Made by a program: the position numbers and the translations under genes. Below the pieces are notes generated by a model. The model worked only from the letters and a program-made list of their open reading frames with translations. It was not told the DNA's origin and did not search any database. A stretch of 64,000 nucleotides of DNA from assembly GCA_947503525.1 (NCBI GenBank), contig CANNEA010000002.1:434001-498000 (forward strand), in the 5' to 3' direction. Each line of letters starts with the position of its first letter. Position 1 is the stretch's first letter. Positions 1-64,000 of the stretch are shown one piece after another. The stretch is from an uncultured Carboxylicivirga sp. Its GTDB lineage: Bacteria; Bacteroidota; Bacteroidia; Bacteroidales; Marinilabiliaceae.

Positions 1-959
1 GTGATCGCTGGGACAGTACCAGTACTGTGGCCAAAACTTATATCAACAATATGGGTGCTGTATATGGCGAAGATGAAAACTGGGGTGATTTTAATGCCGG
101 TGTATTTGAAGCGGCTTTACTTAATACTGAAGCGGTAGTTCAACCTCGCCAAAGTAATACCTGGGGTGCCCTTAGCCTCGATCATGTGTACGAGTTTATG
201 GGTGGCCTTAATCTGGCCGTTCGTGAAGTAACGGGCAATGATGCAGAGTCGTATTTCAACGATTTCCGTAACTCTTCCAATCCCCGCATACAAGGACTGA
301 AGGAGTCCATTGGGGTGGAGAGTCGTACTACCCTGTTAAATGAGCGTTACATTAAAGAACACATGAAAGGTGGTGCTTCATCAGCAGCCGGATTTGCCGA
401 AACCGTGCGCAATACCTTTGGTTGGAATGTGATGAAACCGAGTGTGATTGAGGACAAACTCTGGGACGATTTGTACGATGTATATGTTGAGGATAAACTT
501 AAGCTTAAAGTTCAGGACTTTTTCAAGCGTGAAAACCCTTATGCACTGCAAGAAATGACAGCAGTAATGCTGGAAACCGTTCGTAAAGGATTGTGGGAAG
601 CCACACCTGAACAAGTTAAAGCCATGAGTACTCTTCATGCCCAATTGGTGCAAGAGCATGAGGCCGGATGTAGCGGTTTTGTTTGTGATAATGCAAAGCT
701 CCGTTCTTTTATCAGTGAGCAGCTTCAGGGTGAAATGAAAGAGGCTTATGCGCAGGAGATCAAAAATGTGCGTGAAGTTTCGAAAGAGGCCGAGCAAGAC
801 AATGTCGTGTTGAAGAAGGATGAGAAGGAGCAGCCAAAATCAGAGGCAGATGTGAGTATGCACTTTGATGTTAAAACAGTGCTTGGAGTTTCACTTCTGG
901 TATTGATGCTCATCGTTTTATTTATTCGCCAAAGAAGAAACCATTCCAATAAAGACTAA
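1..959 (+). CDS. hmuS: HmuS-type CobN/Mg-chelatase-like protein, C-terminal part (5' end outside window)
   Basis: The reading frame is open to the left edge, so this is the C-terminal third of a large chelatase H-subunit-like protein. The visible part carries the conserved CobN tail: GAVYGEDENWGDFNAG, then AVVQPRQSNTWGALSLDHVYEFMGG, then NPRIQGLKESIGVESR and the NPYALQEMTAVMLETVRKGLW block. After a charged linker there is one C-terminal membrane helix (VKTVLGVSLLVLMLIVLFI) followed by basic residues. That membrane anchor and the downstream hmuT, hmuU and hmuV homologues identify the HmuS branch of the family rather than a cobalamin-pathway CobN. HmuS of Bacteroides and Porphyromonas works in haem or tetrapyrrole uptake and is proposed to remove iron from haem anaerobically. 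Only 6 bp separate it from the next gene. The GTG at 27 is internal, not a start. Confidence 0.88.
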   Translation, partial: DRWDSTSTVAKTYINNMGAVYGEDENWGDFNAGVFEAALLNTEAVVQPRQSNTWGALSLDHVYEFMGGLNLAVREVTGNDAESYFNDFRNSSNPRIQGLKESIGVESRTTLLNERYIKEHMKGGASSAAGFAETVRNTFGWNVMKPSVIEDKLWDDLYDVYVEDKLKLKVQDFFKRENPYALQEMTAVMLETVRKGLWEATPEQVKAMSTLHAQLVQEHEAGCSGFVCDNAKLRSFISEQLQGEMKEAYAQEIKNVREVSKEAEQDNVVLKKDEKEQPKSEADVSMHFDVKTVLGVSLLVLMLIVLFIRQRRNHSNKD

Positions 960-965
960 TTATTT

Positions 966-1664
966 ATGCAAACATTAGTCATTGCTTTATTTATACTGTC
1001 AGTTGTATCCTTTTCGATGCAACTGCAGTTTTTTAGTAAAAAATGGATGATATGGCCTTATTTGGCATTGATCGCAGGCTTTGTGTATGCCATGCATTAC
1101 CTGGCCATAGAGCAAAGCTATAAAAGCTTTAGGGCCATATTGGGCAACAGTAGTGTAATGATGGATTTTGTGGTGATTCAGGTTATAGAAGCACTAGGCG
1201 GATTGTTAATGGCTGTTTTTCTGATCCGCTCTTATTATAACGAGCCCATTAAGAAGTTTTTCAAACCGCTAATGTATTTGCCTGGTATCATTGTCTTCCC
1301 TGCTCTATTCTATTTTGAGAGTATGGTTTTTCTTCAGGCACATACTTATGATTTTCAGTTGCTGGCTGCAGTGTTGGCCATTAGTGCTGTGGCTCTTATT
1401 CTAACGCTGAAAATGAGTTTTAAGAAACTGATACCCGAAATGGAGCTACAATTGGAGATGAAGTTTATTATCCACCTGCTGCAATTATTAGGAGGCATTG
1501 TTCTATCTGTATTGATGCTTAGGCTTCCGGTTCAGCAGGCCGTTGATCATGGCTTTTCCTTAAATGCTATGTTGGTATTGGGCTTGGTGATACTAGTCGG
1601 TACCCTTATGGGAATGTTGTGGTATCGCTATAAAATGAAGCGTTTAAGTAAAACTGTCCTATAG
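966..1664 (+). CDS. hmuT: HmuT-like integral membrane protein
   Basis: A 232-residue, very hydrophobic protein with about six or seven predicted membrane helices and short basic loops. No catalytic motif is visible. It sits 6 bp after the hmuS-type gene and 69 bp before an ExbB-like gene, the position held by hmuT in the hmuYRSTUV operons of Porphyromonas and Bacteroides. The assignment rests mainly on this gene order. Its biochemical role is unknown; it may form an inner-membrane partner of the membrane-anchored HmuS or of the HmuU/HmuV energising unit. Confidence 0.72.
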   Translation: MQTLVIALFILSVVSFSMQLQFFSKKWMIWPYLALIAGFVYAMHYLAIEQSYKSFRAILGNSSVMMDFVVIQVIEALGGLLMAVFLIRSYYNEPIKKFFKPLMYLPGIIVFPALFYFESMVFLQAHTYDFQLLAAVLAISAVALILTLKMSFKKLIPEMELQLEMKFIIHLLQLLGGIVLSVLMLRLPVQQAVDHGFSLNAMLVLGLVILVGTLMGMLWYRYKMKRLSKTVL

Positions 1665-1733
1665 TTGCTTAACGGTATTCAAAAGTAAAAACGAGGTGAA
1701 TTATTAACTATTTAGATCATCAAATCATATAAA

Positions 1734-2336
1734 ATGGACGAAATAACTAAAATACTATATTGGATTTCAACTGGTTTATTGATACCGGTTATCGTACTAC
1801 TGCTTTTATTTTTTGCAAGAGCACTAATCTTGATTGGGACTTTCTACAGCGCCTATATGCAAAAGCTAAAGTACAATAAGCAAATGCTACCGGTATTTGA
1901 TCAGTTAAGTGATGCAAATGTGCGTGCTGCCTTGGCTGATAGTAAGTTGGCAGACAGGCTTATTAGCTCTATCTATCTTAAGAAGCTACTTAGCGTAGTA
2001 GCCGATGAAATCCACTATGATAAAACACTTAACGATTTTGAAATTGCTTGCCAGAAAGAATTGGCAGGTAGTCAGACCCTGGCGAAACTGGGACCGATAC
2101 TTGGATTAATGGGAACCCTAATACCCATGGGGCCAGCCTTAGTTGGTTTGGCATCGGGAGATATTGCCTCAATGGCCTCTAACATGCAAGTGGCCTTTGC
2201 CACAACCGTTATAGGTCTTTTAATAGGAGCAGTAGGTTTTATAGTATTGCAAATTAAGCGTCGTTGGTTTGCTGCCGATATCAATAACCTTGAGTTTGTG
2301 GCCGAATTGTTGAAAAAGGAATCAGCTAGTAAGTGA
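1734..2336 (+). CDS. hmuU: HmuU, MotA/TolQ/ExbB-family proton channel
   Basis: A 200-residue protein with an N-terminal membrane helix (about residues 8-35), a cytoplasmic helical loop, and two C-terminal helices. These carry the family signature LGPILGLMGTLIPMGPALVG followed by MASNMQVAFATTVIGLLIGAVGF. These features define the ExbB/TolQ/MotA proton-channel family, which uses the proton gradient to drive a partner protein. The partner here is probably the DUF2149 protein encoded just downstream, which has the topology of an ExbD-like subunit. In hmu operons this pair is thought to energise a haem- or tetrapyrrole-related step, but the energised partner is not established. Confidence 0.87.
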   Translation: MDEITKILYWISTGLLIPVIVLLLLFFARALILIGTFYSAYMQKLKYNKQMLPVFDQLSDANVRAALADSKLADRLISSIYLKKLLSVVADEIHYDKTLNDFEIACQKELAGSQTLAKLGPILGLMGTLIPMGPALVGLASGDIASMASNMQVAFATTVIGLLIGAVGFIVLQIKRRWFAADINNLEFVAELLKKESASK

Positions 2337-2346
2337 TGGGTTTATC

Positions 2347-2404
2347 GTTTTGATGGAGCGGTTCTTTATTACAAGGTTTAAATAAAGAGCCGTTCCGTCA
2401 AAAC
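2347..2404 (+). promoter_or_regulatory. 24-bp intra-operon hairpin between hmuU and hmuV
   Basis: The arms 2347-2370 and 2381-2404 pair over 24 positions, three of them G-U wobbles when read as RNA, around a 10-nt loop. The three changes from perfect complementarity all keep pairing, which suggests selection on the RNA. No T-tract follows, so it is not a classical intrinsic terminator. It fills most of the 108-bp gap and may protect the upstream mRNA, define a processing site or set the hmuU:hmuV ratio. Confidence 0.75.
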
Positions 2405-2444
2405 TAAGCATTGTACACTAAATCATAAAATAACCAAGCTGAGA

Positions 2445-2807
2445 ATGGCTAGTAGCCATCAGCTAAAGGCTTTAAATTATATGCGTCGATCAAAACAATT
2501 TTTACAAGAAGAAGATATAGATCCAATGGCTACGGTGTCCAACCTTTTTGATGTGGCCATGGTGTTTGCTCTTGCGCTTATGGTGGCTCTGGTAGCCCGA
2601 TATAAGATGACAGAGATGTTTTCGAAAGAAGACTTTACCATGGTGAAAAATCCGGGCAAGGAAAACATGGAAATTATCACTAAAATAGGAGAGAAGATAG
2701 AGACTTATACAGCCTCGGATGAAACCACTTCATCGGGAAATAAGGGAAAGCGTGTAGGTGTGGCCTATCAATTGGAAAACGGTGAGGTGATTTATATTCC
2801 GGAGTAA
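2445..2807 (+). CDS. hmuV: HmuV, DUF2149-family membrane protein
   Basis: A 120-residue protein with one membrane helix at about residues 32-52 (SNLFDVAMVFALALMVALVA), preceded by the DIDPM segment typical of DUF2149. A small soluble C-terminal domain ends in GEVIYIPE. The single-span topology beside an ExbB homologue resembles ExbD/TolR, so it probably completes the HmuU motor complex. It is the last gene of the operon: a strong terminator begins 5 bp after the stop codon. The start at 2445 is the first ATG after the upstream hairpin. Confidence 0.82.
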   Translation: MASSHQLKALNYMRRSKQFLQEEDIDPMATVSNLFDVAMVFALALMVALVARYKMTEMFSKEDFTMVKNPGKENMEIITKIGEKIETYTASDETTSSGNKGKRVGVAYQLENGEVIYIPE

Positions 2808-2811
2808 GTAT

Positions 2812-2866
2812 GAAACGATTCTGCTGGTAGCATGAGCTCTTGAAGAATCGTTTCTGTATTTTTTTT
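2812..2866 (+). terminator. Intrinsic terminator of the hmu operon
   Basis: A perfect 11-bp inverted repeat, GAAACGATTCT at 2812-2822 and AGAATCGTTTC at 2844-2854, is followed within a few bases by eight consecutive T (2859-2866). Confidence 0.85.
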
Positions 2867-2888
2867 AGGGATATGTTAGCAACATCAA

Positions 2889-2922
2889 GCACTTAGAATT
2901 GAAGTGCGATTCACTGAATCGC
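2889..2922. repeat. Two overlapping small inverted repeats
   Basis: GCACTT/AAGTGC arms (2889-2907) overlap GCGATTC/GAATCGC arms (2906-2922). They lie directly after the stop codon of the minus-strand gene at 2923 and may be alternative 3'-end hairpins. No clear T-tract follows on either strand. Confidence 0.4.
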
Positions 2923-3456
2923 CTATGTTTTATATACAGTGTTGTGTTGCGTTATTATTTCTGTCGGTATATTCATATCCGTTTTTGTAATCTTAGTTTT
3001 TTTCTCAATTATCTCAACTAAACCATAAAACCCAACGAGATATAAATTACATCGTATCTTTTTGTTTTGAGATTTAATCACTAACTCTTGTGCGACTTTT
3101 TTGTATTTAACTGACCTAATTTCTCTCCAATCAATATATTTCTTTGTTCCAATCATAGATGTTTTAGTAATCCCTTTATTAGAAACCACTATCCTCATTA
3201 CTCTGCGTAAACAAATTAAGAGTAAACCTAGTCCTCCAAAAAGTCCAAAGAGCCCAAACTGCGTGCCGATATTTTCTTTATTGTAATCAATTAGACCATA
3301 AATCAAGATGAGTAATCCTGGTATAAAAGAAATCCAACCGATAACTCCAAAAACCTTTGGTAGTACAAAAATCAGTTTTTTATTCTTACGTTTCGGTTTT
3401 GTTTTTGATTTCTCGTAAGCATTATCAAGTATAGTATGTATTAATCCAGTTGGCAT
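2923..3456 (-). CDS. Hypothetical two-helix membrane protein
   Basis: A 177-residue protein with a basic N-terminus (KTKPKRKNKK) and two closely spaced membrane helices at about residues 27-52 and 65-85. A C-terminal soluble domain of about 90 residues contains VSNKGITKTSMIGTKKYIDWREI, which resembles small bacterial PH-like domains found after paired membrane helices. That resemblance is by eye only. The gene ends 5 bp before the next minus-strand gene in the map and is transcribed after it, so the two small genes probably form a pair. Base composition is AT-rich. Function is unknown. Confidence 0.6.
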   Translation of the reverse strand: MPTGLIHTILDNAYEKSKTKPKRKNKKLIFVLPKVFGVIGWISFIPGLLILIYGLIDYNKENIGTQFGLFGLFGGLGLLLICLRRVMRIVVSNKGITKTSMIGTKKYIDWREIRSVKYKKVAQELVIKSQNKKIRCNLYLVGFYGLVEIIEKKTKITKTDMNIPTEIITQHNTVYKT

Positions 3457-3461
3457 TTGTT

Positions 3462-3914
3462 CTAATTATCAAAGTATGAGTTGAAGACTTGATTATAACA
3501 TGGACTCTCCCTTTTGAAAAGTCCCTTGTCAAAAGCTTGTTGATGAATGGTCGGTAATTTTTCAAATCGTTTCTTACGCAGTCTGTCTATTTTTCGTGGT
3601 GACATAAAATCATAAATTACATCATACATCATCACAACTTCTAATGTGTCGCAATCCGCTTGTAATTGTATTGTTGTCCATTCGAACCCGACAAAGGTTA
3701 GGAGAAGAGAATCTGTATCAGAAGGAATCTCAATTGAGAATCGACCATTAATATCAGTCTTACCAATCAGAACCGTGTCAATCTGATGAATACCAGCTGC
3801 TGGTAGTTCTTCCAAATCCTCAGATAATATTTGTCCTGAAATTGTTCTGGTCTGACAAAACAAATTTCCAGTTACAACAGATATTAAAAATATGATAGTC
3901 AGTATTATTCTCAT
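3462..3914 (-). CDS. Secreted protein with CarboxypepD_reg-like domain
   Basis: A 150-residue protein that starts with a signal peptide (MRIILTIIFLISVVTGNLFC then QTRTISGQIL). Residues of about 22-95 show the pattern of a carboxypeptidase regulatory-like beta-sandwich: TISGQIL, DTVLIGKTDINGRFSIEIP, LLLTFVGFEWTTI. This is the domain found at the N-termini of SusC proteins and in many small Bacteroidota exported proteins. The C-terminal 50 residues are basic and of no recognised family. The frame can be read from a TTG at 3917, but the ATG at 3914 gives a normal signal peptide and is preferred. The role is unknown; it may be an envelope protein made with its downstream neighbour. Confidence 0.6.
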   Translation of the reverse strand: MRIILTIIFLISVVTGNLFCQTRTISGQILSEDLEELPAAGIHQIDTVLIGKTDINGRFSIEIPSDTDSLLLTFVGFEWTTIQLQADCDTLEVVMMYDVIYDFMSPRKIDRLRKKRFEKLPTIHQQAFDKGLFKRESPCYNQVFNSYFDN

Positions 3915-4271
3915 CAAATCATTGTATGTAATTACTTATCCGTACGGTTTGTCCTAATGCGCCACAACTTGTGTGTATAATCCGATGTTATATATATCGT
4001 ATATACCTGTCTTTTTATATCTGCTTGTTATTCCGTATGTTATCTTTAAAAATAGCGTCCAAAGGACTTTTTATTTTTGCAAGAGATTTTTTACGTACAT
4101 GGGTATAAATCACAGTTGTTTTACTTGATATAAGCATATACAAGATAAAACTAACGAATACCTAATGGCTACCAAAGAAAACATTAACTAATCTGTGGCA
4201 ATAAACATAAAAAGCTCCCCTGCCAATCGCCCTTTATAGCAAGGGAGCTTCATCTATTTACTCTGATAATA
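3915..4271. other. AT-rich intergenic region
   Basis: No gene is supported here. Near the left end is the palindrome CCGTACGG (3940-3947), followed by GCGCCACAACTTGTGTGTATAA (3959-3980; read with care, it is 22 bases), which resembles an inverted copy of the sequence at 2930-2951. The right end holds the terminator of the neighbouring minus-strand gene. Confidence 0.5.
4209..4250 (-). terminator. Intrinsic terminator, minus strand
   Basis: Arms 4212-4219 (AAGCTCCC) and 4243-4250 (GGGAGCTT) pair, and after one mismatch the stem continues for three more pairs. Read on the minus strand, T residues follow the stem. It lies 22 bp after the stop codon of the gene at 4272-4916. Confidence 0.75.
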
Positions 4272-4916
4272 CTATGGCTCAATTATACCCAGCATCTCAA
4301 GGTACTGGGGCTGGCCGTCCAGGGCCAGACGTGCTATTTCAATATAGTCGGAATACCATTCCTGCAAGTCATCCACGGCCTTGTCGCGCAATGCTGTAGC
4401 ATCCTGGGCCTCACCCATTTCTTTTTTTCGTTTGGCTATATTGTCTTCAACAATATGAATCAGCTGAAAGCCATTTTCCAGCTTTTCGCGGGTTTGGCCA
4501 AATACTTTCATTCGTGTTAAGCCAGCTTCATCGGCCAACAGATTGGTATAAAACACTTTTGTTTGGCCTAAAAAGCCACCCTGGCTCCTCTTGCGTTTGC
4601 CTATCAAGTCAAGCTTAATTTGCATATTAACGTCATTACGGAAAGCTACACGTGCCACCTTTACAAAAGGCATATAAACCCCATTGGCTGTTACTATGCT
4701 ATCATTAAGCGCCACGGTAGCTGCCATTTGTTCACCATCTTCCTTTTTCTGATTAATGTTTAAGGCATTGGCCTTTTCGTGTAGCGCTAATCCACTTTGC
4801 AGCACCTCGCTTGAGTAACCATAGTTAAGCAGTGGTTCAGCCATTCCGGGCACATTCAGTCCATTAGTAATGGCGGTACCCGATTTTTTGATCAATTCAT
4901 CAATAAGTACACTCAT
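4272..4916 (-). CDS. Hypothetical alpha-helical cytoplasmic protein
   Basis: A 214-residue protein with no signal peptide and no membrane segment. It is almost wholly alpha-helical in character with many charged residues. Landmarks are VYMPFVKVARVAFRNDVNMQIKL in the middle, KLENGFQLIHIVEDN, and a C-terminal half with WYSDYIEIARLAL. It resembles uncharacterised helical proteins that recur in Bacteroidota genomes, but I cannot name a family. It is a single gene with its own terminator and a long 688-bp upstream region containing degenerate tandem repeats. Function is unknown. Confidence 0.6.
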   Translation of the reverse strand: MSVLIDELIKKSGTAITNGLNVPGMAEPLLNYGYSSEVLQSGLALHEKANALNINQKKEDGEQMAATVALNDSIVTANGVYMPFVKVARVAFRNDVNMQIKLDLIGKRKRSQGGFLGQTKVFYTNLLADEAGLTRMKVFGQTREKLENGFQLIHIVEDNIAKRKKEMGEAQDATALRDKAVDDLQEWYSDYIEIARLALDGQPQYLEMLGIIEP

Positions 4917-5604
4917 AATTTTTCGATTTAAGTTTAGGGCGATTTTGTCTTATTTTATACATTATTGTAGTTTGTGATTAGTTCTCATGTAAATGACAGA
5001 GTTTATTGTATAGACCCCATTATTCGGTCTTTACCACCTTAAAATGATTCAGTCCCATCTGAAAATGACTCTTTACCGCGAAAAATCATTGGGATCCGCT
5101 TTTATTTGATTCAGGCCCATAAAAAAATGATTCTGACCCGGATAAAATTGGCTCAGGAGCATTAAAAAGTCATTCATTCCCATCTGAAAATGGTTCCGGC
5201 CCATCTAAATTTTATTCAGCACCATTACTTTGCCAATTTTAGAAGGTAAACCGTCATTTATTTTAGGGGCCCTGTTAAAAACAAGTGGGGATATGCCATT
5301 TTTTTATGGTGTAGAAACACTATTCAATGCTTAGGAACCATTTAAAGGGGGCCTGCTGTAAAAAAGATCAGCGGTTTTGTGAGGCTGTTGTAGTAATAAA
5401 CAATAAAAGGATGGGTCTGAGAGAATAGTACATCGCTATTGCCGACCCTGGAGTTAGAAAGCATGTTCATAAGGTCTGGTTTTTTGATTGTTAAAATACA
5501 ATACTCAAATTATGAAGATAAAATCAGGAAGTCCAGTTGTTGATGTAATTTATAATTATTTTAAATAAAAAGAGCGGAAATAAAATGGAGAATACTCTTA
5601 TTGT
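4917..5604. other. 688-bp gene-free region
   Basis: No plausible coding sequence is present. The central part holds the degenerate tandem repeat array described separately. The remaining right-hand part (about 5230-5600) is AT-rich with no convincing promoter, RNA fold or mobile-element feature that I can identify by eye. Confidence 0.5.
5041..5226. repeat. Nine degenerate ~20-bp tandem repeats
   Basis: Units begin near 5041, 5062, 5081, 5105, 5123, 5144, 5164, 5187 and 5207, with a period of 18-24 bp. The approximate unit is AAAATGATTCAGGCCCATCT. The copies at 5041, 5105, 5123, 5187 and 5207 are the closest to it. Units differ by several substitutions and small indels, so there is no constant repeat with unique spacers. 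Confidence 0.8.
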
Positions 5605-6141
5605 CTATTCTTTCCGTCTTTTTTTCTTCTCTCGGATTACTTTTTTTCTTTCCCTCTTGCTTTTGTAATCGAGAAGTGGTTTGTATTCGATATATTCATC
5701 ACTTATTAACCAGGCTTTATATTTCTCACAAAAAGTATCGATGCCGTCTCGTTGGATAAAGGGTAGATAATATTCGATAAAATTGATATTGTTTTCGCAA
5801 AAAGTGGCGATGCAATTTTGTATTCCTGTAAGCTGATAATAAGGCATGCCTTCAATTCTGTCAGCCATTATTATTGCAATTTCGCCATAACTTAAGAAAC
5901 GATTTAAGCAGTCGGAATAAACATTGCTTTGAGTATTATCTGTAAACAACTCTGCAAGTATTGGCAATACTTTCCAATCGTACTGGATTAAAACCTTGGC
6001 ATTTTCATTTTTTGTAATGTTAATTGAATTGCCACAATTTCCAATACCTTCAAGTAATAACTCAATATCCTGCTTTGATTGAGAATAAGCTAAATTGATA
6101 AACAATGCTAAGGTTAAAATCACTAAGTTTATTCTTATCAT
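5605..6141 (-). CDS. Hypothetical secreted protein
   Basis: A 178-residue protein starting MIRINLVILTLALFINLAYS, a clear signal peptide ending before QSKQD. The mature part is alpha-helical with five cysteines, including GNCGNS, CLNRF, NCIATFCENN and TFCEK. It ends in a very basic tail (KSKRERKKVIREKKKRRKE). The cysteines suggest disulfides in the periplasm. A TTG at 6153 would add four residues before the signal peptide and is less likely than the ATG at 6141. No family is recognised. The gene is AT-rich like its neighbours, which suggests an accessory region. Confidence 0.55.
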   Translation of the reverse strand: MIRINLVILTLALFINLAYSQSKQDIELLLEGIGNCGNSINITKNENAKVLIQYDWKVLPILAELFTDNTQSNVYSDCLNRFLSYGEIAIIMADRIEGMPYYQLTGIQNCIATFCENNINFIEYYLPFIQRDGIDTFCEKYKAWLISDEYIEYKPLLDYKSKRERKKVIREKKKRRKE

Positions 6142-6239
6142 AAATATTAACAATTTATGTGTTTGCCACGTTTTTATAATTAAAACTTGATATACAGCTT
6201 AGATTAAAGTTTTATTATCCGGTTTATAAAAATTTTCAA

Positions 6240-6809
6240 TTATATAGCGAAATAGATTATCAGTTCCACTAAGCACAGCGGAATTGTTGTTAGTATTGCC
6301 TTTGTTAATCCAAACTTATGGTAATGCATCACTCCGTGAATTAAAATCTTTAAAGACCATAACCAGATAAACCAATGAAGCAAATTTATAATCCAATATT
6401 CCATTCCAATTATTCCATCAAGTTTATCAGACAAACCTAAATAAAGTGCAATCGGTAGTTTAAGAACATTTGGTACAATGGAGTATGCTACCACAACTCT
6501 TAGGCTTATTACACTTCCAGATCCTTTTAAATATTTGCCTAGTTGATAGATAATATAAGTAATTAAATAGGCCCCGATAAGTAGTACCACGACTGCTCCC
6601 AGAGTTACAGATAAGAAAGCAAAGAAGACAATTTCTTTTTGGCTCCATAAGTCTGTATTTTGAAATATATTTCGATAGAATGATTCGATTCCTAAAAGAG
6701 AGCCAATAATCAGAAATAAGTAGATGCTTTTCTTCGATAATTCATCTTCATATTTCCTATCCAGAATATCAAAGGCATGTGCAGTTTTAAACAATATTTC
6801 AAAAATCAT
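6240..6809 (-). CDS. Yip1-family integral membrane protein
   Basis: A 189-residue protein with about five membrane helices (roughly residues 28-45, 62-90, 100-125, 135-158 and 168-188). The layout matches Yip1-domain proteins: a helix pair, the segment LKGSGSVISLRVVVAYSIVPNVLKLPIAL, where a conserved proline follows the AYS motif, and a tryptophan-rich helix. Bacterial Yip1 proteins have no assigned activity. The frame allows a TTG start at 6815, but the ATG at 6809 is preferred. The gene is AT-rich and single, with no clear operon partner. Confidence 0.65.
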   Translation of the reverse strand: MIFEILFKTAHAFDILDRKYEDELSKKSIYLFLIIGSLLGIESFYRNIFQNTDLWSQKEIVFFAFLSVTLGAVVVLLIGAYLITYIIYQLGKYLKGSGSVISLRVVVAYSIVPNVLKLPIALYLGLSDKLDGIIGMEYWIINLLHWFIWLWSLKILIHGVMHYHKFGLTKAILTTIPLCLVELIIYFAI

Positions 6810-6952
6810 TGTCAATACATTTTAATAGTCAATATGACTTTCTAAAACTACTTATTCCCATCTCTTTTACAAAAGAATTAATTGCGTAATATGATGTTAA
6901 AATGTGACACCATTTTATTAAGTCGATCTAATACTAATAGAAAGGCTTATAA

Positions 6953-6990
6953 AACAAAAGTTCCGGATCTGCATTATGCCTATCCGGAAC
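6953..6990 (-). terminator. Intrinsic terminator after ahpF
   Basis: Arms GTTCCGGAT (6960-6968) and ATCCGGAAC (6982-6990) form a perfect 9-bp stem. On the minus strand it is followed by TTTTGTTTT. It lies 25 bp after the ahpF stop codon. Confidence 0.85.
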
Positions 6991-7015
6991 CATATATTTA
7001 TGAGTAGAACTTTTC

Positions 7016-8575
7016 TTAATTGGCCAATTGCAGCCCTTTAATCTGGTCTTCAAAGGCTGATAAGGCGGCCTTTGAGCCTTCGCCCATGGCAATTACAATT
7101 TGTTTATAGGGTACAATTGAAACGTCGCCCGCTGCATATACACCTGCTTGTGCTGTGCGACAATGAGCATCAATTTCTATCTCTCCCATTCGGTTAGTAT
7201 TAACCAATTCTGAAAAAGCCTGACTATTGGCTTTTAGACCTATTTGTACAAATACACCGTCTGTTTCAATTATCTCTTTTTCTTGCGTATCGCGATGCAT
7301 ATATTCCAAGCCGGTTACTTTACTGCCATCACCTTCAACATTTAGGGTTTGGGCATTGGTAATCACCTTTACATTCGATAGTCCATTTAATTTATCCTGT
7401 AATACCTGATCGCCTTTTAGGGTATCCATAAACTCAAGTACAGTTACTTCAGAAGCAATGGATGAAAGGTCAATGGCAGCCTCTAAGCCTGAGTTACCAC
7501 CGCCTACTACAACAACTTTTTTGCCTTTATAAAAGGGGCCATCGCAATGGGTACAAAAGGCCACACCGGATCCGATGTATTCGTTTTCGCCCGGAACACC
7601 CAACTTACGCCAACTGGCTCCAGTGGCAATAATTAAGGCCGGTGTAATAATGTTTTCTCCCAATGAGGTCTTAAGGTGCTTATGTCCATCGTGTAATTCA
7701 ACATTTTCAACCATGCGGTTTTCCAGTATATCAATCGGATAATCCTGAAGGTGTTTAATCAAGTTACCCGTTAATTCTGAACCAGTAGTCTGTGGCACTG
7801 AAATCATATTTTCGATGGATACGGTTTCAGTCACCTGGCCTCCTACTTTATCAGCCACAACAGCAACCGAAAAACCTTTTCGAGCTGAATAAACCGCTGC
7901 AGAAACGCCGGCAGGTCCACCACCTACAACCACCACGTCGTATTCTTTTCGAGTTTCAGTACTTGGTTTAAATTCAGAGCCCAATTGTTCTTCCAGCTTT
8001 CCGAGTAGTTCACCCATAGATGAACGACCTACATGCAGTTGTTGACCATTTACGTATACGCTGGGCACAGCCTGTATAGCCAATGCTTCCACTTCTTCTT
8101 TATTGATACCACCATCAATAATCTGATGTGAAATATCCGGGTTAAGAAATGCCATAATATTTAAGGCCTGAACAACATCAGGACAATTGGTACATGTTAA
8201 TGAAATATAACTCTTCAATTCTATTTTGCCCTTCAGGTTTTGAATTCGCTGGGTGAAGAGTTCATCAGGTAGGTTTTTACCTATTCCATCTTGATTAAGA
8301 ATGGCCAATAACAAGGTGGTAAACTCATGACCTGTTGGCACGGCTTTAAATGTAACTGCACTATCATTGCCATCTTTCAAAATAGTAAACTCAAGACCAT
8401 TGCCATCACTTATCTGGCTTGATACTTTCTCAGAGCATGAGGCTACTTCATTCAGCAGGTCAAGTAATTCATCTTTTTGAGGATGTGTAGGTGCAACCTT
8501 CACCTTAAAAGTGTAATGGTGTTTTAAGTTTTTGAATAAATCTGTAACCTGTGATTTTATAGCTTGTTCTAACAT
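7016..8575 (-). CDS. ahpF: Alkyl hydroperoxide reductase subunit F
   Basis: A 519-residue flavoprotein that passes electrons from NADH to the peroxiredoxin AhpC. The N-terminal tandem thioredoxin-fold domain (about residues 1-200) carries the CTNC redox pair at 128-131. The thioredoxin-reductase-like part starts at about 211 with the FAD motif GGGPAG (218-223), then has the CTHC disulfide (341-344) followed by DGPFYKGK, and the NADH-binding motif GGGNSG (358-363). The C-terminal FAD-contact motif YAAGD is present near the end. Length and domain order are standard. It lies 170 bp downstream of ahpC on the same strand, but a terminator and a palindromic repeat in the gap suggest lower or separately controlled expression. 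Confidence 0.96.
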
Positions 8576-8607
8576 GTTCTGGTCGTTTTAGTTTATTAGT
8601 TGTTCGG

Positions 8608-8625
8608 CCCCGATAGCTATCGGGG
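8608..8625. repeat. 18-bp perfect palindrome plus TAGGTG-type repeats
   Basis: CCCCGATAGCTATCGGGG is a perfect palindrome. It is followed by a low-complexity stretch to about 8670 built from TAGGTGCTAGG / ACTAGGTGTTGGG / GTGGGTGCTAG variants. This looks like a dispersed intergenic repeat of the kind seen in Bacteroidota genomes. Confidence 0.7.
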
Positions 8626-8696
8626 TAGGTGCTAGGTCTTAGTTACTAGGTGTTGGGTAGTGGGTGCTAGTAAAGGCAGATAATAATTAGCAGTAT

Positions 8697-8730
8697 AAAA
8701 CTCCAGACTGTAATTGTCCCAGTCTGGAGT
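8697..8730 (-). terminator. Intrinsic terminator after ahpC
   Basis: Arms ACTCCAGACTG (8700-8710) and CAGTCTGGAGT (8720-8730) form a perfect 11-bp stem. On the minus strand it is followed by TTTTA. It sits 15 bp after the ahpC stop and would cut most transcripts before ahpF. Confidence 0.87.
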
Positions 8731-8745
8731 ATGTGATATAAGCGT

Positions 8746-9309
8746 TTAGATCTTACCAACTAAATCTATATTTGGCTTTAAGGTTTCGTTACCTTCTTTC
8801 CATTTGGCAGGACATACTTCAGCAGGGTTTGCATCCACAAACTGAAGTGCTTTAAGTTTGCGCAATAATTCATCAGCATTTCTACCAACATTACCTGCTA
8901 CCACTTCATAAGATACAATTTCACCTTTAGGATTCACGATAAAGGTACCGCGCTCGGCCAAACCTACTTCTTCAATCATCACTTCAAAGCCACGTGATAA
9001 TACACCTGTTGGATCGGCTAACATTGGGTATTTAATTTTTTTGATGGTATCAGAAGTGTCGTGCCATGCTTTGTGTACGAAATGAGTATCTGTTGACACA
9101 GAGTATATTTCAGCACCTGTGGCTTTAAATTCATCGTAACTATTGGCAAGATCTTCCAATTCCGTAGGGCATACAAAAGTAAAGTCGGCAGGGTAAAAGA
9201 AGAATACTGACCATTTGCCCAATACGTCTTCTTTCCTAACTGTTTTAAAATCGTCGTTGATATAGGCTTCTACTTTAAAATCTACAATCTGTTTTCCAAT
9301 CTGTGACAT
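8746..9309 (-). CDS. ahpC: Alkyl hydroperoxide reductase subunit C (peroxiredoxin)
   Basis: A 187-residue typical two-cysteine peroxiredoxin that reduces hydrogen peroxide and organic peroxides in the cytoplasm. The peroxidatic cysteine is C47 in FYPADFTFVCPTE, and the resolving cysteine is C166 in EVCPAKWKEG. The GTFIVNPKGEI segment and C-terminal helix are those of the bacterial AhpC branch that works with AhpF, which is encoded just downstream. Expression is probably peroxide-induced: a matching promoter and OxyR-like site lie upstream at 9358-9424. Confidence 0.97.
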   Translation of the reverse strand: MSQIGKQIVDFKVEAYINDDFKTVRKEDVLGKWSVFFFYPADFTFVCPTELEDLANSYDEFKATGAEIYSVSTDTHFVHKAWHDTSDTIKKIKYPMLADPTGVLSRGFEVMIEEVGLAERGTFIVNPKGEIVSYEVVAGNVGRNADELLRKLKALQFVDANPAEVCPAKWKEGNETLKPNIDLVGKI

Positions 9310-9684
9310 AATTCTAAGTTTTATAATTGTTTATTTCTATTTGATTATTTCTGAAAGCAAAACTACTTCTCAGATCAATATAAGTCAAATAGATAGTGTC
9401 TACATCGATATAGATACAAACTATGTAGTAGGATAAGTACCACAATAACAGTGTATATGGCAGTAATATCTTGATGGGCGACTTTATTTAATTTGCATCA
9501 GGTCTTGAAAAGCGGCCATAATAACTAAGATTAGGATAGGGAGATGCTGCAAATTTTAACAATCGAATAAATGAGACAATTGTTTTAATCCATTCTAAAT
9601 AACAATGTTTTAGTAACTAATAAGATAGCTTAGCGTTAAATAGCTTCAAATAATATTAAATCACACAATTCTAAAAATAATTAC
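9310..9684. other. Divergent intergenic region between ahpC and the PQQ-propeller gene
   Basis: The left third holds the ahpC promoter and OxyR-like site. The remaining part upstream of the plus-strand gene at 9685 is AT-rich. I see no convincing TAnnTTTG promoter for that gene. Confidence 0.5.
9358..9424 (-). promoter_or_regulatory. ahpC promoter with OxyR-like operator
   Basis: On the minus strand a TTTG element (9386-9389) is followed after 20 bp by TAGTTTTG (9358-9365), an exact match to the Bacteroidota -7 consensus TAnnTTTG. Directly upstream (9389-9424) is ATAG-N7-CTAC-N6-ATAG-N7-CTAT. Its second half fits the OxyR pattern ATAGnTnnnAnCTAT fully. The first half differs by one base in the CTAT element and lacks the internal A, and the central spacer is 6 instead of 7. 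The position just upstream of the -33 element suits an activator. Confidence 0.75.
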
Positions 9685-11619
9685 ATGAGAAAAATTCTTA
9701 CATTGGGCATGATATGCCTTAGTATTAGTTTGTTTGCTTCAAAAAGTGCTGATTGGCATCTTCCTGTAGAAGGAAAGCCGGTTAATATTTTCAAACATAA
9801 TTTTACCGGGATTCCAATTTTGGAAACTTCAACGCATTATTATGGTTTAAACCATGTATCTCAGGCGATATTATGGTCAGTTGAGAAATCAAAAACTCAG
9901 AATGCTACAGAAGCAGCTTCTTCGGCTGCTGCTATGAGTGGTGTTGGTGGTGATATGGTAGGTGATGTTGCGGCTTTAACTTCAATTGAAGCCTTTAAGG
10001 AAATTACTTATACCCCATTTGTATCCATTCACAATCGCTTTGTTGATGTAGGAAGCGGAAACATATTGATGGGTACAGGAGAAGATGTGTACAAAGAGAT
10101 CTTATCAGATGACATTATTCCTGAGTTGTATATGCTTTTGGTTAAAGTAAAAGCAGAAGACGGATCAAGAGTGGTTTATGCCATTGATTTAGAAACTCGC
10201 AAAGTGAGCTGGAAACAAAAGCTTGCAGAACCAAGTGGAACCAAAGATGTATTGAAAAAGGCTGCTGGTGCTGCTGGAGTTAGCGGAATGAGCATTAGTA
10301 TTTTTGCTCCAAAAGCAACTGCAGACGGAAACATTGTATACAAAAACGATAATGATTTATTATTGCTAAATGCTAAGGATGGCAGTATTGCCTGGAGAAA
10401 CGAATGTAAGCCTGGAACATTCTTTATGGATGATAAGCAAACCAAGCTGATTTCAATTGAGAAAGCTTCAGGAGCCAGCAGTATGATGTCAACTAGTGGT
10501 GTTGGTAAAGAAATGATGGCCATTGACATCAAAACAGGAAAAATGACATGGTCTAAGCCGGTTAAGTTAGATGAGAAATTCAGAATGCACCTTAATATTG
10601 ACGCTTCTACATTTGTGGTTGCTCATAAGAAGGGATTAAACATCTGTAATTTTGAAACAGGTGAAATGACCTGGAAAAAAGATTTTGGTGCTGAAAATAT
10701 CAAAGAAATTACTGTTAAGCCTGAGGGTATTGAAGTATTCTATGGTAATAAGTTAATGCTGATTGATAAAACCACTGGTAAGAAAGCCTGGAAAAAGGCC
10801 ATCGAATTTGATGTAGATGAAAGCGAAGAAGGCAGCATGATTACCAAAGACTATGATAAAGGAGTTTTCATGGTTGGTCAATCATATGTTGGACTATATA
10901 ATAGAGAGTCTGGTAAGAAAATCTGGGCCATGGGTTGTGGTGAAGGATTTAAAACGGCCTTTGATAATGTGAATAATAAAGTAGCTGTGATGGATGGCAA
11001 GAAGCTTTATGTATTCAATCCTGAAGAAGTAGCTAAGAAGCCGGAAAAGATCAAGCTTGACATAGAGGAGCCAAGTGAAATTACAGGTTTTGAAACCATG
11101 AAAGATGGTTATTTCATTCAAGGTTTGAACGAATATATTTTTGTTGACAAATCGGTTCAGCCTAAGTCACAAAATTATTATAAGCCTTTAAAAACAGATC
11201 GTTTATTAAAAGCTGCCCTATATGCTTCAGCAATGAGTACTGCTGTTATGTCTACCGAAATTACAATGACAGACGCTGATGGCAATGTGGTTGCTTCTGG
11301 TGGTGCATTTATGGATACTGAAAGTGCCCGTGCAATGGGTGATATGTCAGATGCTCAAATTGGCGCGTATCGCAAATTACAAGCTGATGCAGCCTTAAAA
11401 GGTGCTTCTGTTGGCAATCGTGATTTTGCTTTCTTTTTAAAAGGTGAAAAAACAGATGCCGGTGATAAGATGAGTATCGTTAAAATTGAGAAGAACTCTG
11501 GTAAAGAGGTGGATAGTTTTGATTTTGGTGATAACCGTAAAGTAGTTTTCGAATTAGATAAACAAGCAAATAAGCTTTATTTCCTTGACGAAGGAAGCAT
11601 TAAAGTTTATAACTTGTAA
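9685..11619 (+). CDS. Exported PQQ-like beta-propeller repeat protein
   Basis: A 644-residue protein with a signal peptide (MRKILTLGMICLSISLFAS). The mature part contains repeated segments of the PQQ/beta-propeller type: VYAIDLETRKVSWKQKL, LLLNAKDGSIAWRNE, MAIDIKTGKMTWSKPV, CNFETGEMTWKKDFG, LIDKTTGKKAWKKAI, LYNRESGKKIWAMG. Each has the blade-closing Gly-x-x-x-Trp pattern. An alanine- and serine-rich insertion (about residues 72-95) precedes the propeller. No catalytic or PQQ-binding cluster is seen, so a structural or binding role in the envelope is more likely than a dehydrogenase. It is a single gene with its own terminator. Confidence 0.8.
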   Translation: MRKILTLGMICLSISLFASKSADWHLPVEGKPVNIFKHNFTGIPILETSTHYYGLNHVSQAILWSVEKSKTQNATEAASSAAAMSGVGGDMVGDVAALTSIEAFKEITYTPFVSIHNRFVDVGSGNILMGTGEDVYKEILSDDIIPELYMLLVKVKAEDGSRVVYAIDLETRKVSWKQKLAEPSGTKDVLKKAAGAAGVSGMSISIFAPKATADGNIVYKNDNDLLLLNAKDGSIAWRNECKPGTFFMDDKQTKLISIEKASGASSMMSTSGVGKEMMAIDIKTGKMTWSKPVKLDEKFRMHLNIDASTFVVAHKKGLNICNFETGEMTWKKDFGAENIKEITVKPEGIEVFYGNKLMLIDKTTGKKAWKKAIEFDVDESEEGSMITKDYDKGVFMVGQSYVGLYNRESGKKIWAMGCGEGFKTAFDNVNNKVAVMDGKKLYVFNPEEVAKKPEKIKLDIEEPSEITGFETMKDGYFIQGLNEYIFVDKSVQPKSQNYYKPLKTDRLLKAALYASAMSTAVMSTEITMTDADGNVVASGGAFMDTESARAMGDMSDAQIGAYRKLQADAALKGASVGNRDFAFFLKGEKTDAGDKMSIVKIEKNSGKEVDSFDFGDNRKVVFELDKQANKLYFLDEGSIKVYNL

Positions 11620-11639
11620 TCTAAACTTCTTAATATAGT

Positions 11640-11671
11640 AATAGGCAGCCGTAAGGGTTGCCTATTTTTTT
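11640..11671 (+). terminator. Intrinsic terminator
   Basis: Arms AATAGGCAGCC (11640-11650) and GGTTGCCTATT (11656-11666) pair with one wobble around a 5-nt loop. They run into seven T (11665-11671). It lies 20 bp after the stop of the propeller gene. Confidence 0.87.
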
Positions 11672-11966
11672 GTCTGCATTTTAGCCTGTTCAATAAACTA
11701 TAACAGGTATTGAGTAAAGACTTACTTTTAAACTCAAATAATTCTCGTATAATGCGCAAAGAAAGCAAATCGTAGAGAAGGTAAAAGTCGCTGATATCAC
11801 TTTCTATAGCTTTGTGGCCTTTGCGAAACTCTTAGCGATCTTAGCGTGAAACTTTACTTTGGGGCTTCTTCTTCATCTGTGCTTAAAATAGAATATCACC
11901 TAGCTTCTTAAAAGCGATACCCCTGGTGCAGACTATGGTTGAGAGGGTAGATGGTTTTCTAAGAAA
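11672..11966. other. Intergenic region with a TTAGCG-type repeat
   Basis: No gene is supported. At 11811-11853 the sequence TTTGTGGCCTTTGCGAAA / CTTAGCGAT / CTTAGCGTGAAAC shows repeated TTTGCG and TTAGCG words, like a dispersed low-complexity intergenic repeat often met in Bacteroidota. Confidence 0.5.
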
Positions 11967-11998
11967 TAAATAAGGGCCATCCATAATGGATAGCCCTT
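11967..11998 (-). terminator. Intrinsic terminator after the M3 peptidase gene
   Basis: AAGGGC-C-ATCCA (11972-11983) and TGGAT-A-GCCCTT (11987-11998) form a hairpin with one internal mismatch and a 3-nt loop. On the minus strand it is followed by a T-rich stretch. It lies 29 bp beyond the stop codon of the gene at 12028. Confidence 0.75.
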
Positions 11999-12027
11999 GA
12001 ATATATTCGGAGTTGTGTGTAGATAAT

Positions 12028-14145
12028 TTATTCTAATCCACGTTGTCTTAGTAAAGCTTCAATCTTTGGTTCACGTCCACGGAAACCTTTATACATTTCC
12101 ATTGCTTCAACAGTTCCGCCTCTCTCCAAAATGTTTGTACGAAATGCCCTTGCTGTTTCCTGATCATAAAGGCTGGTTTCTTTAAAAGCTTCAAATGCAT
12201 CAGCATCTAAAACACCAGACCAAATGTAGCTGTAATAACCTGCGGTATATCCACTGCTTGCAAAAATATGCATAAAATAAGTGGACTTATAACGAGAGAT
12301 TATTTCGGGCATTAAATCAATGCTCTTTAAATAATCCTCTTCAAATTTATTAACATCAATTGCTTGCTCTTTGGTTTGTGTGTGATAATTCATATCTAAT
12401 AAAGCAGCAGCTAAATATTCAGTTGTAGCAAACCCCTGGTTGAAATGCCCACTGTTTTTCAACTTAGTAACAAGCTCATCCGGAATAACTTCTCCAGTTT
12501 TATAGTGACGTGCATATTCTTTCATTACCGCTGGATCAGAAGCCCAGTTCTCCATAATTTGCGAAGGTAGTTCAACAAAGTCGCGTGGTACAGATGTGCC
12601 AGATAAGCCCTGGTAAGTACAATCACTTAATAGTTGATGCAAACCGTGACCGAACTCATGGAAGAGTGTACTTGCTTCATCAAAACTTAATAAAGCCGGC
12701 TTATCACCTACAGGTTTTGAGAAATTACATACTATAGTAACAACCGGAGGAATGTCATTTCCACCTCTTCGGCTTTGCTTGCGGAAAGCTCCACACCATG
12801 CACCTTGTTTTTTTGTTGCACGTGGATGCCAGTCCATATATAGAATACCTTTATGCGATCCATCTGCTTCCAGTACCTTGAATGCTTGAGCATCTGCATG
12901 AGGTAATGGAAAATCTCCTGTGATTTCTTCAAACTTTAAACCAAGAAGTTTAGTTGCTACATCAAAAGCACCATTACGAACATTGTTTAGTTCAAAATAA
13001 GGGCGTACTTCATTTTCATCAAGATCATATCTTTCCTGGCGTACTTTTTCAGCATAATACCACCAATCCCAAGAGGCCAATTTAAATCCACCCTTTTCGC
13101 GATCAATGATCTTCTGCATATCTGCGCGTTCCTTTTGGGCTACAGGTAAGGCTCTTTCCCAAAGTTCTTCAAGTAATCCATAAACCTTATCAGAAGTATT
13201 GGCCATGCGTTCTTCCAATACATAATCGGCATAGTTATTATAGCCCAAGAGCTTGGCTTTTTTTACACGTAAATTAACAATCTCTTCAATATTAACTTTA
13301 TTATCCAGGCTGTCGTTATTGTTGCCACGCATGTAGTAGCCCTTGTAAAGTTTTTCACGTAATTCACGCTTATCTGCGTATGATAAGAAAGGTAGCATAC
13401 TTGGCTTTTGAGTGGTAAATACCCATTTCCCTTCCATACCCATTTCCTTTGCAGTTTCAGCAGCACCAATTACAGATGATTCAGGTAATCCAGCTAAATC
13501 CACTTCATTTTCAATAACTAGTTTGAAAGCATTGGTTTCATTTAGCACGTTTGTTGAAAATGCATTATACAATTCAGACAATCGAGAGTTGATCTGGCGT
13601 AGTTCCGTCTTTTTCGATTCTTCCAAGTTAACACCACTTCTCACAAAACCTTTGTAGGTATCTTTCAAAAGCATTTTTTGCTCACCTGTTAATTCAAGTT
13701 TGTCTTTTTGCAAGTAAACTTCATTAACACGTGCAAATAGCGATGGATTTAGATTTATATCATCCCTGTGTGCACTCATCTTTTTTCCTACTTCTTCAGC
13801 AATGGCCATAATGCCTTCGGTTCCATGAGCACTTTTCAAGCTGCCATAAACTGACATGACTTCTGACAGGGCCACACCTGCATCGTCCAAAGCTACAATG
13901 GTATTTTCAAAAGTTGCCGCTTCTTTATTATTTATAATTGCCTCAACTTCTGCCTTATGTTCAGCCATGGCTTTGTCAATTGCTGGCATGTAATGTTCAG
14001 GTTTGATTTGCTCAAACGGAGGCACATTAAATGGTGTATCATATTTGCTAAAAAACGGATTCATGTTGTCATCAGTTTTAGGGCTTGGTTGGCAGGCACC
14101 CAATAGCAAGGTGGCTACCATGAAAAATGATAATAGCTGTCTCAT
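12028..14145 (-). CDS. dcp: M3-family zinc oligopeptidase / peptidyl-dipeptidase, lipoprotein
   Basis: A 705-residue protein beginning with a lipoprotein signal (MRQLLSFFMVATLLLGAC), so the enzyme is exported and lipid-anchored. The zinc motif HEFGH is at residues 496-500, followed by the third ligand E525 in RDFVELPSQIMENW. The family segments YMDWHPRATKKQGAWCGAFRKQ and GYTAGYYSYIWSGVLDADAF, which help bind substrate, are also present. This is the Dcp/oligopeptidase-A (M3A) fold, cleaving short peptides, with normal length for a peptidyl-dipeptidase. It is a single gene with its own terminator. Choice between Dcp and OpdA specificity is by resemblance and not certain. Confidence 0.9.
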   Translation of the reverse strand: MRQLLSFFMVATLLLGACQPSPKTDDNMNPFFSKYDTPFNVPPFEQIKPEHYMPAIDKAMAEHKAEVEAIINNKEAATFENTIVALDDAGVALSEVMSVYGSLKSAHGTEGIMAIAEEVGKKMSAHRDDINLNPSLFARVNEVYLQKDKLELTGEQKMLLKDTYKGFVRSGVNLEESKKTELRQINSRLSELYNAFSTNVLNETNAFKLVIENEVDLAGLPESSVIGAAETAKEMGMEGKWVFTTQKPSMLPFLSYADKRELREKLYKGYYMRGNNNDSLDNKVNIEEIVNLRVKKAKLLGYNNYADYVLEERMANTSDKVYGLLEELWERALPVAQKERADMQKIIDREKGGFKLASWDWWYYAEKVRQERYDLDENEVRPYFELNNVRNGAFDVATKLLGLKFEEITGDFPLPHADAQAFKVLEADGSHKGILYMDWHPRATKKQGAWCGAFRKQSRRGGNDIPPVVTIVCNFSKPVGDKPALLSFDEASTLFHEFGHGLHQLLSDCTYQGLSGTSVPRDFVELPSQIMENWASDPAVMKEYARHYKTGEVIPDELVTKLKNSGHFNQGFATTEYLAAALLDMNYHTQTKEQAIDVNKFEEDYLKSIDLMPEIISRYKSTYFMHIFASSGYTAGYYSYIWSGVLDADAFEAFKETSLYDQETARAFRTNILERGGTVEAMEMYKGFRGREPKIEALLRQRGLE

Positions 14146-14417
14146 TACTTCTTTATGTTATTGAATAATAGTTGTTCCCAATTAAGATGGCAATATATAA
14201 TTTAGTGACAAACTACACTATGACAAATCACAGCATCCTATGTGTTATTAGTGCTTTCATTTGAAAGCATTGAACATTGCTTTTAGATTCCTGTTTTCAT
14301 ACGATACAGTTCTTTTCATTTAGCGTGTTGATAAGATTAAAATTCCAACATACTTCATGTTTTAAGAGCTATAATTTGAGTAATATTGCCTCTTCAATTG
14401 GCTATAAAAAAAATAGA

Positions 14418-15284
14418 ATGGTTAAGATTAAAAGCAGAGTATCCAAACCAGATTGGCTGAAAATTCAATTGCCGAATACTGCCGATTATAATTGGATGCA
14501 TAAAACCATAAGAGATAATAAGCTACATACAATATGTACCAGTGGTAAATGTCCGAATGCAGCAGAATGCTGGGGTGCAGGTACAGCCACTTTTATGATT
14601 TTAGGTGACATTTGTACTCGAGCCTGCAAATTCTGTAATGTTAAAACGGGTAAACCAAATCCGGTGGATTTAAAAGAACCTTTGAGAATTGCACGTTCCA
14701 TTCAAATCATGAAATTGCGTCATGCCGTAATTACATCGGTTGATCGTGATGATCTGGAAGACGGAGGTACAGAAATATGGGCGGCAACCATACGTAAAAC
14801 GAAGGAGCTTAACCCGGATACCACCATGGAAGTGTTAATCCCCGATTTTAATGGTTTGCATCATTTAATTCAAACTGTAATGGATGCTAAACCCGAAGTG
14901 ATCTCTCATAATCTGGAAACAGTTCGTCGTTTAACACCTGTTATTCGTACCAAAGCTAAATATGACTTAAGCCTGAAAGTACTGAAATATATTGCTGATG
15001 GAGGAATGGTTGCCAAATCAGGCATCATGCTTGGTTTGGGTGAAAAGGAAGAAGAAGTTTATGAAACCATGGATGACATGTTAGCTGCCGGCGTTACGGT
15101 TGTAACCATTGGCCAATACCTTCAGCCTACAAAAAACCATTTACCGGTATCAGAATATGTTACTCCTGAACAATTCGCTAAATATAAAGAAGTGGGTTTG
15201 CAAAAAGGTTTTAAATATGTAGAGAGCGGACCAATGGTACGTTCTTCTTATCATGCCGAAAAACACATTAATGCCTTAAAGTAA
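14418..15284 (+). CDS. lipA: Lipoyl synthase
   Basis: A 288-residue radical-SAM enzyme that inserts two sulfur atoms into protein-bound octanoyl groups to make lipoate. The auxiliary iron-sulfur cluster ligands are C40, C45 and C51 (CTSGKCPNAAEC). The radical-SAM cluster ligands are C66, C70 and C73 (CTRACKFC). The C-terminal RSSYHA motif, which supplies the serine ligand of the auxiliary cluster, is near the end. The frame can be extended to a TTG at 14277, but the extra 47 residues look non-coding and the ATG at 14418 gives the normal N-terminus. The stop codon directly abuts the lipB start, so the two are coupled. Confidence 0.96.
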   Translation: MVKIKSRVSKPDWLKIQLPNTADYNWMHKTIRDNKLHTICTSGKCPNAAECWGAGTATFMILGDICTRACKFCNVKTGKPNPVDLKEPLRIARSIQIMKLRHAVITSVDRDDLEDGGTEIWAATIRKTKELNPDTTMEVLIPDFNGLHHLIQTVMDAKPEVISHNLETVRRLTPVIRTKAKYDLSLKVLKYIADGGMVAKSGIMLGLGEKEEEVYETMDDMLAAGVTVVTIGQYLQPTKNHLPVSEYVTPEQFAKYKEVGLQKGFKYVESGPMVRSSYHAEKHINALK

Positions 15285-15995
15285 ATGACAATGAAAAATT
15301 CGAAGACTGATTTTGAAGATCTAGGAGTTAAGGACTATAAAGAAGTTTGGGATTATCAGGAGAAATTATTTTCTGAGGTTGTTGATGTTAAGTTATACAA
15401 CCGTGATCATAAGGATGCAGAAAAAGAAATAACTAGCCATTTACTATTTGTTGAACACCCACATGTGTATACCCTTGGAAAAAGTGGGGTTCAAAATAAT
15501 TTGTTAATCAACGATCAGTTTCTGAAGCAGATTAATGCCACATTTTATAAAATAAATAGAGGTGGTGACATCACTTATCATGGCCCGGGTCAATTGGTAG
15601 GTTATCCTATTTTCGATCTTGAAGATATGGATCTTCAAATTAAGAGTTATATTCATAATTTGGAAGAAGCCATTATTGAGGCCATAGCTGAATATGGAAT
15701 TAAAGGGGAGCGTTTGGACGGTGCTACAGGAGTGTGGTTAGATACTAAAGTTCCCGGAAAGGCCAGAAAGATTAGTGCCATTGGTGTAAAAGCCAGTCGC
15801 TATGTATCGATGCATGGCTTTGCTTTAAATATAAATACTGACTTAACTTATTTTAATCATATTAATCCTTGTGGTTTTGTTGATAAAGGTGTTACTTCCA
15901 TGCAGAAAGAGTTGGGTAAAGAACTCGATATGGAAGAAGTGAAATCACTACTGTTAAAAAAAATATCGAAAATCTTTCAACTTAAATTAAGCTAG
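15285..15995 (+). CDS. lipB: Octanoyltransferase
   Basis: A 236-residue enzyme that moves octanoate from acyl carrier protein to lipoyl domains, the step before LipA. Family motifs are clear: HPHVYTLGKSG, RGGDITYHGPGQLVGYPI (residues 92-109), GATGVWL, and the catalytic pair K169 (SAIGVKAS) and C196 (HINPCGF). The start follows the lipA stop without a gap. A second ATG at 15291 is also possible. With lipA it forms a complete two-gene lipoate biosynthesis operon. Confidence 0.96.
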   Translation: MTMKNSKTDFEDLGVKDYKEVWDYQEKLFSEVVDVKLYNRDHKDAEKEITSHLLFVEHPHVYTLGKSGVQNNLLINDQFLKQINATFYKINRGGDITYHGPGQLVGYPIFDLEDMDLQIKSYIHNLEEAIIEAIAEYGIKGERLDGATGVWLDTKVPGKARKISAIGVKASRYVSMHGFALNINTDLTYFNHINPCGFVDKGVTSMQKELGKELDMEEVKSLLLKKISKIFQLKLS

Positions 15996-16125
15996 TGAAG
16001 GATAAATAAATAACTTGTCAAATGTTTTGTTAAAAGATTAAATCTAGCCTCTAGAGGGCAATAACATTTTTGATTTAAGGTTTTTTTTAGAAACATTTGA
16101 GGTCATAAACGGGCTAATTAGATTA

Positions 16126-17853
16126 ATGGATAAAAGGTGGAGTATAAAACCCGAAAGTGACCCCGAACTGGTTAATCACTTATCTGAGGTTCTGAATATC
16201 AGTCATGTATTGGCCAGTCTCTTGGTTCAAAGAGGTGTGACCAATTATGATGAGGCTAAAGCCTTTTTTCGTCCTAAATTAACCGATCTGCACAATCCAT
16301 TTCTGATGAAGGATATGGATAAGGGTGTAAGTCGAATTGTCAAAGCTTTCGACAAAGGTGAAAAGATCATGATCTATGGTGATTATGATGTGGATGGTAC
16401 AACCAGTGTGGCTTTGGTGTACTCCTTTCTCCGACTGCATTATTCAAAACTTGAGTTTTATATTCCAAACCGCTACGAAGAAGGTTATGGAATTTCATAT
16501 AAAGGCATTGATTATGCCGTGTCGAATGGTATAAGCCTAATTATCGCCTTGGACTGCGGTATTAAAGCAGTTGATAAAATTCAGTACGCTAAAGAAAACG
16601 GAATTGATTTTATCATCTGTGACCACCATACTCCTGGAGATACCTTACCTGAAGCTGCGGCTTGTCTTGATCCAAAGCAGCATGACTGTAATTATCCGGA
16701 TAAAAACTTGTCGGGATGTGGTGTTGGTTTCAAATTGATGCAAGGTTTCTGTAGATTCAACGATTTTAAGGAATCGCAGTTATACGATTTAATTGATCTG
16801 GTTGCTGTTAGTATTGCATCAGACATTGTTCCTATTACCGGAGAAAACAGAATACTGGCTTATTATGGTCTCCAAAAATTAAACTCTAATCCTGTACTTG
16901 GCTTAAAATCCATTATAAAGATCGCAGGAATGGAAGGTCGAGAGATTACCATCAGCGATATCGTATTTAAAATTGGGCCTCGAATAAATGCGGCAGGAAG
17001 AATAGATGCCGGAAGTGATGCTGTTGATTTGCTTGTTAGTAATGAGGAGAACAAGCATATGGTGCGCGAGATGAGTGAAAACATTGACGCGAGCAACGAA
17101 GCACGCAAAGATTTAGATAGAAGCATAACTGTTGAAGCTCATGACTCGATTGCGAATGATGAGGAAATGCTTAAAAAGAAATCCACCGTATTATATAATA
17201 AGGACTGGCACAAAGGCGTAATTGGTATTGTGGCTTCACGATTAACCGAGTCATTCTACCGTCCTACGGTTATCTTAACTGAATCAAAGGGTTTAGCAAC
17301 AGGAAGTGCGCGTTCGGTTGAAGGATTTGATTTATATAAAGCCATTGAGTCGTGTAGTGATTTGCTCGAAAATTTTGGCGGACATATGTATGCTGCAGGT
17401 TTGACGCTAAAAATTGACAAAATTCCTGAGTTTAAGGCTCGATTTGAAAAATATGTTGAAGATAATATACTGCCAGATCAATTAATTCCTCAAATTGATG
17501 TTGAGTCTATTCTTCATCTTAAAGATATTAATCCTAAGTTTTATCGAATACTTAAGCAATTTCGCCCCTTTGGACCGGGTAACATGAAGCCTGTATTTGT
17601 AACTAAAAATGTGTTTGATTACGGTACCAGTAAGACGGTTGGTAAAGATCGTGATCACTTAAAGCTTGAGTTAATCGAAGAACATTCTGCTGCCATAAAG
17701 CAAGGGATAGCCTTCTCAATGGGTAGTGAATTGGACAAAATTAAATCTAATAATGCATTTGATATTTGTTACTCCGTTGAGGAGAATTTTTATAATGGTG
17801 TGACAACTCTTCAAGTTATGATTAAGGACATCAAGTTTCCTGAAGCAGAATAG
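16126..17853 (+). CDS. recJ: Single-stranded-DNA-specific exonuclease RecJ
   Basis: A 575-residue 5'-3' exonuclease of the DHH family used in recombination and mismatch repair. Manganese-binding motifs are in order: IYGDYDVDGTTS (GDYDVDG at 85-91), ALDCG (141-145) and CDHHTPG (DHH at 166-168). They are followed by AVSIASDIVPITGENR and the GPRINAAGRID motif. The DHHA1 domain contains GVIGIVASRLTE and FGGHMYAAGLT. Length is normal. It lies 130 bp after lipB and may be transcribed separately. Confidence 0.95.
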   Translation: MDKRWSIKPESDPELVNHLSEVLNISHVLASLLVQRGVTNYDEAKAFFRPKLTDLHNPFLMKDMDKGVSRIVKAFDKGEKIMIYGDYDVDGTTSVALVYSFLRLHYSKLEFYIPNRYEEGYGISYKGIDYAVSNGISLIIALDCGIKAVDKIQYAKENGIDFIICDHHTPGDTLPEAAACLDPKQHDCNYPDKNLSGCGVGFKLMQGFCRFNDFKESQLYDLIDLVAVSIASDIVPITGENRILAYYGLQKLNSNPVLGLKSIIKIAGMEGREITISDIVFKIGPRINAAGRIDAGSDAVDLLVSNEENKHMVREMSENIDASNEARKDLDRSITVEAHDSIANDEEMLKKKSTVLYNKDWHKGVIGIVASRLTESFYRPTVILTESKGLATGSARSVEGFDLYKAIESCSDLLENFGGHMYAAGLTLKIDKIPEFKARFEKYVEDNILPDQLIPQIDVESILHLKDINPKFYRILKQFRPFGPGNMKPVFVTKNVFDYGTSKTVGKDRDHLKLELIEEHSAAIKQGIAFSMGSELDKIKSNNAFDICYSVEENFYNGVTTLQVMIKDIKFPEAE

Positions 17854-18230
17854 TAGCTCTTTTTTCACCTCCCATTATTAATACTCGTTCTAAATAAGTG
17901 AATTTTGTAAAAAATGTTCTGCGTCTTTCTTTGATGGGGGGTGGATGATAAAAAAATACAAAAATCAAAACATTTTGTGTGTTTTTTAGGGGGTTGCTCG
18001 ATTGAAAACTAATTTTAACATTGTTAAAATGTGTTAATACAAGGGTTGAGTTTAATATTTTTAAATTTAACATATCTCCAATCGCCTTAATATGAGGTAA
18101 CTCTAGAAGCTATAATTTAGGAAGATTGTAGATTTTATATATATTTAACAATCGGAAAAGATTACCCTTTCCCTTAAATCAGATAAAAATCCAAATGAGA
18201 AAAGGCTCCACATTGTGGGGTCTTTCTTCG
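17854..18230. other. Intergenic region between recJ and the araC-type gene
   Basis: No gene is supported. An inverted repeat with 8-bp arms and a 3-bp spacer (ATTTTAAC at 18012-18019, GTTAAAAT at 18023-18030) could be a protein-binding site, but no promoter is recognisable beside it. The right end contains the terminator of the minus-strand regulator. T-rich runs after the recJ stop may help end that transcript. Confidence 0.5.
18193..18225 (-). terminator. Intrinsic terminator after the araC-type regulator
   Basis: AAAGGCTCCACA (18201-18212) pairs with TGTGGGGTCTTT (18214-18225) with two wobbles. On the minus strand it continues into TTTTCTC. It starts 6 bp beyond the regulator's stop codon. 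Confidence 0.75.
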
Positions 18231-19139
18231 TTATAGCACATTTCGGGTGCCAGTAAAATTGTTGCGAAACTCGGAAGGGGTGCATCCTTGTTTCTTTTTA
18301 AAGATGCGATTAAAGTTGGATAGGTTATTAAATCCGCATTCAAAGCAGATTTCAGCAATGCTTTTATTGCTTTCAATTAGCCATCTTGTGGCATAGCCCA
18401 AGCGTATTTCATTTGTAAACTCCACAAAGGACTTACCTGTGCGTTGCTTTATTAGGCGACTAAAAGATATAACCGACATATTTACCAAATCAGCGGCCTC
18501 TTCAAGCATTATTTTTTTGCCGTAGTTGTCTTTTATATAGTGGTACACTTTTTCAATGCGTTCACTGTTCTGAAAATCATTCTGACGTTGAAACGACATG
18601 TTAGTTAATAGTTCCTGATCTCGTGAAATGGCCAGATCATATAATAAGGACTGGAATTGTAAGAAACTATCATAGCCTCTTTTTTGACTCAAGGCAAGCA
18701 GTTTGGGTTCCACTTGTTTAATGGTTTCTTCCGAAAAGCGAATTCCTCTTGCAGCATTCTGTAGTAGCTCTTTAATTGGATGCAATATATTTCGGTTTAA
18801 AATAGCATCACTCCAAAGATCACGTGGGAATTGAATGGTGATTTCATGTAGAAGCTCCTTACCTTCATTTTGATCATTTTCCCAACCATGATAGAGATTG
18901 GGGCCAACCATAACCAACTCTCTGTGTGAGATATTATCAATGTGATCACCGACAATGCGTTTGGCGCCTGAGGCATTGCAGATATAATTAATCTCAAATT
19001 CCGGATGGAAGTGTATGGGAAAGGTAAATAGTGGTCTTTCTCTGTCAAATATTAGAAAACAATCATTCTCCTTTAGTGGTGTTATCTCTCTGTGAATATG
19101 TCCATTCATCCCTATTAAATTTGTTTCAAATATAGCCAT
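18231..19139 (-). CDS. AraC-family transcriptional regulator, probable mannan PUL regulator
   Basis: A 302-residue regulator. The N-terminal part (about 15-95) is a cupin-like sensor domain (PIHFHPEFEINYICNASGAKRIVGDHI). The C-terminal part (about 200-298) is a double helix-turn-helix AraC domain with NYGKKIMLEEAADLVNMSVISFSRLIK and IAEICFECGFNNLSNFNRIFKKKQGCTPSEFR. It is transcribed away from susC, with a 347-bp shared upstream region, which is a common place for the PUL regulator. AraC proteins of this type sense small sugars in the cytoplasm. Control of the mannan locus is an inference from position; most PULs use hybrid two-component or anti-sigma regulators, so this is slightly unusual. 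Confidence 0.88.
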   Translation of the reverse strand: MAIFETNLIGMNGHIHREITPLKENDCFLIFDRERPLFTFPIHFHPEFEINYICNASGAKRIVGDHIDNISHRELVMVGPNLYHGWENDQNEGKELLHEITIQFPRDLWSDAILNRNILHPIKELLQNAARGIRFSEETIKQVEPKLLALSQKRGYDSFLQFQSLLYDLAISRDQELLTNMSFQRQNDFQNSERIEKVYHYIKDNYGKKIMLEEAADLVNMSVISFSRLIKQRTGKSFVEFTNEIRLGYATRWLIESNKSIAEICFECGFNNLSNFNRIFKKKQGCTPSEFRNNFTGTRNVL

Positions 19140-19385
19140 ATGATAGAATAGTACAAGTAAGAATGTATGAAAAGTATGTATTTTTCATTGTTATTCCATA
19201 GGAATCCTTGCATTTGCTAGGGCTAAGTCTATGCGGTTAATAAATGTTAATGTTGATGATTTTGCACAAGTGTCATACAGACAGGCGATAGGGAGGTTTG
19301 TTATTTTATTTCGGTGTTTTTATGCTGAAATATGTTACAAATATAAAAATGATTAAAAAGTATCACTTATAGATAAAATACTACT

Positions 19386-19416
19386 TGGCTTAGCATAATT
19401 CCACATCTATTTTTGT
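19386..19416 (+). promoter_or_regulatory. Putative susC promoter
   Basis: TTG at 19386-19388 and TATTTTTG at 19409-19416 are 20 bp apart. The second element matches the Bacteroidota -7 consensus TAnnTTTG exactly. The start of transcription would be near 19423, giving a leader of about 60 nt. A 10-bp palindrome TTTCCGGAAA (19429-19438) lies in that leader. The rest of the 19140-19486 region upstream shows no clear direct repeat pair for AraC binding by eye. Confidence 0.6.
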
Positions 19417-19486
19417 TGCATGATTTATTTCCGGAAATCATAACGAAACAAATAAGTAATTACAAATAAGCTAAAACAGTGGTTTT

Positions 19487-22400
19487 ATGAAAAAGAATCT
19501 GCGATTATTCTTTATGCTGTTTATGTTATCTACATGCTGGCTGGGATATGCCCAACAGCGGAGCATAAGCGGTACGGTTTACGATACGGATAATGTATCG
19601 TTGCCAGGTGTTTCCATAGTTGTTAAAGGCACAACAAATGGAACCATCACTGATTATAATGGAAATTACACCATCAATTTGGACAATGATGATCAGGTAT
19701 TGGTGTTTTCTTTTATTGGCTTTCAGAGTCAGGATGTAAATATTGATGGGCGTTCTACTATTAATGTAGTGCTTCAGGCCGATGTACAGGATATTGATGA
19801 GGTTGTTGTAGTGGGTTATGGTTCATTACGAAAAAGTGATTTAACCGGTGCTGTAGCTAAAGTGGGTGGCGAGGAATTAATTGGTCCATCTACGCCGGAT
19901 GCTGTTCAGGCTTTACAAGGTAAAGTGGCTGGTGTTAATATCACACCTACTTCAGGTGAGCCGGGAGCAGGAATGAAAATTAGTATTCGTGGTACAGGTT
20001 CATGGAGTAATAGTGATCCATTATATGTTGTGGATGGTTTTCCAATGGGCGATCTCAGTAGTGTTGATCCGGCCAACATCGCCAGCATTGAAGTACTAAA
20101 AGATGCATCAGCAACTGCTATTTATGGTTCGCGTGGTGCAAATGGTGTGGTATTGGTAACAACCAAGCAAGGTAAAGTAGGCAATACGGTATTTGATGTT
20201 AATGTATACGGTGGAGCTCAATGGGCTTCCAATACCATTGATATGGTAAGTGCCAGTGATTTTGCGATGCTTCGTAAAGAGGCTTATGCCAACGATGGCG
20301 CAACAATGTCCAGCAGCGAGCAACGCATATTGGATCATGTAATTAGCAATAATAGCAAAGGTACTGACTGGCAGGATGAAATGTTTCGTGTTGCACCAAT
20401 ACAAAACTATTCTGTTGCAGCCAGGGGAGGTAATGATGTTAACCAATTTAATTTAGGCCTTACCTATTTTAATCAGGAAGGTATTATCAAAAACAGTGGT
20501 ATGAAAAAACTGTATGCTTATGTGAATAATAAATACAATTTTTCTGAAAAAGTATCATTAGATGCCAACATCTCCTATTCTACCTATAAAAAGAATAACC
20601 ACAATAATGATGATTATTCAGGAGCACTTCCTGTTGGTATACGAATGGATCCTTTAACTCCGGCATGGGACAGCTTTACCAATAATTATGGAGCTCGTTT
20701 TATGGGAGGTGTTGTTGTGACTAATCCGGCCAGAGCCATTGATGCAGCAAAAGACCAAACACAAGGCGATCATCGATTGATTTCGAATTTTACTTTGAAT
20801 ATTAAGGATATTTTCACTGAAGGATTAAGTTTCCGCACAATGGGAGCGGCCCAGTTAAGCTTCTATAAAACCAAGAATTATTACGAGGAGTTTTACATTG
20901 ATGTAGATCAACGTAACGATCTCAGCTCATTATATGAACAACGTGGTAATAATACAGACTTAACCTGGAATGGTTATTTCAATTATGTAAAGGATATAAA
21001 AGGGCATAATATTAACGCCACTTTAGGTTCTGAAGTGCAACAATTCGAAACAAGTGGTATATCAGGTACTCGATATGATATTCCAGGAGTAGAAGAGTTA
21101 ATGTATTTCGATCAGTCAAAGGATCCCAATAGTTTTGCCTTAGCTGGCAGCGGTTCAATGAATCGAATTCTTTCTGTATTTGCACGAGCCAATTACTCTT
21201 ATAAAAGTAAATACTTATTAACCGTAACAATGCGTGCTGATGGTTCTTCTAAATTCCATAAAGATAACCGTTGGGGATATTTTCCATCATTCTCATTAGG
21301 ATGGAATATCAAAGAAGAAGGTTTTATGCAAGGTGTTGAAGGCATCTCTCGTTTGAAATTCCGTGGAGGATGGGGACAAGTTGGTAATGCCAATGCTGTT
21401 GAACCATGGGGATATCTTTCGTTGATGCGTTTAGGGTATACTTATGTATTTGGCGATTCACCTGCTGAAGGTGCTAAAGCGGCGGTGCTAAGCAACAAGG
21501 ATTTGAAATGGGAAGTATCGGAGCAGCTTAACTTTGGTTTAGACATGGGTTTCTTCGATCAAAAGCTGGATGTGACTCTGGATTGGTTTGATCGTCGTAC
21601 CAATGATATGCAAATCAGTCGTCCGATTCCATATTATGTTGGAGCAGGCCGCCCTATGGTCAATGCTGCCTCGATGAAAAACAGTGGATTTGAATTTGCC
21701 ATTGGATGGAATGATAGAGCCGGTGACTTTAAGTATAACGTGAGCTTAAATGGGTCCTTCGTTAATCAAGAGATTACTGATATGGCAGGTGGTGAAGCAA
21801 TTGCTGGTGGACGTATGAATGGATGGGCAGGTAATGCCGAGTTTACCACCCGTACAGAAACGGGATATGAAATAGGTTATTTCTATGGACTACAAACGGA
21901 TGGAATTTTCCGATCGCAACAGGAGCTTGATGCTCACCAAAACGAGGGAAATCCTATCCAACCGAATGCTCAAATTGGCGATGTAAAGTTTATCGATGGT
22001 AATGGCGACGGACAAATTGATGGTGAAGACAGAACTTACCTGGGTAGTGCTGCGCCTGATTTTTCTGGTGGTCTGAATTTAAGTTTAGAATACAAAGGCT
22101 TGGATTTCAGAGCTTCTTTCGTAGGTGTCTTTGGTAACGAAATTGTGAATGGTATCAACTACTGGATCAATTCTTCGGGTGTATTATCCAATTACCGAAC
22201 AGACAGGCTAGATCGCTATTCAGCGGATAATCCAAACGGAACTGAGCCACGCATGACTGTGGCAGACGCCAACCGGAATAATCGCTTCTCCGATCGCTAT
22301 GTTGAAGACGGATCGTATGTGAGGTTACGAAATATGCAGTTGGGATATACCTTGCCAAAGTCCTTGGTATCGTCCATTAAACTATCGAAAGTACGCGTTT

Positions 22401-22555
22401 ATGTATCGTGCGATAACCTGCTAACCTTCACTAAATATTCGAGTTGGACGCCTGAGATTGGTGACTTGCATAACAGTGCACTGTCACCGGGTGTGGACTA
22501 TGCCACCTATCCAACACCGGTAATATTAACCGGAGGTATCAATGTTAATTTTTAA
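19487..22555 (+). CDS. susC: SusC/RagA-family TonB-linked outer-membrane transporter
   Basis: A 1022-residue protein with a signal peptide, then a CarboxypepD_reg-like domain (ISGTVYDTDNVSLPGVSIVVKGT). The TonB-box region is VDEVVVVGYG-like (DIDEVVVVGYGSLRK, about residues 104-118). The plug has GVNITPTSGEPGAGMKISIRG, DPLYVVDGFP and ATAIYGSRGANGVVLVTTK, and a 22-strand-type barrel ends in INVNF. It imports glycan fragments as a complex with the SusD-like lipoprotein encoded 12 bp downstream. Substrate is inferred to be beta-mannan oligosaccharides from the enzymes that follow. It is the first gene of the locus. Confidence 0.96.
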   Translation: MKKNLRLFFMLFMLSTCWLGYAQQRSISGTVYDTDNVSLPGVSIVVKGTTNGTITDYNGNYTINLDNDDQVLVFSFIGFQSQDVNIDGRSTINVVLQADVQDIDEVVVVGYGSLRKSDLTGAVAKVGGEELIGPSTPDAVQALQGKVAGVNITPTSGEPGAGMKISIRGTGSWSNSDPLYVVDGFPMGDLSSVDPANIASIEVLKDASATAIYGSRGANGVVLVTTKQGKVGNTVFDVNVYGGAQWASNTIDMVSASDFAMLRKEAYANDGATMSSSEQRILDHVISNNSKGTDWQDEMFRVAPIQNYSVAARGGNDVNQFNLGLTYFNQEGIIKNSGMKKLYAYVNNKYNFSEKVSLDANISYSTYKKNNHNNDDYSGALPVGIRMDPLTPAWDSFTNNYGARFMGGVVVTNPARAIDAAKDQTQGDHRLISNFTLNIKDIFTEGLSFRTMGAAQLSFYKTKNYYEEFYIDVDQRNDLSSLYEQRGNNTDLTWNGYFNYVKDIKGHNINATLGSEVQQFETSGISGTRYDIPGVEELMYFDQSKDPNSFALAGSGSMNRILSVFARANYSYKSKYLLTVTMRADGSSKFHKDNRWGYFPSFSLGWNIKEEGFMQGVEGISRLKFRGGWGQVGNANAVEPWGYLSLMRLGYTYVFGDSPAEGAKAAVLSNKDLKWEVSEQLNFGLDMGFFDQKLDVTLDWFDRRTNDMQISRPIPYYVGAGRPMVNAASMKNSGFEFAIGWNDRAGDFKYNVSLNGSFVNQEITDMAGGEAIAGGRMNGWAGNAEFTTRTETGYEIGYFYGLQTDGIFRSQQELDAHQNEGNPIQPNAQIGDVKFIDGNGDGQIDGEDRTYLGSAAPDFSGGLNLSLEYKGLDFRASFVGVFGNEIVNGINYWINSSGVLSNYRTDRLDRYSADNPNGTEPRMTVADANRNNRFSDRYVEDGSYVRLRNMQLGYTLPKSLVSSIKLSKVRVYVSCDNLLTFTKYSSWTPEIGDLHNSALSPGVDYATYPTPVILTGGINVNF

Positions 22556-22567
22556 AAGTAGACTGAG

Positions 22568-24226
22568 ATGAAGAAGTTATTATATATAGCAATAGTAATG
22601 GTTACAGGTCTCTTCTCGGCATGCTCCGATTTTCTAGAAGTAGATCCTATTGCCAAAGAGACGGAAGAGAATTTCTTTCAAACACCTGATAATGCCATAT
22701 TGGCCATCAATGGTATTTATGATGTTATTGGGCAATCAGAAGGCGCTGGTCCTGACGGTCAGTGGCTGACACATAATTATGAATTTTTCTTTGGGGACTT
22801 ATTATCTGATGACGCTGAAAAAGGGTCGAAAGAAGCTGACTTAACTCCTATACAGGAAATGGTGGAGTGGCGTGCCGGAACGGCCAACAGTGTTTTGGAG
22901 TCGGTTTGGATCAAGTGTTTCGATGGCATTTACAGAGCAAATATTGCTTTAAAGTGGTTGCCTGACAGTCAATTGGATGATGAGCTTAAGACTCGTTTAC
23001 AAGGGGAGGCCTACTTTTTAAAGGGCTACTTCTATTTCTATCTGGTTCGTGTATTTGGCGGTGTGCCTTTATTTGATGCTCCTGTTGGTCAGGAAGAGTT
23101 TGGTCAGATTCCAAGAGCGTCATACCATGAAACCTTTGAGTATGCGGCCAGTCAGTTTAAAATGGCTATTGAACGTTTACCTCTGAAATCGGAGTACGCA
23201 GGCACTGATATGGGAAGAGCAACTAAGGGAGCTGCCCAGGGATATCTGGCGCGTTTGCTTCAATATCAACTTAGTATGGATAAGGAAAGTTCAGTAAGTC
23301 ATCAGGATATTCAAACCTTAACATCTGCAATTATTGGATCAGGCCAGTATTCCTTATTATCTAATTATGCACAGCTTTTCGAATTTGCTGGTGAAAATGG
23401 AAGTGAATCTATTTTTGAATTACAGATGCTTGAAGGGAATACTGGAAATGCACCTCAAAAAACGGGTACAAACATCAACCAATTTACCGGCAACAGAGGT
23501 GATTGGGGTTGGGGATTTCAAAATCCAACGGAAGATTTATACAATGCCTTTGAAAATCAGGATCCCCGTCTAAGCTGCTCGGTATATGGTGCTAATTATA
23601 ATGGAGGGGTGGTGCAAGGCATGGCGTATACCTATAAGCTGGATGAGCAAATGACACCATATTTTAATCGTAAAACAGCCTTGGCTGATTCTGAAAAGCC
23701 TTCGATTACAAAAAGTAGTGATTACAATATTCGTAAGATGCGCTATGCTGAAATCTTATTTATGCATGCTGAAGTAGCCATTGAACTAGGTCAATATGGT
23801 GAAGCCGAAGATATCATTGAAACCATTCGCGACAGAGCCAGAACAAGTACATTGGCCAGAGGCTACAACGAAGGTGACTTAAGTTATCCATCAACCGGAT
23901 GGGGCGGTAACTTACCATACATTGGTTTGCCAAATGACAGAGATGGAGCCATGGATATTTTACTACAGGAAAAACGCGTGGAGATGGCCAACGAGGGATT
24001 GCGGTATTGGGACTTGGTTCGTCATGGTAAATACCTGGATGTATTGGATAAAAAGGTAGCCACCTTTAAAAATAATGATGGTAACCTCAGATACGAGAAT
24101 GTGCCACTTCGTGCTAATTGTGAGGCAAAAACAATTGATGGCAAAGGCAATGTAGAAGTTCCTTTAATGCCAATTCCTGAATCAGAAGTAAACGACTGGG
24201 GATTAACTCAAAACAAAGGTTATTAA
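22568..24226 (+). CDS. susD: SusD/RagB-family nutrient-binding outer-membrane lipoprotein
   Basis: A 552-residue lipoprotein (signal ending LFSAC, then SDFLEVDP, the usual SusD start). TPR-like helices follow, with the segment LQGEAYFLKGYFYFYLVRVFGGVPLFD and the C-terminal EKRVEMANEGLRYWDLVRHG characteristic of RagB/SusD proteins. It caps the SusC barrel from outside the cell and helps capture oligosaccharide. It is 12 bp downstream of susC, and the pair surely forms one complex. Specificity cannot be read from sequence alone; context points to mannan. Confidence 0.95.
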   Translation: MKKLLYIAIVMVTGLFSACSDFLEVDPIAKETEENFFQTPDNAILAINGIYDVIGQSEGAGPDGQWLTHNYEFFFGDLLSDDAEKGSKEADLTPIQEMVEWRAGTANSVLESVWIKCFDGIYRANIALKWLPDSQLDDELKTRLQGEAYFLKGYFYFYLVRVFGGVPLFDAPVGQEEFGQIPRASYHETFEYAASQFKMAIERLPLKSEYAGTDMGRATKGAAQGYLARLLQYQLSMDKESSVSHQDIQTLTSAIIGSGQYSLLSNYAQLFEFAGENGSESIFELQMLEGNTGNAPQKTGTNINQFTGNRGDWGWGFQNPTEDLYNAFENQDPRLSCSVYGANYNGGVVQGMAYTYKLDEQMTPYFNRKTALADSEKPSITKSSDYNIRKMRYAEILFMHAEVAIELGQYGEAEDIIETIRDRARTSTLARGYNEGDLSYPSTGWGGNLPYIGLPNDRDGAMDILLQEKRVEMANEGLRYWDLVRHGKYLDVLDKKVATFKNNDGNLRYENVPLRANCEAKTIDGKGNVEVPLMPIPESEVNDWGLTQNKGY

Positions 24227-24237
24227 AAGAGATTAAG

Positions 24238-25962
24238 ATGAAGAAAATATATAAATATAGTCTGCTTTCCATAGCAATAGGTCTGATTCTTTCCTTCACA
24301 GGATGTGAAGATAAGAAGTGGTCAGAAGATTACGATATCAAATGGCCTGTACCCCAAATTAGTTCTCTTTCTCAAAAGGGTGACGTAGCCATTGGTTCTG
24401 AAATAACCATTACCGGCTCTAATTTTGCCAATGTAATGGTTGCCGTTAAAGGTGAAGAGTGTACTGTGTTAAGTACAAATGATGCTGAAACGGAACTGAA
24501 GGTTCTGCTGCCTCGCATTTTTGAAGAAGGCCCGATAGAAATATATAATGTGTATAAGCGATGGAGCGAAAGCACTGATCTTTTATCGCCTGTGTATCCT
24601 GAAACAAAGGTGAGCAAGGTTAATGATATACCTGCCGGATTACAATTTAAAATTGAAGGTGAGAATGTTGATATTATTACCAATGTGTATATCAATAGTG
24701 AAAATGCGCCTATTCTGACACGCGAACCAGGTGAGATTTTAGTTAATTCGGCTGATTTGGGCTTACGTCCGGGTCAGTTGGTAACAGTAAGTTTTAAAAG
24801 TTTGTCGCCTAATAGTGTGCCTCCGGTACCAAATGTAAACGTAGTTTATCCGTTTATTGAGTATAAGGAACTGGCTATTTGGGATTTCGAAGACGGAACT
24901 CATGCCTATATAGGTGAAGGATCAGCTACAGTTGAATCAGGTGGTTCTGATTGCCCTGGTAATATGGATAAGTTCTTCCAGCTGCGCGCACCAGGTTATG
25001 GTTGGGATAAAGCTAGCGGAGAAATGACATCGAATGAAGTGCCGGACATCACCACTTTTGTTAATCCATACTTAACCTTTGCTGTGCGCACTCCTGTTGG
25101 AAGTGCAGGTTATTTCCAGATGGAAGATCAGAACGGCAACTGGCGTCATTTTGATTATGGCTTTAACACTGGCGGAGAATGGATGATTATTTCGCAACCT
25201 CTTGCTGAAGGTTGGGAAGGTGGAGATTTCGACCCAAGAGCCTTTAAGCCAAAACTAGGATTTAAAGCCGGTAATGCAGGTACTCAACAGGATGTGGATA
25301 TCGCCTATATGAAGATTTCTGAAGGTTTCTATGATGGAGCTATTCAGCCAGGTGATCCGATTGGATCGGATGATCGCCCTGCTCGAATTGAGCTGATGAC
25401 TTTTGAAGATACTCAGAACTGGCCTGATCAAGTGAATAGTGGCAATGGGGAAACAATTGGTGCATTGGATAATACCCTTCGTCCGGCTGCCGATCAAATC
25501 AATGCCTTTAACGGAAGTCATTTCTACACTTATGGCGATGATGGCTCCCTGGGTAACTGGAGTGGTTATTGGGGCAATACTTTATCTGTTGATACCAAGT
25601 CGCATTATTTAGGTGTATTTGATGATGCCCACCTATCTGTAGCTCTGAATACAGGAATTGGTAAAGGTCAGCAGTACATTATCATTCGTATGTACCAATA
25701 CGATGAGCAATTGGTATTGGTGAGGAAGTTCTTCCCGAATAACAATAGTGTATGGTCAACGCATCAGTTTAGCCTGTTTAACGAAGATCTTGAGAATTGG
25801 AGTGATGACTCAACGGATTTGGGTAAGCATTATAAGTCCTTGAAACGTATGAACCCTGATGAGCCAATCGATCGAATTGAGATTATTGTATCACGAAATG
25901 ATGCTAATGAAATTGTACTTAGCATGGATGAATTAGTAATTACTGAGGGTCCTAGATACTAA
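24238..25962 (+). CDS. Surface glycan-binding lipoprotein with IPT/TIG domain
   Basis: A 574-residue lipoprotein (LILSFTGC, then EDKKWSEDYDIKWP). The N-terminal part contains an IPT/TIG immunoglobulin-like domain (ISSLSQKGDVAIGSEITITGSNFANVMVAVKG, about residues 40-110), with a second similar region after it. The C-terminal 350 residues have carbohydrate-binding-module-like features: WDFEDGTHAYIGEGSA and a related MTFEDTQNWPDQV repeat, with many tryptophans and aromatic residues. Proteins of this design, encoded third after susC and susD, bind polysaccharide at the cell surface. Mannan or glucomannan is the expected ligand. A terminator hairpin follows. Confidence 0.88.
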   Translation: MKKIYKYSLLSIAIGLILSFTGCEDKKWSEDYDIKWPVPQISSLSQKGDVAIGSEITITGSNFANVMVAVKGEECTVLSTNDAETELKVLLPRIFEEGPIEIYNVYKRWSESTDLLSPVYPETKVSKVNDIPAGLQFKIEGENVDIITNVYINSENAPILTREPGEILVNSADLGLRPGQLVTVSFKSLSPNSVPPVPNVNVVYPFIEYKELAIWDFEDGTHAYIGEGSATVESGGSDCPGNMDKFFQLRAPGYGWDKASGEMTSNEVPDITTFVNPYLTFAVRTPVGSAGYFQMEDQNGNWRHFDYGFNTGGEWMIISQPLAEGWEGGDFDPRAFKPKLGFKAGNAGTQQDVDIAYMKISEGFYDGAIQPGDPIGSDDRPARIELMTFEDTQNWPDQVNSGNGETIGALDNTLRPAADQINAFNGSHFYTYGDDGSLGNWSGYWGNTLSVDTKSHYLGVFDDAHLSVALNTGIGKGQQYIIIRMYQYDEQLVLVRKFFPNNNSVWSTHQFSLFNEDLENWSDDSTDLGKHYKSLKRMNPDEPIDRIEIIVSRNDANEIVLSMDELVITEGPRY

Positions 25963-25978
25963 GGTAAGTTTGCAAATG

Positions 25979-26005
25979 GCCGGGGCCAAAGTGCCCCGGC
26001 TTTTT
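25979..26005 (+). terminator. Internal PUL terminator / attenuator
   Basis: GCCGGGGC (25979-25986) and GCCCCGGC (25993-26000) form a GC-rich 8-bp stem with a 6-nt loop, directly followed by TTTTT. It separates the SusC-SusD-binding protein genes from the enzyme genes, so partial read-through would give high transporter and lower enzyme levels. Confidence 0.88.
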
Positions 26006-26024
26006 AATCTTTCAATTATTTTTT

Positions 26025-27959
26025 ATGCAGCGCGTTATAGGAATACTAGTATTAGCAATTATTTTACTGGCATGTAAAAAAGAGGAGGCCAAGAGTAATC
26101 TGAAGGAACTAAAAAGTTTTTCAGTAGTGGAGTTAGACATTGATTTTACATTAGGAACAAATAATAACTGGACCGCAAAAGCCGGCACTGAAGCTGATTT
26201 AAGTTCCTTAACTGCCGAATTTGAAATTTCTCCAAATGCCTATTGTTTTATTGGACCTACCCAACAAACATCAGGCTATACAAAAAATGATTTTAGCTCC
26301 CCATTAAGCTTTACCATTAGGGCTGAAGATGGGAGTAAAGCAGAGTATCTGGTTAGTATCTATAAAGAAGCTCAAATAACATCCTTTTCAATTGAGGAAT
26401 TAGCAGATATAAGCTTTACCATAGAAAATGAAAAAATTGAGGCTTCTGTTTTAAATGGAACAGACCTAAGTCAACTAACCGCCAAATTTGAGGTGACTGA
26501 AAATGCCCGGGTTTTTATTGGGGCAACTGAGCAAGAGTCGGGGCTAACAAAAAACGACTTCTCATCCCCATTAACCTATAGCTTAAAAGAACAGGATGGA
26601 GCAGAAAAACATTATACAGTTTCCATTACTGAACTTGAGAATCAAGCCCCAATAGCCAATGCCGGAGGCGATAAAAACATTTACATCAATAAAAGCGAAA
26701 CTCATGCAGAAGTTCAACTGGATGGGAGTCTGTCTTCTGATGCAGAAGGTCCTATTGGTTCTTATGAATGGAGAATGGGCCAAACTGTTATTGGAAATGA
26801 AGCCTTGTTGAAGTACAACTTCCCTTTAGGCGCACATGATGTGAGCTTAAGCGTGACAGATCAGGCAGGAGCCACTGACAGTGATGCAATAAAGGTGACT
26901 ATTCAGTTGGCCGGGGAATATACACCCATTGATGACGATGCAGCACAAATCACAAAGGATTTACTTAAAAATATTGCTCAAGTGGCCATAAGTGATAAGG
27001 TCATATTCGGACAAGAGTTTCCATTATCATTTAAGTTAAACGGATTGCGAAATGATCTAAGTACCTCTGATTGTAAAGAAGTAACAGGAGATCATCCGGG
27101 TGTTTTTGGTATCGACCCTCATTATATGCTTTACAAAACGGATGAGCAAAAACAGTTGCACATCAATGAGGCACTTTGGGCCTACCAAAATGGTGCAATA
27201 GTCACTTTCGATTTTCACCAGCAAAGTAAGAGCGACCATAAAATATATATGAATGACATTACCACGGCCACAGACAAAAGCCTGATGTATGATGTGGTTA
27301 ATGATATGAATGGAGCGCGTGAATGGATGCATGCTGAATTGGATTTAATTTTAGGATTTATCAATGATGACCTGCAGTTTCCAGTTGTTTTTCGCCTGTT
27401 TCATGAAATGGATGGCGATTGGTTCTGGTGGGGAAGTTCGGCGACTAATCATAGTGCCCAGTTGTACATCGATTTTTATCGATATGCCGTGGATTATATA
27501 AAAGCCCGAAGCAATTTGGTAGTGTTTGCCTGGTCGCCTAATTCACAAATACAAACAACTTACTATCCTGGAGATAACTATGTGGATGTGGTGGGTTTTG
27601 ATATTTATGAACCCAATACCAAGGATTTGAAAACAAAACTGATTGAGCTATCCACCTTTGCACTGCAACATAACAAAGTTGCAGCATTAACAGAGACCGG
27701 TTATCGAAATAACTATATCAATACTGCTCCGGGTTTTTGGAATGATGTGATTTTGGAAGCCATCAAACAGGGAGGGTCCGATATTCGCATTGCTTGGGTA
27801 TTGTCATGGTTCAATGCCCCCTGGCACTCTGAGCAAAGTCAGTTATTTATTCCGGATGCCAATAGTCCTCAAAATGCAAAGGACAAATTCAAAGCTTTTA
27901 AAGAGGACGCCAGTACCCTGTTTTTAGATGAAGTAAAGGGCTTAAACATATACGAATAG
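26025..27959 (+). CDS. GH26 endo-beta-1,4-mannanase with two repeat domains and a PKD domain, lipoprotein
   Basis: A 644-residue lipoprotein (ILLACKKEE). Two homologous beta-sandwich modules occupy about residues 25-113 and 117-203, each with the xTKNDFSSPLxxxxxxxDGxxxxYxVSI pattern (residues 86-112 and 175-201), like DUF5018/cadherin-like modules. A PKD-type domain follows (about 207-296; PIANAGGDKNI, SVTDQAGATDSD). The GH26 catalytic domain (about 305-630) has the acid/base E461 in FRLFHEMDGDWFWWG and the nucleophile E557 in AALTETGY. This is probably the surface mannanase that starts polymer breakdown, with the N-terminal modules acting as a stalk that extends the enzyme from the membrane. 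Confidence 0.92.
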   Translation: MQRVIGILVLAIILLACKKEEAKSNLKELKSFSVVELDIDFTLGTNNNWTAKAGTEADLSSLTAEFEISPNAYCFIGPTQQTSGYTKNDFSSPLSFTIRAEDGSKAEYLVSIYKEAQITSFSIEELADISFTIENEKIEASVLNGTDLSQLTAKFEVTENARVFIGATEQESGLTKNDFSSPLTYSLKEQDGAEKHYTVSITELENQAPIANAGGDKNIYINKSETHAEVQLDGSLSSDAEGPIGSYEWRMGQTVIGNEALLKYNFPLGAHDVSLSVTDQAGATDSDAIKVTIQLAGEYTPIDDDAAQITKDLLKNIAQVAISDKVIFGQEFPLSFKLNGLRNDLSTSDCKEVTGDHPGVFGIDPHYMLYKTDEQKQLHINEALWAYQNGAIVTFDFHQQSKSDHKIYMNDITTATDKSLMYDVVNDMNGAREWMHAELDLILGFINDDLQFPVVFRLFHEMDGDWFWWGSSATNHSAQLYIDFYRYAVDYIKARSNLVVFAWSPNSQIQTTYYPGDNYVDVVGFDIYEPNTKDLKTKLIELSTFALQHNKVAALTETGYRNNYINTAPGFWNDVILEAIKQGGSDIRIAWVLSWFNAPWHSEQSQLFIPDANSPQNAKDKFKAFKEDASTLFLDEVKGLNIYE

Positions 27960-28013
27960 ATATATTTCAGTTTGAATGATTTAATCATTAAATTGAAAAT
28001 TAAAGATTAACAG

Positions 28014-29111
28014 ATGAAGGAACAATTTTATGTTGTATTGGGACTTGTGCTACTAACTTTTGCCTGTACTACTCCAGGTGATAAAGTAAAACTTAATCCT
28101 ATTCTTGAAGAATTGGCGAATACAAAAGGGAAAGGCATTTTGTTTGGCCACCAGGATGATTTGGCCTATGGTATGGATTGGAGCTATGTGCAAGGTGAAT
28201 CGGATGTGAAGCGTGTGACTGGCGATTATCCTGCTATTTTTGGTTGGGAGCTGGGAGGCATTGAATTAGAGCATACTCATAATTTGGATAGTGTGCCTTT
28301 TAGTGCCATGAAACAATTGGCCATATGGGGACATCAGCAAGGTGGCATCAATACCTTTAGCTGGCATCCCTTTTCACCCATCGACAGTATAAGTTCATGG
28401 AATGGTGATTCAGTAGTTGTTAAACATTTGATTGAAGGGGGAGCATACCATGCTGCTTTTAAAAATCAACTGGATAAAGTGGCTCAGTTTTTCACCGCCT
28501 TAAAAGATGATAGTGGGCAAGCCATTCCTTTTATTTTTCGCCCTTGGCATGAAATGGATGGGGGCTGGTTTTGGTGGGGTAAAAAGGCTTGCACACCAGC
28601 AGAACTAAAACAGCTATTCCACTTCACCATTGATTATTTAAGAAATGAAAAAGGTCTTGATCAAATGCTGGTGGCTTATTCTCCTGATCGTAATTTTGAT
28701 AGCAGAGATGAATATTTGAGCTGGTATCCGGGAGACGATGTTATTGATATTCTGGGTATGGATGATTATTGGGATTTTAAGCAGCCCGAAGGCGAAAAGG
28801 ATGTGATTCGCAAACTGCATATTGTTATTGAAACAGCTAAGGAGAAAGGTATGCCGGCAGCATTAACAGAAACAGGTTGTTCAAATGTAACGGATTCATT
28901 ATGGTTTACTCAGAAGCTGGGAGTGGTACTAAGCGATCCTATTATTAATAAGGAATTGAGCTATGCCATGGTATGGCGAAACGATCCCAGAGTACATTTC
29001 TTTTTCCCCTATCCTGGCCATAAGGCCGAAGCGGATGCCAGGGAGTTTTGCCTGCGTGAAGATATTTTGTTGTTGAATGAATTTAATACCATCAAAGCAT
29101 CAGCTAAATAA
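28014..29111 (+). CDS. GH26 beta-mannanase, lipoprotein
   Basis: A 365-residue protein with lipoprotein signal (LVLLTFAC, C18) and a single GH26 domain. The acid/base is E180 (FIFRPWHEMDGGWFWWG) and the nucleophile is E286 (AALTETGCS). The active-site histidine segment GINTFSWHPFSP is present. It is compact and lacks the extra modules of the neighbouring GH26 enzyme, so it may be the periplasmic member of the pair, acting on imported oligosaccharides. In Bacteroides mannan loci a GH26 next to the GH130 phosphorylase releases mannobiose from chain ends, and this gene holds the same position. Confidence 0.93.
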   Translation: MKEQFYVVLGLVLLTFACTTPGDKVKLNPILEELANTKGKGILFGHQDDLAYGMDWSYVQGESDVKRVTGDYPAIFGWELGGIELEHTHNLDSVPFSAMKQLAIWGHQQGGINTFSWHPFSPIDSISSWNGDSVVVKHLIEGGAYHAAFKNQLDKVAQFFTALKDDSGQAIPFIFRPWHEMDGGWFWWGKKACTPAELKQLFHFTIDYLRNEKGLDQMLVAYSPDRNFDSRDEYLSWYPGDDVIDILGMDDYWDFKQPEGEKDVIRKLHIVIETAKEKGMPAALTETGCSNVTDSLWFTQKLGVVLSDPIINKELSYAMVWRNDPRVHFFFPYPGHKAEADAREFCLREDILLLNEFNTIKASAK

Positions 29112-29169
29112 GACTTAGCGATAATAAGGAATAAGCTGAATTGATATAGGATACTAAAAGAAGATAAGA

Positions 29170-30360
29170 ATGAAGAATGTGTTTGATAAAAGATTGAAAG
29201 AGATAAAAACCAACTATAGAAATCTGATTAAAAAAAGCAATAAAGCTGTATTTAGCAGCAATGGGATATATAATCGTTACAAGCATCCGATACTTACACG
29301 CGACCATATTCCCTTGCATTGGCGCTTTGATTTAAATGAAGATACCAACCCTTACTTAATGGAGCGCATTGGCTTTAATGCTGCCTTTAATTCAGGTGCC
29401 ATCAAACTCAATGGCAAATACCTTTTGGTAGTGCGTGTTGAAGGTAACGATCGAAAATCCTTTTTTGCTGTGGCCGAGAGCCCCAATGGGATTGATAATT
29501 TCAAGTTTTGGAATCGTCCCATTAGCTTACCGCAAAATGAGGAGGTGGATACAAATGTGTACGACATGCGCTTAACACAGCATGATGATGGCTGGATTTA
29601 TGGGGTATTCTGTACTGAGCGAAAAGACCCCGATGCCCCATATGGTGATACTTCAAGCGCAGTGGCTGAAGCCGGAATTGCACGCACAAAAGATTTAATC
29701 AACTGGGAGCGATTACCTGATTTAATTTCAACATCAGGACAGCAACGAAATGTAGTGTTGTTTCCACATTTAATCGAAGGTAAATACGCCTTTTATACCC
29801 GACCACAGGATGGTTTTATCGATACCGGGAAAGGTGGAGGAATAGGTTTTGGCTTGTCTGATACCATTGAAAACCCTGAAGTAAAAGAGGAGCTGATTGT
29901 GGATGCAAAAACCTATCATACCATCTATGAAGTGAAGAATGGCCTGGGACCGGCACCAATAAAAACAGAGCATGGCTGGTTACAATTAGCTCATGGAGTT
30001 AGAAACACAGCCGCGGGTCTTAGGTATACCTTATACATGTTTATGACTGATCTTGAAAAACCTTGGTTAGTAACACATAAGCCACACGGGCATTTTATTG
30101 CTCCATTGTGCGAAGAGCGTGTAGGAGATGTGTCAAATGTGGCCTTCTCAAATGGATGGATCACCGATGACGACGGGAAAGTGTATATTTATTATGCATC
30201 ATCGGATACACGCATGCATGTTGCTACATCAAGCATTGATCAACTGGTGGATTATTGCATCAATTCGCCTCAGGATAAATTGCATTCACATCTTTCGGTT
30301 CAAACAATAAACGAATTAATCGACGACAATCAGGAGTACATGAATCTGCTGGCTGATTAA
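29170..30360 (+). CDS. GH130 4-O-beta-D-mannosyl-D-glucose phosphorylase
   Basis: A 396-residue cytoplasmic protein without signal peptide. It has the five-bladed-propeller motifs of GH130, including the catalytic aspartate D132 in [61 protein letters not shown] and [17 protein letters not shown]. The length and the adjacent cellobiose 2-epimerase gene favour subfamily 1, which cleaves mannosyl-beta-1,4-glucose with phosphate to give alpha-mannose-1-phosphate and glucose. The GH26 - GH130 - epimerase - transporter grouping is the known Bacteroides mannobiose pathway, though the transporter follows the epimerase here. No gene symbol is given because usage differs between species. Confidence 0.92.
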
Positions 30361-30376
30361 TATTAAGATTTTCAGA

Positions 30377-31627
30377 ATGGGAATTAATCAAGGGATAGGT
30401 ATCGAGGGTTTTAAAAAAGAATTAGAAGATGAGCTGTATCGTCTGCTTAACTTTTGGAAAGATGAGGCCATTGATTTAAAGCATGGCGGTTTTATAGGTC
30501 GAATTGATCATTATGGGATTAAAGATTGGAGCGCACCCAAGGGAGCTGTTCAGGTGGCACGTATTCTTTGGACGTTTTCGGCAGCCTATCGCCTGACTCA
30601 GAAAAAGCAGTTTTTAAATTGTGCTGAGCGTGCTTATGCGTATTTGATTCAACACTACTGGGATAAGGCATGTGGAGGATTGATATGGGCAGTGTCGAAT
30701 CAGGGCCGCCCTTTAAGTAAAAGAAAACAAGGCTACGCACAAGGTTTTGGCATTTATGCCTTATCTGAATACTATCGGGTGAGTGATAAGAAGGAAAGTC
30801 TGGATTATGCCATTCAACTCTACAATATTCTTGAAAATAAGTTTCAGGACAAGCAAAATGGAGGGTATATCGAGTCCTTAAATCAGGATTGGACTCCATT
30901 GGATGACATGCGCCTGAGTGATAAGGATGCCAATTTACCAAAGTCGATGAATACCCACCTTCATATTTTGGAGCCCTACAGCAATCTGTTTAGGGTATGG
31001 CAAAATGAGGAATTGAAGAACAGCATTATCAAATTAATTCATGTGTTTAAGGATAGGATTATTGATTCGCATTCGGGGCATTTCAATTTGTTTTTTGAAA
31101 TGGATTGGTCCGTGAAGTCCAACATCGTATCCTATGGGCATGATATAGAAGGTGCCTGGTTATTGCATGAAGCAGCATTACTAACAGAGGATGAAAAGCT
31201 GATTAACTTGGTTCAACAAGATGCACTTCGCTTGGTGGATATTACCCTGAACGAAGGCTTGGCTAAAGATGGTTCCTTATTCTATGAAAAGGAAGGAGAT
31301 CATCTTGATACAGATCGACACTGGTGGCCTCAGGCCGAAGCCATGGTTGGTTTATTCGATGCCTGGGAGATTAGCGGAAAGAGTTCTTATCTGGAGCGTT
31401 TGGATGCCATCTGGACATTTATTAATGAGCACCTGCTAGATGTAGAAAAGGGAGAATGGTACTGGAGTGTGGATAGCCATGGTAAAGCGAATGAAGAAGG
31501 TGATAAGGTGGGTTTTTGGAAATGTCCTTATCACAATAGCAGGGCTATAATGGAGTTACTGGAACGGTTGGAGAAATTGGAGAAATCTACTAAGGCAGAT
31601 ATTGCTTCTGACAATGCAAGTATCTAA
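30377..31627 (+). CDS. ce: Cellobiose 2-epimerase (AGE superfamily)
   Basis: A 416-residue cytoplasmic (alpha/alpha)6-barrel enzyme. Key histidines are in place: MNTHLHILEP (H194/H196), SYGHDIEGAWLLHEA (H255), DTDRHWWPQAEA (H315) and KCPYHNSRA (H386). These match the general acid/base residues of characterised cellobiose 2-epimerases. In the mannan pathway it converts mannobiose to mannosyl-glucose, the substrate of the GH130 enzyme encoded 16 bp upstream. A generic annotation as N-acylglucosamine 2-epimerase would be less accurate. Confidence 0.92.
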   Translation: MGINQGIGIEGFKKELEDELYRLLNFWKDEAIDLKHGGFIGRIDHYGIKDWSAPKGAVQVARILWTFSAAYRLTQKKQFLNCAERAYAYLIQHYWDKACGGLIWAVSNQGRPLSKRKQGYAQGFGIYALSEYYRVSDKKESLDYAIQLYNILENKFQDKQNGGYIESLNQDWTPLDDMRLSDKDANLPKSMNTHLHILEPYSNLFRVWQNEELKNSIIKLIHVFKDRIIDSHSGHFNLFFEMDWSVKSNIVSYGHDIEGAWLLHEAALLTEDEKLINLVQQDALRLVDITLNEGLAKDGSLFYEKEGDHLDTDRHWWPQAEAMVGLFDAWEISGKSSYLERLDAIWTFINEHLLDVEKGEWYWSVDSHGKANEEGDKVGFWKCPYHNSRAIMELLERLEKLEKSTKADIASDNASI

Positions 31628-31725
31628 GTGACATTAAAGAGTATGCTGCTAGCAAGTGGGAGTGAGATCCTGACAATAAAGAATTTCATGGTGACAAGAG
31701 TGTGCCATTACAAACTTAATAGAGA

Positions 31726-33102
31726 ATGAGTGATAAAATTAAATTAAAGGAAAAAATTGGATACGGATTCGGTGATTTTGCCTCATCCATGTTTTGGAAA
31801 ATCTTCGCCATGTATCTTACCTTCTTTTATACGGATGTGGTGGAGCTATCACCCGAGTCGGTGGCCATGATGTTTATTATGGTGAGACTATGGGATGGGC
31901 TTAACGATCCCTTGATGGGCATTATAGCAGATAGAACAAAGACGAAAATGGGTAAGTTCAGGCCCTATCTCTTATGGATCGCTATTCCATTTGGCCTGAT
32001 TGGGATTCTAACCTTTTCGGTACCTGATTTTGGACCCTCTGGAAAACTCATCTATGCCTATGTAAGCTATACCTTGATGATGATGGTGTACACGGCAGTT
32101 AACGTGCCATACGGTTCATTAATGGCGGTAATGACGGATAGCCCTAAGGAACGCACATCACTGGCCTCATTCCGATTTATTGGCGCTTATTCAGGAGGAA
32201 TTGCCATGACGGCTTCTGCCCCGTACATACTGGAATTCTTTAAGAATGCCGGTGCAACAGAAGCTAAAAGCTATACCTTCATGGTGGCCATCTATGCTGC
32301 CGTAGCAGCTTTCTTTTTTATAATGACCTATCTCTGGACTAAAGAGCGCGTCAAGGCATTGAAAGAGTCAAGTTCAATAAGTAGTGATCTAAAGGACTTA
32401 CTAAAGAATGCTCAATGGTTCATCATGCTTGGCGCCGGAATTTTAATGTTGGTATTCCTTACTTTTCGTGAGTCGAGTATCATGTATTATTTTAAGTATT
32501 TTGTGCAGGATCAGAATCTGGCCTTTTTTGGCGAAGTCACTTGGGGGAAGTTATCAGGTGCATATATGACCATCTGGCTGGTAGCAAATATGCTTGGTGT
32601 ATTGTTGGCAATTCCCGTATCCAATGTTATTGGTAAGAAAGGCACATTTATATTGGCCATGTTCAGTTCTGCCATACTTAGTGTTTTGCTCTATTGGCTG
32701 AACCCTCAAGAAGTTTATCTCATTTTTATACTCAACTTTATTAATGGGATTAGTGCCGGAATCGTGTTACCGCTTGTGTGGTCTATGTACGCTGATATTG
32801 CCGATTATTCGGAGTGGAAGACCGGAAGAAGGGCTACCGGATTACTTTTCTCATCTTCTTCCATGTCCCAAAAATTGGGTTTAATGGCAGGAGGTGTTCT
32901 TCCACTGTATATCCTGTCATCATATGGATTTGAAGCTAACGCTGAGCAAACAGATCAATCGCTGGAAGGGATACGCTTAATGATAAGTATCTATCCGGGA
33001 ATTACTGCTGCACTTTCAGGTGCCATGCTGATAGCCTATAAATTAAATGATCGATTTATGGATAAGGTGACAACGGAGCTAAATACAAAAAGAAGGACCT
33101 AA
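31726..33102 (+). CDS. GPH-family sugar:cation symporter (MFS)
   Basis: A 458-residue inner-membrane protein with about 12 membrane helices. It begins with the GPH signature KEKIGYGFGDFASSMFWKIFAMYLTFFYTDV, then has VRLWDGLNDPLMGIIADRTKTKMGKFRPYLLW and the second-half motif YADIADYSEWKTGRRATGLLFS. It most likely carries mannobiose or mannosyl-glucose into the cytoplasm, joining the periplasmic mannanases to the cytoplasmic epimerase and phosphorylase. The stop codon abuts the next start with no gap. Confidence 0.92.
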   Translation: MSDKIKLKEKIGYGFGDFASSMFWKIFAMYLTFFYTDVVELSPESVAMMFIMVRLWDGLNDPLMGIIADRTKTKMGKFRPYLLWIAIPFGLIGILTFSVPDFGPSGKLIYAYVSYTLMMMVYTAVNVPYGSLMAVMTDSPKERTSLASFRFIGAYSGGIAMTASAPYILEFFKNAGATEAKSYTFMVAIYAAVAAFFFIMTYLWTKERVKALKESSSISSDLKDLLKNAQWFIMLGAGILMLVFLTFRESSIMYYFKYFVQDQNLAFFGEVTWGKLSGAYMTIWLVANMLGVLLAIPVSNVIGKKGTFILAMFSSAILSVLLYWLNPQEVYLIFILNFINGISAGIVLPLVWSMYADIADYSEWKTGRRATGLLFSSSSMSQKLGLMAGGVLPLYILSSYGFEANAEQTDQSLEGIRLMISIYPGITAALSGAMLIAYKLNDRFMDKVTTELNTKRRT

Positions 33103-34608
33103 ATGGCTTTGAAAGTTATACAAATGAGACTAGTTGTAATGATTCTGTTTGTCAGCATCTCTTATTTTACCAATGCGCAAACAGGCTTTGTAAAGGGAGT
33201 TGTTTTTGTTGATGCGAATGGAAATGGGGTTTATGATCCTGGTGAGCAAACTCTTGAAAATGTGCTGGTATCAAATCAGAAAGATATAGTTGAAACGGAT
33301 AAAAATGGGAGGTATAAACTTCCTTATTTAAAAAATAAGCTGGTGTATGTTATAAAACCACAGGATTTCCACTTTCCAATAGATGAATATGGTTTACCGC
33401 AGTTTTATATTGAGCAGGATACTGGTTCTGATTATGACTTTGCCCTGATTAATAAAATGGATAAGAAAATCACAAAAGCCATAATAATTGGTGATCCTCA
33501 AATGGCAGATGATGATCGGCTTGATTACTACAGAGATGGTGTAGTCAAGGATATGATGAGGCATGAGGCCGATTTTTATCTTACTTTAGGGGATATAGCG
33601 GATGATAATCTGGAGGTTTATCAGCGTGAAAAAATGATAATGTCTGCCTTAAATATGCCGGGATATCATGTACCGGGTAATCATGATTTATCCTATAAAA
33701 GTACAGATATTAAGGAAAGGCATAAGGAATTTTCAAGGACTTATGGGCCCGATTATTATTCCTTTAATTATGGGCAAACGCATTTTATTATTCTTAATAA
33801 TATTAGCTACGAAGGTTGGAATACTACAGCAAATACAAAAGGGAGCTACTTTGGAGGCTTGGATGTGGAACAAGTGGAATGGCTAAAAACAGACTTGTCA
33901 TATGTGCCCGATAGTCATTTAATTGTAGTTAATACGCATATTCCTTTTCGTGAAGAGTATCATGATGTTGATGGCATTAAAAAGCTCAATACCTTATTAA
34001 ATGGGCGGCAGAATCTCCTGGCTTTAAGCGGTCACTTACATGCTGTTCAAACTTATTTTAACGATAGTACAACTTACTGGACTGGAAAAGCAAAATATGA
34101 ATCAGTGGTTTGTGGGGCGACATGTGGTAGTTGGTGGACTGGTCCAAATGATGAAGAGGGGATTCCTCTTGCAACATGCACCGATGGTTCTCCTAAAGGT
34201 TATTTTTTAATCGAATTTGAAGGAGCGGATTACAATTATAAGTTCATTCCATTAAATCAAAAGGATGAATTTCAAATCCGTTTAACCTTGACAGAAGATT
34301 CATTGGCTCAAAAAGTACTGGTGGCCAATTGGTTTATAGGTAAACCTCACGAACAAGTAAGCCTACGGATTGATAATGGAGAGTTCTTTAAGATGATAAA
34401 TTATACGGGCAAAGATCCCTTTATGCAGTCAAGCATTCATCAGCGGATCAATAAAGATGGATGGACTCCGGGTGTGGCGGAGTGCAAACACTTATGGAAG
34501 ACCTTTCTACCTGAATCACTGGAGTGTGGTGTGCATCGTATTGAAGTGAAGGCCATAAGCGAAGATCAGAAAGAATTTACCGCTTTTAAAATCATTGAAC
34601 AAAAATGA
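33103..34608 (+). CDS. Exported calcineurin-like metallophosphoesterase
   Basis: A 501-residue protein with a signal peptide ending near FTNAQ. An N-terminal beta-sandwich (about 28-90; FVKGVVFVDANGNGVYDPGEQTLENVLVSN) precedes the phosphoesterase core. The metal motifs are IIGDPQ (129-133), LTLGDIADDN (161-169), PGNHD (191-195), VNTHIP (276-281) and SGHLHA (309-314). A C-terminal beta domain follows. The first motif has Gln where many family members have His, as in other DPQ-type members. It removes phosphate from an unknown ester. It has no gap to the transporter gene and shares four bases with the sulfatase gene, so it is part of the mannan locus. It may act on phosphorylated glycan. An ATG at 33124 is an alternative start. 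Confidence 0.85.
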   Translation: MALKVIQMRLVVMILFVSISYFTNAQTGFVKGVVFVDANGNGVYDPGEQTLENVLVSNQKDIVETDKNGRYKLPYLKNKLVYVIKPQDFHFPIDEYGLPQFYIEQDTGSDYDFALINKMDKKITKAIIIGDPQMADDDRLDYYRDGVVKDMMRHEADFYLTLGDIADDNLEVYQREKMIMSALNMPGYHVPGNHDLSYKSTDIKERHKEFSRTYGPDYYSFNYGQTHFIILNNISYEGWNTTANTKGSYFGGLDVEQVEWLKTDLSYVPDSHLIVVNTHIPFREEYHDVDGIKKLNTLLNGRQNLLALSGHLHAVQTYFNDSTTYWTGKAKYESVVCGATCGSWWTGPNDEEGIPLATCTDGSPKGYFLIEFEGADYNYKFIPLNQKDEFQIRLTLTEDSLAQKVLVANWFIGKPHEQVSLRIDNGEFFKMINYTGKDPFMQSSIHQRINKDGWTPGVAECKHLWKTFLPESLECGVHRIEVKAISEDQKEFTAFKIIEQK

Positions 34609-36359
34609 AAGTATCCTTAATTAGCTATGCGATTATCATTCTGGCACTGATCTCAGGATGTGAGTCAGCTGAAGAGCAAAAGCCCAATATTTTACTTATT
34701 ATGACAGATGATCAGGCCTATGGTGATTTGTCAATAAATGGAAATGAATGGCTTGAAACACCCGTTATTGACGATCTGGCTAGGCAAGGAGTATACGCCT
34801 CACACTTTTATGTGAGTCCGGGATGTGCTCCCACGAGGGCAAGTTTGTTGACAGGTCGTTATCATCAGCGTACCGGAGTCAGTGGCGTTACCCGAGGCCG
34901 TGAGGATATGCGAATTAACGAAACCACAATGGCCGATGTTTTTAAATTCTTTGGATATACTACCGGCATATTTGGCAAATGGCATAATGGGGCCCATTAT
35001 CCCTATCATCCCCTGGGTCGGGGCTTCGATCAATTCGTTGGATTTACCTCAGGGCATTGGAGTAATTATTTTAATACCACCATTGAAAAGAATGGACAGC
35101 CATTTAAAACCAATGGCTACCTAACAGATGTGTTAACAAATGAAGCCATTCACTTCATCAATCAGGCCACTGAAAACGGTAAACCCTTCTTTTGTTACTT
35201 GCCTTATCAAAGCCCGCATACACCGCTGCAGGTGCCGGATAAGTACTTTGATAAATATAAAGCAATGGGCTTGGATGATTTTAATGCCAGCATATACGGC
35301 ATGTGCGAAAATATTGATGATAATGTTGGGCGTGTGCTTAGTTCGCTGGATGAACTGGGCATTCGTGAAAATACCATTGTTATATTTTTATCAGATAACG
35401 GGCCTTTAAACTTCAGATACAACTGCGACTTAAAAGGTAGAAAAGGTTCAGTGGATCAGGGAGGCGTTCGTGTGCCTTTTATTATAGACTGGAAAGGGAA
35501 ATTAAATACTCAAAGCATTGAAAGCCCTTTGGCTCATATCGATATACTACCGACTCTTCTGAATTTGATAGGACAGGACTATCCGTTCGAAAAAACCATA
35601 GATGGTGTAAGTTTTGCAGGACTGTTAAAGTCCAAAAAGGATTTTCCTCAGCGTTATATATTTTCAGAATGGTCGGGTAAAAAGCGGGTGGTGGATGGTC
35701 ACATGCTGATGATTAATAATGAACTCTTTGATGTGGAAAATGATCCGGGGCAATCAAGGGACATCAGCTCTGATTATCCTGAAAAAATGGATGCAATGAA
35801 GACAGCTTACAAGCAGTGGTATGCTGGTTTAGATCTGAAAGAATCAATTAATAAACCCATTCCAATAGGCTATAAAAATTACCCAATTACCGAATTGCCG
35901 GCGCATGAAGCTAATTTATATCCGCCTTATGAGTTCAGAAAGGATAGACGTCATACTGGCATTGCATATCATGCCCTTTACGGCTGGGCGCATGACTGGA
36001 TTGATTTTTGGACCAGTACTGATGCCTATGCCTCTTGGGATATAGAGGTGCATACATCAGGTGCATATCAATTGGAAATACAATATGCTTTGGCGCCTGA
36101 AAATAAGGATGTACATTTGAAAGTAGAGCTTGGTGATCAGATTATAGAATATATCGTAAAAGAAGGCTTTGAGCACAGTGAATTTGCAAACAATGACAGG
36201 GTGAAGCGCGATCAGGAGGCTCCTGAAACGGATTGGAATACGATAAGCATTGGCCAGGTTGAGCTAAATAATGGTGTTAGTGAGTTAAAGGTTTATTCGA
36301 CTAAAATTCCTGGTGATAAATCCATTGAGTTAAAATCGATAATTGTGAATAAATTATAG
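34605..36359 (+). CDS. Sulfatase (type I, cysteine), lipoprotein
   Basis: A 584-residue formylglycine-dependent sulfatase with lipoprotein signal (IILALISGC). The activation motif is C74-A-P-T-R in SPGCAPTRASLLTGRY. Calcium-site and active-site motifs are ILLIMTDDQAYGDL, FGKWHNG and IVIFLSDNGP. After the core (to about 425) there is an extra C-terminal beta-rich domain of about 150 residues (WDIEVHTSGAYQLEIQYALAP, NNGVSELKVYSTKIPG) that looks carbohydrate-binding. Its start overlaps the phosphoesterase stop (ATGA). Its place in a mannan locus suggests a substrate with sulfate groups, but the exact sulfate ester cannot be read from the sequence. An anaerobic maturase (anSME) would be needed elsewhere in the genome. 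Confidence 0.92.
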   Translation: MKVSLISYAIIILALISGCESAEEQKPNILLIMTDDQAYGDLSINGNEWLETPVIDDLARQGVYASHFYVSPGCAPTRASLLTGRYHQRTGVSGVTRGREDMRINETTMADVFKFFGYTTGIFGKWHNGAHYPYHPLGRGFDQFVGFTSGHWSNYFNTTIEKNGQPFKTNGYLTDVLTNEAIHFINQATENGKPFFCYLPYQSPHTPLQVPDKYFDKYKAMGLDDFNASIYGMCENIDDNVGRVLSSLDELGIRENTIVIFLSDNGPLNFRYNCDLKGRKGSVDQGGVRVPFIIDWKGKLNTQSIESPLAHIDILPTLLNLIGQDYPFEKTIDGVSFAGLLKSKKDFPQRYIFSEWSGKKRVVDGHMLMINNELFDVENDPGQSRDISSDYPEKMDAMKTAYKQWYAGLDLKESINKPIPIGYKNYPITELPAHEANLYPPYEFRKDRRHTGIAYHALYGWAHDWIDFWTSTDAYASWDIEVHTSGAYQLEIQYALAPENKDVHLKVELGDQIIEYIVKEGFEHSEFANNDRVKRDQEAPETDWNTISIGQVELNNGVSELKVYSTKIPGDKSIELKSIIVNKL

Positions 36360-36367
36360 TTTAAAGA

Positions 36368-37600
36368 ATGATCAATAAAACAACTTTAGTCGGAAGTATA
36401 ATATTAAGTGTTATTATCAGCGCGTGTGGGTCATCAATTATTAAAAATGATCAATACGCTGAAAGCATGAACACTTCCATTGCTTTTTTTGATCAGGCTT
36501 TTGATGCAGAGAAAGGCGTATATTTTTCAGAGGTGGACTATGACGGAAAGGTCACGTCTTCAAATATTCACACAGTGGCCTTAAGCCGCATGATTTATGG
36601 CTTATCGTATGCTTCGCAATGGAATCCTGAATGCCTGCGTACAGCCAAAGCATGTATTGATTATCAACTAAAGTACATGACAGGAGTAGATTCGACGGGT
36701 CTCTATTTTATACCAGAAGAGGGAGGTGATCAATTGGCTAAGCTAGATCGGATGGATATATGGCAACAAGCTTATGGCCTGTGTGGACTTAGTGAATACT
36801 ATCGACAAACTAAGGACTCAAGCTTACTTCAATTTATTCACCAAGGGCATCGTGTATTAATTCATCGTTTTCAGGATAAACAAAACGGGGGCTTTTATGC
36901 TGATTATTCTGCTTTAGAGGGCGGTGTGAAAGGCAGTAAAACAATACAAAGTTTGATGTATCCCTTAACTGCCTATATGCTAAATTTATGGGAGGCTGAT
37001 AAAGAGAATAGTCAGCTTTATGAACCCGTTATAAAAGAACATTTAAGTATTGCGTATAATAAGGTTTGGAACGATAGTTTACAATGGGTTAATGTGCAGT
37101 TTGATGATGAATGGAATGCAATTTATGAATCTGATAAAGCCTTTGTTACTGCAGGTCATAACTTTCAGTTTGCAGCACTATTATTGAGGAGTGCTGACCT
37201 TAACTTTATTGATGCCGATCACAGAAAGAACTACCGACATTTAGCATTAAAGATATTGGATAGTACCTTAGCTAAGGATATCTGGAGTGGTCAAGGCTTT
37301 TATGCAGGCTTTAATCCGCTGACAAATGCGGTTAAGGATAGGAACTTGTCCTGGTGGCAGCATTCCGAAGCTATCATTGCCCTATCATTGGCAGGTGAAT
37401 CATATGCCGATGAATTGATTCAGCTTAAATTCTTCTATTTCAATAACTTTGTTGACAAGGTGAATGGAGGTGAAATTGCCAATATTAACTCAGAACTGAA
37501 ACCCCTTATTGAGCCTAAAGGACAAAAGGGAAAATCAGTCTATCATCATATTGAGATGATCCGATTTCTTATCAATAATAATGAAGAAATAACACAATAA
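36368..37600 (+). CDS. AGE-superfamily lipoprotein with altered active site
   Basis: A 410-residue lipoprotein (lipobox VIISAC, C20) whose mature part aligns by eye with the cytoplasmic 2-epimerase of the same locus: DIWQQAYGLCGLSEYYRQTKD, HRFQDKQNGGFYADY, TAGHNFQFAALLL (H264), LSWWQHSEAIIALSL (E334) and VYHHIEMIRFL (H393/H394). The segment matching MNTHLHILEP reads IQSLMYPLTA, so the histidine pair there is missing. An AGE-fold protein outside the cytoplasm is unusual. It could be an epimerase or isomerase with changed chemistry, a lyase or hydrolase on the (alpha/alpha)6 scaffold, or a binding protein. It lies 8 bp after the sulfatase gene. Confidence 0.82.
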   Translation: MINKTTLVGSIILSVIISACGSSIIKNDQYAESMNTSIAFFDQAFDAEKGVYFSEVDYDGKVTSSNIHTVALSRMIYGLSYASQWNPECLRTAKACIDYQLKYMTGVDSTGLYFIPEEGGDQLAKLDRMDIWQQAYGLCGLSEYYRQTKDSSLLQFIHQGHRVLIHRFQDKQNGGFYADYSALEGGVKGSKTIQSLMYPLTAYMLNLWEADKENSQLYEPVIKEHLSIAYNKVWNDSLQWVNVQFDDEWNAIYESDKAFVTAGHNFQFAALLLRSADLNFIDADHRKNYRHLALKILDSTLAKDIWSGQGFYAGFNPLTNAVKDRNLSWWQHSEAIIALSLAGESYADELIQLKFFYFNNFVDKVNGGEIANINSELKPLIEPKGQKGKSVYHHIEMIRFLINNNEEITQ

Positions 37601-37611
37601 ATATATTCGCC

Positions 37612-40230
37612 ATGAGACAAATAAAGACTTCCAGATTATTATTCATCAAGACATTTTTTCTTGGCATAAGCATGCTTTTAGGTTTTGCCTGCCAATCACC
37701 TGATACTGTTAATATGTTACAAAAAGAACTCAATGATAATTGGACTTATCAACAAGTAAATGGAGAATTCACAGGAGAAGCATCGGTTCCCGGAGTAATT
37801 CAAACCGACCTTATGGCCAACAAGCAGATTGAGGCTCCTTTCTACCGAACTAATGAGAAAGAATTGCAATGGATTGATAAGGAGGATTGGGAATATACTT
37901 CCACATTTGAGGTGTCAGCTGAGGAATTTGCTAAAGATAAAATCGTATTGGACTTCAAAGGTCTGGATACCTATGCCACTGTGTTTTTAAATGGCACCCA
38001 GATTTTGGAATCGAATAACATGTTTCGAGAGTACAAGGTAGATATTAAGTCAATGGTAAAATTGGGCCAGAATGACTTGAAGGTGTATTTTCATTCGCCG
38101 ACTCAAAAAGGGCTTGAATTACTAAATGCTTCAGCTTATCCTTATCCAGCCAGTAATGATCAGTCGGAGAATGGTGGAATGGGCGAGAACAAAGTGAGTA
38201 TTTTTACCCGGAAAGCCGGTTACCATTATGGATGGGATTGGGGGCCCCGATTTGTTACTTCTGGCATATGGCGACCAATTGTTTTGAAGGCCTGGAATCA
38301 AGCTCGTATTCAGAATGTATTTATAAAGCAGCCAAGTATTACGGCCGAATTAGCCAAACTGGAGGCTGTCATTAGCATTGAAAGTGAAAAGGATTTTAAA
38401 GGAAAAATAGAAATAAGTGATCAATCCAATGGAGTACTATTTGCTGAGCAGAGTTTTGAGTTGGCAAAAGGAGCTCAGCAGCATACCTTAAGTTTTGAAA
38501 TTGCTAATCCTGAATTGTGGTGGTCAGCTGGATTGGGTGAAGCACACCTTTATAATTTTGAGATTAGACTAAATTCAGGCAATACCTTACTGGCTTCTGA
38601 GTCGGTAACAACGGGCCTTAGAGATATTAAACTGATTAGGGAAAAAGATGAACAGGGTGAGTCATTTCTGTTTGAGATAAATGGGGTTCGGATATTTGCT
38701 AAAGGAGCCAATTACATTCCGAATGATAGTTTCTTACCCAGGGTATCAGATGAAGATTATGAGAAAGTAGTGGCCGATGCAGTTAATGCCAACATGAATA
38801 TGTTACGTATTTGGGGCGGAGGAATATATGAAAATGACATCTTTTATGACTTATGTGATAAGCATGGAATTTTGGTATGGCAGGACTTTATGTTTGCTTG
38901 TTCAATGTACCCAGGTGATGATGCTTTTTTAGCGAATGTAAAGGAAGAAGCCATTGATAATGTCATACGTTTACGAAATCATCCGAGTATTGCCTTGTGG
39001 TGTGGAAACAATGAAATCAATACGGCCTGGAATCATTACTCAGAAGGAGGATGGGGCTGGAAACAGCGTTATACAAAAGATCAACAAGAAGAGATACAAA
39101 AAGCCTACCTGGATTTATTTCATGGTGTGCTACCTGAAGTGGTAGAGCAACATGCCAATGGAACGGATTATTGGCCATCATCGCCACAGGCCGGGTACGA
39201 ACCGCAAGATCATACCAATTATGAGGCTACATCGGGCGATATGCATTATTGGGGAGTTTGGCATGGCTTACATCCATTCGAAGATTTTGATAAGTATAAA
39301 GCGCGCTTTATGAGTGAGTATGGATTTCAATCCTTCCCTGACTTTGAAACGGTTAAAACCTACGCATTACCTGAAGATTATGATATAGAATCAGACGTGA
39401 TGGCTGCTCACCAAAGAAGTGGTATTGGCAACTTACGTATTAAAGAATATATGAGCTGGGATTACAATGTACCAAAAGACTTTGAGCAGTTTTTGTACAT
39501 GAGTCAGGTACTACAAGCCAGGGGAATTAAAGCAGCCATTGAGGCCCACCGCAGAGCCATGCCATATTGTATGGGTACTTTATATTGGCAATTAAACGAC
39601 TGCTGGCCTGTTGCCAGTTGGAGTAGTACCGATTATTATCATAAATGGAAAGCCTTGCATTATGCTGTTAAGCGTTCGTTCGATACCACTATTTTAAGTG
39701 CTTTTGCTGAAGGCGATAAATTGAATATTTATGGCATTACCGATGAGCTTGAAGGTAGAGAAGTAAATTTAAAGCTTAGCCTAATGGATTTTGAAGGAAA
39801 TACTGTTAAGACAGAAGACAAGAAGGTAAAGTTGAATGCCAACACCAGTACCTTATTATATCAAATGAATGCAAAATCATGGTTAAAAGGTGCATCGGTT
39901 AAAGATAAGGTTTTGGTAATGCAGATAGAGAAAGAAGGTAAGCAACTGGCTCAAAACCTGTACTATTTTGCTAAACCTAAGGATCTTGATTTGCCTCAGG
40001 CTTTGGTTGAGGTGAGAAGTCTTGATAAAGATGGCGATCAATATATTGAGTTATTTTCTGATCGTTTGGTTCGTGATTTAAACCTTTCGGTTGAAGATCC
40101 ATCGATAAGCTTTGAAGACAATAGTTTTGACCTTTTACCTAATCATAAAAAACTTATTAAAGTGCTTGGGAACAAAAAGCTTGCTGCAAAAGACATTAAA
40201 ATAATGCACTTGAGCATGATTGCTAAATAA
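37612..40230 (+). CDS. GH2 beta-mannosidase, lipoprotein
   Basis: An 872-residue enzyme with a lipoprotein-type signal (LLGFAC, C27). Domains are the sugar-binding jelly roll (about 35-230; YHYGWDWGPRFVTSGIWRP), the immunoglobulin-like domain (about 230-340), the TIM barrel (about 340-700) and a C-terminal beta part. The acid/base is E468 in LWCGNNEI, and the nucleophile is E569 in RFMSEYGFQSFPD. These are typical of GH2 mannosidases. It removes mannose from the non-reducing end of manno-oligosaccharides in the periplasm. It is 11 bp downstream of the AGE-type lipoprotein gene and clearly part of the same transcript. Confidence 0.94.
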   Translation: MRQIKTSRLLFIKTFFLGISMLLGFACQSPDTVNMLQKELNDNWTYQQVNGEFTGEASVPGVIQTDLMANKQIEAPFYRTNEKELQWIDKEDWEYTSTFEVSAEEFAKDKIVLDFKGLDTYATVFLNGTQILESNNMFREYKVDIKSMVKLGQNDLKVYFHSPTQKGLELLNASAYPYPASNDQSENGGMGENKVSIFTRKAGYHYGWDWGPRFVTSGIWRPIVLKAWNQARIQNVFIKQPSITAELAKLEAVISIESEKDFKGKIEISDQSNGVLFAEQSFELAKGAQQHTLSFEIANPELWWSAGLGEAHLYNFEIRLNSGNTLLASESVTTGLRDIKLIREKDEQGESFLFEINGVRIFAKGANYIPNDSFLPRVSDEDYEKVVADAVNANMNMLRIWGGGIYENDIFYDLCDKHGILVWQDFMFACSMYPGDDAFLANVKEEAIDNVIRLRNHPSIALWCGNNEINTAWNHYSEGGWGWKQRYTKDQQEEIQKAYLDLFHGVLPEVVEQHANGTDYWPSSPQAGYEPQDHTNYEATSGDMHYWGVWHGLHPFEDFDKYKARFMSEYGFQSFPDFETVKTYALPEDYDIESDVMAAHQRSGIGNLRIKEYMSWDYNVPKDFEQFLYMSQVLQARGIKAAIEAHRRAMPYCMGTLYWQLNDCWPVASWSSTDYYHKWKALHYAVKRSFDTTILSAFAEGDKLNIYGITDELEGREVNLKLSLMDFEGNTVKTEDKKVKLNANTSTLLYQMNAKSWLKGASVKDKVLVMQIEKEGKQLAQNLYYFAKPKDLDLPQALVEVRSLDKDGDQYIELFSDRLVRDLNLSVEDPSISFEDNSFDLLPNHKKLIKVLGNKKLAAKDIKIMHLSMIAK

Positions 40231-40255
40231 ATTTTTGGATTAACTATCAATCACA

Positions 40256-41557
40256 ATGAGAATACTATTTCAATTATTATTTACAATGAGCCTGTTCTTT
40301 AGCGGCTGCAATGCTTCAGAAAATCAGCAAAATAAGTTTGTTCAGGTTGAAAATGGGCACTTTGTATTGGAGGGAAAAGATTATGCATTTATAGGAGCCA
40401 ATTATTGGCAAGGCATGAACCTTGGTGCTCCCCAATCGGGTGATCGGGCAAGATTAATGCGCGAACTCGATCAAATGCAGGCGGCAGGGATAAATAACCT
40501 GCGCATATTGGCCGCCAGTGAAGCGGATGCTGAAATGAAATATTGCATTCACCCGGCCTTACAGTCTGGCCCGGGTGAATATAACAATGACTTATGGTTG
40601 GGCCTTGATTTTCTACTAAGTGAAATGGCCAAGCGTGATATGAAGGCGGTAATGGTAATGGGTAATTTTTGGACCTGGAGTGGTGGATTTCCACAATACG
40701 TGAAATGGGCTGAAGGTTCGGACATTCCTTTTCCGCAAGATGAACCAAACACATGGGATCAATTTCAAAAATATTCTGCAAACTTCTACTTGAGCGAGAA
40801 GGCGCAGGAAATGCTAAAAAGCCACATACGAACCCTGATAACCCGTACTAATACGACAAGCGGGATTTCGTATAAAAATGATCCAACTATTATGGCCTGG
40901 CAACTGGCCAATGAACCACGTGGTTTTCATCAGAAAAAGGAATTTGCAAAATGGACCAGGAAGACTTCTGCTTTTATAAAAAGTTTGGATGCCAATCATT
41001 TGGTATCTCTCGGAACTGAGGGCAATACATCGAGTCATCATGCTGGTGTAAATGTTCGGGAAGATAATGATGATCCGAATGTGGACTACCTGACCATGCA
41101 CATCTGGATACAGAACTGGAGTTGGTTTAAGCCCGGCGATAGCCCTGAAACCTACTCAAATGCTCTTAAGAAAGTTGATGCTTATTGGTCGGATCATATT
41201 CAGGCGGCCAAAGAATTAAATAAACCATTGGTTTTTGAGGAGTTTGGAGTAGCACGAGATAGCTTATCGTACCAAGCCTCATCATCAACAAAAGCAAGAG
41301 ATCAGTACTTCGACTATGTTATGAGTAAGGCTTTAAAATCGATTGAACAAGGTGAGAATTTAAGGGGCTTGAATTTTTGGAGTTATTCAGGAGAAGGCCG
41401 CCCTCCTCGTCCTGGAGAATTCTGGAAGATAGGTGATACTTTTGTTGGTGATCCACCTCATGAACTTCAAGGCTGGTATGGTATTTATGATCAGGACACT
41501 TCAACCTTATCTGTTATTAAACATTACAGTGATCAAATTGTAACTTGCACTAAATAA
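40256..41557 (+). CDS. GH5 (subfamily 7-like) endo-beta-1,4-mannanase, lipoprotein
   Basis: A 433-residue lipoprotein (LFFSGC, C18) with one GH5 domain. Typical mannanase features are GANYWQGMNLG, PGEYNNDLWLGLDFLLSEM, AVMVMGNFWTWSGGFPQYVKWA, the acid/base E220 in MAWQLANEPR, and the nucleophile E329 in LVFEEFG. The pattern fits subfamily 7. It is the third endo-mannanase of the locus and its last gene. Use of two unrelated folds (GH26 and GH5) suggests division of labour between surface and periplasm or between plain and decorated mannans. Confidence 0.93.
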   Translation: MRILFQLLFTMSLFFSGCNASENQQNKFVQVENGHFVLEGKDYAFIGANYWQGMNLGAPQSGDRARLMRELDQMQAAGINNLRILAASEADAEMKYCIHPALQSGPGEYNNDLWLGLDFLLSEMAKRDMKAVMVMGNFWTWSGGFPQYVKWAEGSDIPFPQDEPNTWDQFQKYSANFYLSEKAQEMLKSHIRTLITRTNTTSGISYKNDPTIMAWQLANEPRGFHQKKEFAKWTRKTSAFIKSLDANHLVSLGTEGNTSSHHAGVNVREDNDDPNVDYLTMHIWIQNWSWFKPGDSPETYSNALKKVDAYWSDHIQAAKELNKPLVFEEFGVARDSLSYQASSSTKARDQYFDYVMSKALKSIEQGENLRGLNFWSYSGEGRPPRPGEFWKIGDTFVGDPPHELQGWYGIYDQDTSTLSVIKHYSDQIVTCTK

Positions 41558-41572
41558 TTGACTTAGTGCAAG
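41544..41572 (+). terminator. Hairpin overlapping the GH5 stop codon
   Basis: CTTGCACTAA (41544-41553) and TTAGTGCAAG (41563-41572) form a perfect 10-bp stem whose loop contains the stop codon (41555-41557). No T-tract follows, so it may be an mRNA 3'-end protecting element or a weak terminator rather than a canonical one. Confidence 0.5.
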
Positions 41573-41667
41573 ATCTATTAATGGATGAATTCCCTTTTAT
41601 TAGAAGAAGTGGTATATATTTGGATTCAAAATAAGTAGTATGAAATGCACTATGTTTGTGTTTTCGA

Positions 41668-43308
41668 CTACTTATTTCCATTCAGATTAGGTAAGGATAT
41701 GAAAAAGGTGGTACCCTTTTTTTCTTCGGATTCCAGACGGATAGTACCCCTCAGCATGTGCACATATTCCTTTGAGATGGATAAGCCTAATCCTGAACCT
41801 TCATATTTACTTGAATACGAAATATCTGCTCTGACAAACTGATCGAAGATAATTTGTTGTTTCTCTAATTTAATTCCAATTCCGGTATCGCTTACGCGGA
41901 AATTTGCAGTATTATTACTGTAGGAATAGGCAATTGTTACACTCCCCTCATGTGTAAATTTAATGGCGTTTTTGATCAGATTTGTTAAAATAGAATTGAG
42001 TTTGTATTCATCGGAATAGAATGTGCACGGAGCAGGGCAATTATCATCTTCTAGTTTTAATTCAATTCCCTTATTGGAAGCTTCGAATTTGAAAAAGTTA
42101 TACAGTTCTGTAGTTATTTTTTTTATGTCGACTTCACGAATTAAAACCTTTTCAGCTCCCGATTCAATCTTAGAAATATCTATAATATTATTAATTGTGG
42201 ATAACATCCTGTCTCCACTTTGCTGGATTAGATTAATAAAGTACTCCCTTTCGGTAGAATTGTAACTATTTGATTTTAGTAGTTCGGTAAAACCTAGAAT
42301 ACCATTCATTGGTGTTCTGATTTCATGACTCATATTAGCCAGAAAGGCCGATTTCATCTGATCACTTACTTCAGCTTTTATTTTCTGATCTTCAAGTTCA
42401 TGTCTGATATTAGAATTCAGTTGAAGTTGGCTTTGTAAATCTTTTGTCTTTTTTCTGACACGTAGCTTAAGTACGCGATTAAAGACCAACAGAGCAATTA
42501 ATATTATGAATATGGCCGCCCCTCCTAAAGAGATTTGCTTTAGATAATAGTTCCAATCGTTTCTGGTTTTATTGTAAGGAGCTATCCATTTATTATGAAT
42601 TTTTTCATATTCTCCATTGGCCATTATTATTTCAAGGCCATTATTAAGAATCTCAATAAGCTCCCCTTGATCTTTAGATACTTTGAATCCCATATGACGT
42701 TCAAGAAATACCTTATTCGAAGCCACAATATAATCCTTACCAAGTTTATCGGCATAATATAATCCGGCAGTTTTCTGAGCTATAGCACAGCTTACTTCTT
42801 TACGTTCTAACTGATCTAATAATTCATGATAACTATGAACAAAGACAAAGCGTGCATTTGGATTGAGAGAGAGTACATAATGTTGGAGAACATCGTTCTC
42901 CCATAGAGCAACTAACGGAGAAGGTGTAGTTCTAATATCTTTAATTGAGAATTTCTTCTGTCGATTTGTATTATATAAAAAGCAATGGAAAGTATTAATT
43001 ACAGAACGCGTGTAAAAGCATTTGTCGTCATTATTGTCGAAATAATGAACTCCTCCAACAGCCTCTATTTCTGCTTTTTCAAGAGCATTATTCACATAAG
43101 CCCATCCACCCTTTGTAATAACTAGTTGTGATTTATAAACAGAATTAATGGCATTGAGAATTTCAATGTTAAAACCATCAAACTCACCCTGTTCATTAAT
43201 GAAATTATAAGGAGGATAATTATCACTAAGCATTACTTTATAAGTAGTAAATGCCTGAGCATTAATTGCTGTAATGATTGCAAATGCAAATAATAACCTG
43301 ATTCTCAT
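41668..43308 (-). CDS. Sensor histidine kinase with solute-binding (SBP_bac_3) sensor domain
   Basis: A 546-residue membrane kinase. After a signal peptide, a periplasmic bacterial solute-binding domain fills about residues 22-245 (YKVMLSDNYPPYNFINEQGEFDGFNIEILNAI, NGEYEKIHNKW). A membrane helix follows (about 260-279), then a short coiled coil, the HisKA domain with H328 in ANMSHEIRTPMNGILGF, and the ATPase domain with NLIKNAIKFT, DTGIGI and GSGLGLSI. No receiver domain is attached, and no response regulator gene lies beside it. It faces the mannan locus tail to tail. The sensor type usually binds amino acids or other small polar molecules, so a role in sensing mannan is not assured. Confidence 0.92.
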   Translation of the reverse strand: MRIRLLFAFAIITAINAQAFTTYKVMLSDNYPPYNFINEQGEFDGFNIEILNAINSVYKSQLVITKGGWAYVNNALEKAEIEAVGGVHYFDNNDDKCFYTRSVINTFHCFLYNTNRQKKFSIKDIRTTPSPLVALWENDVLQHYVLSLNPNARFVFVHSYHELLDQLERKEVSCAIAQKTAGLYYADKLGKDYIVASNKVFLERHMGFKVSKDQGELIEILNNGLEIIMANGEYEKIHNKWIAPYNKTRNDWNYYLKQISLGGAAIFIILIALLVFNRVLKLRVRKKTKDLQSQLQLNSNIRHELEDQKIKAEVSDQMKSAFLANMSHEIRTPMNGILGFTELLKSNSYNSTEREYFINLIQQSGDRMLSTINNIIDISKIESGAEKVLIREVDIKKITTELYNFFKFEASNKGIELKLEDDNCPAPCTFYSDEYKLNSILTNLIKNAIKFTHEGSVTIAYSYSNNTANFRVSDTGIGIKLEKQQIIFDQFVRADISYSSKYEGSGLGLSISKEYVHMLRGTIRLESEEKKGTTFFISLPNLNGNK

Positions 43309-43417
43309 CCTCTAGTCCTGCCTTTTCTAATGAAGCTCGAATAATGATTTACGCTTCACATTGAAAACAGTTACAAAAAGAATTAAGAAATAAATACAAT
43401 TGTTAAGATAATTGATT

Positions 43418-43960
43418 CTACCTCCAAAACATAAAGAGAAGCACGGCTATAACAATGCCAATACTTGATAACACAATTCCTCTTTTAAACAATCTGGAAT
43501 TTGGCTTATACATCCAGAACGAAGAAATGGCCAGAAACATTAAGAGTATGCCATAAACAGTGGCAAACCAATGCATAACTTCACGACTGATAGCCTTATG
43601 CATAAAGTTAAGTTTGCCAATTATATAGGGGTATTCCATTAGTTTATATTGAGCTTGTCCATTGAGCTTATTGTAAGCTCCCTGCTCAAATGTAATGAGA
43701 TTATCAGTTTCATCTTCAAAGCGTAGATGACGAATATCTAATTGCTCTCTTAATTCAGATTTCCCCAGGTTAGGCTTAAGTTGTTGTGTGTATGTTTTTT
43801 CAATCCTAAATACATCAGTATCTCTATAAATGAGAACAATCCCACTAATACTAAAAACAATTGTTATACCAACAGTCAAAAAACCAATATCACGGTGTAA
43901 TTGGCGAATGATTTTTTGAACTGAACGTTTTGGCTTTGCTTCTTTTTGCTCCATTATCAT
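43418..43960 (-). CDS. PepSY-associated membrane protein
   Basis: A 180-residue protein with a basic cytoplasmic start and a helix (about 23-45) following the RQLHRDIGFLTVGITIVFSISGIVLIYRD pattern of PepSY-TM proteins. A soluble segment of about 80 residues comes next, then two helices (about 132-150 and 158-178), with HKAISREVMHWFATVYGILLMFLAISSFWMY. Members are often linked to iron uptake or respiratory membrane systems. An ATG at 43954 is an alternative start. No operon partner is close. Function in this organism is unknown. Confidence 0.78.
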   Translation of the reverse strand: MIMEQKEAKPKRSVQKIIRQLHRDIGFLTVGITIVFSISGIVLIYRDTDVFRIEKTYTQQLKPNLGKSELREQLDIRHLRFEDETDNLITFEQGAYNKLNGQAQYKLMEYPYIIGKLNFMHKAISREVMHWFATVYGILLMFLAISSFWMYKPNSRLFKRGIVLSSIGIVIAVLLFMFWR

Positions 43961-44131
43961 TTCTTAAAATAAGGAGCAAAAGTAGAATAAAATTACTTCA
44001 ATATCGATGATTTAATGATATTAGCGCGAAGTTCATCAACTCCTTTGCAATATTAATTATTATTTCGGTAGTTATAAATTCTGGAATGATTACTCTCTAT
44101 GTATTGGTCTTATAATTAGGAACATTCATTT

Positions 44132-44860
44132 TCACAAATGAAGATAAACCCTCAATCTGTAAATAATATTATCGGAATCGAAGTCTGTTGTTGCAAAATT
44201 TCGAGTATAGTTATAGCCTGTAAAAAAAGCTATTTTCCATTTCGAATTAAATTGATAGCCAATTTTTGGAGTAACCCTTAATACATCATTGAAAATATTA
44301 GTAGCCATTAAATTCCACCATAGTTTCGTACTCATTCCTATGTAAAACCCACTATTAACTTGCTTAGGTTCATGTATAAATTTATACGACAAATCGAATT
44401 CATAACTAGCCTTAATACCAAACGAATATTTATTTATTTTTTTAATCCATTGAAGACGTTCCCCTAGCTCTATATTGTGTTTTAAAGTCAACTTTTTATT
44501 ATTTGGCCAATACAAGGAATAACCTTGATATGGTGATATTTCATAGGCATTTTCACTGTCAATGAAATTAATAAAATAAAAATCGACACCTCCATAAAAA
44601 GTTTCTTTACGTTTAATATTTCTAAAAATGAGATTTGGAAGTTTATAAGAAACTTCAGAACTGAGGTATAGCTTGTTCCAAATCTTTGGAGAAACTGTTT
44701 TGGCTCCAACTTTAGCGTATATATTTACCTTTTGGGAAAGAGATGTGCTAATATTAAGATCTCCCCAAATCTGTTTTGTCGTAAATGAATTTAAGTTACT
44801 TTGTGAATAGCTAATATTTACAATAATCAGAACTAATAGGGACAATTTTAAGCGACTCAT
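44132..44860 (-). CDS. DUF2490-family outer-membrane protein
   Basis: A 242-residue protein with a signal peptide (MSRLKLSLLVLIIVNISYS) and a mature part of alternating beta strands ending in an aromatic/hydrophobic terminal strand (NIIYRLRVYLHL). The start KQIWGDLNISTSLSQKVNIYAKV and the WWNLMATNIFNDVLRVTPKIGYQF segment match DUF2490, a small beta-barrel family common in Bacteroidota. It probably sits in the outer membrane. Its function is not known, and it is not closely linked to its neighbours. Confidence 0.78.
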   Translation of the reverse strand: MSRLKLSLLVLIIVNISYSQSNLNSFTTKQIWGDLNISTSLSQKVNIYAKVGAKTVSPKIWNKLYLSSEVSYKLPNLIFRNIKRKETFYGGVDFYFINFIDSENAYEISPYQGYSLYWPNNKKLTLKHNIELGERLQWIKKINKYSFGIKASYEFDLSYKFIHEPKQVNSGFYIGMSTKLWWNLMATNIFNDVLRVTPKIGYQFNSKWKIAFFTGYNYTRNFATTDFDSDNIIYRLRVYLHL

Positions 44861-44922
44861 AAAATTTAATTATAAGATTAAGGTATAGAAATAAATGTCC
44901 CCGCATTAACTGTTATATGGCT

Positions 44923-45303
44923 TTAGCATTGTTTTTGGCTGAGGCAAAATAGTTTTGCTTCACGATAGGATGAAAATAGATGAATTGACCAATTAGATCC
45001 TTCCATAATTTTGCCGTATTCTAGTGCCAGATCATTTACATACTTTGTTGTAACAACTAAGGCAATAGATATATTCTTATTCCATCTACTTGCTGACTTA
45101 TCCAGTACACCAACTATTTTAAGCTCATCTTTGGTCAGCAATAATTCAGAGACCGCACTAAAATCAAAAATTTGGTAGTTCATATCGTCAAAACGAGCAT
45201 CACCATATACTATCTCATTAACCTTTTTGATTTCGCTGTAGGTACATGATTCATTAAAACTCACTTCCAGATTATTATTTATCCATGATATTTTATCAAT
45301 CAT
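44923..45303 (-). CDS. Small cytoplasmic protein, possibly SpoIIAA/STAS-like
   Basis: A 126-residue protein without signal peptide. The alternating strand-helix pattern (NNLEVSFNESCTYSEIKKVNEIVYG, YQIFDFSAVSELLLTKDELKIVGVLDKSA, ISIALVVTTKYVNDLALEYGKIM, WSIHLFSSYREAKLFC) resembles the STAS/SpoIIAA-like fold found in small regulators. The resemblance is weak and based on fold pattern only. It lies 45 bp downstream of batD on the same strand and may be the last gene of the Bat operon or an independent one. Confidence 0.5.
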   Translation of the reverse strand: MIDKISWINNNLEVSFNESCTYSEIKKVNEIVYGDARFDDMNYQIFDFSAVSELLLTKDELKIVGVLDKSASRWNKNISIALVVTTKYVNDLALEYGKIMEGSNWSIHLFSSYREAKLFCLSQKQC

Positions 45304-45348
45304 ATAATAACATTAATGAATGTGCTTAACAGTACATTTAAATATTCC

Positions 45349-46692
45349 TTAATTAGGATTAATCTCCGTACTTAAATAAGGAGGTTTATTTAGATTTTGT
45401 TCACCATCCTTTATATGATTGTTTCTTTGTGTTCTTATGTCAGACTTGAGTTTACTAATATTTACCTCTTGCGACATTACCTCTGAATAAGCATTCTTCT
45501 TGAGCTTACTTAATGATTTGTTGAGAGTTTCATTACCTCGAGAAAAACCTTTTAAAGTATTGTCCATGTTCTTCCGATCAGAATGATCCAACCATTGATA
45601 AATCACTTTTAAAAAAGCTTTTTCGTTTGCTTGCTTCATTAATTTTTTAAACCAAAAGGCTTCGCTGTTTTTAAAACTAGCTCTTCGCCTTTTTATTGAT
45701 CTTAGAATATTTTTGCTTATTAAAATCAATATAGAGAGGACAACTAACCCAATAACTAGATATATGCCTCGCAAGATCCAATACTTGTAATTTGGCTCTT
45801 CTTCGCTTGCCAAAGTTTCATTTGAAACAATTGGATTAAGTGCGTTTAAGGAATCTCTTAAGCTCACCAAACTCGCCATATCCGCATTTTCAGCGATGTT
45901 AATTTTTACTTCGGATAATTTCCGTTTATAGAATTTTCCAACATAAGGATTGTACCAAGTCAATTCCACTTCCGGAATGGTAAATTCACCCTCCTTCTCC
46001 AACAAATAGGAATACGTATCTATTCGCCTTCCATTAACAGACTTATTATCTCGATCATCTAAATACTTTGGTTCTGAAGTATAAATATTACCAAATGGGA
46101 CATCGTCAATCTGCGGTTCATCGATAAATGATGGCAAGGTTCCGTTAGCAGATATTGTGATAGTTCGTTTAAGTACATCACCCACTTGTATGGAATTAAT
46201 GTTTTGATTCCATTTGCCAGAAATTCGAGCGTTACTAGCTACTAACCAATGCTCCTCGTCTGCATCCTTCGGAATGGGCTTTACATTTATTTTTAATGCT
46301 TTTGTATTTAATGTCACTCGTTTTCCTTTGAAATCACCTTCTGCCGGAGTTTCGGTAATGATGTTAAGGGCCGGAAACTCTAACTCTCCATCCCGGTAAG
46401 GAAAAACGATATAATAAAATTCCAAAGCGGCATACTTCTTCTTGGCAACATATTTTATGGCACTTTGTGTTTGCTTAAAAGATTGCACAAAAGCTCCTTC
46501 CACTTGCAAGTTTTCTATCTGAAGTGGCTGAGTAAACCAGGTAGCAGTGAACACAGTTACTGTCACCTTTATGGGTTGCTCAACCAATACAGAAGATCTA
46601 TTACTTTTGGCCTGAGCAAATGCATCGATGCTTTGTGCCTTTCCAACAAAGCACACCCACAATAAACCTATGATAATGCCTATTTTTACCAT
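45349..46692 (-). CDS. batD: BatD-like protein (short form)
   Basis: A 447-residue protein with a signal peptide (MVKIGIIIGLLWVCFVGKAQS). A BatD-type beta-sandwich region follows (about 22-265; SSVLVEQPIKVTVTVFTATWFTQPLQI, LTWYNPYVGKFYKRKL), then a membrane helix (about 305-327) and a basic cytoplasmic tail. BatD proteins are usually longer, so part of the repeated extracytoplasmic region is missing. It is the last core gene of the Bat cluster and overlaps its upstream neighbour by 7 bp. BatD belongs to the Bat complex, linked in Bacteroides and other genera to aerotolerance or envelope stress; its molecular function is unresolved. Confidence 0.85.
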   Translation of the reverse strand: MVKIGIIIGLLWVCFVGKAQSIDAFAQAKSNRSSVLVEQPIKVTVTVFTATWFTQPLQIENLQVEGAFVQSFKQTQSAIKYVAKKKYAALEFYYIVFPYRDGELEFPALNIITETPAEGDFKGKRVTLNTKALKINVKPIPKDADEEHWLVASNARISGKWNQNINSIQVGDVLKRTITISANGTLPSFIDEPQIDDVPFGNIYTSEPKYLDDRDNKSVNGRRIDTYSYLLEKEGEFTIPEVELTWYNPYVGKFYKRKLSEVKINIAENADMASLVSLRDSLNALNPIVSNETLASEEEPNYKYWILRGIYLVIGLVVLSILILISKNILRSIKRRRASFKNSEAFWFKKLMKQANEKAFLKVIYQWLDHSDRKNMDNTLKGFSRGNETLNKSLSKLKKNAYSEVMSQEVNISKLKSDIRTQRNNHIKDGEQNLNKPPYLSTEINPN

Positions 46693-48419
46693 AATTTTTC
46701 AGGTTGCTTTTCGTTAGAGTAATACTTCTTTTTCTGATACTTAAAACGACGCTTCAAGAATTCTGATGGATCAGCCGATATTTCCCTCAACAATACATTC
46801 TGAGCATTTTCAGCCTTTTGCGCTTGAAAATCTTCTGGTGGAGCTTCCATTTCATCAGCCTTTCGCATCCCTGTTTCCTCTTCATCCGTCACCCGATTGC
46901 CATCTTTCGGCAACTCTTTAACCTCGTTATCGGATGACAATTCCTCATCTTTACTTGCCGCCTTACGTTCTTTTAACTCACCCAAATCTTTTTCCTTTTT
47001 CAAGGTAATAGCGGAATCCGGATTCAACTTGGCCAAGGAATCCATTTGCGCAATAACACGTTGGTTATTTTGCTTCGCTCTATTTATGGCTTCATTGTTC
47101 GGAGCGAGACCTTCGGCCAGCTCAAGTGTTTCCATGGCCAGTTCATTTTGTCCATTGGCAGCATAGGCCAGACTTAGATTGTACATGGACACGGCGTTGG
47201 TGTCTTGCTTAAATACTTCGATGGCAGCTTCAAAATCACCTGTCTTATACAGCGCAACACCCTTATGGCTATAGGATTCAAAATCTGCGGAGGCCTTTTC
47301 ATAATTCTCTATATCCATGGCTTGTTGCCCTTGAAAATCTTTGGTATACCAAAGATCATCCCATGAGTTAATCTGAGTATGACATGAAGAGAAAAATACA
47401 AGAACAATACACCATTGCACCATCCATCCTTTCCTGAACCATAAAGCTAGGATGATGAAAGAAATCCAAAGCAATGGAAAGCCATTTTCTTCCCACTCTT
47501 CTTCACTATCGGTTTCTGCACTTCTATATTCTAAGTTCTTCTTCACCAATTTAGCCAACGCTTCTACATCTTCTATACCCAAGGTGAGTGGATTAACGTT
47601 TATCTTTTGGTGTTTTTGTAAGCGAAATAATTCGTTTTGATTTAATCTAGAAATTACAAATTCACCATTCTCCTTGAAATATGTGCCTCTGCTTAAACCT
47701 GGAATCCTTCCTCCCTGAAGGTTTGCCATGGCCAATATTTCAATTCGGTTATTTGAGGTGTCGGCATAATCAAGTAAATGTTTGGCCTGTTCGGTTTCAA
47801 TATTATCCGTAACCAGTAGTAATGTGCTTGGAGCCTCCGTTCGACTCATTACTGTATCTGCCAATGCCAACATATGTTTGTAATTTGTTCCTTGAATAGG
47901 CATAATATAAGGCGTCAACGATTGAAGCTGATAAGTCACTAATTGATAATCGGTACAGGGAGAAATAACCGTATGAGCCGTTCCTGAAAAGGCAATTAGG
48001 CCCACTTTTGAACCAGGGTTGGCTTTTAATAAATCCTGAATTTTAAATTTAGCACGTTCCAGTCTGTTCGGCGAAACATCCTCCACCAACATGGATGGAG
48101 ATAAGTCAAGAGCAATCATTAAAATAGCCTCACTTTTCGTTCCGGGCACCTCCACCTTCTTCCATGTCGGCCCTGCCACTGCAATAATCATTAATGAAAC
48201 AGCTACAATAAAAGCCATGAGTGGTCCCAAAATAGCAAAGCGACTACCTTTATTAACCATATAAGGCAATAGGTGAGGGGCAATATTTTTTTTCCACTTA
48301 TGTTTTTCTTTTCCTCCAAACCAAACAAGAAGCGTAAGTAGAAGCATGGGCGCAAACAACCAAAGCCACTGCGGTCGCATAAAATGAAAAAGTTCGGTAT
48401 TTATATCTATCCAATCCAT
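46686..48419 (-). CDS. VWA-TPR protein (BatB/BatC-like fusion)
   Basis: A 577-residue membrane protein. Two N-terminal helices (about 17-34 and 61-83) precede a von Willebrand factor A domain (about 95-300) with the metal-site motif D105-L-S-P-S. Another helix follows (about 315-328). A TPR-containing region then runs from about 360 to 450 (ALYKTGDFEAAIEVFKQD, MYNLSLAYAANGQNELAMETLELAEGLAPNN), and a charged tail ends with EFLKRRFKYQKKKYY. This joins BatB- and BatC-type parts in one chain, seen in several Bacteroidota. It abuts batA with no gap and overlaps batD by 7 bp, so the three are made together. Role: scaffold of the Bat complex, probably with MoxR. Confidence 0.88.
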   Translation of the reverse strand: MDWIDINTELFHFMRPQWLWLFAPMLLLTLLVWFGGKEKHKWKKNIAPHLLPYMVNKGSRFAILGPLMAFIVAVSLMIIAVAGPTWKKVEVPGTKSEAILMIALDLSPSMLVEDVSPNRLERAKFKIQDLLKANPGSKVGLIAFSGTAHTVISPCTDYQLVTYQLQSLTPYIMPIQGTNYKHMLALADTVMSRTEAPSTLLLVTDNIETEQAKHLLDYADTSNNRIEILAMANLQGGRIPGLSRGTYFKENGEFVISRLNQNELFRLQKHQKINVNPLTLGIEDVEALAKLVKKNLEYRSAETDSEEEWEENGFPLLWISFIILALWFRKGWMVQWCIVLVFFSSCHTQINSWDDLWYTKDFQGQQAMDIENYEKASADFESYSHKGVALYKTGDFEAAIEVFKQDTNAVSMYNLSLAYAANGQNELAMETLELAEGLAPNNEAINRAKQNNQRVIAQMDSLAKLNPDSAITLKKEKDLGELKERKAASKDEELSSDNEVKELPKDGNRVTDEEETGMRKADEMEAPPEDFQAQKAENAQNVLLREISADPSEFLKRRFKYQKKKYYSNEKQPEKLW

Positions 48420-49394
48420 TTATTGCTTTTTTAATTGTGACAGGATAAGCCGAATAATGATTAAAATAAAAGCTAAACCTATGGCAAGCAATAATGGATA
48501 AAAGTAAAGGTGAGTGATCGGTTTATAATCCTCTTCTTCAAACTCCATTGGTTCCAAAGCTTCCAACTCTTCAGAGGCTTGCTGCAATTGACCTTGATCC
48601 ATTGCCCTAAAATATTTTCCACCTGTAATTTGGCTTATTTCTTTTAAAGTGGCTTCATCAAGATCGGAACCGGGAGCATCGGGATCACCAATGCCCAAGG
48701 TGTAGATTTTTACACTATCGGCCTTTGCCAAATAAGCGGCATCAATTGGTGTCATTCCTTTTCCACCATCCTGACCATCGGTTAACAAGAGCATCACTTT
48801 ATTATCAATGGTGTCTTGCTCAAACAACTTCATGCTCATTCCTATTGCTTTTCCAACGCTGGTCATCTGACCGGCCATTCCCACATCTGTTTCATCTAAA
48901 AACCAATTAACCACTTCCAATTCGGTGGTCAGGGGTGTTTGCACATAGGCATTTGTACCAAAAAAGATAAGTCCCAATCGGTCACCATCACGCGTTTTAA
49001 TAAAATCGCCCAATACTTGTTTAACACCTTCCCATCGGGTATATCGGTTGCTATCAACTACCCAATCTTTGCTGGCCATGCTAAATGAAATATCAGCGGC
49101 GATAACAAAACTACGGGCAGTTTTCACCTTCATCTCAGGTTGACCAACTAACTGTGGTCGGGCAAAGGCTGCAATGAAAGCTATCCAAACCAGCAACAGC
49201 ATCATCCATTGAAAAATATTTCGTCTCGATATCCAAGCACGTCGACGTAGTTTATCCCCAGTTGCTTCAGCAGCCTGATTGATAAAAGGCACAATCAGCG
49301 CTTCCGCCTTGCGATGGACCGCAGGCAGTAACCAGTAAACTAGAATTGGCAATGGTAATAACCAGAATGCCCAAATATTAGCAAATTCAAACAT
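48420..49394 (-). CDS. batA: BatA, VWA-domain membrane protein
   Basis: A 324-residue protein with two N-terminal membrane helices (about 6-24 and 60-78), a VWA domain (about 93-275) with a complete MIDAS motif D101-I-S-F-S and TDGQDGG, and a C-terminal helix (about 298-318). This is the standard BatA layout. It overlaps the upstream gene by 8 bp and abuts the downstream VWA-TPR gene. BatA forms part of a periplasm-facing complex with MoxR-type chaperone support. Confidence 0.92.
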   Translation of the reverse strand: MFEFANIWAFWLLPLPILVYWLLPAVHRKAEALIVPFINQAAEATGDKLRRRAWISRRNIFQWMMLLLVWIAFIAAFARPQLVGQPEMKVKTARSFVIAADISFSMASKDWVVDSNRYTRWEGVKQVLGDFIKTRDGDRLGLIFFGTNAYVQTPLTTELEVVNWFLDETDVGMAGQMTSVGKAIGMSMKLFEQDTIDNKVMLLLTDGQDGGKGMTPIDAAYLAKADSVKIYTLGIGDPDAPGSDLDEATLKEISQITGGKYFRAMDQGQLQQASEELEALEPMEFEEEDYKPITHLYFYPLLLAIGLAFILIIIRLILSQLKKQ

Positions 49395-49863
49395 GATGCA
49401 TTTTTATCCAGTTAATACTCTCAATTTGCAGCAACTCTAGTTGTTCCAACGAAACATTGGCTTGATTGCCTTCATAAATATGTTTGGTAAATATCTTTTC
49501 ACTTTCTTCCGAAAAACCAGGATTTTCTATTTTGGCTTGAAGAAATTGTAAGAATTGTAATCCTTGAATAGAAGCCAAATTATCTCTTCCGTAGGCTGTG
49601 ATAGCAACTCGTTTTAACAGGCTAAGGGTATTGTAAATAATTACACTGCAATGTTCCTGTCCAATATCCATAGCACTTATTTCTGCTAAGGCCAAGCGTC
49701 GGTACTTATTTTTGTTGTATTTATAAAGTTTCCACAAAGCAAACATCGCCAAGGCCAGCAGAAAAAGCACAAATAGCATTGTCCAACCTGGAGCAGCAAA
49801 GCTAAAACCAATTGGATCCGGTTCCATTAATTCACCTATCGTATTAGTATCAAGTTCATTCAT
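49387..49863 (-). CDS. Small Bat-operon membrane protein (DUF4381-like)
   Basis: A 158-residue protein with a proline- and glycine-containing N-terminus, one membrane helix (about 26-46; WTMLFVLFLLALAMFALWKLY) and a helical cytoplasmic domain (about 50-155). It contains SLLKRVAITAYGRDNLASIQGLQFLQFLQ, the pattern of DUF4381 proteins that always accompany MoxR/DUF58/Bat genes. It overlaps both neighbours (4 bp with the DUF58 gene, 8 bp with batA), which shows tight coupling. Confidence 0.85.
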   Translation of the reverse strand: MNELDTNTIGELMEPDPIGFSFAAPGWTMLFVLFLLALAMFALWKLYKYNKNKYRRLALAEISAMDIGQEHCSVIIYNTLSLLKRVAITAYGRDNLASIQGLQFLQFLQAKIENPGFSEESEKIFTKHIYEGNQANVSLEQLELLQIESINWIKMHHV

Positions 49864-50777
49864 CGTTTTCCAAAAATCGATTTAATTTGTTCAACTAGTG
49901 AATCGTGGGTGTTGAACTCCATAAATGGAATCCCATATTTTCGGAAATAGTCAATGGTAGCTGTTCTATTTTCCAAGGCAGCTTTTTCAAAGTTTTTTAT
50001 ATGCTTATCGCTATCTTTTATCATCACCTGAAAATCCCCATCCGTAACAGGTAAAGCTCCACCTGGAAGATTCATTTCCATTTTATCATTAACCATTACT
50101 GCAATGACATCATTGTGCTGAGCTATGGATGTGAGGTATTGCACACCTTGTTCATTGATGTTGCTGAAGTCGCTAATCACTACTACTACATAATCGTGAG
50201 TGATTACGTTTTTGGCTTTAAACAATACTTTATTGATGATATCTTGTTTGTCCTGCACTTTTGTGCGATCAACCAAGGCTTGATTCTTTGTTACGATGCT
50301 TTCGAGCAAGTGCATTAGATTTTTTCGGCTGCGTTTGGGTTGAATGGTTTCAAAACTATCATCATCAAATACCAAACCACCAATACGATCGCCTGCCTTT
50401 AGCACCTTAAAACCACTGATTGCTGCCATTTGTGCAGCCACAACAGACTTAACTGCTCCATCTGAAGCAAAAAACATAGAAGAACTTTGATCAACAATAA
50501 CAAAACAAGGACGTTCTTTTTCTTCGTTAAAAACCTTAGTATGTGTTTGCTTAGTCCTGGCTGTTACCTTCCAATCAATGTTTCTAATATCATCGCCATA
50601 TACATACTTGCGTACCTCGGAAAAATCCAAACCTCTACCACGTAGTTTAGAAGCATGTTTGCCTGACAACACGCTATGAACCGGCTGCCTCGGCAACAAA
50701 CTAAAGTCGTTTGCCATATATTCGAGGCGCATCAACTCATCAAGTGTGCATGCTATTTCTTTTGGGAGGTGTTTCAT
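49860..50777 (-). CDS. DUF58 (VWA-like) protein of the Bat operon
   Basis: A 305-residue soluble protein with the DUF58 hallmark SKLRGRGLDFSEVRKYVYGDDIRNIDWKVTARTKQ (about 43-77) and a VWA-type core containing DQSSS (96-100) where BatA has DISFS. It lacks membrane helices. Encoded 9 bp after moxR, it is the usual second gene of MoxR-Bat operons and is thought to be a partner or client of the MoxR ATPase. Confidence 0.93.
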   Translation of the reverse strand: MKHLPKEIACTLDELMRLEYMANDFSLLPRQPVHSVLSGKHASKLRGRGLDFSEVRKYVYGDDIRNIDWKVTARTKQTHTKVFNEEKERPCFVIVDQSSSMFFASDGAVKSVVAAQMAAISGFKVLKAGDRIGGLVFDDDSFETIQPKRSRKNLMHLLESIVTKNQALVDRTKVQDKQDIINKVLFKAKNVITHDYVVVVISDFSNINEQGVQYLTSIAQHNDVIAVMVNDKMEMNLPGGALPVTDGDFQVMIKDSDKHIKNFEKAALENRTATIDYFRKYGIPFMEFNTHDSLVEQIKSIFGKR

Positions 50778-50786
50778 CAGGTCGAT

Positions 50787-51746
50787 TTATAAAACGGCAA
50801 CAGATTTAACTAATTCATCAATAACCTGATCGGGGCTTACACGTTGGGCATTAGCCTCGTAGCTCAAAATTAGGCGATGACGCAATACTTCATGAATTAT
50901 CTCACGAACATCATCTGGTTCAATATAAGTTCGTTCATTTAGCCAGGCCATGACACGGGCACATTTCTCAAGCGCTATCGTTCCGCGCGGACTAGCACCA
51001 AAATCGATCCACTTATCTAAATCGTCACTGTATTTTGATGGATTACGAGTGGCATTAATTAAATCAACAATGTATTTACGAGAAGCCTTTGATACTTCAA
51101 TTTTCTTAATCTCTTCGCGAGCTTTAAAAACCACCTCCTGCGAAATGGGTTCGTTGGTTATGAATTCTCCGCGACTTTCGGCACTTACCAATTCGAGTAT
51201 TTTCTCTTCAGATTCACTATCGGGGTATTCCATCAAAATTTTCATCAAGAAACGATCCATCTGAGCCTCTGGCAAAGGATAGGTTCCTTCCTGTTCTACC
51301 GGGTTCTGAGTTGCCATCACCAAGAATAAGTCTTCCATCTTATAAGTTTTACCTGCAACTGTAACCTGGCGCTCTTCCATGGCTTCGAGCAAGGCTGCCT
51401 GAACTTTGGCCGGAGCACGATTTATTTCATCAGCCAAAACCAGATTGGCAAATATCGGACCTTTCTTAAAAACAAAAGGATCTTTCAATTCAGGTTGAAA
51501 AATCTCTGTACCGGTAATATCGGAAGGTAATAAATCAGGTGTAAACTGAATTCGCGATAAGCTAGCCTTTAGCTCTTTAGATAAACTTTTAATGGCTCTT
51601 GTTTTGGCTAAGCCGGGCAGGCCTTCAAGTAGGAGATTGCCATCAGCTAAAAACACAACTAATATTTTCTCAACAACTTCAGATTGCCCAATAATAGATT
51701 GGTTAATTCTATTCTGAAGTTCTTTAATTTGATCTAGAGTATTCAT
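50787..51746 (-). CDS. moxR: MoxR-family AAA+ ATPase
   Basis: A 319-residue AAA+ protein. Walker A is GLPGLAKT (residues 42-49), with the Walker B region LADEINRAPAKVQAALLEAMEERQVTV (D106-E107), sensor region ATQNPVEQEGTYPLPEAQMDRF and C-terminal lid DFGASPRGTI-like (IDFGASPRGTIALEK). MoxR proteins act as chaperones that load metal or assemble VWA proteins. It is the first gene of the operon, with a perfect 14-bp palindrome 23 bp upstream of its start. Confidence 0.95.
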   Translation of the reverse strand: MNTLDQIKELQNRINQSIIGQSEVVEKILVVFLADGNLLLEGLPGLAKTRAIKSLSKELKASLSRIQFTPDLLPSDITGTEIFQPELKDPFVFKKGPIFANLVLADEINRAPAKVQAALLEAMEERQVTVAGKTYKMEDLFLVMATQNPVEQEGTYPLPEAQMDRFLMKILMEYPDSESEEKILELVSAESRGEFITNEPISQEVVFKAREEIKKIEVSKASRKYIVDLINATRNPSKYSDDLDKWIDFGASPRGTIALEKCARVMAWLNERTYIEPDDVREIIHEVLRHRLILSYEANAQRVSPDQVIDELVKSVAVL

Positions 51747-51768
51747 ATAAATGTATTCAATGTGGAAG

Positions 51769-51782
51769 ATAGGTTAACCTAT
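51769..51782. promoter_or_regulatory. 14-bp perfect palindrome upstream of moxR
   Basis: ATAGGTTAACCTAT is perfectly palindromic. It lies 23 bp before the moxR start codon, in the 136-bp gap to the csbD-type gene, so it could be an operator. No matching second copy was noticed in the nearby gap. The role is a guess from position. Confidence 0.45.
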
Positions 51783-51882
51783 AAATTATAACGGTAACAA
51801 ATAGTTACTCATAAATGCCTTATCATCTTTGAAAGGTGGCTTTCTGAATCATGAATACTTATTTGTTTATCTAAAAATACAA

Positions 51883-52086
51883 TTATTTCTCAAACTTCTT
51901 TAGAAAAATCTTCACTTGCATTTCAGCTTCTTCCGCTGTTTTACCATACTTTTCCTGAATTTTTCCTTCAAGAATTTTGGCTTGACCGTTTACTTTTTCA
52001 ATGTCATTTTTAGTGAGTTTACCCCATTCTTTAATAACTTCTCCTTCTAACTGTTTCCATTTTCCTTTTAAAATATCTTCATTCAT
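51883..52086 (-). CDS. CsbD-family stress protein (single domain)
   Basis: A 67-residue protein starting MNEDILKGKWKQLEGEVIKEWGKLTKND and containing AKILEGKIQEKYGKTAEEAEMQV, the complete CsbD-like pattern. These are small, highly charged, stress-induced proteins of unknown activity (general stress regulon in Bacillus, YjbJ in E. coli). It is 100 bp after the BI-1 gene on the same strand and shares its first 11 or so residues almost exactly with the larger CsbD protein at 53464-53859. Confidence 0.92.
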   Translation of the reverse strand: MNEDILKGKWKQLEGEVIKEWGKLTKNDIEKVNGQAKILEGKIQEKYGKTAEEAEMQVKIFLKKFEK

Positions 52087-52186
52087 AATTGTATATGTGT
52101 GTATTAGTATAAATATCAGTATTTTAGTATTATTTTTCTTTTGTGTTTATAATAAAGAAAACCAGCTCTCTTTCTAGTAATATTCT

Positions 52187-52882
52187 TTACTTCTTTTTAC
52201 CAAATAACCTTAGAAAATAATGAAAGAGATTAATAAAATCAAGATATAAGGTTAATGCAGCCATCACCGCTTCTTTTTTGTCAGCATCTGTTCCCTCATT
52301 ACCAAGTCTATTCATTGCTTTTATTTTCTGTGTATCATAGGCTATTAAAGCAATAAAAATTAAAATTCCAACAGATGTACTTATCCAATAAAACGTTTCA
52401 CTATTAAAAAACCAATTGACTATGGAAGTAATAATTAAGCCGATTAATGCCATTAAAGCCAAATTTCCTATTTTAGTTAAATCTTTTTTAGTGAAATAAC
52501 CATACAAACTCATCACTCCAAATGTTCCAGCTGTTATAATAAAAGTTGTTGCTATCGATTCGCTGGTAAATGCTAAGAAAACAGTTGAAAAAGTAAGGCC
52601 ATTTAATGCTGCGTATATTATGAATATAAATTGTGCCAATTGAACTGATATCTTATTTACGACAGAGCTCAAATAGACAACACAGATTAGTTGACCAATT
52701 AATAAACCATAGAAAACATAACTATTACCTATTATAACATCAACTAGTTGAGGGCTTGAAGCTACCCACATGGCAACAAAACCAGTGATAAGCAAAGCAA
52801 ATGACATCCATCCAAATACTCGAGATATAAAGTTACACTCTTCTGTATTAGCCTTATCTGAGCTTATATTTAACGTTGACAT
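52187..52882 (-). CDS. Bax inhibitor-1 (BI-1/YccA) family membrane protein
   Basis: A 231-residue protein with about seven membrane helices. The family pattern is visible in FISRVFGWMSFALLITGFVAMWV at the start, AALNGLTFSTVFLAF, FIITAGTFGVMSLYGYFTKKDLTKIG and DTQKIKAM near the C-terminus. The last is the acidic segment that forms the pH/calcium-sensing gate in characterised members. It is a predicted inner-membrane ion-leak or stress modulator. It lies 29 bp after an HdeD-type gene in a run of stress genes. Confidence 0.93.
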   Translation of the reverse strand: MSTLNISSDKANTEECNFISRVFGWMSFALLITGFVAMWVASSPQLVDVIIGNSYVFYGLLIGQLICVVYLSSVVNKISVQLAQFIFIIYAALNGLTFSTVFLAFTSESIATTFIITAGTFGVMSLYGYFTKKDLTKIGNLALMALIGLIITSIVNWFFNSETFYWISTSVGILIFIALIAYDTQKIKAMNRLGNEGTDADKKEAVMAALTLYLDFINLFHYFLRLFGKKK

Positions 52883-52911
52883 GCATTGTTTTTAAAATAT
52901 TAAAAATAATC

Positions 52912-53454
52912 TTATTCACTTGTTTTTCGAATCGAGTAACCTGTCAAGGCCAACATCATTCCATCTATAAACAATTTAATACCCAAGTATACACCTAGAA
53001 CATAATTACTTGATTCAGGCCATTTAGTAAAAATCATAACACCAAGTATAATACTTAAAATGCCACTAATTAATAAAAAAGTTCCTCCGCCAATTGGCAT
53101 AAGCGAGAATGAATAAACCATGGCAGTAATACCATCAACAATAAAATAGATGGCTAAAACCATGGTTAATGTAACTAATCCTATATCAGGGTTTATAACC
53201 ATATAAATCCCCGCTAAAAGCATTATTATAGCATAAAAGTATTTTAACAACATGGAACCAAGCGATACTGAAACAAAGGAGAAAATACTTCGAATAGATC
53301 CACCAATAATTAAGAATAAACCAATTACCACTGTTGTTACTTTACCAAAACCCGCAGGATAAATCATGGCAACTAATCCAAGTAAAACTCCTATTAGCCC
53401 AAGAGCAATTATAGGTTTCGATACCTTTGTAATATTATTTGATATGTTTCGCAT
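52912..53454 (-). CDS. HdeD-family (DUF308) membrane protein
   Basis: A 180-residue protein with six membrane helices made of three hairpin-like DUF308 repeats: ALGLIGVLLGLVAMIYP, LFLIIGGSIRSIFSF, AIIMLLAGIYMVINP, VLAIYFIVDGITAMVY, LISGILSIILGVMIF and GVYLGIKLFIDGMMLAL. HdeD in E. coli supports acid resistance at high cell density. It lies 9 bp after the two-domain CsbD gene and 29 bp before the BI-1 gene. A second HdeD gene is at 57692-58330. Confidence 0.92.
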   Translation of the reverse strand: MRNISNNITKVSKPIIALGLIGVLLGLVAMIYPAGFGKVTTVVIGLFLIIGGSIRSIFSFVSVSLGSMLLKYFYAIIMLLAGIYMVINPDIGLVTLTMVLAIYFIVDGITAMVYSFSLMPIGGGTFLLISGILSIILGVMIFTKWPESSNYVLGVYLGIKLFIDGMMLALTGYSIRKTSE

Positions 53455-53463
53455 TAACTACTT

Positions 53464-53859
53464 TTATTTATCCTTACTAAATTGATTTATAAAGTCCTTT
53501 ATCTTTTTAACCGCCTCTTCCTGTGAATCTTGATATTTCTCTTTAACTTTTTCTGTCCAGGCACCAACATCACCGTCAATTTCGGCAATTTCATCATAAG
53601 TAAGTTTATCAAAATGTGCTTTAATTTTATTCAGCACCTCCTCAGATTGATCTTCCATACTTTTCTTAGTAGCATTGAGTTTTTCAATGGCTTTCTCGGC
53701 ATCTGCTTGGTTCATTCCCTTTTTTTCCTGAAGCCAACCCAATAATTTATCTTTATTACCATCCAACTCTGTTAATACATCACCTGTGTGGTGACCCCAC
53801 CATATTTTATTTTCACCTTTAAGCTTTTTCCACTTACCTTTTAATATATCTTCATTCAT
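53464..53859 (-). CDS. CsbD-family protein with a second CsbD-like module
   Basis: A 131-residue protein. The first module (residues 1-62) is a CsbD domain, MNEDILKGKWKKLKGE, with an insertion-like GHHTGDVLTELDGNKDKLLGWLQEKKGMNQADAEKAI. A linker follows, and the C-terminal part (about 80-131; ILNKIKAHFDKLTYDEIAEIDGDVGAWTEKVKEKY) repeats the same pattern. Tandem CsbD modules are less common than single ones. It is soluble and highly charged. It stands between the DUF1269 protein gene and the HdeD gene, 44 and 9 bp away. Confidence 0.85.
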   Translation of the reverse strand: MNEDILKGKWKKLKGENKIWWGHHTGDVLTELDGNKDKLLGWLQEKKGMNQADAEKAIEKLNATKKSMEDQSEEVLNKIKAHFDKLTYDEIAEIDGDVGAWTEKVKEKYQDSQEEAVKKIKDFINQFSKDK

Positions 53860-53903
53860 ATTAATATAATTTTATGTGAAATTATTGTATTGAATGAGAT
53901 AGT

Positions 53904-54701
53904 TTACAAAATATATGCAGCTAAGCCACCCGAAACTTCACCAAGAGATGACATTTGTTTCTCGTTAGCCACTATTATCTCATTCATTCGCTTTTCTAAT
54001 TTTTTCTTTCGCTTGTCATTGGCCTTTACCATCTGCTCCTTAAGTGTTTTTAATTTTGCCTCAGTCTCTACTTTTTTATGAGCCAACCTACGTTGAGTTG
54101 CTTCGTTAAGCGCCTTTGATTTCGCTTTAACTTTGGCAATCTCCGCATTAATGGTAGCCTTATTTGTATCGTTGGCATCCTTTAACTCTTCATTTAATTC
54201 ATGCATTTCAGCCTTGAAAGCCTCTGATTCTCGAGTATAATAATCATCTACAACCTCTGTCTTGTTGCGCCTAAATACTAAGCCACCAAATTCAGCCATG
54301 CGCGAGTCAACCGGGGTTGTCCAAGTTTCTTCTATCTCAGAAATAACAGCCACTTTACCAGGATTTAAAGCTTCAGAAACTTCATTTACAAAACTCACAT
54401 CAATATCTGCCCTGGAAAGATCATAAGCTCCTCCTCCTAATGCCCCAACACCTGCGCCAACAGCCATTCCAATAGGGCCAGCTAACATACCAAACAAGCT
54501 ACCTGTCAATAATCCAATGGACAAACCTAATGGCCCTTCACTTGTATTTTCTTTAACTTCTGATTCTCCTTCCACATTTTTACTTACTACTGCAGTAGCA
54601 TACACACTAATTGTTCCATCCGTATGTAAAGACTTTAGAGCTGTTAATCCTTCAAATGCATTTGATTCATTTTCAAAAACTGTAACTATTAACTTATTCA
54701 T
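53904..54701 (-). CDS. DUF1269-like glycine-zipper protein with coiled-coil tail
   Basis: A 265-residue protein. The N-terminal domain (about 1-125) is DUF1269-like: TVFENESNAFEGLTALKSLHTDGTI, then a glycine-zipper membrane segment GLSIGLLTGSLFGMLAGPIGMAVGAGVGALGGGAYDLSRADIDVSFVNEV. The C-terminal half (about 155-250) is a lysine/glutamate-rich coiled coil, which most DUF1269 proteins lack. It may insert in or associate with membranes under stress. It is the first gene of the stress group that runs to the single-domain csbD gene. Confidence 0.8.
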   Translation of the reverse strand: MNKLIVTVFENESNAFEGLTALKSLHTDGTISVYATAVVSKNVEGESEVKENTSEGPLGLSIGLLTGSLFGMLAGPIGMAVGAGVGALGGGAYDLSRADIDVSFVNEVSEALNPGKVAVISEIEETWTTPVDSRMAEFGGLVFRRNKTEVVDDYYTRESEAFKAEMHELNEELKDANDTNKATINAEIAKVKAKSKALNEATQRRLAHKKVETEAKLKTLKEQMVKANDKRKKKLEKRMNEIIVANEKQMSSLGEVSGGLAAYIL

Positions 54702-54779
54702 ACTCTTTTGTTTTTAATTATTATACTAATGAAAATGCTAAGTATTGTGCAAAATTCAGTGGAGTGCAGGTGGTATTGT

Positions 54780-54800
54780 ATTTAGATATACTTTCTAAAT
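54780..54800. promoter_or_regulatory. Inverted repeat upstream of the DUF1269-like gene
   Basis: ATTTAGA (54780-54786) and TCTAAAT (54794-54800) are perfect 7-bp arms with a 7-bp spacer, flanked by GGTATT on both sides. It lies about 80-100 bp before the start of the stress gene group, a typical place for an operator. No known factor is matched. Confidence 0.5.
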
Positions 54801-54838
54801 GGTATTTAGTGTGTTATATAAATACCCTTGACTGCTTC

Positions 54839-55840
54839 CTATTCAAAAGGATAAATCACCTTCCAGTCCTTTTCCATATCTATTACAGCCCAGCCTTCAT
54901 CTGCCGCAATATCAAGGCCTTTATCTAATCGTCCAATGTTTGAATTACGGTCATAGGCCCATTCTCTTATAGAATCGGTGTGATGTAAATACAGCATAAA
55001 ACTAGGCCCTTCACCAGAGGCAGTGTATTGTAACATTTGAAGATCACCATCAGAATTACCTGATGCAAATACTGGTTTCTTGCCAATGTATTGGTGTATT
55101 CCCACCGGTTTACCTGCTTTATCATCAATAAAATTAATGGCCGGTAATTTGCGAATAATTACTTCGTTATTCTCAATTACAAATTCTGCCTTCAGGCTGC
55201 TACCAATCGTTTGATCCGGAGGAATATTATAAGCTTCTTCCGTCCATACTCTCATAAAGTCTATCCCTCCTCCGGAAACGATAAATGTTTTAAATTGATT
55301 ATTCTGAAGGTAAGCAAGTAATTCGAGCATTGGTTGATAAACGAGTTCATTGTATTTCTTATTGAATCTAGGATGTGTGTTATTCGCCAACCACCCTTGC
55401 ACTGATTGATTAAATTCTTGAGTGCTCATTCCGGCATGAGTAGCCATAACTAGTTCCAATAAGCCATGTTCACCAAAGCTTATCAATTTATCCATATCAT
55501 CCTCCAAAACAGCCTTGAACGGATAGGTATCCTTCCATTCGGGATGCTCACCAGCTAAGGCTTTTACCCGATCAATGGCAAACTTTAATTGAAAATAATA
55601 AGGTTGTTCTGACCATAAATTACCATCATTATCAAATGTAGCAATCCGATCTTTTACGGTTATATAATCAGGACTGCTTTCATCAATGGCAGCTTCAACA
55701 AAATTGATTATGGATGTTTTAACTTTACCTTCATTCCATGAGGGCAGCGGATCTTTGCTTTGTTCCACATCATTGATCTGGCATGCAGTAAATAAAATCA
55801 AATAAGAAAATACCAGAATATTAATAGTTCGTTTTTTCAT
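54839..55840 (-). CDS. HAD-family hydrolase, lipoprotein
   Basis: A 333-residue lipoprotein (LILFTAC, C20). Motif I is ATFDNDGNLW (D70 nucleophile, D72), motif II is TFIVSGGG, and motif IV is ASGNSDGDLQML. These place it in the phosphoserine-phosphatase-like HAD group, but with Asn-Leu-Trp in place of the usual Thr-Leu. An exported, lipid-anchored HAD phosphatase is uncommon. The frame can be read from a TTG at 55858, but the ATG at 55840 gives the proper lipoprotein signal. It follows the Omp85-like gene by 14 bp, so it probably acts in the same envelope process on an unknown phosphate ester. Confidence 0.87.
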   Translation of the reverse strand: MKKRTINILVFSYLILFTACQINDVEQSKDPLPSWNEGKVKTSIINFVEAAIDESSPDYITVKDRIATFDNDGNLWSEQPYYFQLKFAIDRVKALAGEHPEWKDTYPFKAVLEDDMDKLISFGEHGLLELVMATHAGMSTQEFNQSVQGWLANNTHPRFNKKYNELVYQPMLELLAYLQNNQFKTFIVSGGGIDFMRVWTEEAYNIPPDQTIGSSLKAEFVIENNEVIIRKLPAINFIDDKAGKPVGIHQYIGKKPVFASGNSDGDLQMLQYTASGEGPSFMLYLHHTDSIREWAYDRNSNIGRLDKGLDIAADEGWAVIDMEKDWKVIYPFE

Positions 55841-55854
55841 AGCTTTAGTATTAA

Positions 55855-57036
55855 TCAAAAGGCTTGATTAAAATTAAAATAGATACCACTTGTCTCTCGT
55901 CCAATTCCATAGTCTAGACGCATGTGCATGCGAGGCTGAAGTTCAAGCCTGTAACCAACACCAAAATTTGGGAGCCATTGATTATTGTTATCTTTTAAGG
56001 TGTCAAAATCAAATATGCTACCAGAGCCAGCCCATACAACAGCTCCATGTTTGCCAACTTCACCCAATTTATTCAAAAACATATGGCGATATTCAGCTAG
56101 AAAGAAAAACATGCTTTCATCACGAAATCTGCCCCATTGGTAACCTCGCAAATCAAATGGCGTTCCTAGTTGCGACATTTCACCGTAAGGAATATCTCCT
56201 GCTCCGAATCGCGCTTTTATTTGCCAGGCAAGTGTCATGCCATCCCTGTTAATGGTTTCGAACTGGCGATAATCCAATGAATATATCTGATATCTATTAT
56301 CGCCTCCCAGGCCAGTAGAGTAAAAGGTACTTACTAAATCCAGCAGCATACCTTCTCTTGAATCAACAGGAATATCACGAGAGTCATACCTTAACATAAG
56401 ACCCAAACCGGAATTCATTGGTTTATCTTTAAATTTCATATAGTTGGGATCCGATTCTACACCAGGACTAGGATTGGTTCCTTGTGTGTAATTATAGTCT
56501 ACATTAAGCCCAACGAAATAATTCTTACGGAATTGATATAGAAATCGTGGATTAAACCACCACCACTGACGATTATAGGAAGTAGTTTCTTCACCCTTCG
56601 GGTTCTCGTATCCATTCTGATAGCCAATACCCCAATAATGGTCAGGCATATCTTTATACCAGAAATCGCCGTAGATTCGTAATTTATCTTCAAACCAATA
56701 TGAACTTAAAATACCATTTGCCACAACAGCACCAGTAGTAGTATACGCAATTGTAACCGGAAATGAAGATCTCTGAATTAGATTATCTGTTGGGTTTGTT
56801 TTAAAACTCATTAAGCCACCAAAAGCAATTAATCCGCCAAGTTCAGGTGTGAAACCTGGAGCAACAATTGGACTAATGATGAACTTTCCTTCTGCAACTT
56901 TCTGAGCTCTAATAGAATCTTTCTGAGCCTTCTTCTGCAACTTTAACTGCTTCTTATCTGAAACATCATTGTCTTGAGCCATTAAGGTTTGTGACCAAAC
57001 AAATGCAGCGGCGAGTAATATTATTTTGATTTTCAT
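55855..57036 (-). CDS. BamA/TamA-type (Omp85, bacterial surface antigen) barrel protein
   Basis: A 393-residue outer-membrane protein with a signal peptide (LLAAAFVWSQTLMAQ), a short lysine-rich linker and then only the surface-antigen barrel. It shows ISPIVAPGFTPELGGLIAFGGLMSF, LMLRYDSRDIPVDSREGMLLDL, PFDLRGYQWGRFRDESMFFFLAEYRHMF (the conserved RGY-type barrel motif) and the C-terminal LRLDYGIGRETSGIYFNFNQAF. No POTRA domain is present, so it resembles short patatin-linked or stand-alone Omp85 barrels, not BamA itself. It may be a lipid- or protein-handling pore. Its neighbours are an outer-membrane barrel and a HAD lipoprotein. Confidence 0.87.
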   Translation of the reverse strand: MKIKIILLAAAFVWSQTLMAQDNDVSDKKQLKLQKKAQKDSIRAQKVAEGKFIISPIVAPGFTPELGGLIAFGGLMSFKTNPTDNLIQRSSFPVTIAYTTTGAVVANGILSSYWFEDKLRIYGDFWYKDMPDHYWGIGYQNGYENPKGEETTSYNRQWWWFNPRFLYQFRKNYFVGLNVDYNYTQGTNPSPGVESDPNYMKFKDKPMNSGLGLMLRYDSRDIPVDSREGMLLDLVSTFYSTGLGGDNRYQIYSLDYRQFETINRDGMTLAWQIKARFGAGDIPYGEMSQLGTPFDLRGYQWGRFRDESMFFFLAEYRHMFLNKLGEVGKHGAVVWAGSGSIFDFDTLKDNNNQWLPNFGVGYRLELQPRMHMRLDYGIGRETSGIYFNFNQAF

Positions 57037-57097
57037 TATTCTGTCATTAAAATCAATTGTATCATTATTTATTCAATGAATTTCCAGATGTTTATTT

Positions 57098-57622
57098 TTA
57101 GAAATTATAGCCTAAAGCCAGAGACGTTGAAAAAGTACTATGTACATCCTTATAATCATAAAATATACCTGGACTTAGAACCCACCTATCTGATAAATGA
57201 AAGCCATATTCGGTGCCAAATCGAGCAACAAATAGTTCGTGATGCTTATCCATTTCTATACCGGCACCTAACATAACACCCCAGTGATCGATTATATTGT
57301 ACATAGCTCCGATTACAACTATTGTTGCATTCTCACGAATGATGTCTTTTCCTGAAATTAAATAATGATCCAATTCAAAATCTACAACGGCTAATAATTC
57401 AAGCTTATGAGAAACCTTTCTTATATAGTCAATGCCAATTGAAGGCACAAAATAACCGGGTTCATTTGTTGATTCTATTTTTACTCCATCAGGCAAATAG
57501 GCATAACCAAAGGCTATTGCTATTGCATTTTTTTTATAGTGTAGAGTGCTTTGCTCGTGATCCTGAGCTTGAATTAAAGCATTAGAAATTATAAGTAAAC
57601 CTAAAATGATGTATTTTCTCAT
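57098..57622 (-). CDS. Small outer-membrane beta-barrel protein
   Basis: A 174-residue protein with a signal peptide (MRKYIILGLLIISNALIQAQ) and alternating beta strands ending in an aromatic residue (TFSTSLALGYNF), the usual end of an outer-membrane barrel. The pattern VSHKLELLAVVDFELDHYLI and NIIDHWGVMLGAGIEMDKHHELFVARFGTEYGFHL is like small 8-stranded barrels. No specific family is certain. It lies 61 bp upstream of the Omp85-like gene and probably shares its transcript. Confidence 0.72.
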   Translation of the reverse strand: MRKYIILGLLIISNALIQAQDHEQSTLHYKKNAIAIAFGYAYLPDGVKIESTNEPGYFVPSIGIDYIRKVSHKLELLAVVDFELDHYLISGKDIIRENATIVVIGAMYNIIDHWGVMLGAGIEMDKHHELFVARFGTEYGFHLSDRWVLSPGIFYDYKDVHSTFSTSLALGYNF

Positions 57623-57691
57623 AATTAAGACCTTTAGGTAAACCAGGCTGGAAATAATCCAGCCTAGCTTTAATCAGAAATATCCATTCGT

Positions 57692-58330
57692 TTATTTTCC
57701 AGATAACTCAGAACGCAACTGGCTTTTTAGATCTTCAAATTGATTTATTAATTCTCCCTTTATTCCTTTTGCTAGCTTATTTAATTGCTTAAGTTTTACG
57801 GAGTAATAAATAGTATAAATACCAATAATAACAAAAGTAACACCAGTTAATACCACCAATGATAGCCCTGAAAATAAAGGATTAGCTATTAGAATAAATG
57901 AAAATATCAAACCAATAATTCCGAGCGCAAGGAGGTTACCCCATTCCATAACTCCATAATTCCGTAGGTCGATAGACATACTTATGGCATACACCGAGCG
58001 GTACATTACTGTGAAACCAACAAAGAAAGGTAAGGTGGTAATTGAGATTTCTGGATGAACAGATAACAGAACACCAATTAGAACATTTAAAAGTCCCATA
58101 GAAAGGGTCCATCCCCATCCATCAATCTCTTTCCTGTTTGAAATGGAGAATATGATTTCAGAAATACCTGAAGCCAAAAATGATAGCGTAAAGATCAATG
58201 CAAGTGTTAAATATGATTCGAGCGGGGTTGCAAAGACCCAGATTCCAAGTGCGATAAATATCATACCTGAAATGGTCAGAAGATACCAATGCTTAACTGA
58301 GTTTTTAGCAACTTTTAAAAAGTTTGTCAT
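57692..58330 (-). CDS. HdeD-family (DUF308) membrane protein
   Basis: A 212-residue protein with six membrane helices in three DUF308-type pairs (MIFIALGIWVFATPLESYLTLALIF, LLNVLIGVLLSVHP, LLALGIIGLIFSFILIANPLFSGLSLVVLTGVTFVIIGIYTIYYS). A C-terminal amphipathic tail (KGIKGELINQFEDLKSQLRSELSGK) is not found in the other HdeD here. It lies 25 bp after the arylsulfatase gene, so it is co-transcribed with it. Its role is probably in envelope or acid stress. Confidence 0.9.
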   Translation of the reverse strand: MTNFLKVAKNSVKHWYLLTISGMIFIALGIWVFATPLESYLTLALIFTLSFLASGISEIIFSISNRKEIDGWGWTLSMGLLNVLIGVLLSVHPEISITTLPFFVGFTVMYRSVYAISMSIDLRNYGVMEWGNLLALGIIGLIFSFILIANPLFSGLSLVVLTGVTFVIIGIYTIYYSVKLKQLNKLAKGIKGELINQFEDLKSQLRSELSGK

Positions 58331-58355
58331 GATTAATAATTAATAGGTTTATAAT

Positions 58356-59864
58356 CTACATCTCAGTTACATTCCATGTTGCAGGCTTTTGAGCTGCAGG
58401 ATATTCATTAAATGAAGCCTTAAACTCCATAACATAGCTTCCTGCCCAGCCAAACATAAAGATATGGCGAGCATACCAATCGTGATATGAGTTCGTTTCG
58501 CGTGCTTTCTCGAATGGATCCATTCTTAAATCAAATAATAATGGTGCCTTTAGCGGCTCTAATTTATAAACCCACACATCCTGGCCATGGTGCTTTTGTT
58601 CCATATACATAGCCTTCCATCTATCAGCAAAACGTATAGCAGATATTTGAGCAGCATCTGTACCATAAATAAAATACTTACGAGGGTTTTCTTCTGTTTT
58701 ATTACTCCACAATGGTAACATGTTGTAGCCATCTAAATGGTTTTTAAAAGTTTTACCATTAGATTTGAAAGTACCATCAAGTAGCTTTTGGGGTGTATCT
58801 TTATCTCCAGCTGCAGCTAATAAGGTTGGTACCCAGTCGAGGTGTGAAGTAACATCGTTAATGATAGTTCCAGGCTCAATACCAAACTTCTCAGGAAATT
58901 TAGCGACACAAGGTACTCTAAAGCCACCTTCCCAGTTGGTTGTCTTTTCATTATTAAACCATGTCACACCTGCATCAGGCCAAGTAGCTTGATGAACGCC
59001 ATTGTCAGTGGTGAAAATAACAATCGTATTTTCATCAACACCAAGCTCCTTTAATTTAGCAGTAAATTGACCTACAATCCAGTCTAATTTTAACATGCCA
59101 TCGGCATAATCATTTAATCCTGATTTACCTTTCCATTCTTCACTAACATGCGTCCAAAAGTGCATACCAGTGGTGTTCATCCAGGTAAACCAAGGCGTGC
59201 CTTCTTCTGTTTTATTTTCCATAAATTCAAAAGCAGCAGCCATAAATTCATCATCAACAGTTTCCATACGCTTCTTAGTAAGCGGCCCAGTATCTTTTAT
59301 CGGTCCATCTGCGGAAGATAGTATTACGCCTCTCGGCTTAGGTACACGTGCAGCTTCTGCACCTGTAGGCCAATCTTCATGCTCCGGTTCTTCTTCTGCA
59401 TTTAAATGATATAAGTTCCCAAAAAATTCGTCGAAACCATGTTTAGTTGGAAGGTACTTATCCTGATCTCCAAAATGGTTTTTTCCAAACTGCCCGGTGG
59501 CATACCCTAGAGGTTTTAATAATTCTGCAAGTGTAGCAGTTTCATCTTGTATACCTACATCAGCACCCGGTAACCCAACCTTTGAAAGACCAGTACGAAT
59601 AATATGCTGACCAGTAATAAAAGCAGATCGTCCTGCTGTACAAGATTGTTCTGCGTAATAATCGGTAAACATTAATCCATCTTTTCCAATTTGATCAATG
59701 TTGGGCGTTTTATACCCCATCATTCCATGACCATATATACTAAGATTAGGTGCACCAACATCATCACCCATAATTACCAAAATATTTGGTTTTTTATTTT
59801 TTTGAGCAAAACCTGACAAGGCTATGCAAGTAAACACAACTAATAATGAGACAATTTTTCTCAT
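58356..59864 (-). CDS. Arylsulfatase (type I, CTAGR motif), exported
   Basis: A 502-residue sulfatase with a signal peptide (LVVFTCIALSGFAQ). The formylglycine motif is C75-T-A-G-R in SCTAGRSAFITGQ; the usual Pro at the third place is Ala, an accepted variant. Other active-site motifs are NILVIMGDDVG, TGQFGKNHFGD, IVIFTTDNGVHQATWPD and the TTNWEGGFRVPCVAKFP segment. It is different from the mannan-locus sulfatase (C-A-P-T-R) and unlinked to any glycoside hydrolase. A desulfation role in envelope, sulfolipid or sulfate-scavenging metabolism is possible. A TAGTTTTG -7-type element lies about 130 bp upstream. Confidence 0.92.
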   Translation of the reverse strand: MRKIVSLLVVFTCIALSGFAQKNKKPNILVIMGDDVGAPNLSIYGHGMMGYKTPNIDQIGKDGLMFTDYYAEQSCTAGRSAFITGQHIIRTGLSKVGLPGADVGIQDETATLAELLKPLGYATGQFGKNHFGDQDKYLPTKHGFDEFFGNLYHLNAEEEPEHEDWPTGAEAARVPKPRGVILSSADGPIKDTGPLTKKRMETVDDEFMAAAFEFMENKTEEGTPWFTWMNTTGMHFWTHVSEEWKGKSGLNDYADGMLKLDWIVGQFTAKLKELGVDENTIVIFTTDNGVHQATWPDAGVTWFNNEKTTNWEGGFRVPCVAKFPEKFGIEPGTIINDVTSHLDWVPTLLAAAGDKDTPQKLLDGTFKSNGKTFKNHLDGYNMLPLWSNKTEENPRKYFIYGTDAAQISAIRFADRWKAMYMEQKHHGQDVWVYKLEPLKAPLLFDLRMDPFEKARETNSYHDWYARHIFMFGWAGSYVMEFKASFNEYPAAQKPATWNVTEM

Positions 59865-59962
59865 ACCACTTAATTTTAGGTTAATAAATTATTTCAGCAT
59901 ATTAAAGTCTGAATCCAATAGACCTTAAGCTCTATGAAATTTAAGGAATGTTATTGGCATTT

Positions 59963-59998
59963 GTTCATGAAACCGTTCATGCTCATTATACAAAACTA
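59963..59998 (-). promoter_or_regulatory. Putative promoter element and direct repeat upstream of the arylsulfatase gene
   Basis: Minus-strand TAGTTTTG (59991-59998) matches TAnnTTTG, but no TTTG lies at the right distance upstream. A direct repeat GTTCATG at 59963-59969 and 59975-59981 follows. An AraC-family gene lies just upstream, so this could be its target. Weak evidence. Confidence 0.35.
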
Positions 59999-60109
59999 AT
60001 TCAAATGGGTCTTGAGTGATAGATAATCAGACTATTACAATGATATGTGTCATTTGGTGACAATTGAACAATCCGGATACTGGAGAAATAAAAGATGGTA
60101 TTGTTAAGA

Positions 60110-61075
60110 TTAATAATCTCTGTATTTTGTTGGAGAAACACCGGTCCATCGTTTAAATGCTCGTACAAAATTTGAATGATTTGCATAACCCAATGAGTTA
60201 GCCAGTTCTTTGACCGATAGGGGTTTATTTTCCATTGAACAAATCGCTTTTTTAAATCGCCAACTTTCAATAATGGATGAAAATGATCTGCCTTCTGCTT
60301 GAAGTTTCCTAATTAAGCTACGTGATGATATGTTCATAAAGTCAGAAAAGTATGAAATATTAGGAATTTGACCGGATGTTATTGAATCTAAAAGCAACTC
60401 AATTCGCCCTGATAAACTTGTATCATGTTCAGCTATCTTATAATCTTGATTTTGGCCAATTCTGTATTTTGTAAGATCAACTGTATTGAAAACAAAACCT
60501 GAATAGGGCATATCGTATCTAACATTAATATTTTTTCCCAGATCGATAAACGGATCTTCTTTTATCGGTTTTTTAAATTGATAATGTAATTCAATGGGAT
60601 GCCAGTCTTGCCCAGTTGCCACTTGAATTCCATCTAAGGTGTATAACATTGATAGTTTTATGGATAACTCTCGACCTAATGACGGGCGATCATCTACTTT
60701 TAAACGTAAAGTAGTGATGGCCCCCTCTACATTTAAAGTCATGAGCTCATTGCTCATAATCAAATGATTGAACTGACAGGTTGTTTGTATTATACTTAAT
60801 AAATCAGGTGTACGAATAATGTTTTGAACATTGTCAGATAGATCATTTATGTTAATGGTATTCTTAAAAAAGTCTAGAAAATGTATATCCTGTGCTTTTT
60901 CTATTGTTTCAAATAATGAATACATTAATTCAACAGGGATATAGGTGTTTGCATTAAGCTGATACTTGTTTAAGTAATTATCCTTAATGTACTTTTCTGT
61001 ACTTATACCCTCAGCCTTTAGTTTCTGTAAGATCGGAAAAACGTATCCCGCTTCTACAATATGCAAAGCGCCCAT
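60110..61075 (-). CDS. AraC-family regulator with AraC-type ligand-binding (Arabinose_bd) domain
   Basis: A 321-residue protein. The N-terminal two-thirds (about 1-200) match the large sensor domain of GadX/OruR/ArgR-type AraC members (ALHIVEAGYVFPILQKLKAEGI, YIPVELMYSLFETIE, WHPIELHYQFKKP). The C-terminal AraC helix-turn-helix domain (about 225-320) has FSDFMNISSRSLIRKLQAEGRSFSSIIESWRFKKAICSM and VKELANSLGYANHSNFVRAFKRWTGVSPTKYR. In other bacteria this sensor type binds fatty acids, amino acids or aromatic compounds. It follows the lipid kinase gene by 9 bp and precedes the sulfatase gene group, so it may control one or both. Confidence 0.9.
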   Translation of the reverse strand: MGALHIVEAGYVFPILQKLKAEGISTEKYIKDNYLNKYQLNANTYIPVELMYSLFETIEKAQDIHFLDFFKNTININDLSDNVQNIIRTPDLLSIIQTTCQFNHLIMSNELMTLNVEGAITTLRLKVDDRPSLGRELSIKLSMLYTLDGIQVATGQDWHPIELHYQFKKPIKEDPFIDLGKNINVRYDMPYSGFVFNTVDLTKYRIGQNQDYKIAEHDTSLSGRIELLLDSITSGQIPNISYFSDFMNISSRSLIRKLQAEGRSFSSIIESWRFKKAICSMENKPLSVKELANSLGYANHSNFVRAFKRWTGVSPTKYRDY

Positions 61076-61084
61076 ATGATTTTT

Positions 61085-61987
61085 TTATTTTGCTAATATG
61101 TATCTATTGTTTCTTGTGCTAATAAGCTGAACAGCTCCTTTAATCATTTCGATTTTTATATTTTTATAAAAATCGATTACTTCTCCGTCAAGCTGCAATA
61201 AACGAGGCTCATCAAAGCTTATTTCAGCACTCTGGGCAGTGATGACTTGACTACTTTGATCATCCATAAATTGTTCATCAAACTTTGATAGACCTGCTTT
61301 AATAAGAGATGTGAAATTAATTTGTTCAATCAGTACGATCTCAAATTGACCATCCATCGGATTACTAATTTTGTTTAAGGGCACACCTGTTCCATATTTT
61401 CGTGCATTACAGATTGCAGTCATTAATACATTACCCGATACGGATTTACCATTGGCATTAACAGTTGCTTTAAATGGAGATAAGGACTTCAATTCTTCAA
61501 TAAAGTATTTAGCATAGGTGGCCATGCCTCTGTTGTCATCTTTCTCATAGGCTTCAACAATACTTGCATTTAAACCAACATCACCTATATGCATGGTATA
61601 ATGTTCATCGTTAATTAGAAGCATATCCAAACCTCCAATCACATTCGACATTATAATGTCTTTTAAGGCATCAATAGGATTAAGGTTTACAGAAAGCTCA
61701 ACTGCCATACCGTTGGCTGAGCCTAAAGGGATAATACCCATTGGAATATTTATGTCGAGTAAAGCAATGGCGGTAAACAGTGTAGTTCCATCTCCGCCCA
61801 CTGACACTACTTTATTGGGTTTAAAGAGCAGAATCGCTTTTCGCACTTCAGCTTCATCGTTATTACCACTTGTTTTAAAAACCTCATATTTAATTCCATA
61901 GTTTTCACAAAGCGCACTGGCTTCCTTTAAAAACGGTTCTTTATCAACTCCTCCTGAAATAGGGTTTACTACAAATAATAATTTCAT
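61085..61987 (-). CDS. Diacylglycerol-kinase-family lipid kinase (YegS/DgkB-like)
   Basis: A 300-residue soluble kinase. The nucleotide loop is VSVGGDGTTLFTAIALL (GGDGT at 64-68), followed by MGIIPLGSANGMAVEL, both hallmarks of the diacylglycerol/sphingosine kinase catalytic domain. The C-terminal domain includes LQLDGEVIDF. It phosphorylates a membrane lipid such as diacylglycerol, giving phosphatidate; the exact substrate is unknown. Its start overlaps the stop of the App1-type phosphatase gene by 4 bp, coupling enzymes with opposite expected effects on phosphatidate. Confidence 0.9.
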   Translation of the reverse strand: MKLLFVVNPISGGVDKEPFLKEASALCENYGIKYEVFKTSGNNDEAEVRKAILLFKPNKVVSVGGDGTTLFTAIALLDINIPMGIIPLGSANGMAVELSVNLNPIDALKDIIMSNVIGGLDMLLINDEHYTMHIGDVGLNASIVEAYEKDDNRGMATYAKYFIEELKSLSPFKATVNANGKSVSGNVLMTAICNARKYGTGVPLNKISNPMDGQFEIVLIEQINFTSLIKAGLSKFDEQFMDDQSSQVITAQSAEISFDEPRLLQLDGEVIDFYKNIKIEMIKGAVQLISTRNNRYILAK

Positions 61988-62919
61988 AATACTCGTTTTA
62001 GTAGGTCTGGATTAAATTTATCAAATGGTTTAAAATAGTTGCCTGCCACGCCTTCAGCCTCCAAGGCAGCCCAATTTCTTAGTTGAAATTCAGTGCGAAA
62101 CGGTTTGACCTGACGAATGAATACCATCTTAATTCTAGCTCTATATTTCTTTACTATATCCAGGTATACATGCATATCGTGCTGGGTGTCATCACCAATT
62201 AAAATATAGTCCTTGTCTTTCGACTGTTCAATTAATTGACTAATGACATTGAATTTATGCTGCTCCGGTTTATTGGGTTTAAGTAATTGATACCAGCTTA
62301 ACAGTGGCGTTAAAAAAAATGCACCTTTAGGCAAGTTATGGTAAGCAATTGTATCGCACAATAGGCTAAATAGGTTACTTTCACTTCTGGAGACATAGTA
62401 ATAATTGGGGGCATACTGTTTTGTATATTCAAGTAGATCCTGCGTAAATCCCACGGTTTTACGTTTATGGTTTTGTTTAAGCAAAGTGGTGGATATGCGC
62501 TTAAAGTGATTTAAAGTATGGGAAACAAGAATGGTATCATCAATGTCTGAGATTACATCAAATTTGCTATCAGATGCATAAAAGAAAATGGGGTAGGACT
62601 GTATGATATCCAACACTTGGTTGTTAGCTGAAATCGTAATTTCAGAACTTTTATCACATACCTCATTAATCAAGATTGTGAACTTGCCTTGCTTGTTCGT
62701 TCGACAATTATAAATTGTATTATTAAGACTTATTTGTATACTTCGCTCTGAATAAGGTGTTTTAAAGTAAGATTTACTTGTATTTAGAAAATGCCAGAAC
62801 ATCCCTTCTCGTTGTTTAGCAGAATGGTTTTTACCAGAACATATGGTGCCCTCCAGATAAGAAAGTTTACGATTGAAAGTTATAATTGATAAATGCCAAA
62901 CAACGAACATATAATACAT
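61984..62919 (-). CDS. App1-type phosphatidate phosphatase (DUF2183)
   Basis: A 311-residue protein. An N-terminal beta-rich region (about 55-115; SERSIQISLNNTIYNCRTNKQGKFTI) precedes the HAD-like catalytic domain. The motif is DIDDT (125-129) in VISDIDDTILVSH, with YYYVSRSE and the acidic motif GDDTQHDMHVY (242-252). These features define the App1 family, whose yeast member converts phosphatidate to diacylglycerol. A bacterial role is not established. It is co-translated with the lipid kinase. The first residues MYYMFVVWHLS have an alternative ATG at residue 4. Confidence 0.85.
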   Translation of the reverse strand: MYYMFVVWHLSIITFNRKLSYLEGTICSGKNHSAKQREGMFWHFLNTSKSYFKTPYSERSIQISLNNTIYNCRTNKQGKFTILINEVCDKSSEITISANNQVLDIIQSYPIFFYASDSKFDVISDIDDTILVSHTLNHFKRISTTLLKQNHKRKTVGFTQDLLEYTKQYAPNYYYVSRSESNLFSLLCDTIAYHNLPKGAFFLTPLLSWYQLLKPNKPEQHKFNVISQLIEQSKDKDYILIGDDTQHDMHVYLDIVKKYRARIKMVFIRQVKPFRTEFQLRNWAALEAEGVAGNYFKPFDKFNPDLLKRVL

Positions 62920-62957
62920 CTTTTAAGCCATGGTATTTTGGGTAGTTTAAGGTAATT

Positions 62958-63998
62958 CTACAATACAATAGTATCTATCGCTTTACCTACCGTTGGCTTA
63001 ACAAGTTCAATAAACGAATCAATTCCTATTAAAGGTGGGACTTCAATTCCTTTACCCAAATTCTTATGCGATTGAGACCAAACAATAATAGCATTTCTGG
63101 CGATACTAATTTTTTCATCCACCTGGCTGTGCCAACGACTGATCTCCTCCTTCATATCCATGTATTCTTTTTTATCGTCATCTAATTGGCGTAGCATCGT
63201 ATCTATATTAGTCAAACGCGCAAAAAGAAGTTGTTCAGCTTTGTCATAATCAGCCTGAATAATCTCTCTTTCGTTGTTAAAAAAATGGACTATCGATTTG
63301 TCAGTTTTGATTAATGAATCAATATAAGTTGGATTAATTGATTGTGCATAATACAGTTGTGTGATCTTTTTGTGTGTCGAGTTTTGTAAGTCTTTAAGAG
63401 CTAAATAATTATCAATGGTTACTTTTGTGTCATTGTAAATGTGTGCTTCAAAAGAATTAATGACATTACCGATTAATAACTCAATTTCATCGAGTCGATC
63501 TGAAAGAGAAATAACAATTGTATTTATAATCGGATCTGATGCTTCAATACCTTCGCGGTATGTTTCTGCCTGTCTTATTTTATTTAGCGAAAACTCTACT
63601 TGCGAATAGGATAGGCCAATACTATCTAATCTTTCTTTATGTTTAGCACGTTCATATGCATCATAAAGGTAAATGGCCAGTTGATCGTTTTTACCTTTCT
63701 CCGACATATTGGAGTTTGAGATTGCTACGAGCTGATTAGAATAATAAACGATCCCTTTTAAAGCGTGAATTAAGGGTAATGACTTTTGTTTTATCGAAGT
63801 ATATGAAGGCATATCCCTATAAGTAGATAAATTCTTAAACTGAAAAGGACGACTAATTTTCATTGCCTCATTAAAGAGTACGGTCGTATTATCAGAAAAT
63901 GGTTGCATATCTAATTCTTGTCTACCTTTAAAAATTGCGCAGGATTCGAATAGCATCAGGGATGCTATAATTATTACTCCTTTAAATTTCATACTCAT
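62958..63998 (-). CDS. Hypothetical lipoprotein, alpha-helical
   Basis: A 346-residue protein with a lipoprotein signal (MSMKFKGVIIIASLMLFESC). The mature part is almost entirely helical, with many charged residues and likely coiled coil from about 150 to 310 (VTIDNYLALKDLQNSTHKKITQLY, EQLLFARLTNIDTMLRQLDDDKKEYMDMKEEISRW). No family is recognised. The start at 63998 is two bases from the window edge, so upstream signals cannot be seen; the ATG at 63992 (residue 3) would also serve. It lies 38 bp upstream of the App1-type gene and may belong to the same lipid-related operon. Confidence 0.7.
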   Translation of the reverse strand: MSMKFKGVIIIASLMLFESCAIFKGRQELDMQPFSDNTTVLFNEAMKISRPFQFKNLSTYRDMPSYTSIKQKSLPLIHALKGIVYYSNQLVAISNSNMSEKGKNDQLAIYLYDAYERAKHKERLDSIGLSYSQVEFSLNKIRQAETYREGIEASDPIINTIVISLSDRLDEIELLIGNVINSFEAHIYNDTKVTIDNYLALKDLQNSTHKKITQLYYAQSINPTYIDSLIKTDKSIVHFFNNEREIIQADYDKAEQLLFARLTNIDTMLRQLDDDKKEYMDMKEEISRWHSQVDEKISIARNAIIVWSQSHKNLGKGIEVPPLIGIDSFIELVKPTVGKAIDTIVL

Positions 63999-64000
63999 CA

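Follow-up and report, generated by a model that had tools for sequence, protein, structure and literature searches.

Exported lipoproteins of the AGE superfamily with an altered active site, from a beta-mannan utilization locus of Carboxylicivirga and related loci

In a 64,000-nucleotide stretch of DNA from an uncultured Carboxylicivirga sp. (hereafter the window), the open reading frame at 36368..37600 encodes a predicted exported lipoprotein of the N-acylglucosamine 2-epimerase (AGE) superfamily that belongs to a rare clade found in Bacteroidota and Pseudomonadota. The hallmarks of this clade are a Glu-to-Gln change, loss of the stacking Trp, two new glutamates (Glu369 and Glu396) and export. 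Its kept histidines, set in an altered active site, hint that sugars are converted outside the cytoplasm by an activity not yet studied. We propose, with a probability of about 0.5, that the protein is an exported epimerase/isomerase acting on reducing sugars derived from beta-mannan that is probably sulfated.

The lipoprotein and its locus

The first-pass annotation had described this open reading frame as an exported AGE-fold lipoprotein; coordinates, lipobox signal and PF07221 match all agree with that description. The N-terminus (MINKTTLVGSIILSVIISAC-GSS) has the pattern of a lipoprotein-type signal, with the lipobox ISAC and Cys20, and PF07221 (GlcNAc_2-epim) matches residues 52–395 (4.9e-15; 56.1 bits against a curated cut-off of 23.4). 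Cellobiose 2-epimerases are the top solved-structure matches by sequence (2.7e-11, residues 26–399). Judged by these profiles, the protein is an AGE-superfamily member, yet outside both named NCBIfam equivalogs that it reaches, scoring 32.7 bits on EpiA (equivalog cut-off 800) and 27.7 bits on AGE (equivalog cut-off 600).

The window locus is a beta-mannan utilization locus (Table 1), mannan being a plant and algal sugar polymer. Within one same-strand gene run, 8 bases separate the stop of the sulfatase gene from the start of the AGE-like gene, and the GH2 gene starts 11 bases past the latter. The cytoplasmic epimerase reported in the first pass from the same locus is indeed there as the CE-type protein, with three genes intervening; it shares 23% identity with the lipoprotein in the alignment. 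Going by family names, the intracellular route from mannobiose epimerisation to phosphorolysis looks complete without the AGE-like lipoprotein. Relatives of the SusC, SusD and surface-binding genes are present in some related loci, and the closest solved relatives of the sulfatase include carrageenan sulfatases. Sulfated mannan is a reasonable target, since the beta-mannan of Codium is described as carrying sulfate at C-2 and, to a smaller degree, at C-6 (PMC7550628).

Table 1. Genes of the mannan locus in the window, with positions counted from its first letter
Feature	Position	Strand	Remarks
AraC-type regulator	18231..19139	-	by reading
SusC-type gene	19487-22555	+	by reading
SusD-type gene	22568-24226	+	by reading
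Surface-binding-type gene	24238-25962	+	by reading
GH26-type protein	26025..27959	+	by reading and similarity to Pfam-tested GH26 in L044
GH26 mannanase	28014..29111	+	lipoprotein by reading; solved matches include CjMan26C, 1.9e-76
GH130 phosphorylase	29170..30360	+	top solved match 4-O-beta-D-mannosyl-D-glucose phosphorylase, 1.2e-172
Cytoplasmic cellobiose/mannobiose 2-epimerase-type protein (CE)	30377..31627	+	EpiA 359 bits, under the 800-bit cut-off
MFS_2 sugar transporter	31726..33102	+	Pfam
Calcineurin-like phosphoesterase	33103..34608	+	Pfam; exported by reading
S1-type sulfatase (PF00884)	34605..36359	+	N-terminal signal by reading
Exported AGE-superfamily lipoprotein	36368..37600	+	410 aa; signal 1-19, lipobox Cys20
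GH2 with mannosidase Ig domains (beta-mannosidase type)	37612..40230	+	lipoprotein by reading
GH5	40256..41557	+	lipoprotein by reading; top solved matches Man5A 1.4e-117, exo-beta-1,4-mannosidase 6.5e-91

Extent, export and placement of the clade

When 17 distinct members were aligned with 29 other AGE-superfamily proteins, the members formed one clade with support of 100/100 and a long stem. Members obtained twice (e.g. L005 and L032) were counted once, and the 29 relatives exclude 12 further CE-type relatives as well as weak or partial matches in G474 and G475. The label CE-type denotes motif and tree position, the window's CE-type protein alone having been scored as such on NCBI EpiA. All eight aligned clade members tested reach E values of 0.1 or lower against PF07221. 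For the Neiella copy in L042, Pfam gave no match at 0.001. Labilibacter marinus and Saccharicrinis aurantiacus are among the carriers.

In the family to which the source genome belongs, a member is present in 8 of 71 genomes, the seven others at 42–58% identity across two alignments. Two degenerate peptide patterns applied to one genome of each of 84,980 species yielded at least 14 confirmed loci, a lower bound because the copy in G277 came from the class search only. With the best four or fewer candidates per genome scored, clade genes were found in at least 2 of 395 genomes drawn from the class (the source genome and G277), at least 1 of 395 from the phylum (the source genome) and at least 4 of 394 from the order that includes Alteromonas KUL49, none of these four being new; misses are possible in these draws where genomes are rich in such genes.

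Export separates the clade from its relatives. A signal is present in 17/17 members, by lipobox pattern or by eye, and in none of the 28 relatives with a visible N-terminus (that of L059 is cut, hence 28 rather than 29). The automatic lipobox pattern matched 11 of the 17; reading by eye added L004, L044, L045, L043 (full N-terminus) and L038 (reading frame lacking an ATG), while L042 has a signal-like N-terminus without the lipobox Cys. For two of these, L038 and L043, the automatic scan had a truncated or wrongly started N-terminus. The most hydrophobic 12-residue stretch reached at most 0.91 in relatives (n=28), against 1.94–3.82 in members (n=15 complete N-termini); one relative, L079, matched the lipobox pattern, yet its hydrophobic value was merely 0.84. 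Among the titles and abstract beginnings of the listed open-licence literature we found no exported AGE-type protein, which does not imply absence from print.

Values of dN/dS of 0.167 (L048 versus L032) and 0.099 (two Neiella copies) indicate purifying selection. The observed features exceed chance, as the motifs recur across the clade and dN/dS is low in two related pairs. For the AGE-like genes of L048 (14310-15560) and L032 (9947-11194), dS is 0.43, and for the nearby sulfatase, GH5 and GH130 genes it is 1.8–2.5; the low value may reflect recent gene exchange at this spot.

Profile comparison by hhalign related the clade to CE-type proteins at 99.5% over 368 columns and to AGE-type proteins at 98.0%. 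The tree placed the clade beside AGE with support of 89/79, and a grouping with CE was unrejected (p-AU 0.166), so that a sister relationship to AGE is not firm; the shared columns number 7 with AGE and 7 with CE. Four other AGE-superfamily proteins (L060–L063), which we guess to be isomerase-type, matched the clade profile at 91.3% over just 159 columns and share both histidines with it, whereas they retain the HMH histidines and the Glu that the clade has replaced. One of them, L061, scores 22.6 bits on the NCBI mannose isomerase model against a cut-off of 600.

No glycoside hydrolase family was reached above its cut-off, either in Pfam or by profile. GH88, the family of unsaturated glucuronyl hydrolases, is another (alpha/alpha)6 fold; its profile (12 members) is related to that of the clade at 2.6%, as opposed to the 99.5% for CE-type proteins, and Pfam GH88 gave 0.012 in one of eight clade members, below the family cut-off. 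Membership of GH88 was therefore rejected. No GH76 member was found in any of the five genomes searched.

Retained and replaced active-site residues

Five positions, R74, H264, W330, E334 and H393, are kept in 17/17 members and 29/29 relatives. All members thus carry the two catalytic histidines, H264 and H393, that are presented as a feature of the AGE superfamily (PMC13363691). The first pass had listed H264, E334 and the pair H393/H394 as retained: H264, E334 and H393 align with CsCE H247, E312 and H377, and H394 lies opposite an Asn. Alignment positions agree with the published numbers for CsCE His188, His247, His377, Tyr114 and Asn184 (PMC5726027), and the residue numbering of nAGE10 was likewise checked.

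Around this kept core, the clade differs from both neighbouring groups in 14 alignment columns at which CE-type and AGE-type proteins agree. The Glu beside the first catalytic histidine (CsCE E250) is Gln (Q267) in 17/17 members and Glu in 29/29 relatives, and the sugar-stacking Trp (CsCE W372) is replaced by G388 in every member (relatives: Trp 25/29, gap 4/29). CsCE Y114 corresponds to W132 throughout the clade (Tyr in 23 relatives, Phe in 6), and Y198, also invariant, takes the place of a His present in 23/29 relatives. Position 369 is Glu in all members and Trp (25) or Tyr (4) in relatives; position 396 is Glu in all members and Arg (25) or another residue (4) in relatives. The 12 further CE-type relatives outside the set of 29 uniformly carry His, Glu and Trp at positions 198, 267 and 388. 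In the window protein, the changed residues are W132, Q194, Y198, Q267, E369, G388 and E396; of these, W132, Q267, E369, G388 and E396 had gone unnoticed in the first pass.

Compared with cellobiose 2-epimerases (CsCE, RmCE, RaCE), the clade shows a full-length profile match and keeps both acid/base histidines, the barrel Arg and the equivalents of Trp308 and Glu312; unlike them, it is exported and has replaced all equivalents of His188, Asn184, Tyr114, Glu250 and Trp372. With AGE proteins (nAGE10; L056, L057, L067) it has in common the absent third histidine and P199, P262 and H332, and it departs from them in export and in the replacement of nAGE10 Glu243 and Trp368 by Gln and Gly, respectively, in all 17 members.

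The histidines of the MNTHLH type are gone, as had been noted from the sequence, and IQSLMYP (193–199) occupies the site of CsCE MNTHLHV. The further suggestion that this loss alone marks a new activity was not supported. The third histidine is absent from 6/29 relatives, five of them AGE-type (L056, L057, L058, L059, L067) and one AGE-like (L068), and from nAGE10, so that the missing histidines are a known state of the superfamily. The three of these that were scored (L056, L057, L067) pass the NCBI AGE cut-off of 600, at 612–624 bits. A structural comparison describes AGEs without the third His as epimerases, with Ile and Ala at the His200 and Asn196 positions in nAGE10; there the Tyr/His/Asn contacts to C2 in RmCE correspond to Phe116/Ile177/Ala173, which makes space for the N-acetyl group (PMC6333288). 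Since N-acylglucosamine 2-epimerases lack the pair too, its loss was rejected as the novelty of the clade.

What stands opposite the missing pair depends on alignment register, although neither register supplies a histidine. Sequence aligners set Y198 opposite CsCE His188 and Q194 opposite Asn184; published structures pair AGE with CE at an offset of two residues (PMC6333288), and the clade lies on AGE without a gap over GSKTIQSLMYP, which puts T201 (T in 16/17, S in 1/17) and M197 (Met in 13/17) at the two contacts. The register bears on whether a C2-sulfated substrate would fit. Under the direct register, larger side chains would surround C2 (Trp for Tyr, Gln for Asn, Tyr for His), a point against any substituent at C2; in the AGE-guided register, the Trp/Met/Thr contacts might leave more room there.

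Ordinary epimerase chemistry is challenged most strongly by the Glu-to-Gln change in 17/17 members, which could abolish it; the corresponding Glu lies 4.4 Å from C2 in SeYihS, according to the comparison cited above (PMC6333288). On account of this change, both a binding role and a new reaction keep some probability. The clade could comprise epimerase-derived, non-catalytic glycan-binding lipoproteins that help to capture mannan fragments, a rather unlikely reading to which, besides Gln267, the lipoprotein signal and the locus context lend support. Invariance of both acid/base histidines, R74 and E334 in 17/17 members, however, exceeds what binding alone would need; SusD- and SGBP-type genes (labels by reading) are already in the locus, and the clade is also found outside visible mannan loci.

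Glu369 and Glu396, invariant in the clade where relatives have Trp or Tyr and mostly Arg, bear on a different possibility, that an (alpha/alpha)6-barrel enzyme has acquired a new glycosidase or lyase reaction using E334 together with E369, E396 or D130, the last conserved in 17/17. The Trp corresponding to G388 stacks on the second sugar in RmCE (PMC6333288), and its loss could open the second-sugar side for such a reaction. We regard this as improbable, given that no glycosidase family was reached (GH88, the barrel family compared, giving the values above) and that GH26, GH5 and GH2 enzymes for beta-mannan are already encoded in the locus.

A working epimerase/isomerase is the most likely reading in view of the kept acid/base pair and the purifying selection on the gene. 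With H264, H393, R74 and E334 kept, ring opening and proton transfer between C1 and C2 would be plausible by analogy with the published CE/AGE mechanism, and the changed residues on the C2 side, together with the lost second-sugar Trp, suggest a substrate other than plain mannobiose.

Genomic partners and proposed function

About half of the clade loci lie in a beta-mannan setting. Eight of 17 are clear beta-mannan loci (the window, L048, L032, L035/L050, L039, L040, L041/L051 and L044) and L037 is a weaker, mannan-like case; mannan genes were not found in the visible DNA of the other eight (L033, L034, L036, L038, L042, L043, L045, L049), where L033, L034, L038 and L045 are short contigs or contig ends. 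In neither Neiella genome (L042, L043) does the AGE-like gene belong to a visible mannan locus; in both, an 815-aa ORF resembling a lipoprotein is nearby. The mannan locus of L048 has a cytoplasmic CE gene that appears to be split in two (G046:C3:1417399-1418564), and another CE is present elsewhere in the genome. In Alteromonas KUL49, the third ORF upstream of the AGE-like gene is a short sulfatase-like one (L044:7532-8317; 262 aa, 41% identity to the window sulfatase), followed by a 344-aa ORF with no match to the window.

Among the three partners tested (sulfatase, GH5 and CE), the sulfatase is the best linked. At a threshold of E 1e-150 or better, fixed before the search, a close sulfatase relative was found in 6/8 carriers and 2/63 other genomes of the family (Fisher 5.2e-6), with the best 19 or fewer candidates per genome scored and misses possible in genomes rich in such genes; at genus level, the sulfatase set and the clade-carrier set are the same 4 of 21 genera. 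For GH5 the counts were 6/8 carriers and 3/63 others (1.5e-5) at a threshold picked after the matches had been seen, and 6/8 versus 17/63 (p 0.012) at the search's own threshold. A cytoplasmic CE occurred in 6/8 carriers and 40/63 others (p 0.41); with no enrichment, a special genomic link between the lipoprotein and the cytoplasmic CE was rejected. All these p-values are optimistic because the genomes are related. At the thresholds applied, a window-type sulfatase and a CE were both missing from carriers G017 and G018. In G051:C35 and G052:C77, sulfatase and CE genes lie a few kilobases apart and the AGE-like lipoprotein was not found; the sulfatase can thus be present in its absence.

The eight loci without nearby mannan genes, among them those of Neiella, Colwellia, Saprospiraceae and G277, would suit a general exported sugar epimerase or isomerase that is not bound to mannan and was recruited into mannan loci in some lineages. 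We find this account doubtful in the face of the close synteny with sulfatase and mannan enzymes in Labilibacter, Saccharicrinis, Marinilabilia and the window, and of the sulfatase-like ORF in Alteromonas KUL49.

As an exported epimerase/isomerase of mannan-derived sugars, the protein, lipid-anchored to judge from its signal, would face the periplasm or the cell surface. Its locus context suggests that its substrates would be mannose or manno-oligosaccharides, attacked at their open-chain reducing end after release by the GH26, GH5, GH2 and sulfatase enzymes encoded alongside it. Sulfated mannose or a sulfated manno-oligosaccharide is the leading candidate substrate, because the sulfatase is the best-linked partner found. 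The narrower proposal of an enzyme dedicated to such sulfated sugars, which together with the neighbouring sulfatase would allow sulfated algal mannan to be processed outside the cytoplasm, appears unlikely.

In a superfamily otherwise seen here solely without signals (0/28 relatives), the clade, with Gln in all 17 members, would be a natural test of the role of the Glu beside the catalytic histidine. Should this branch prove to be exported and its active site remodelled, it would add an extra step to the bacterial breakdown of beta-mannan, probably in sulfated form.
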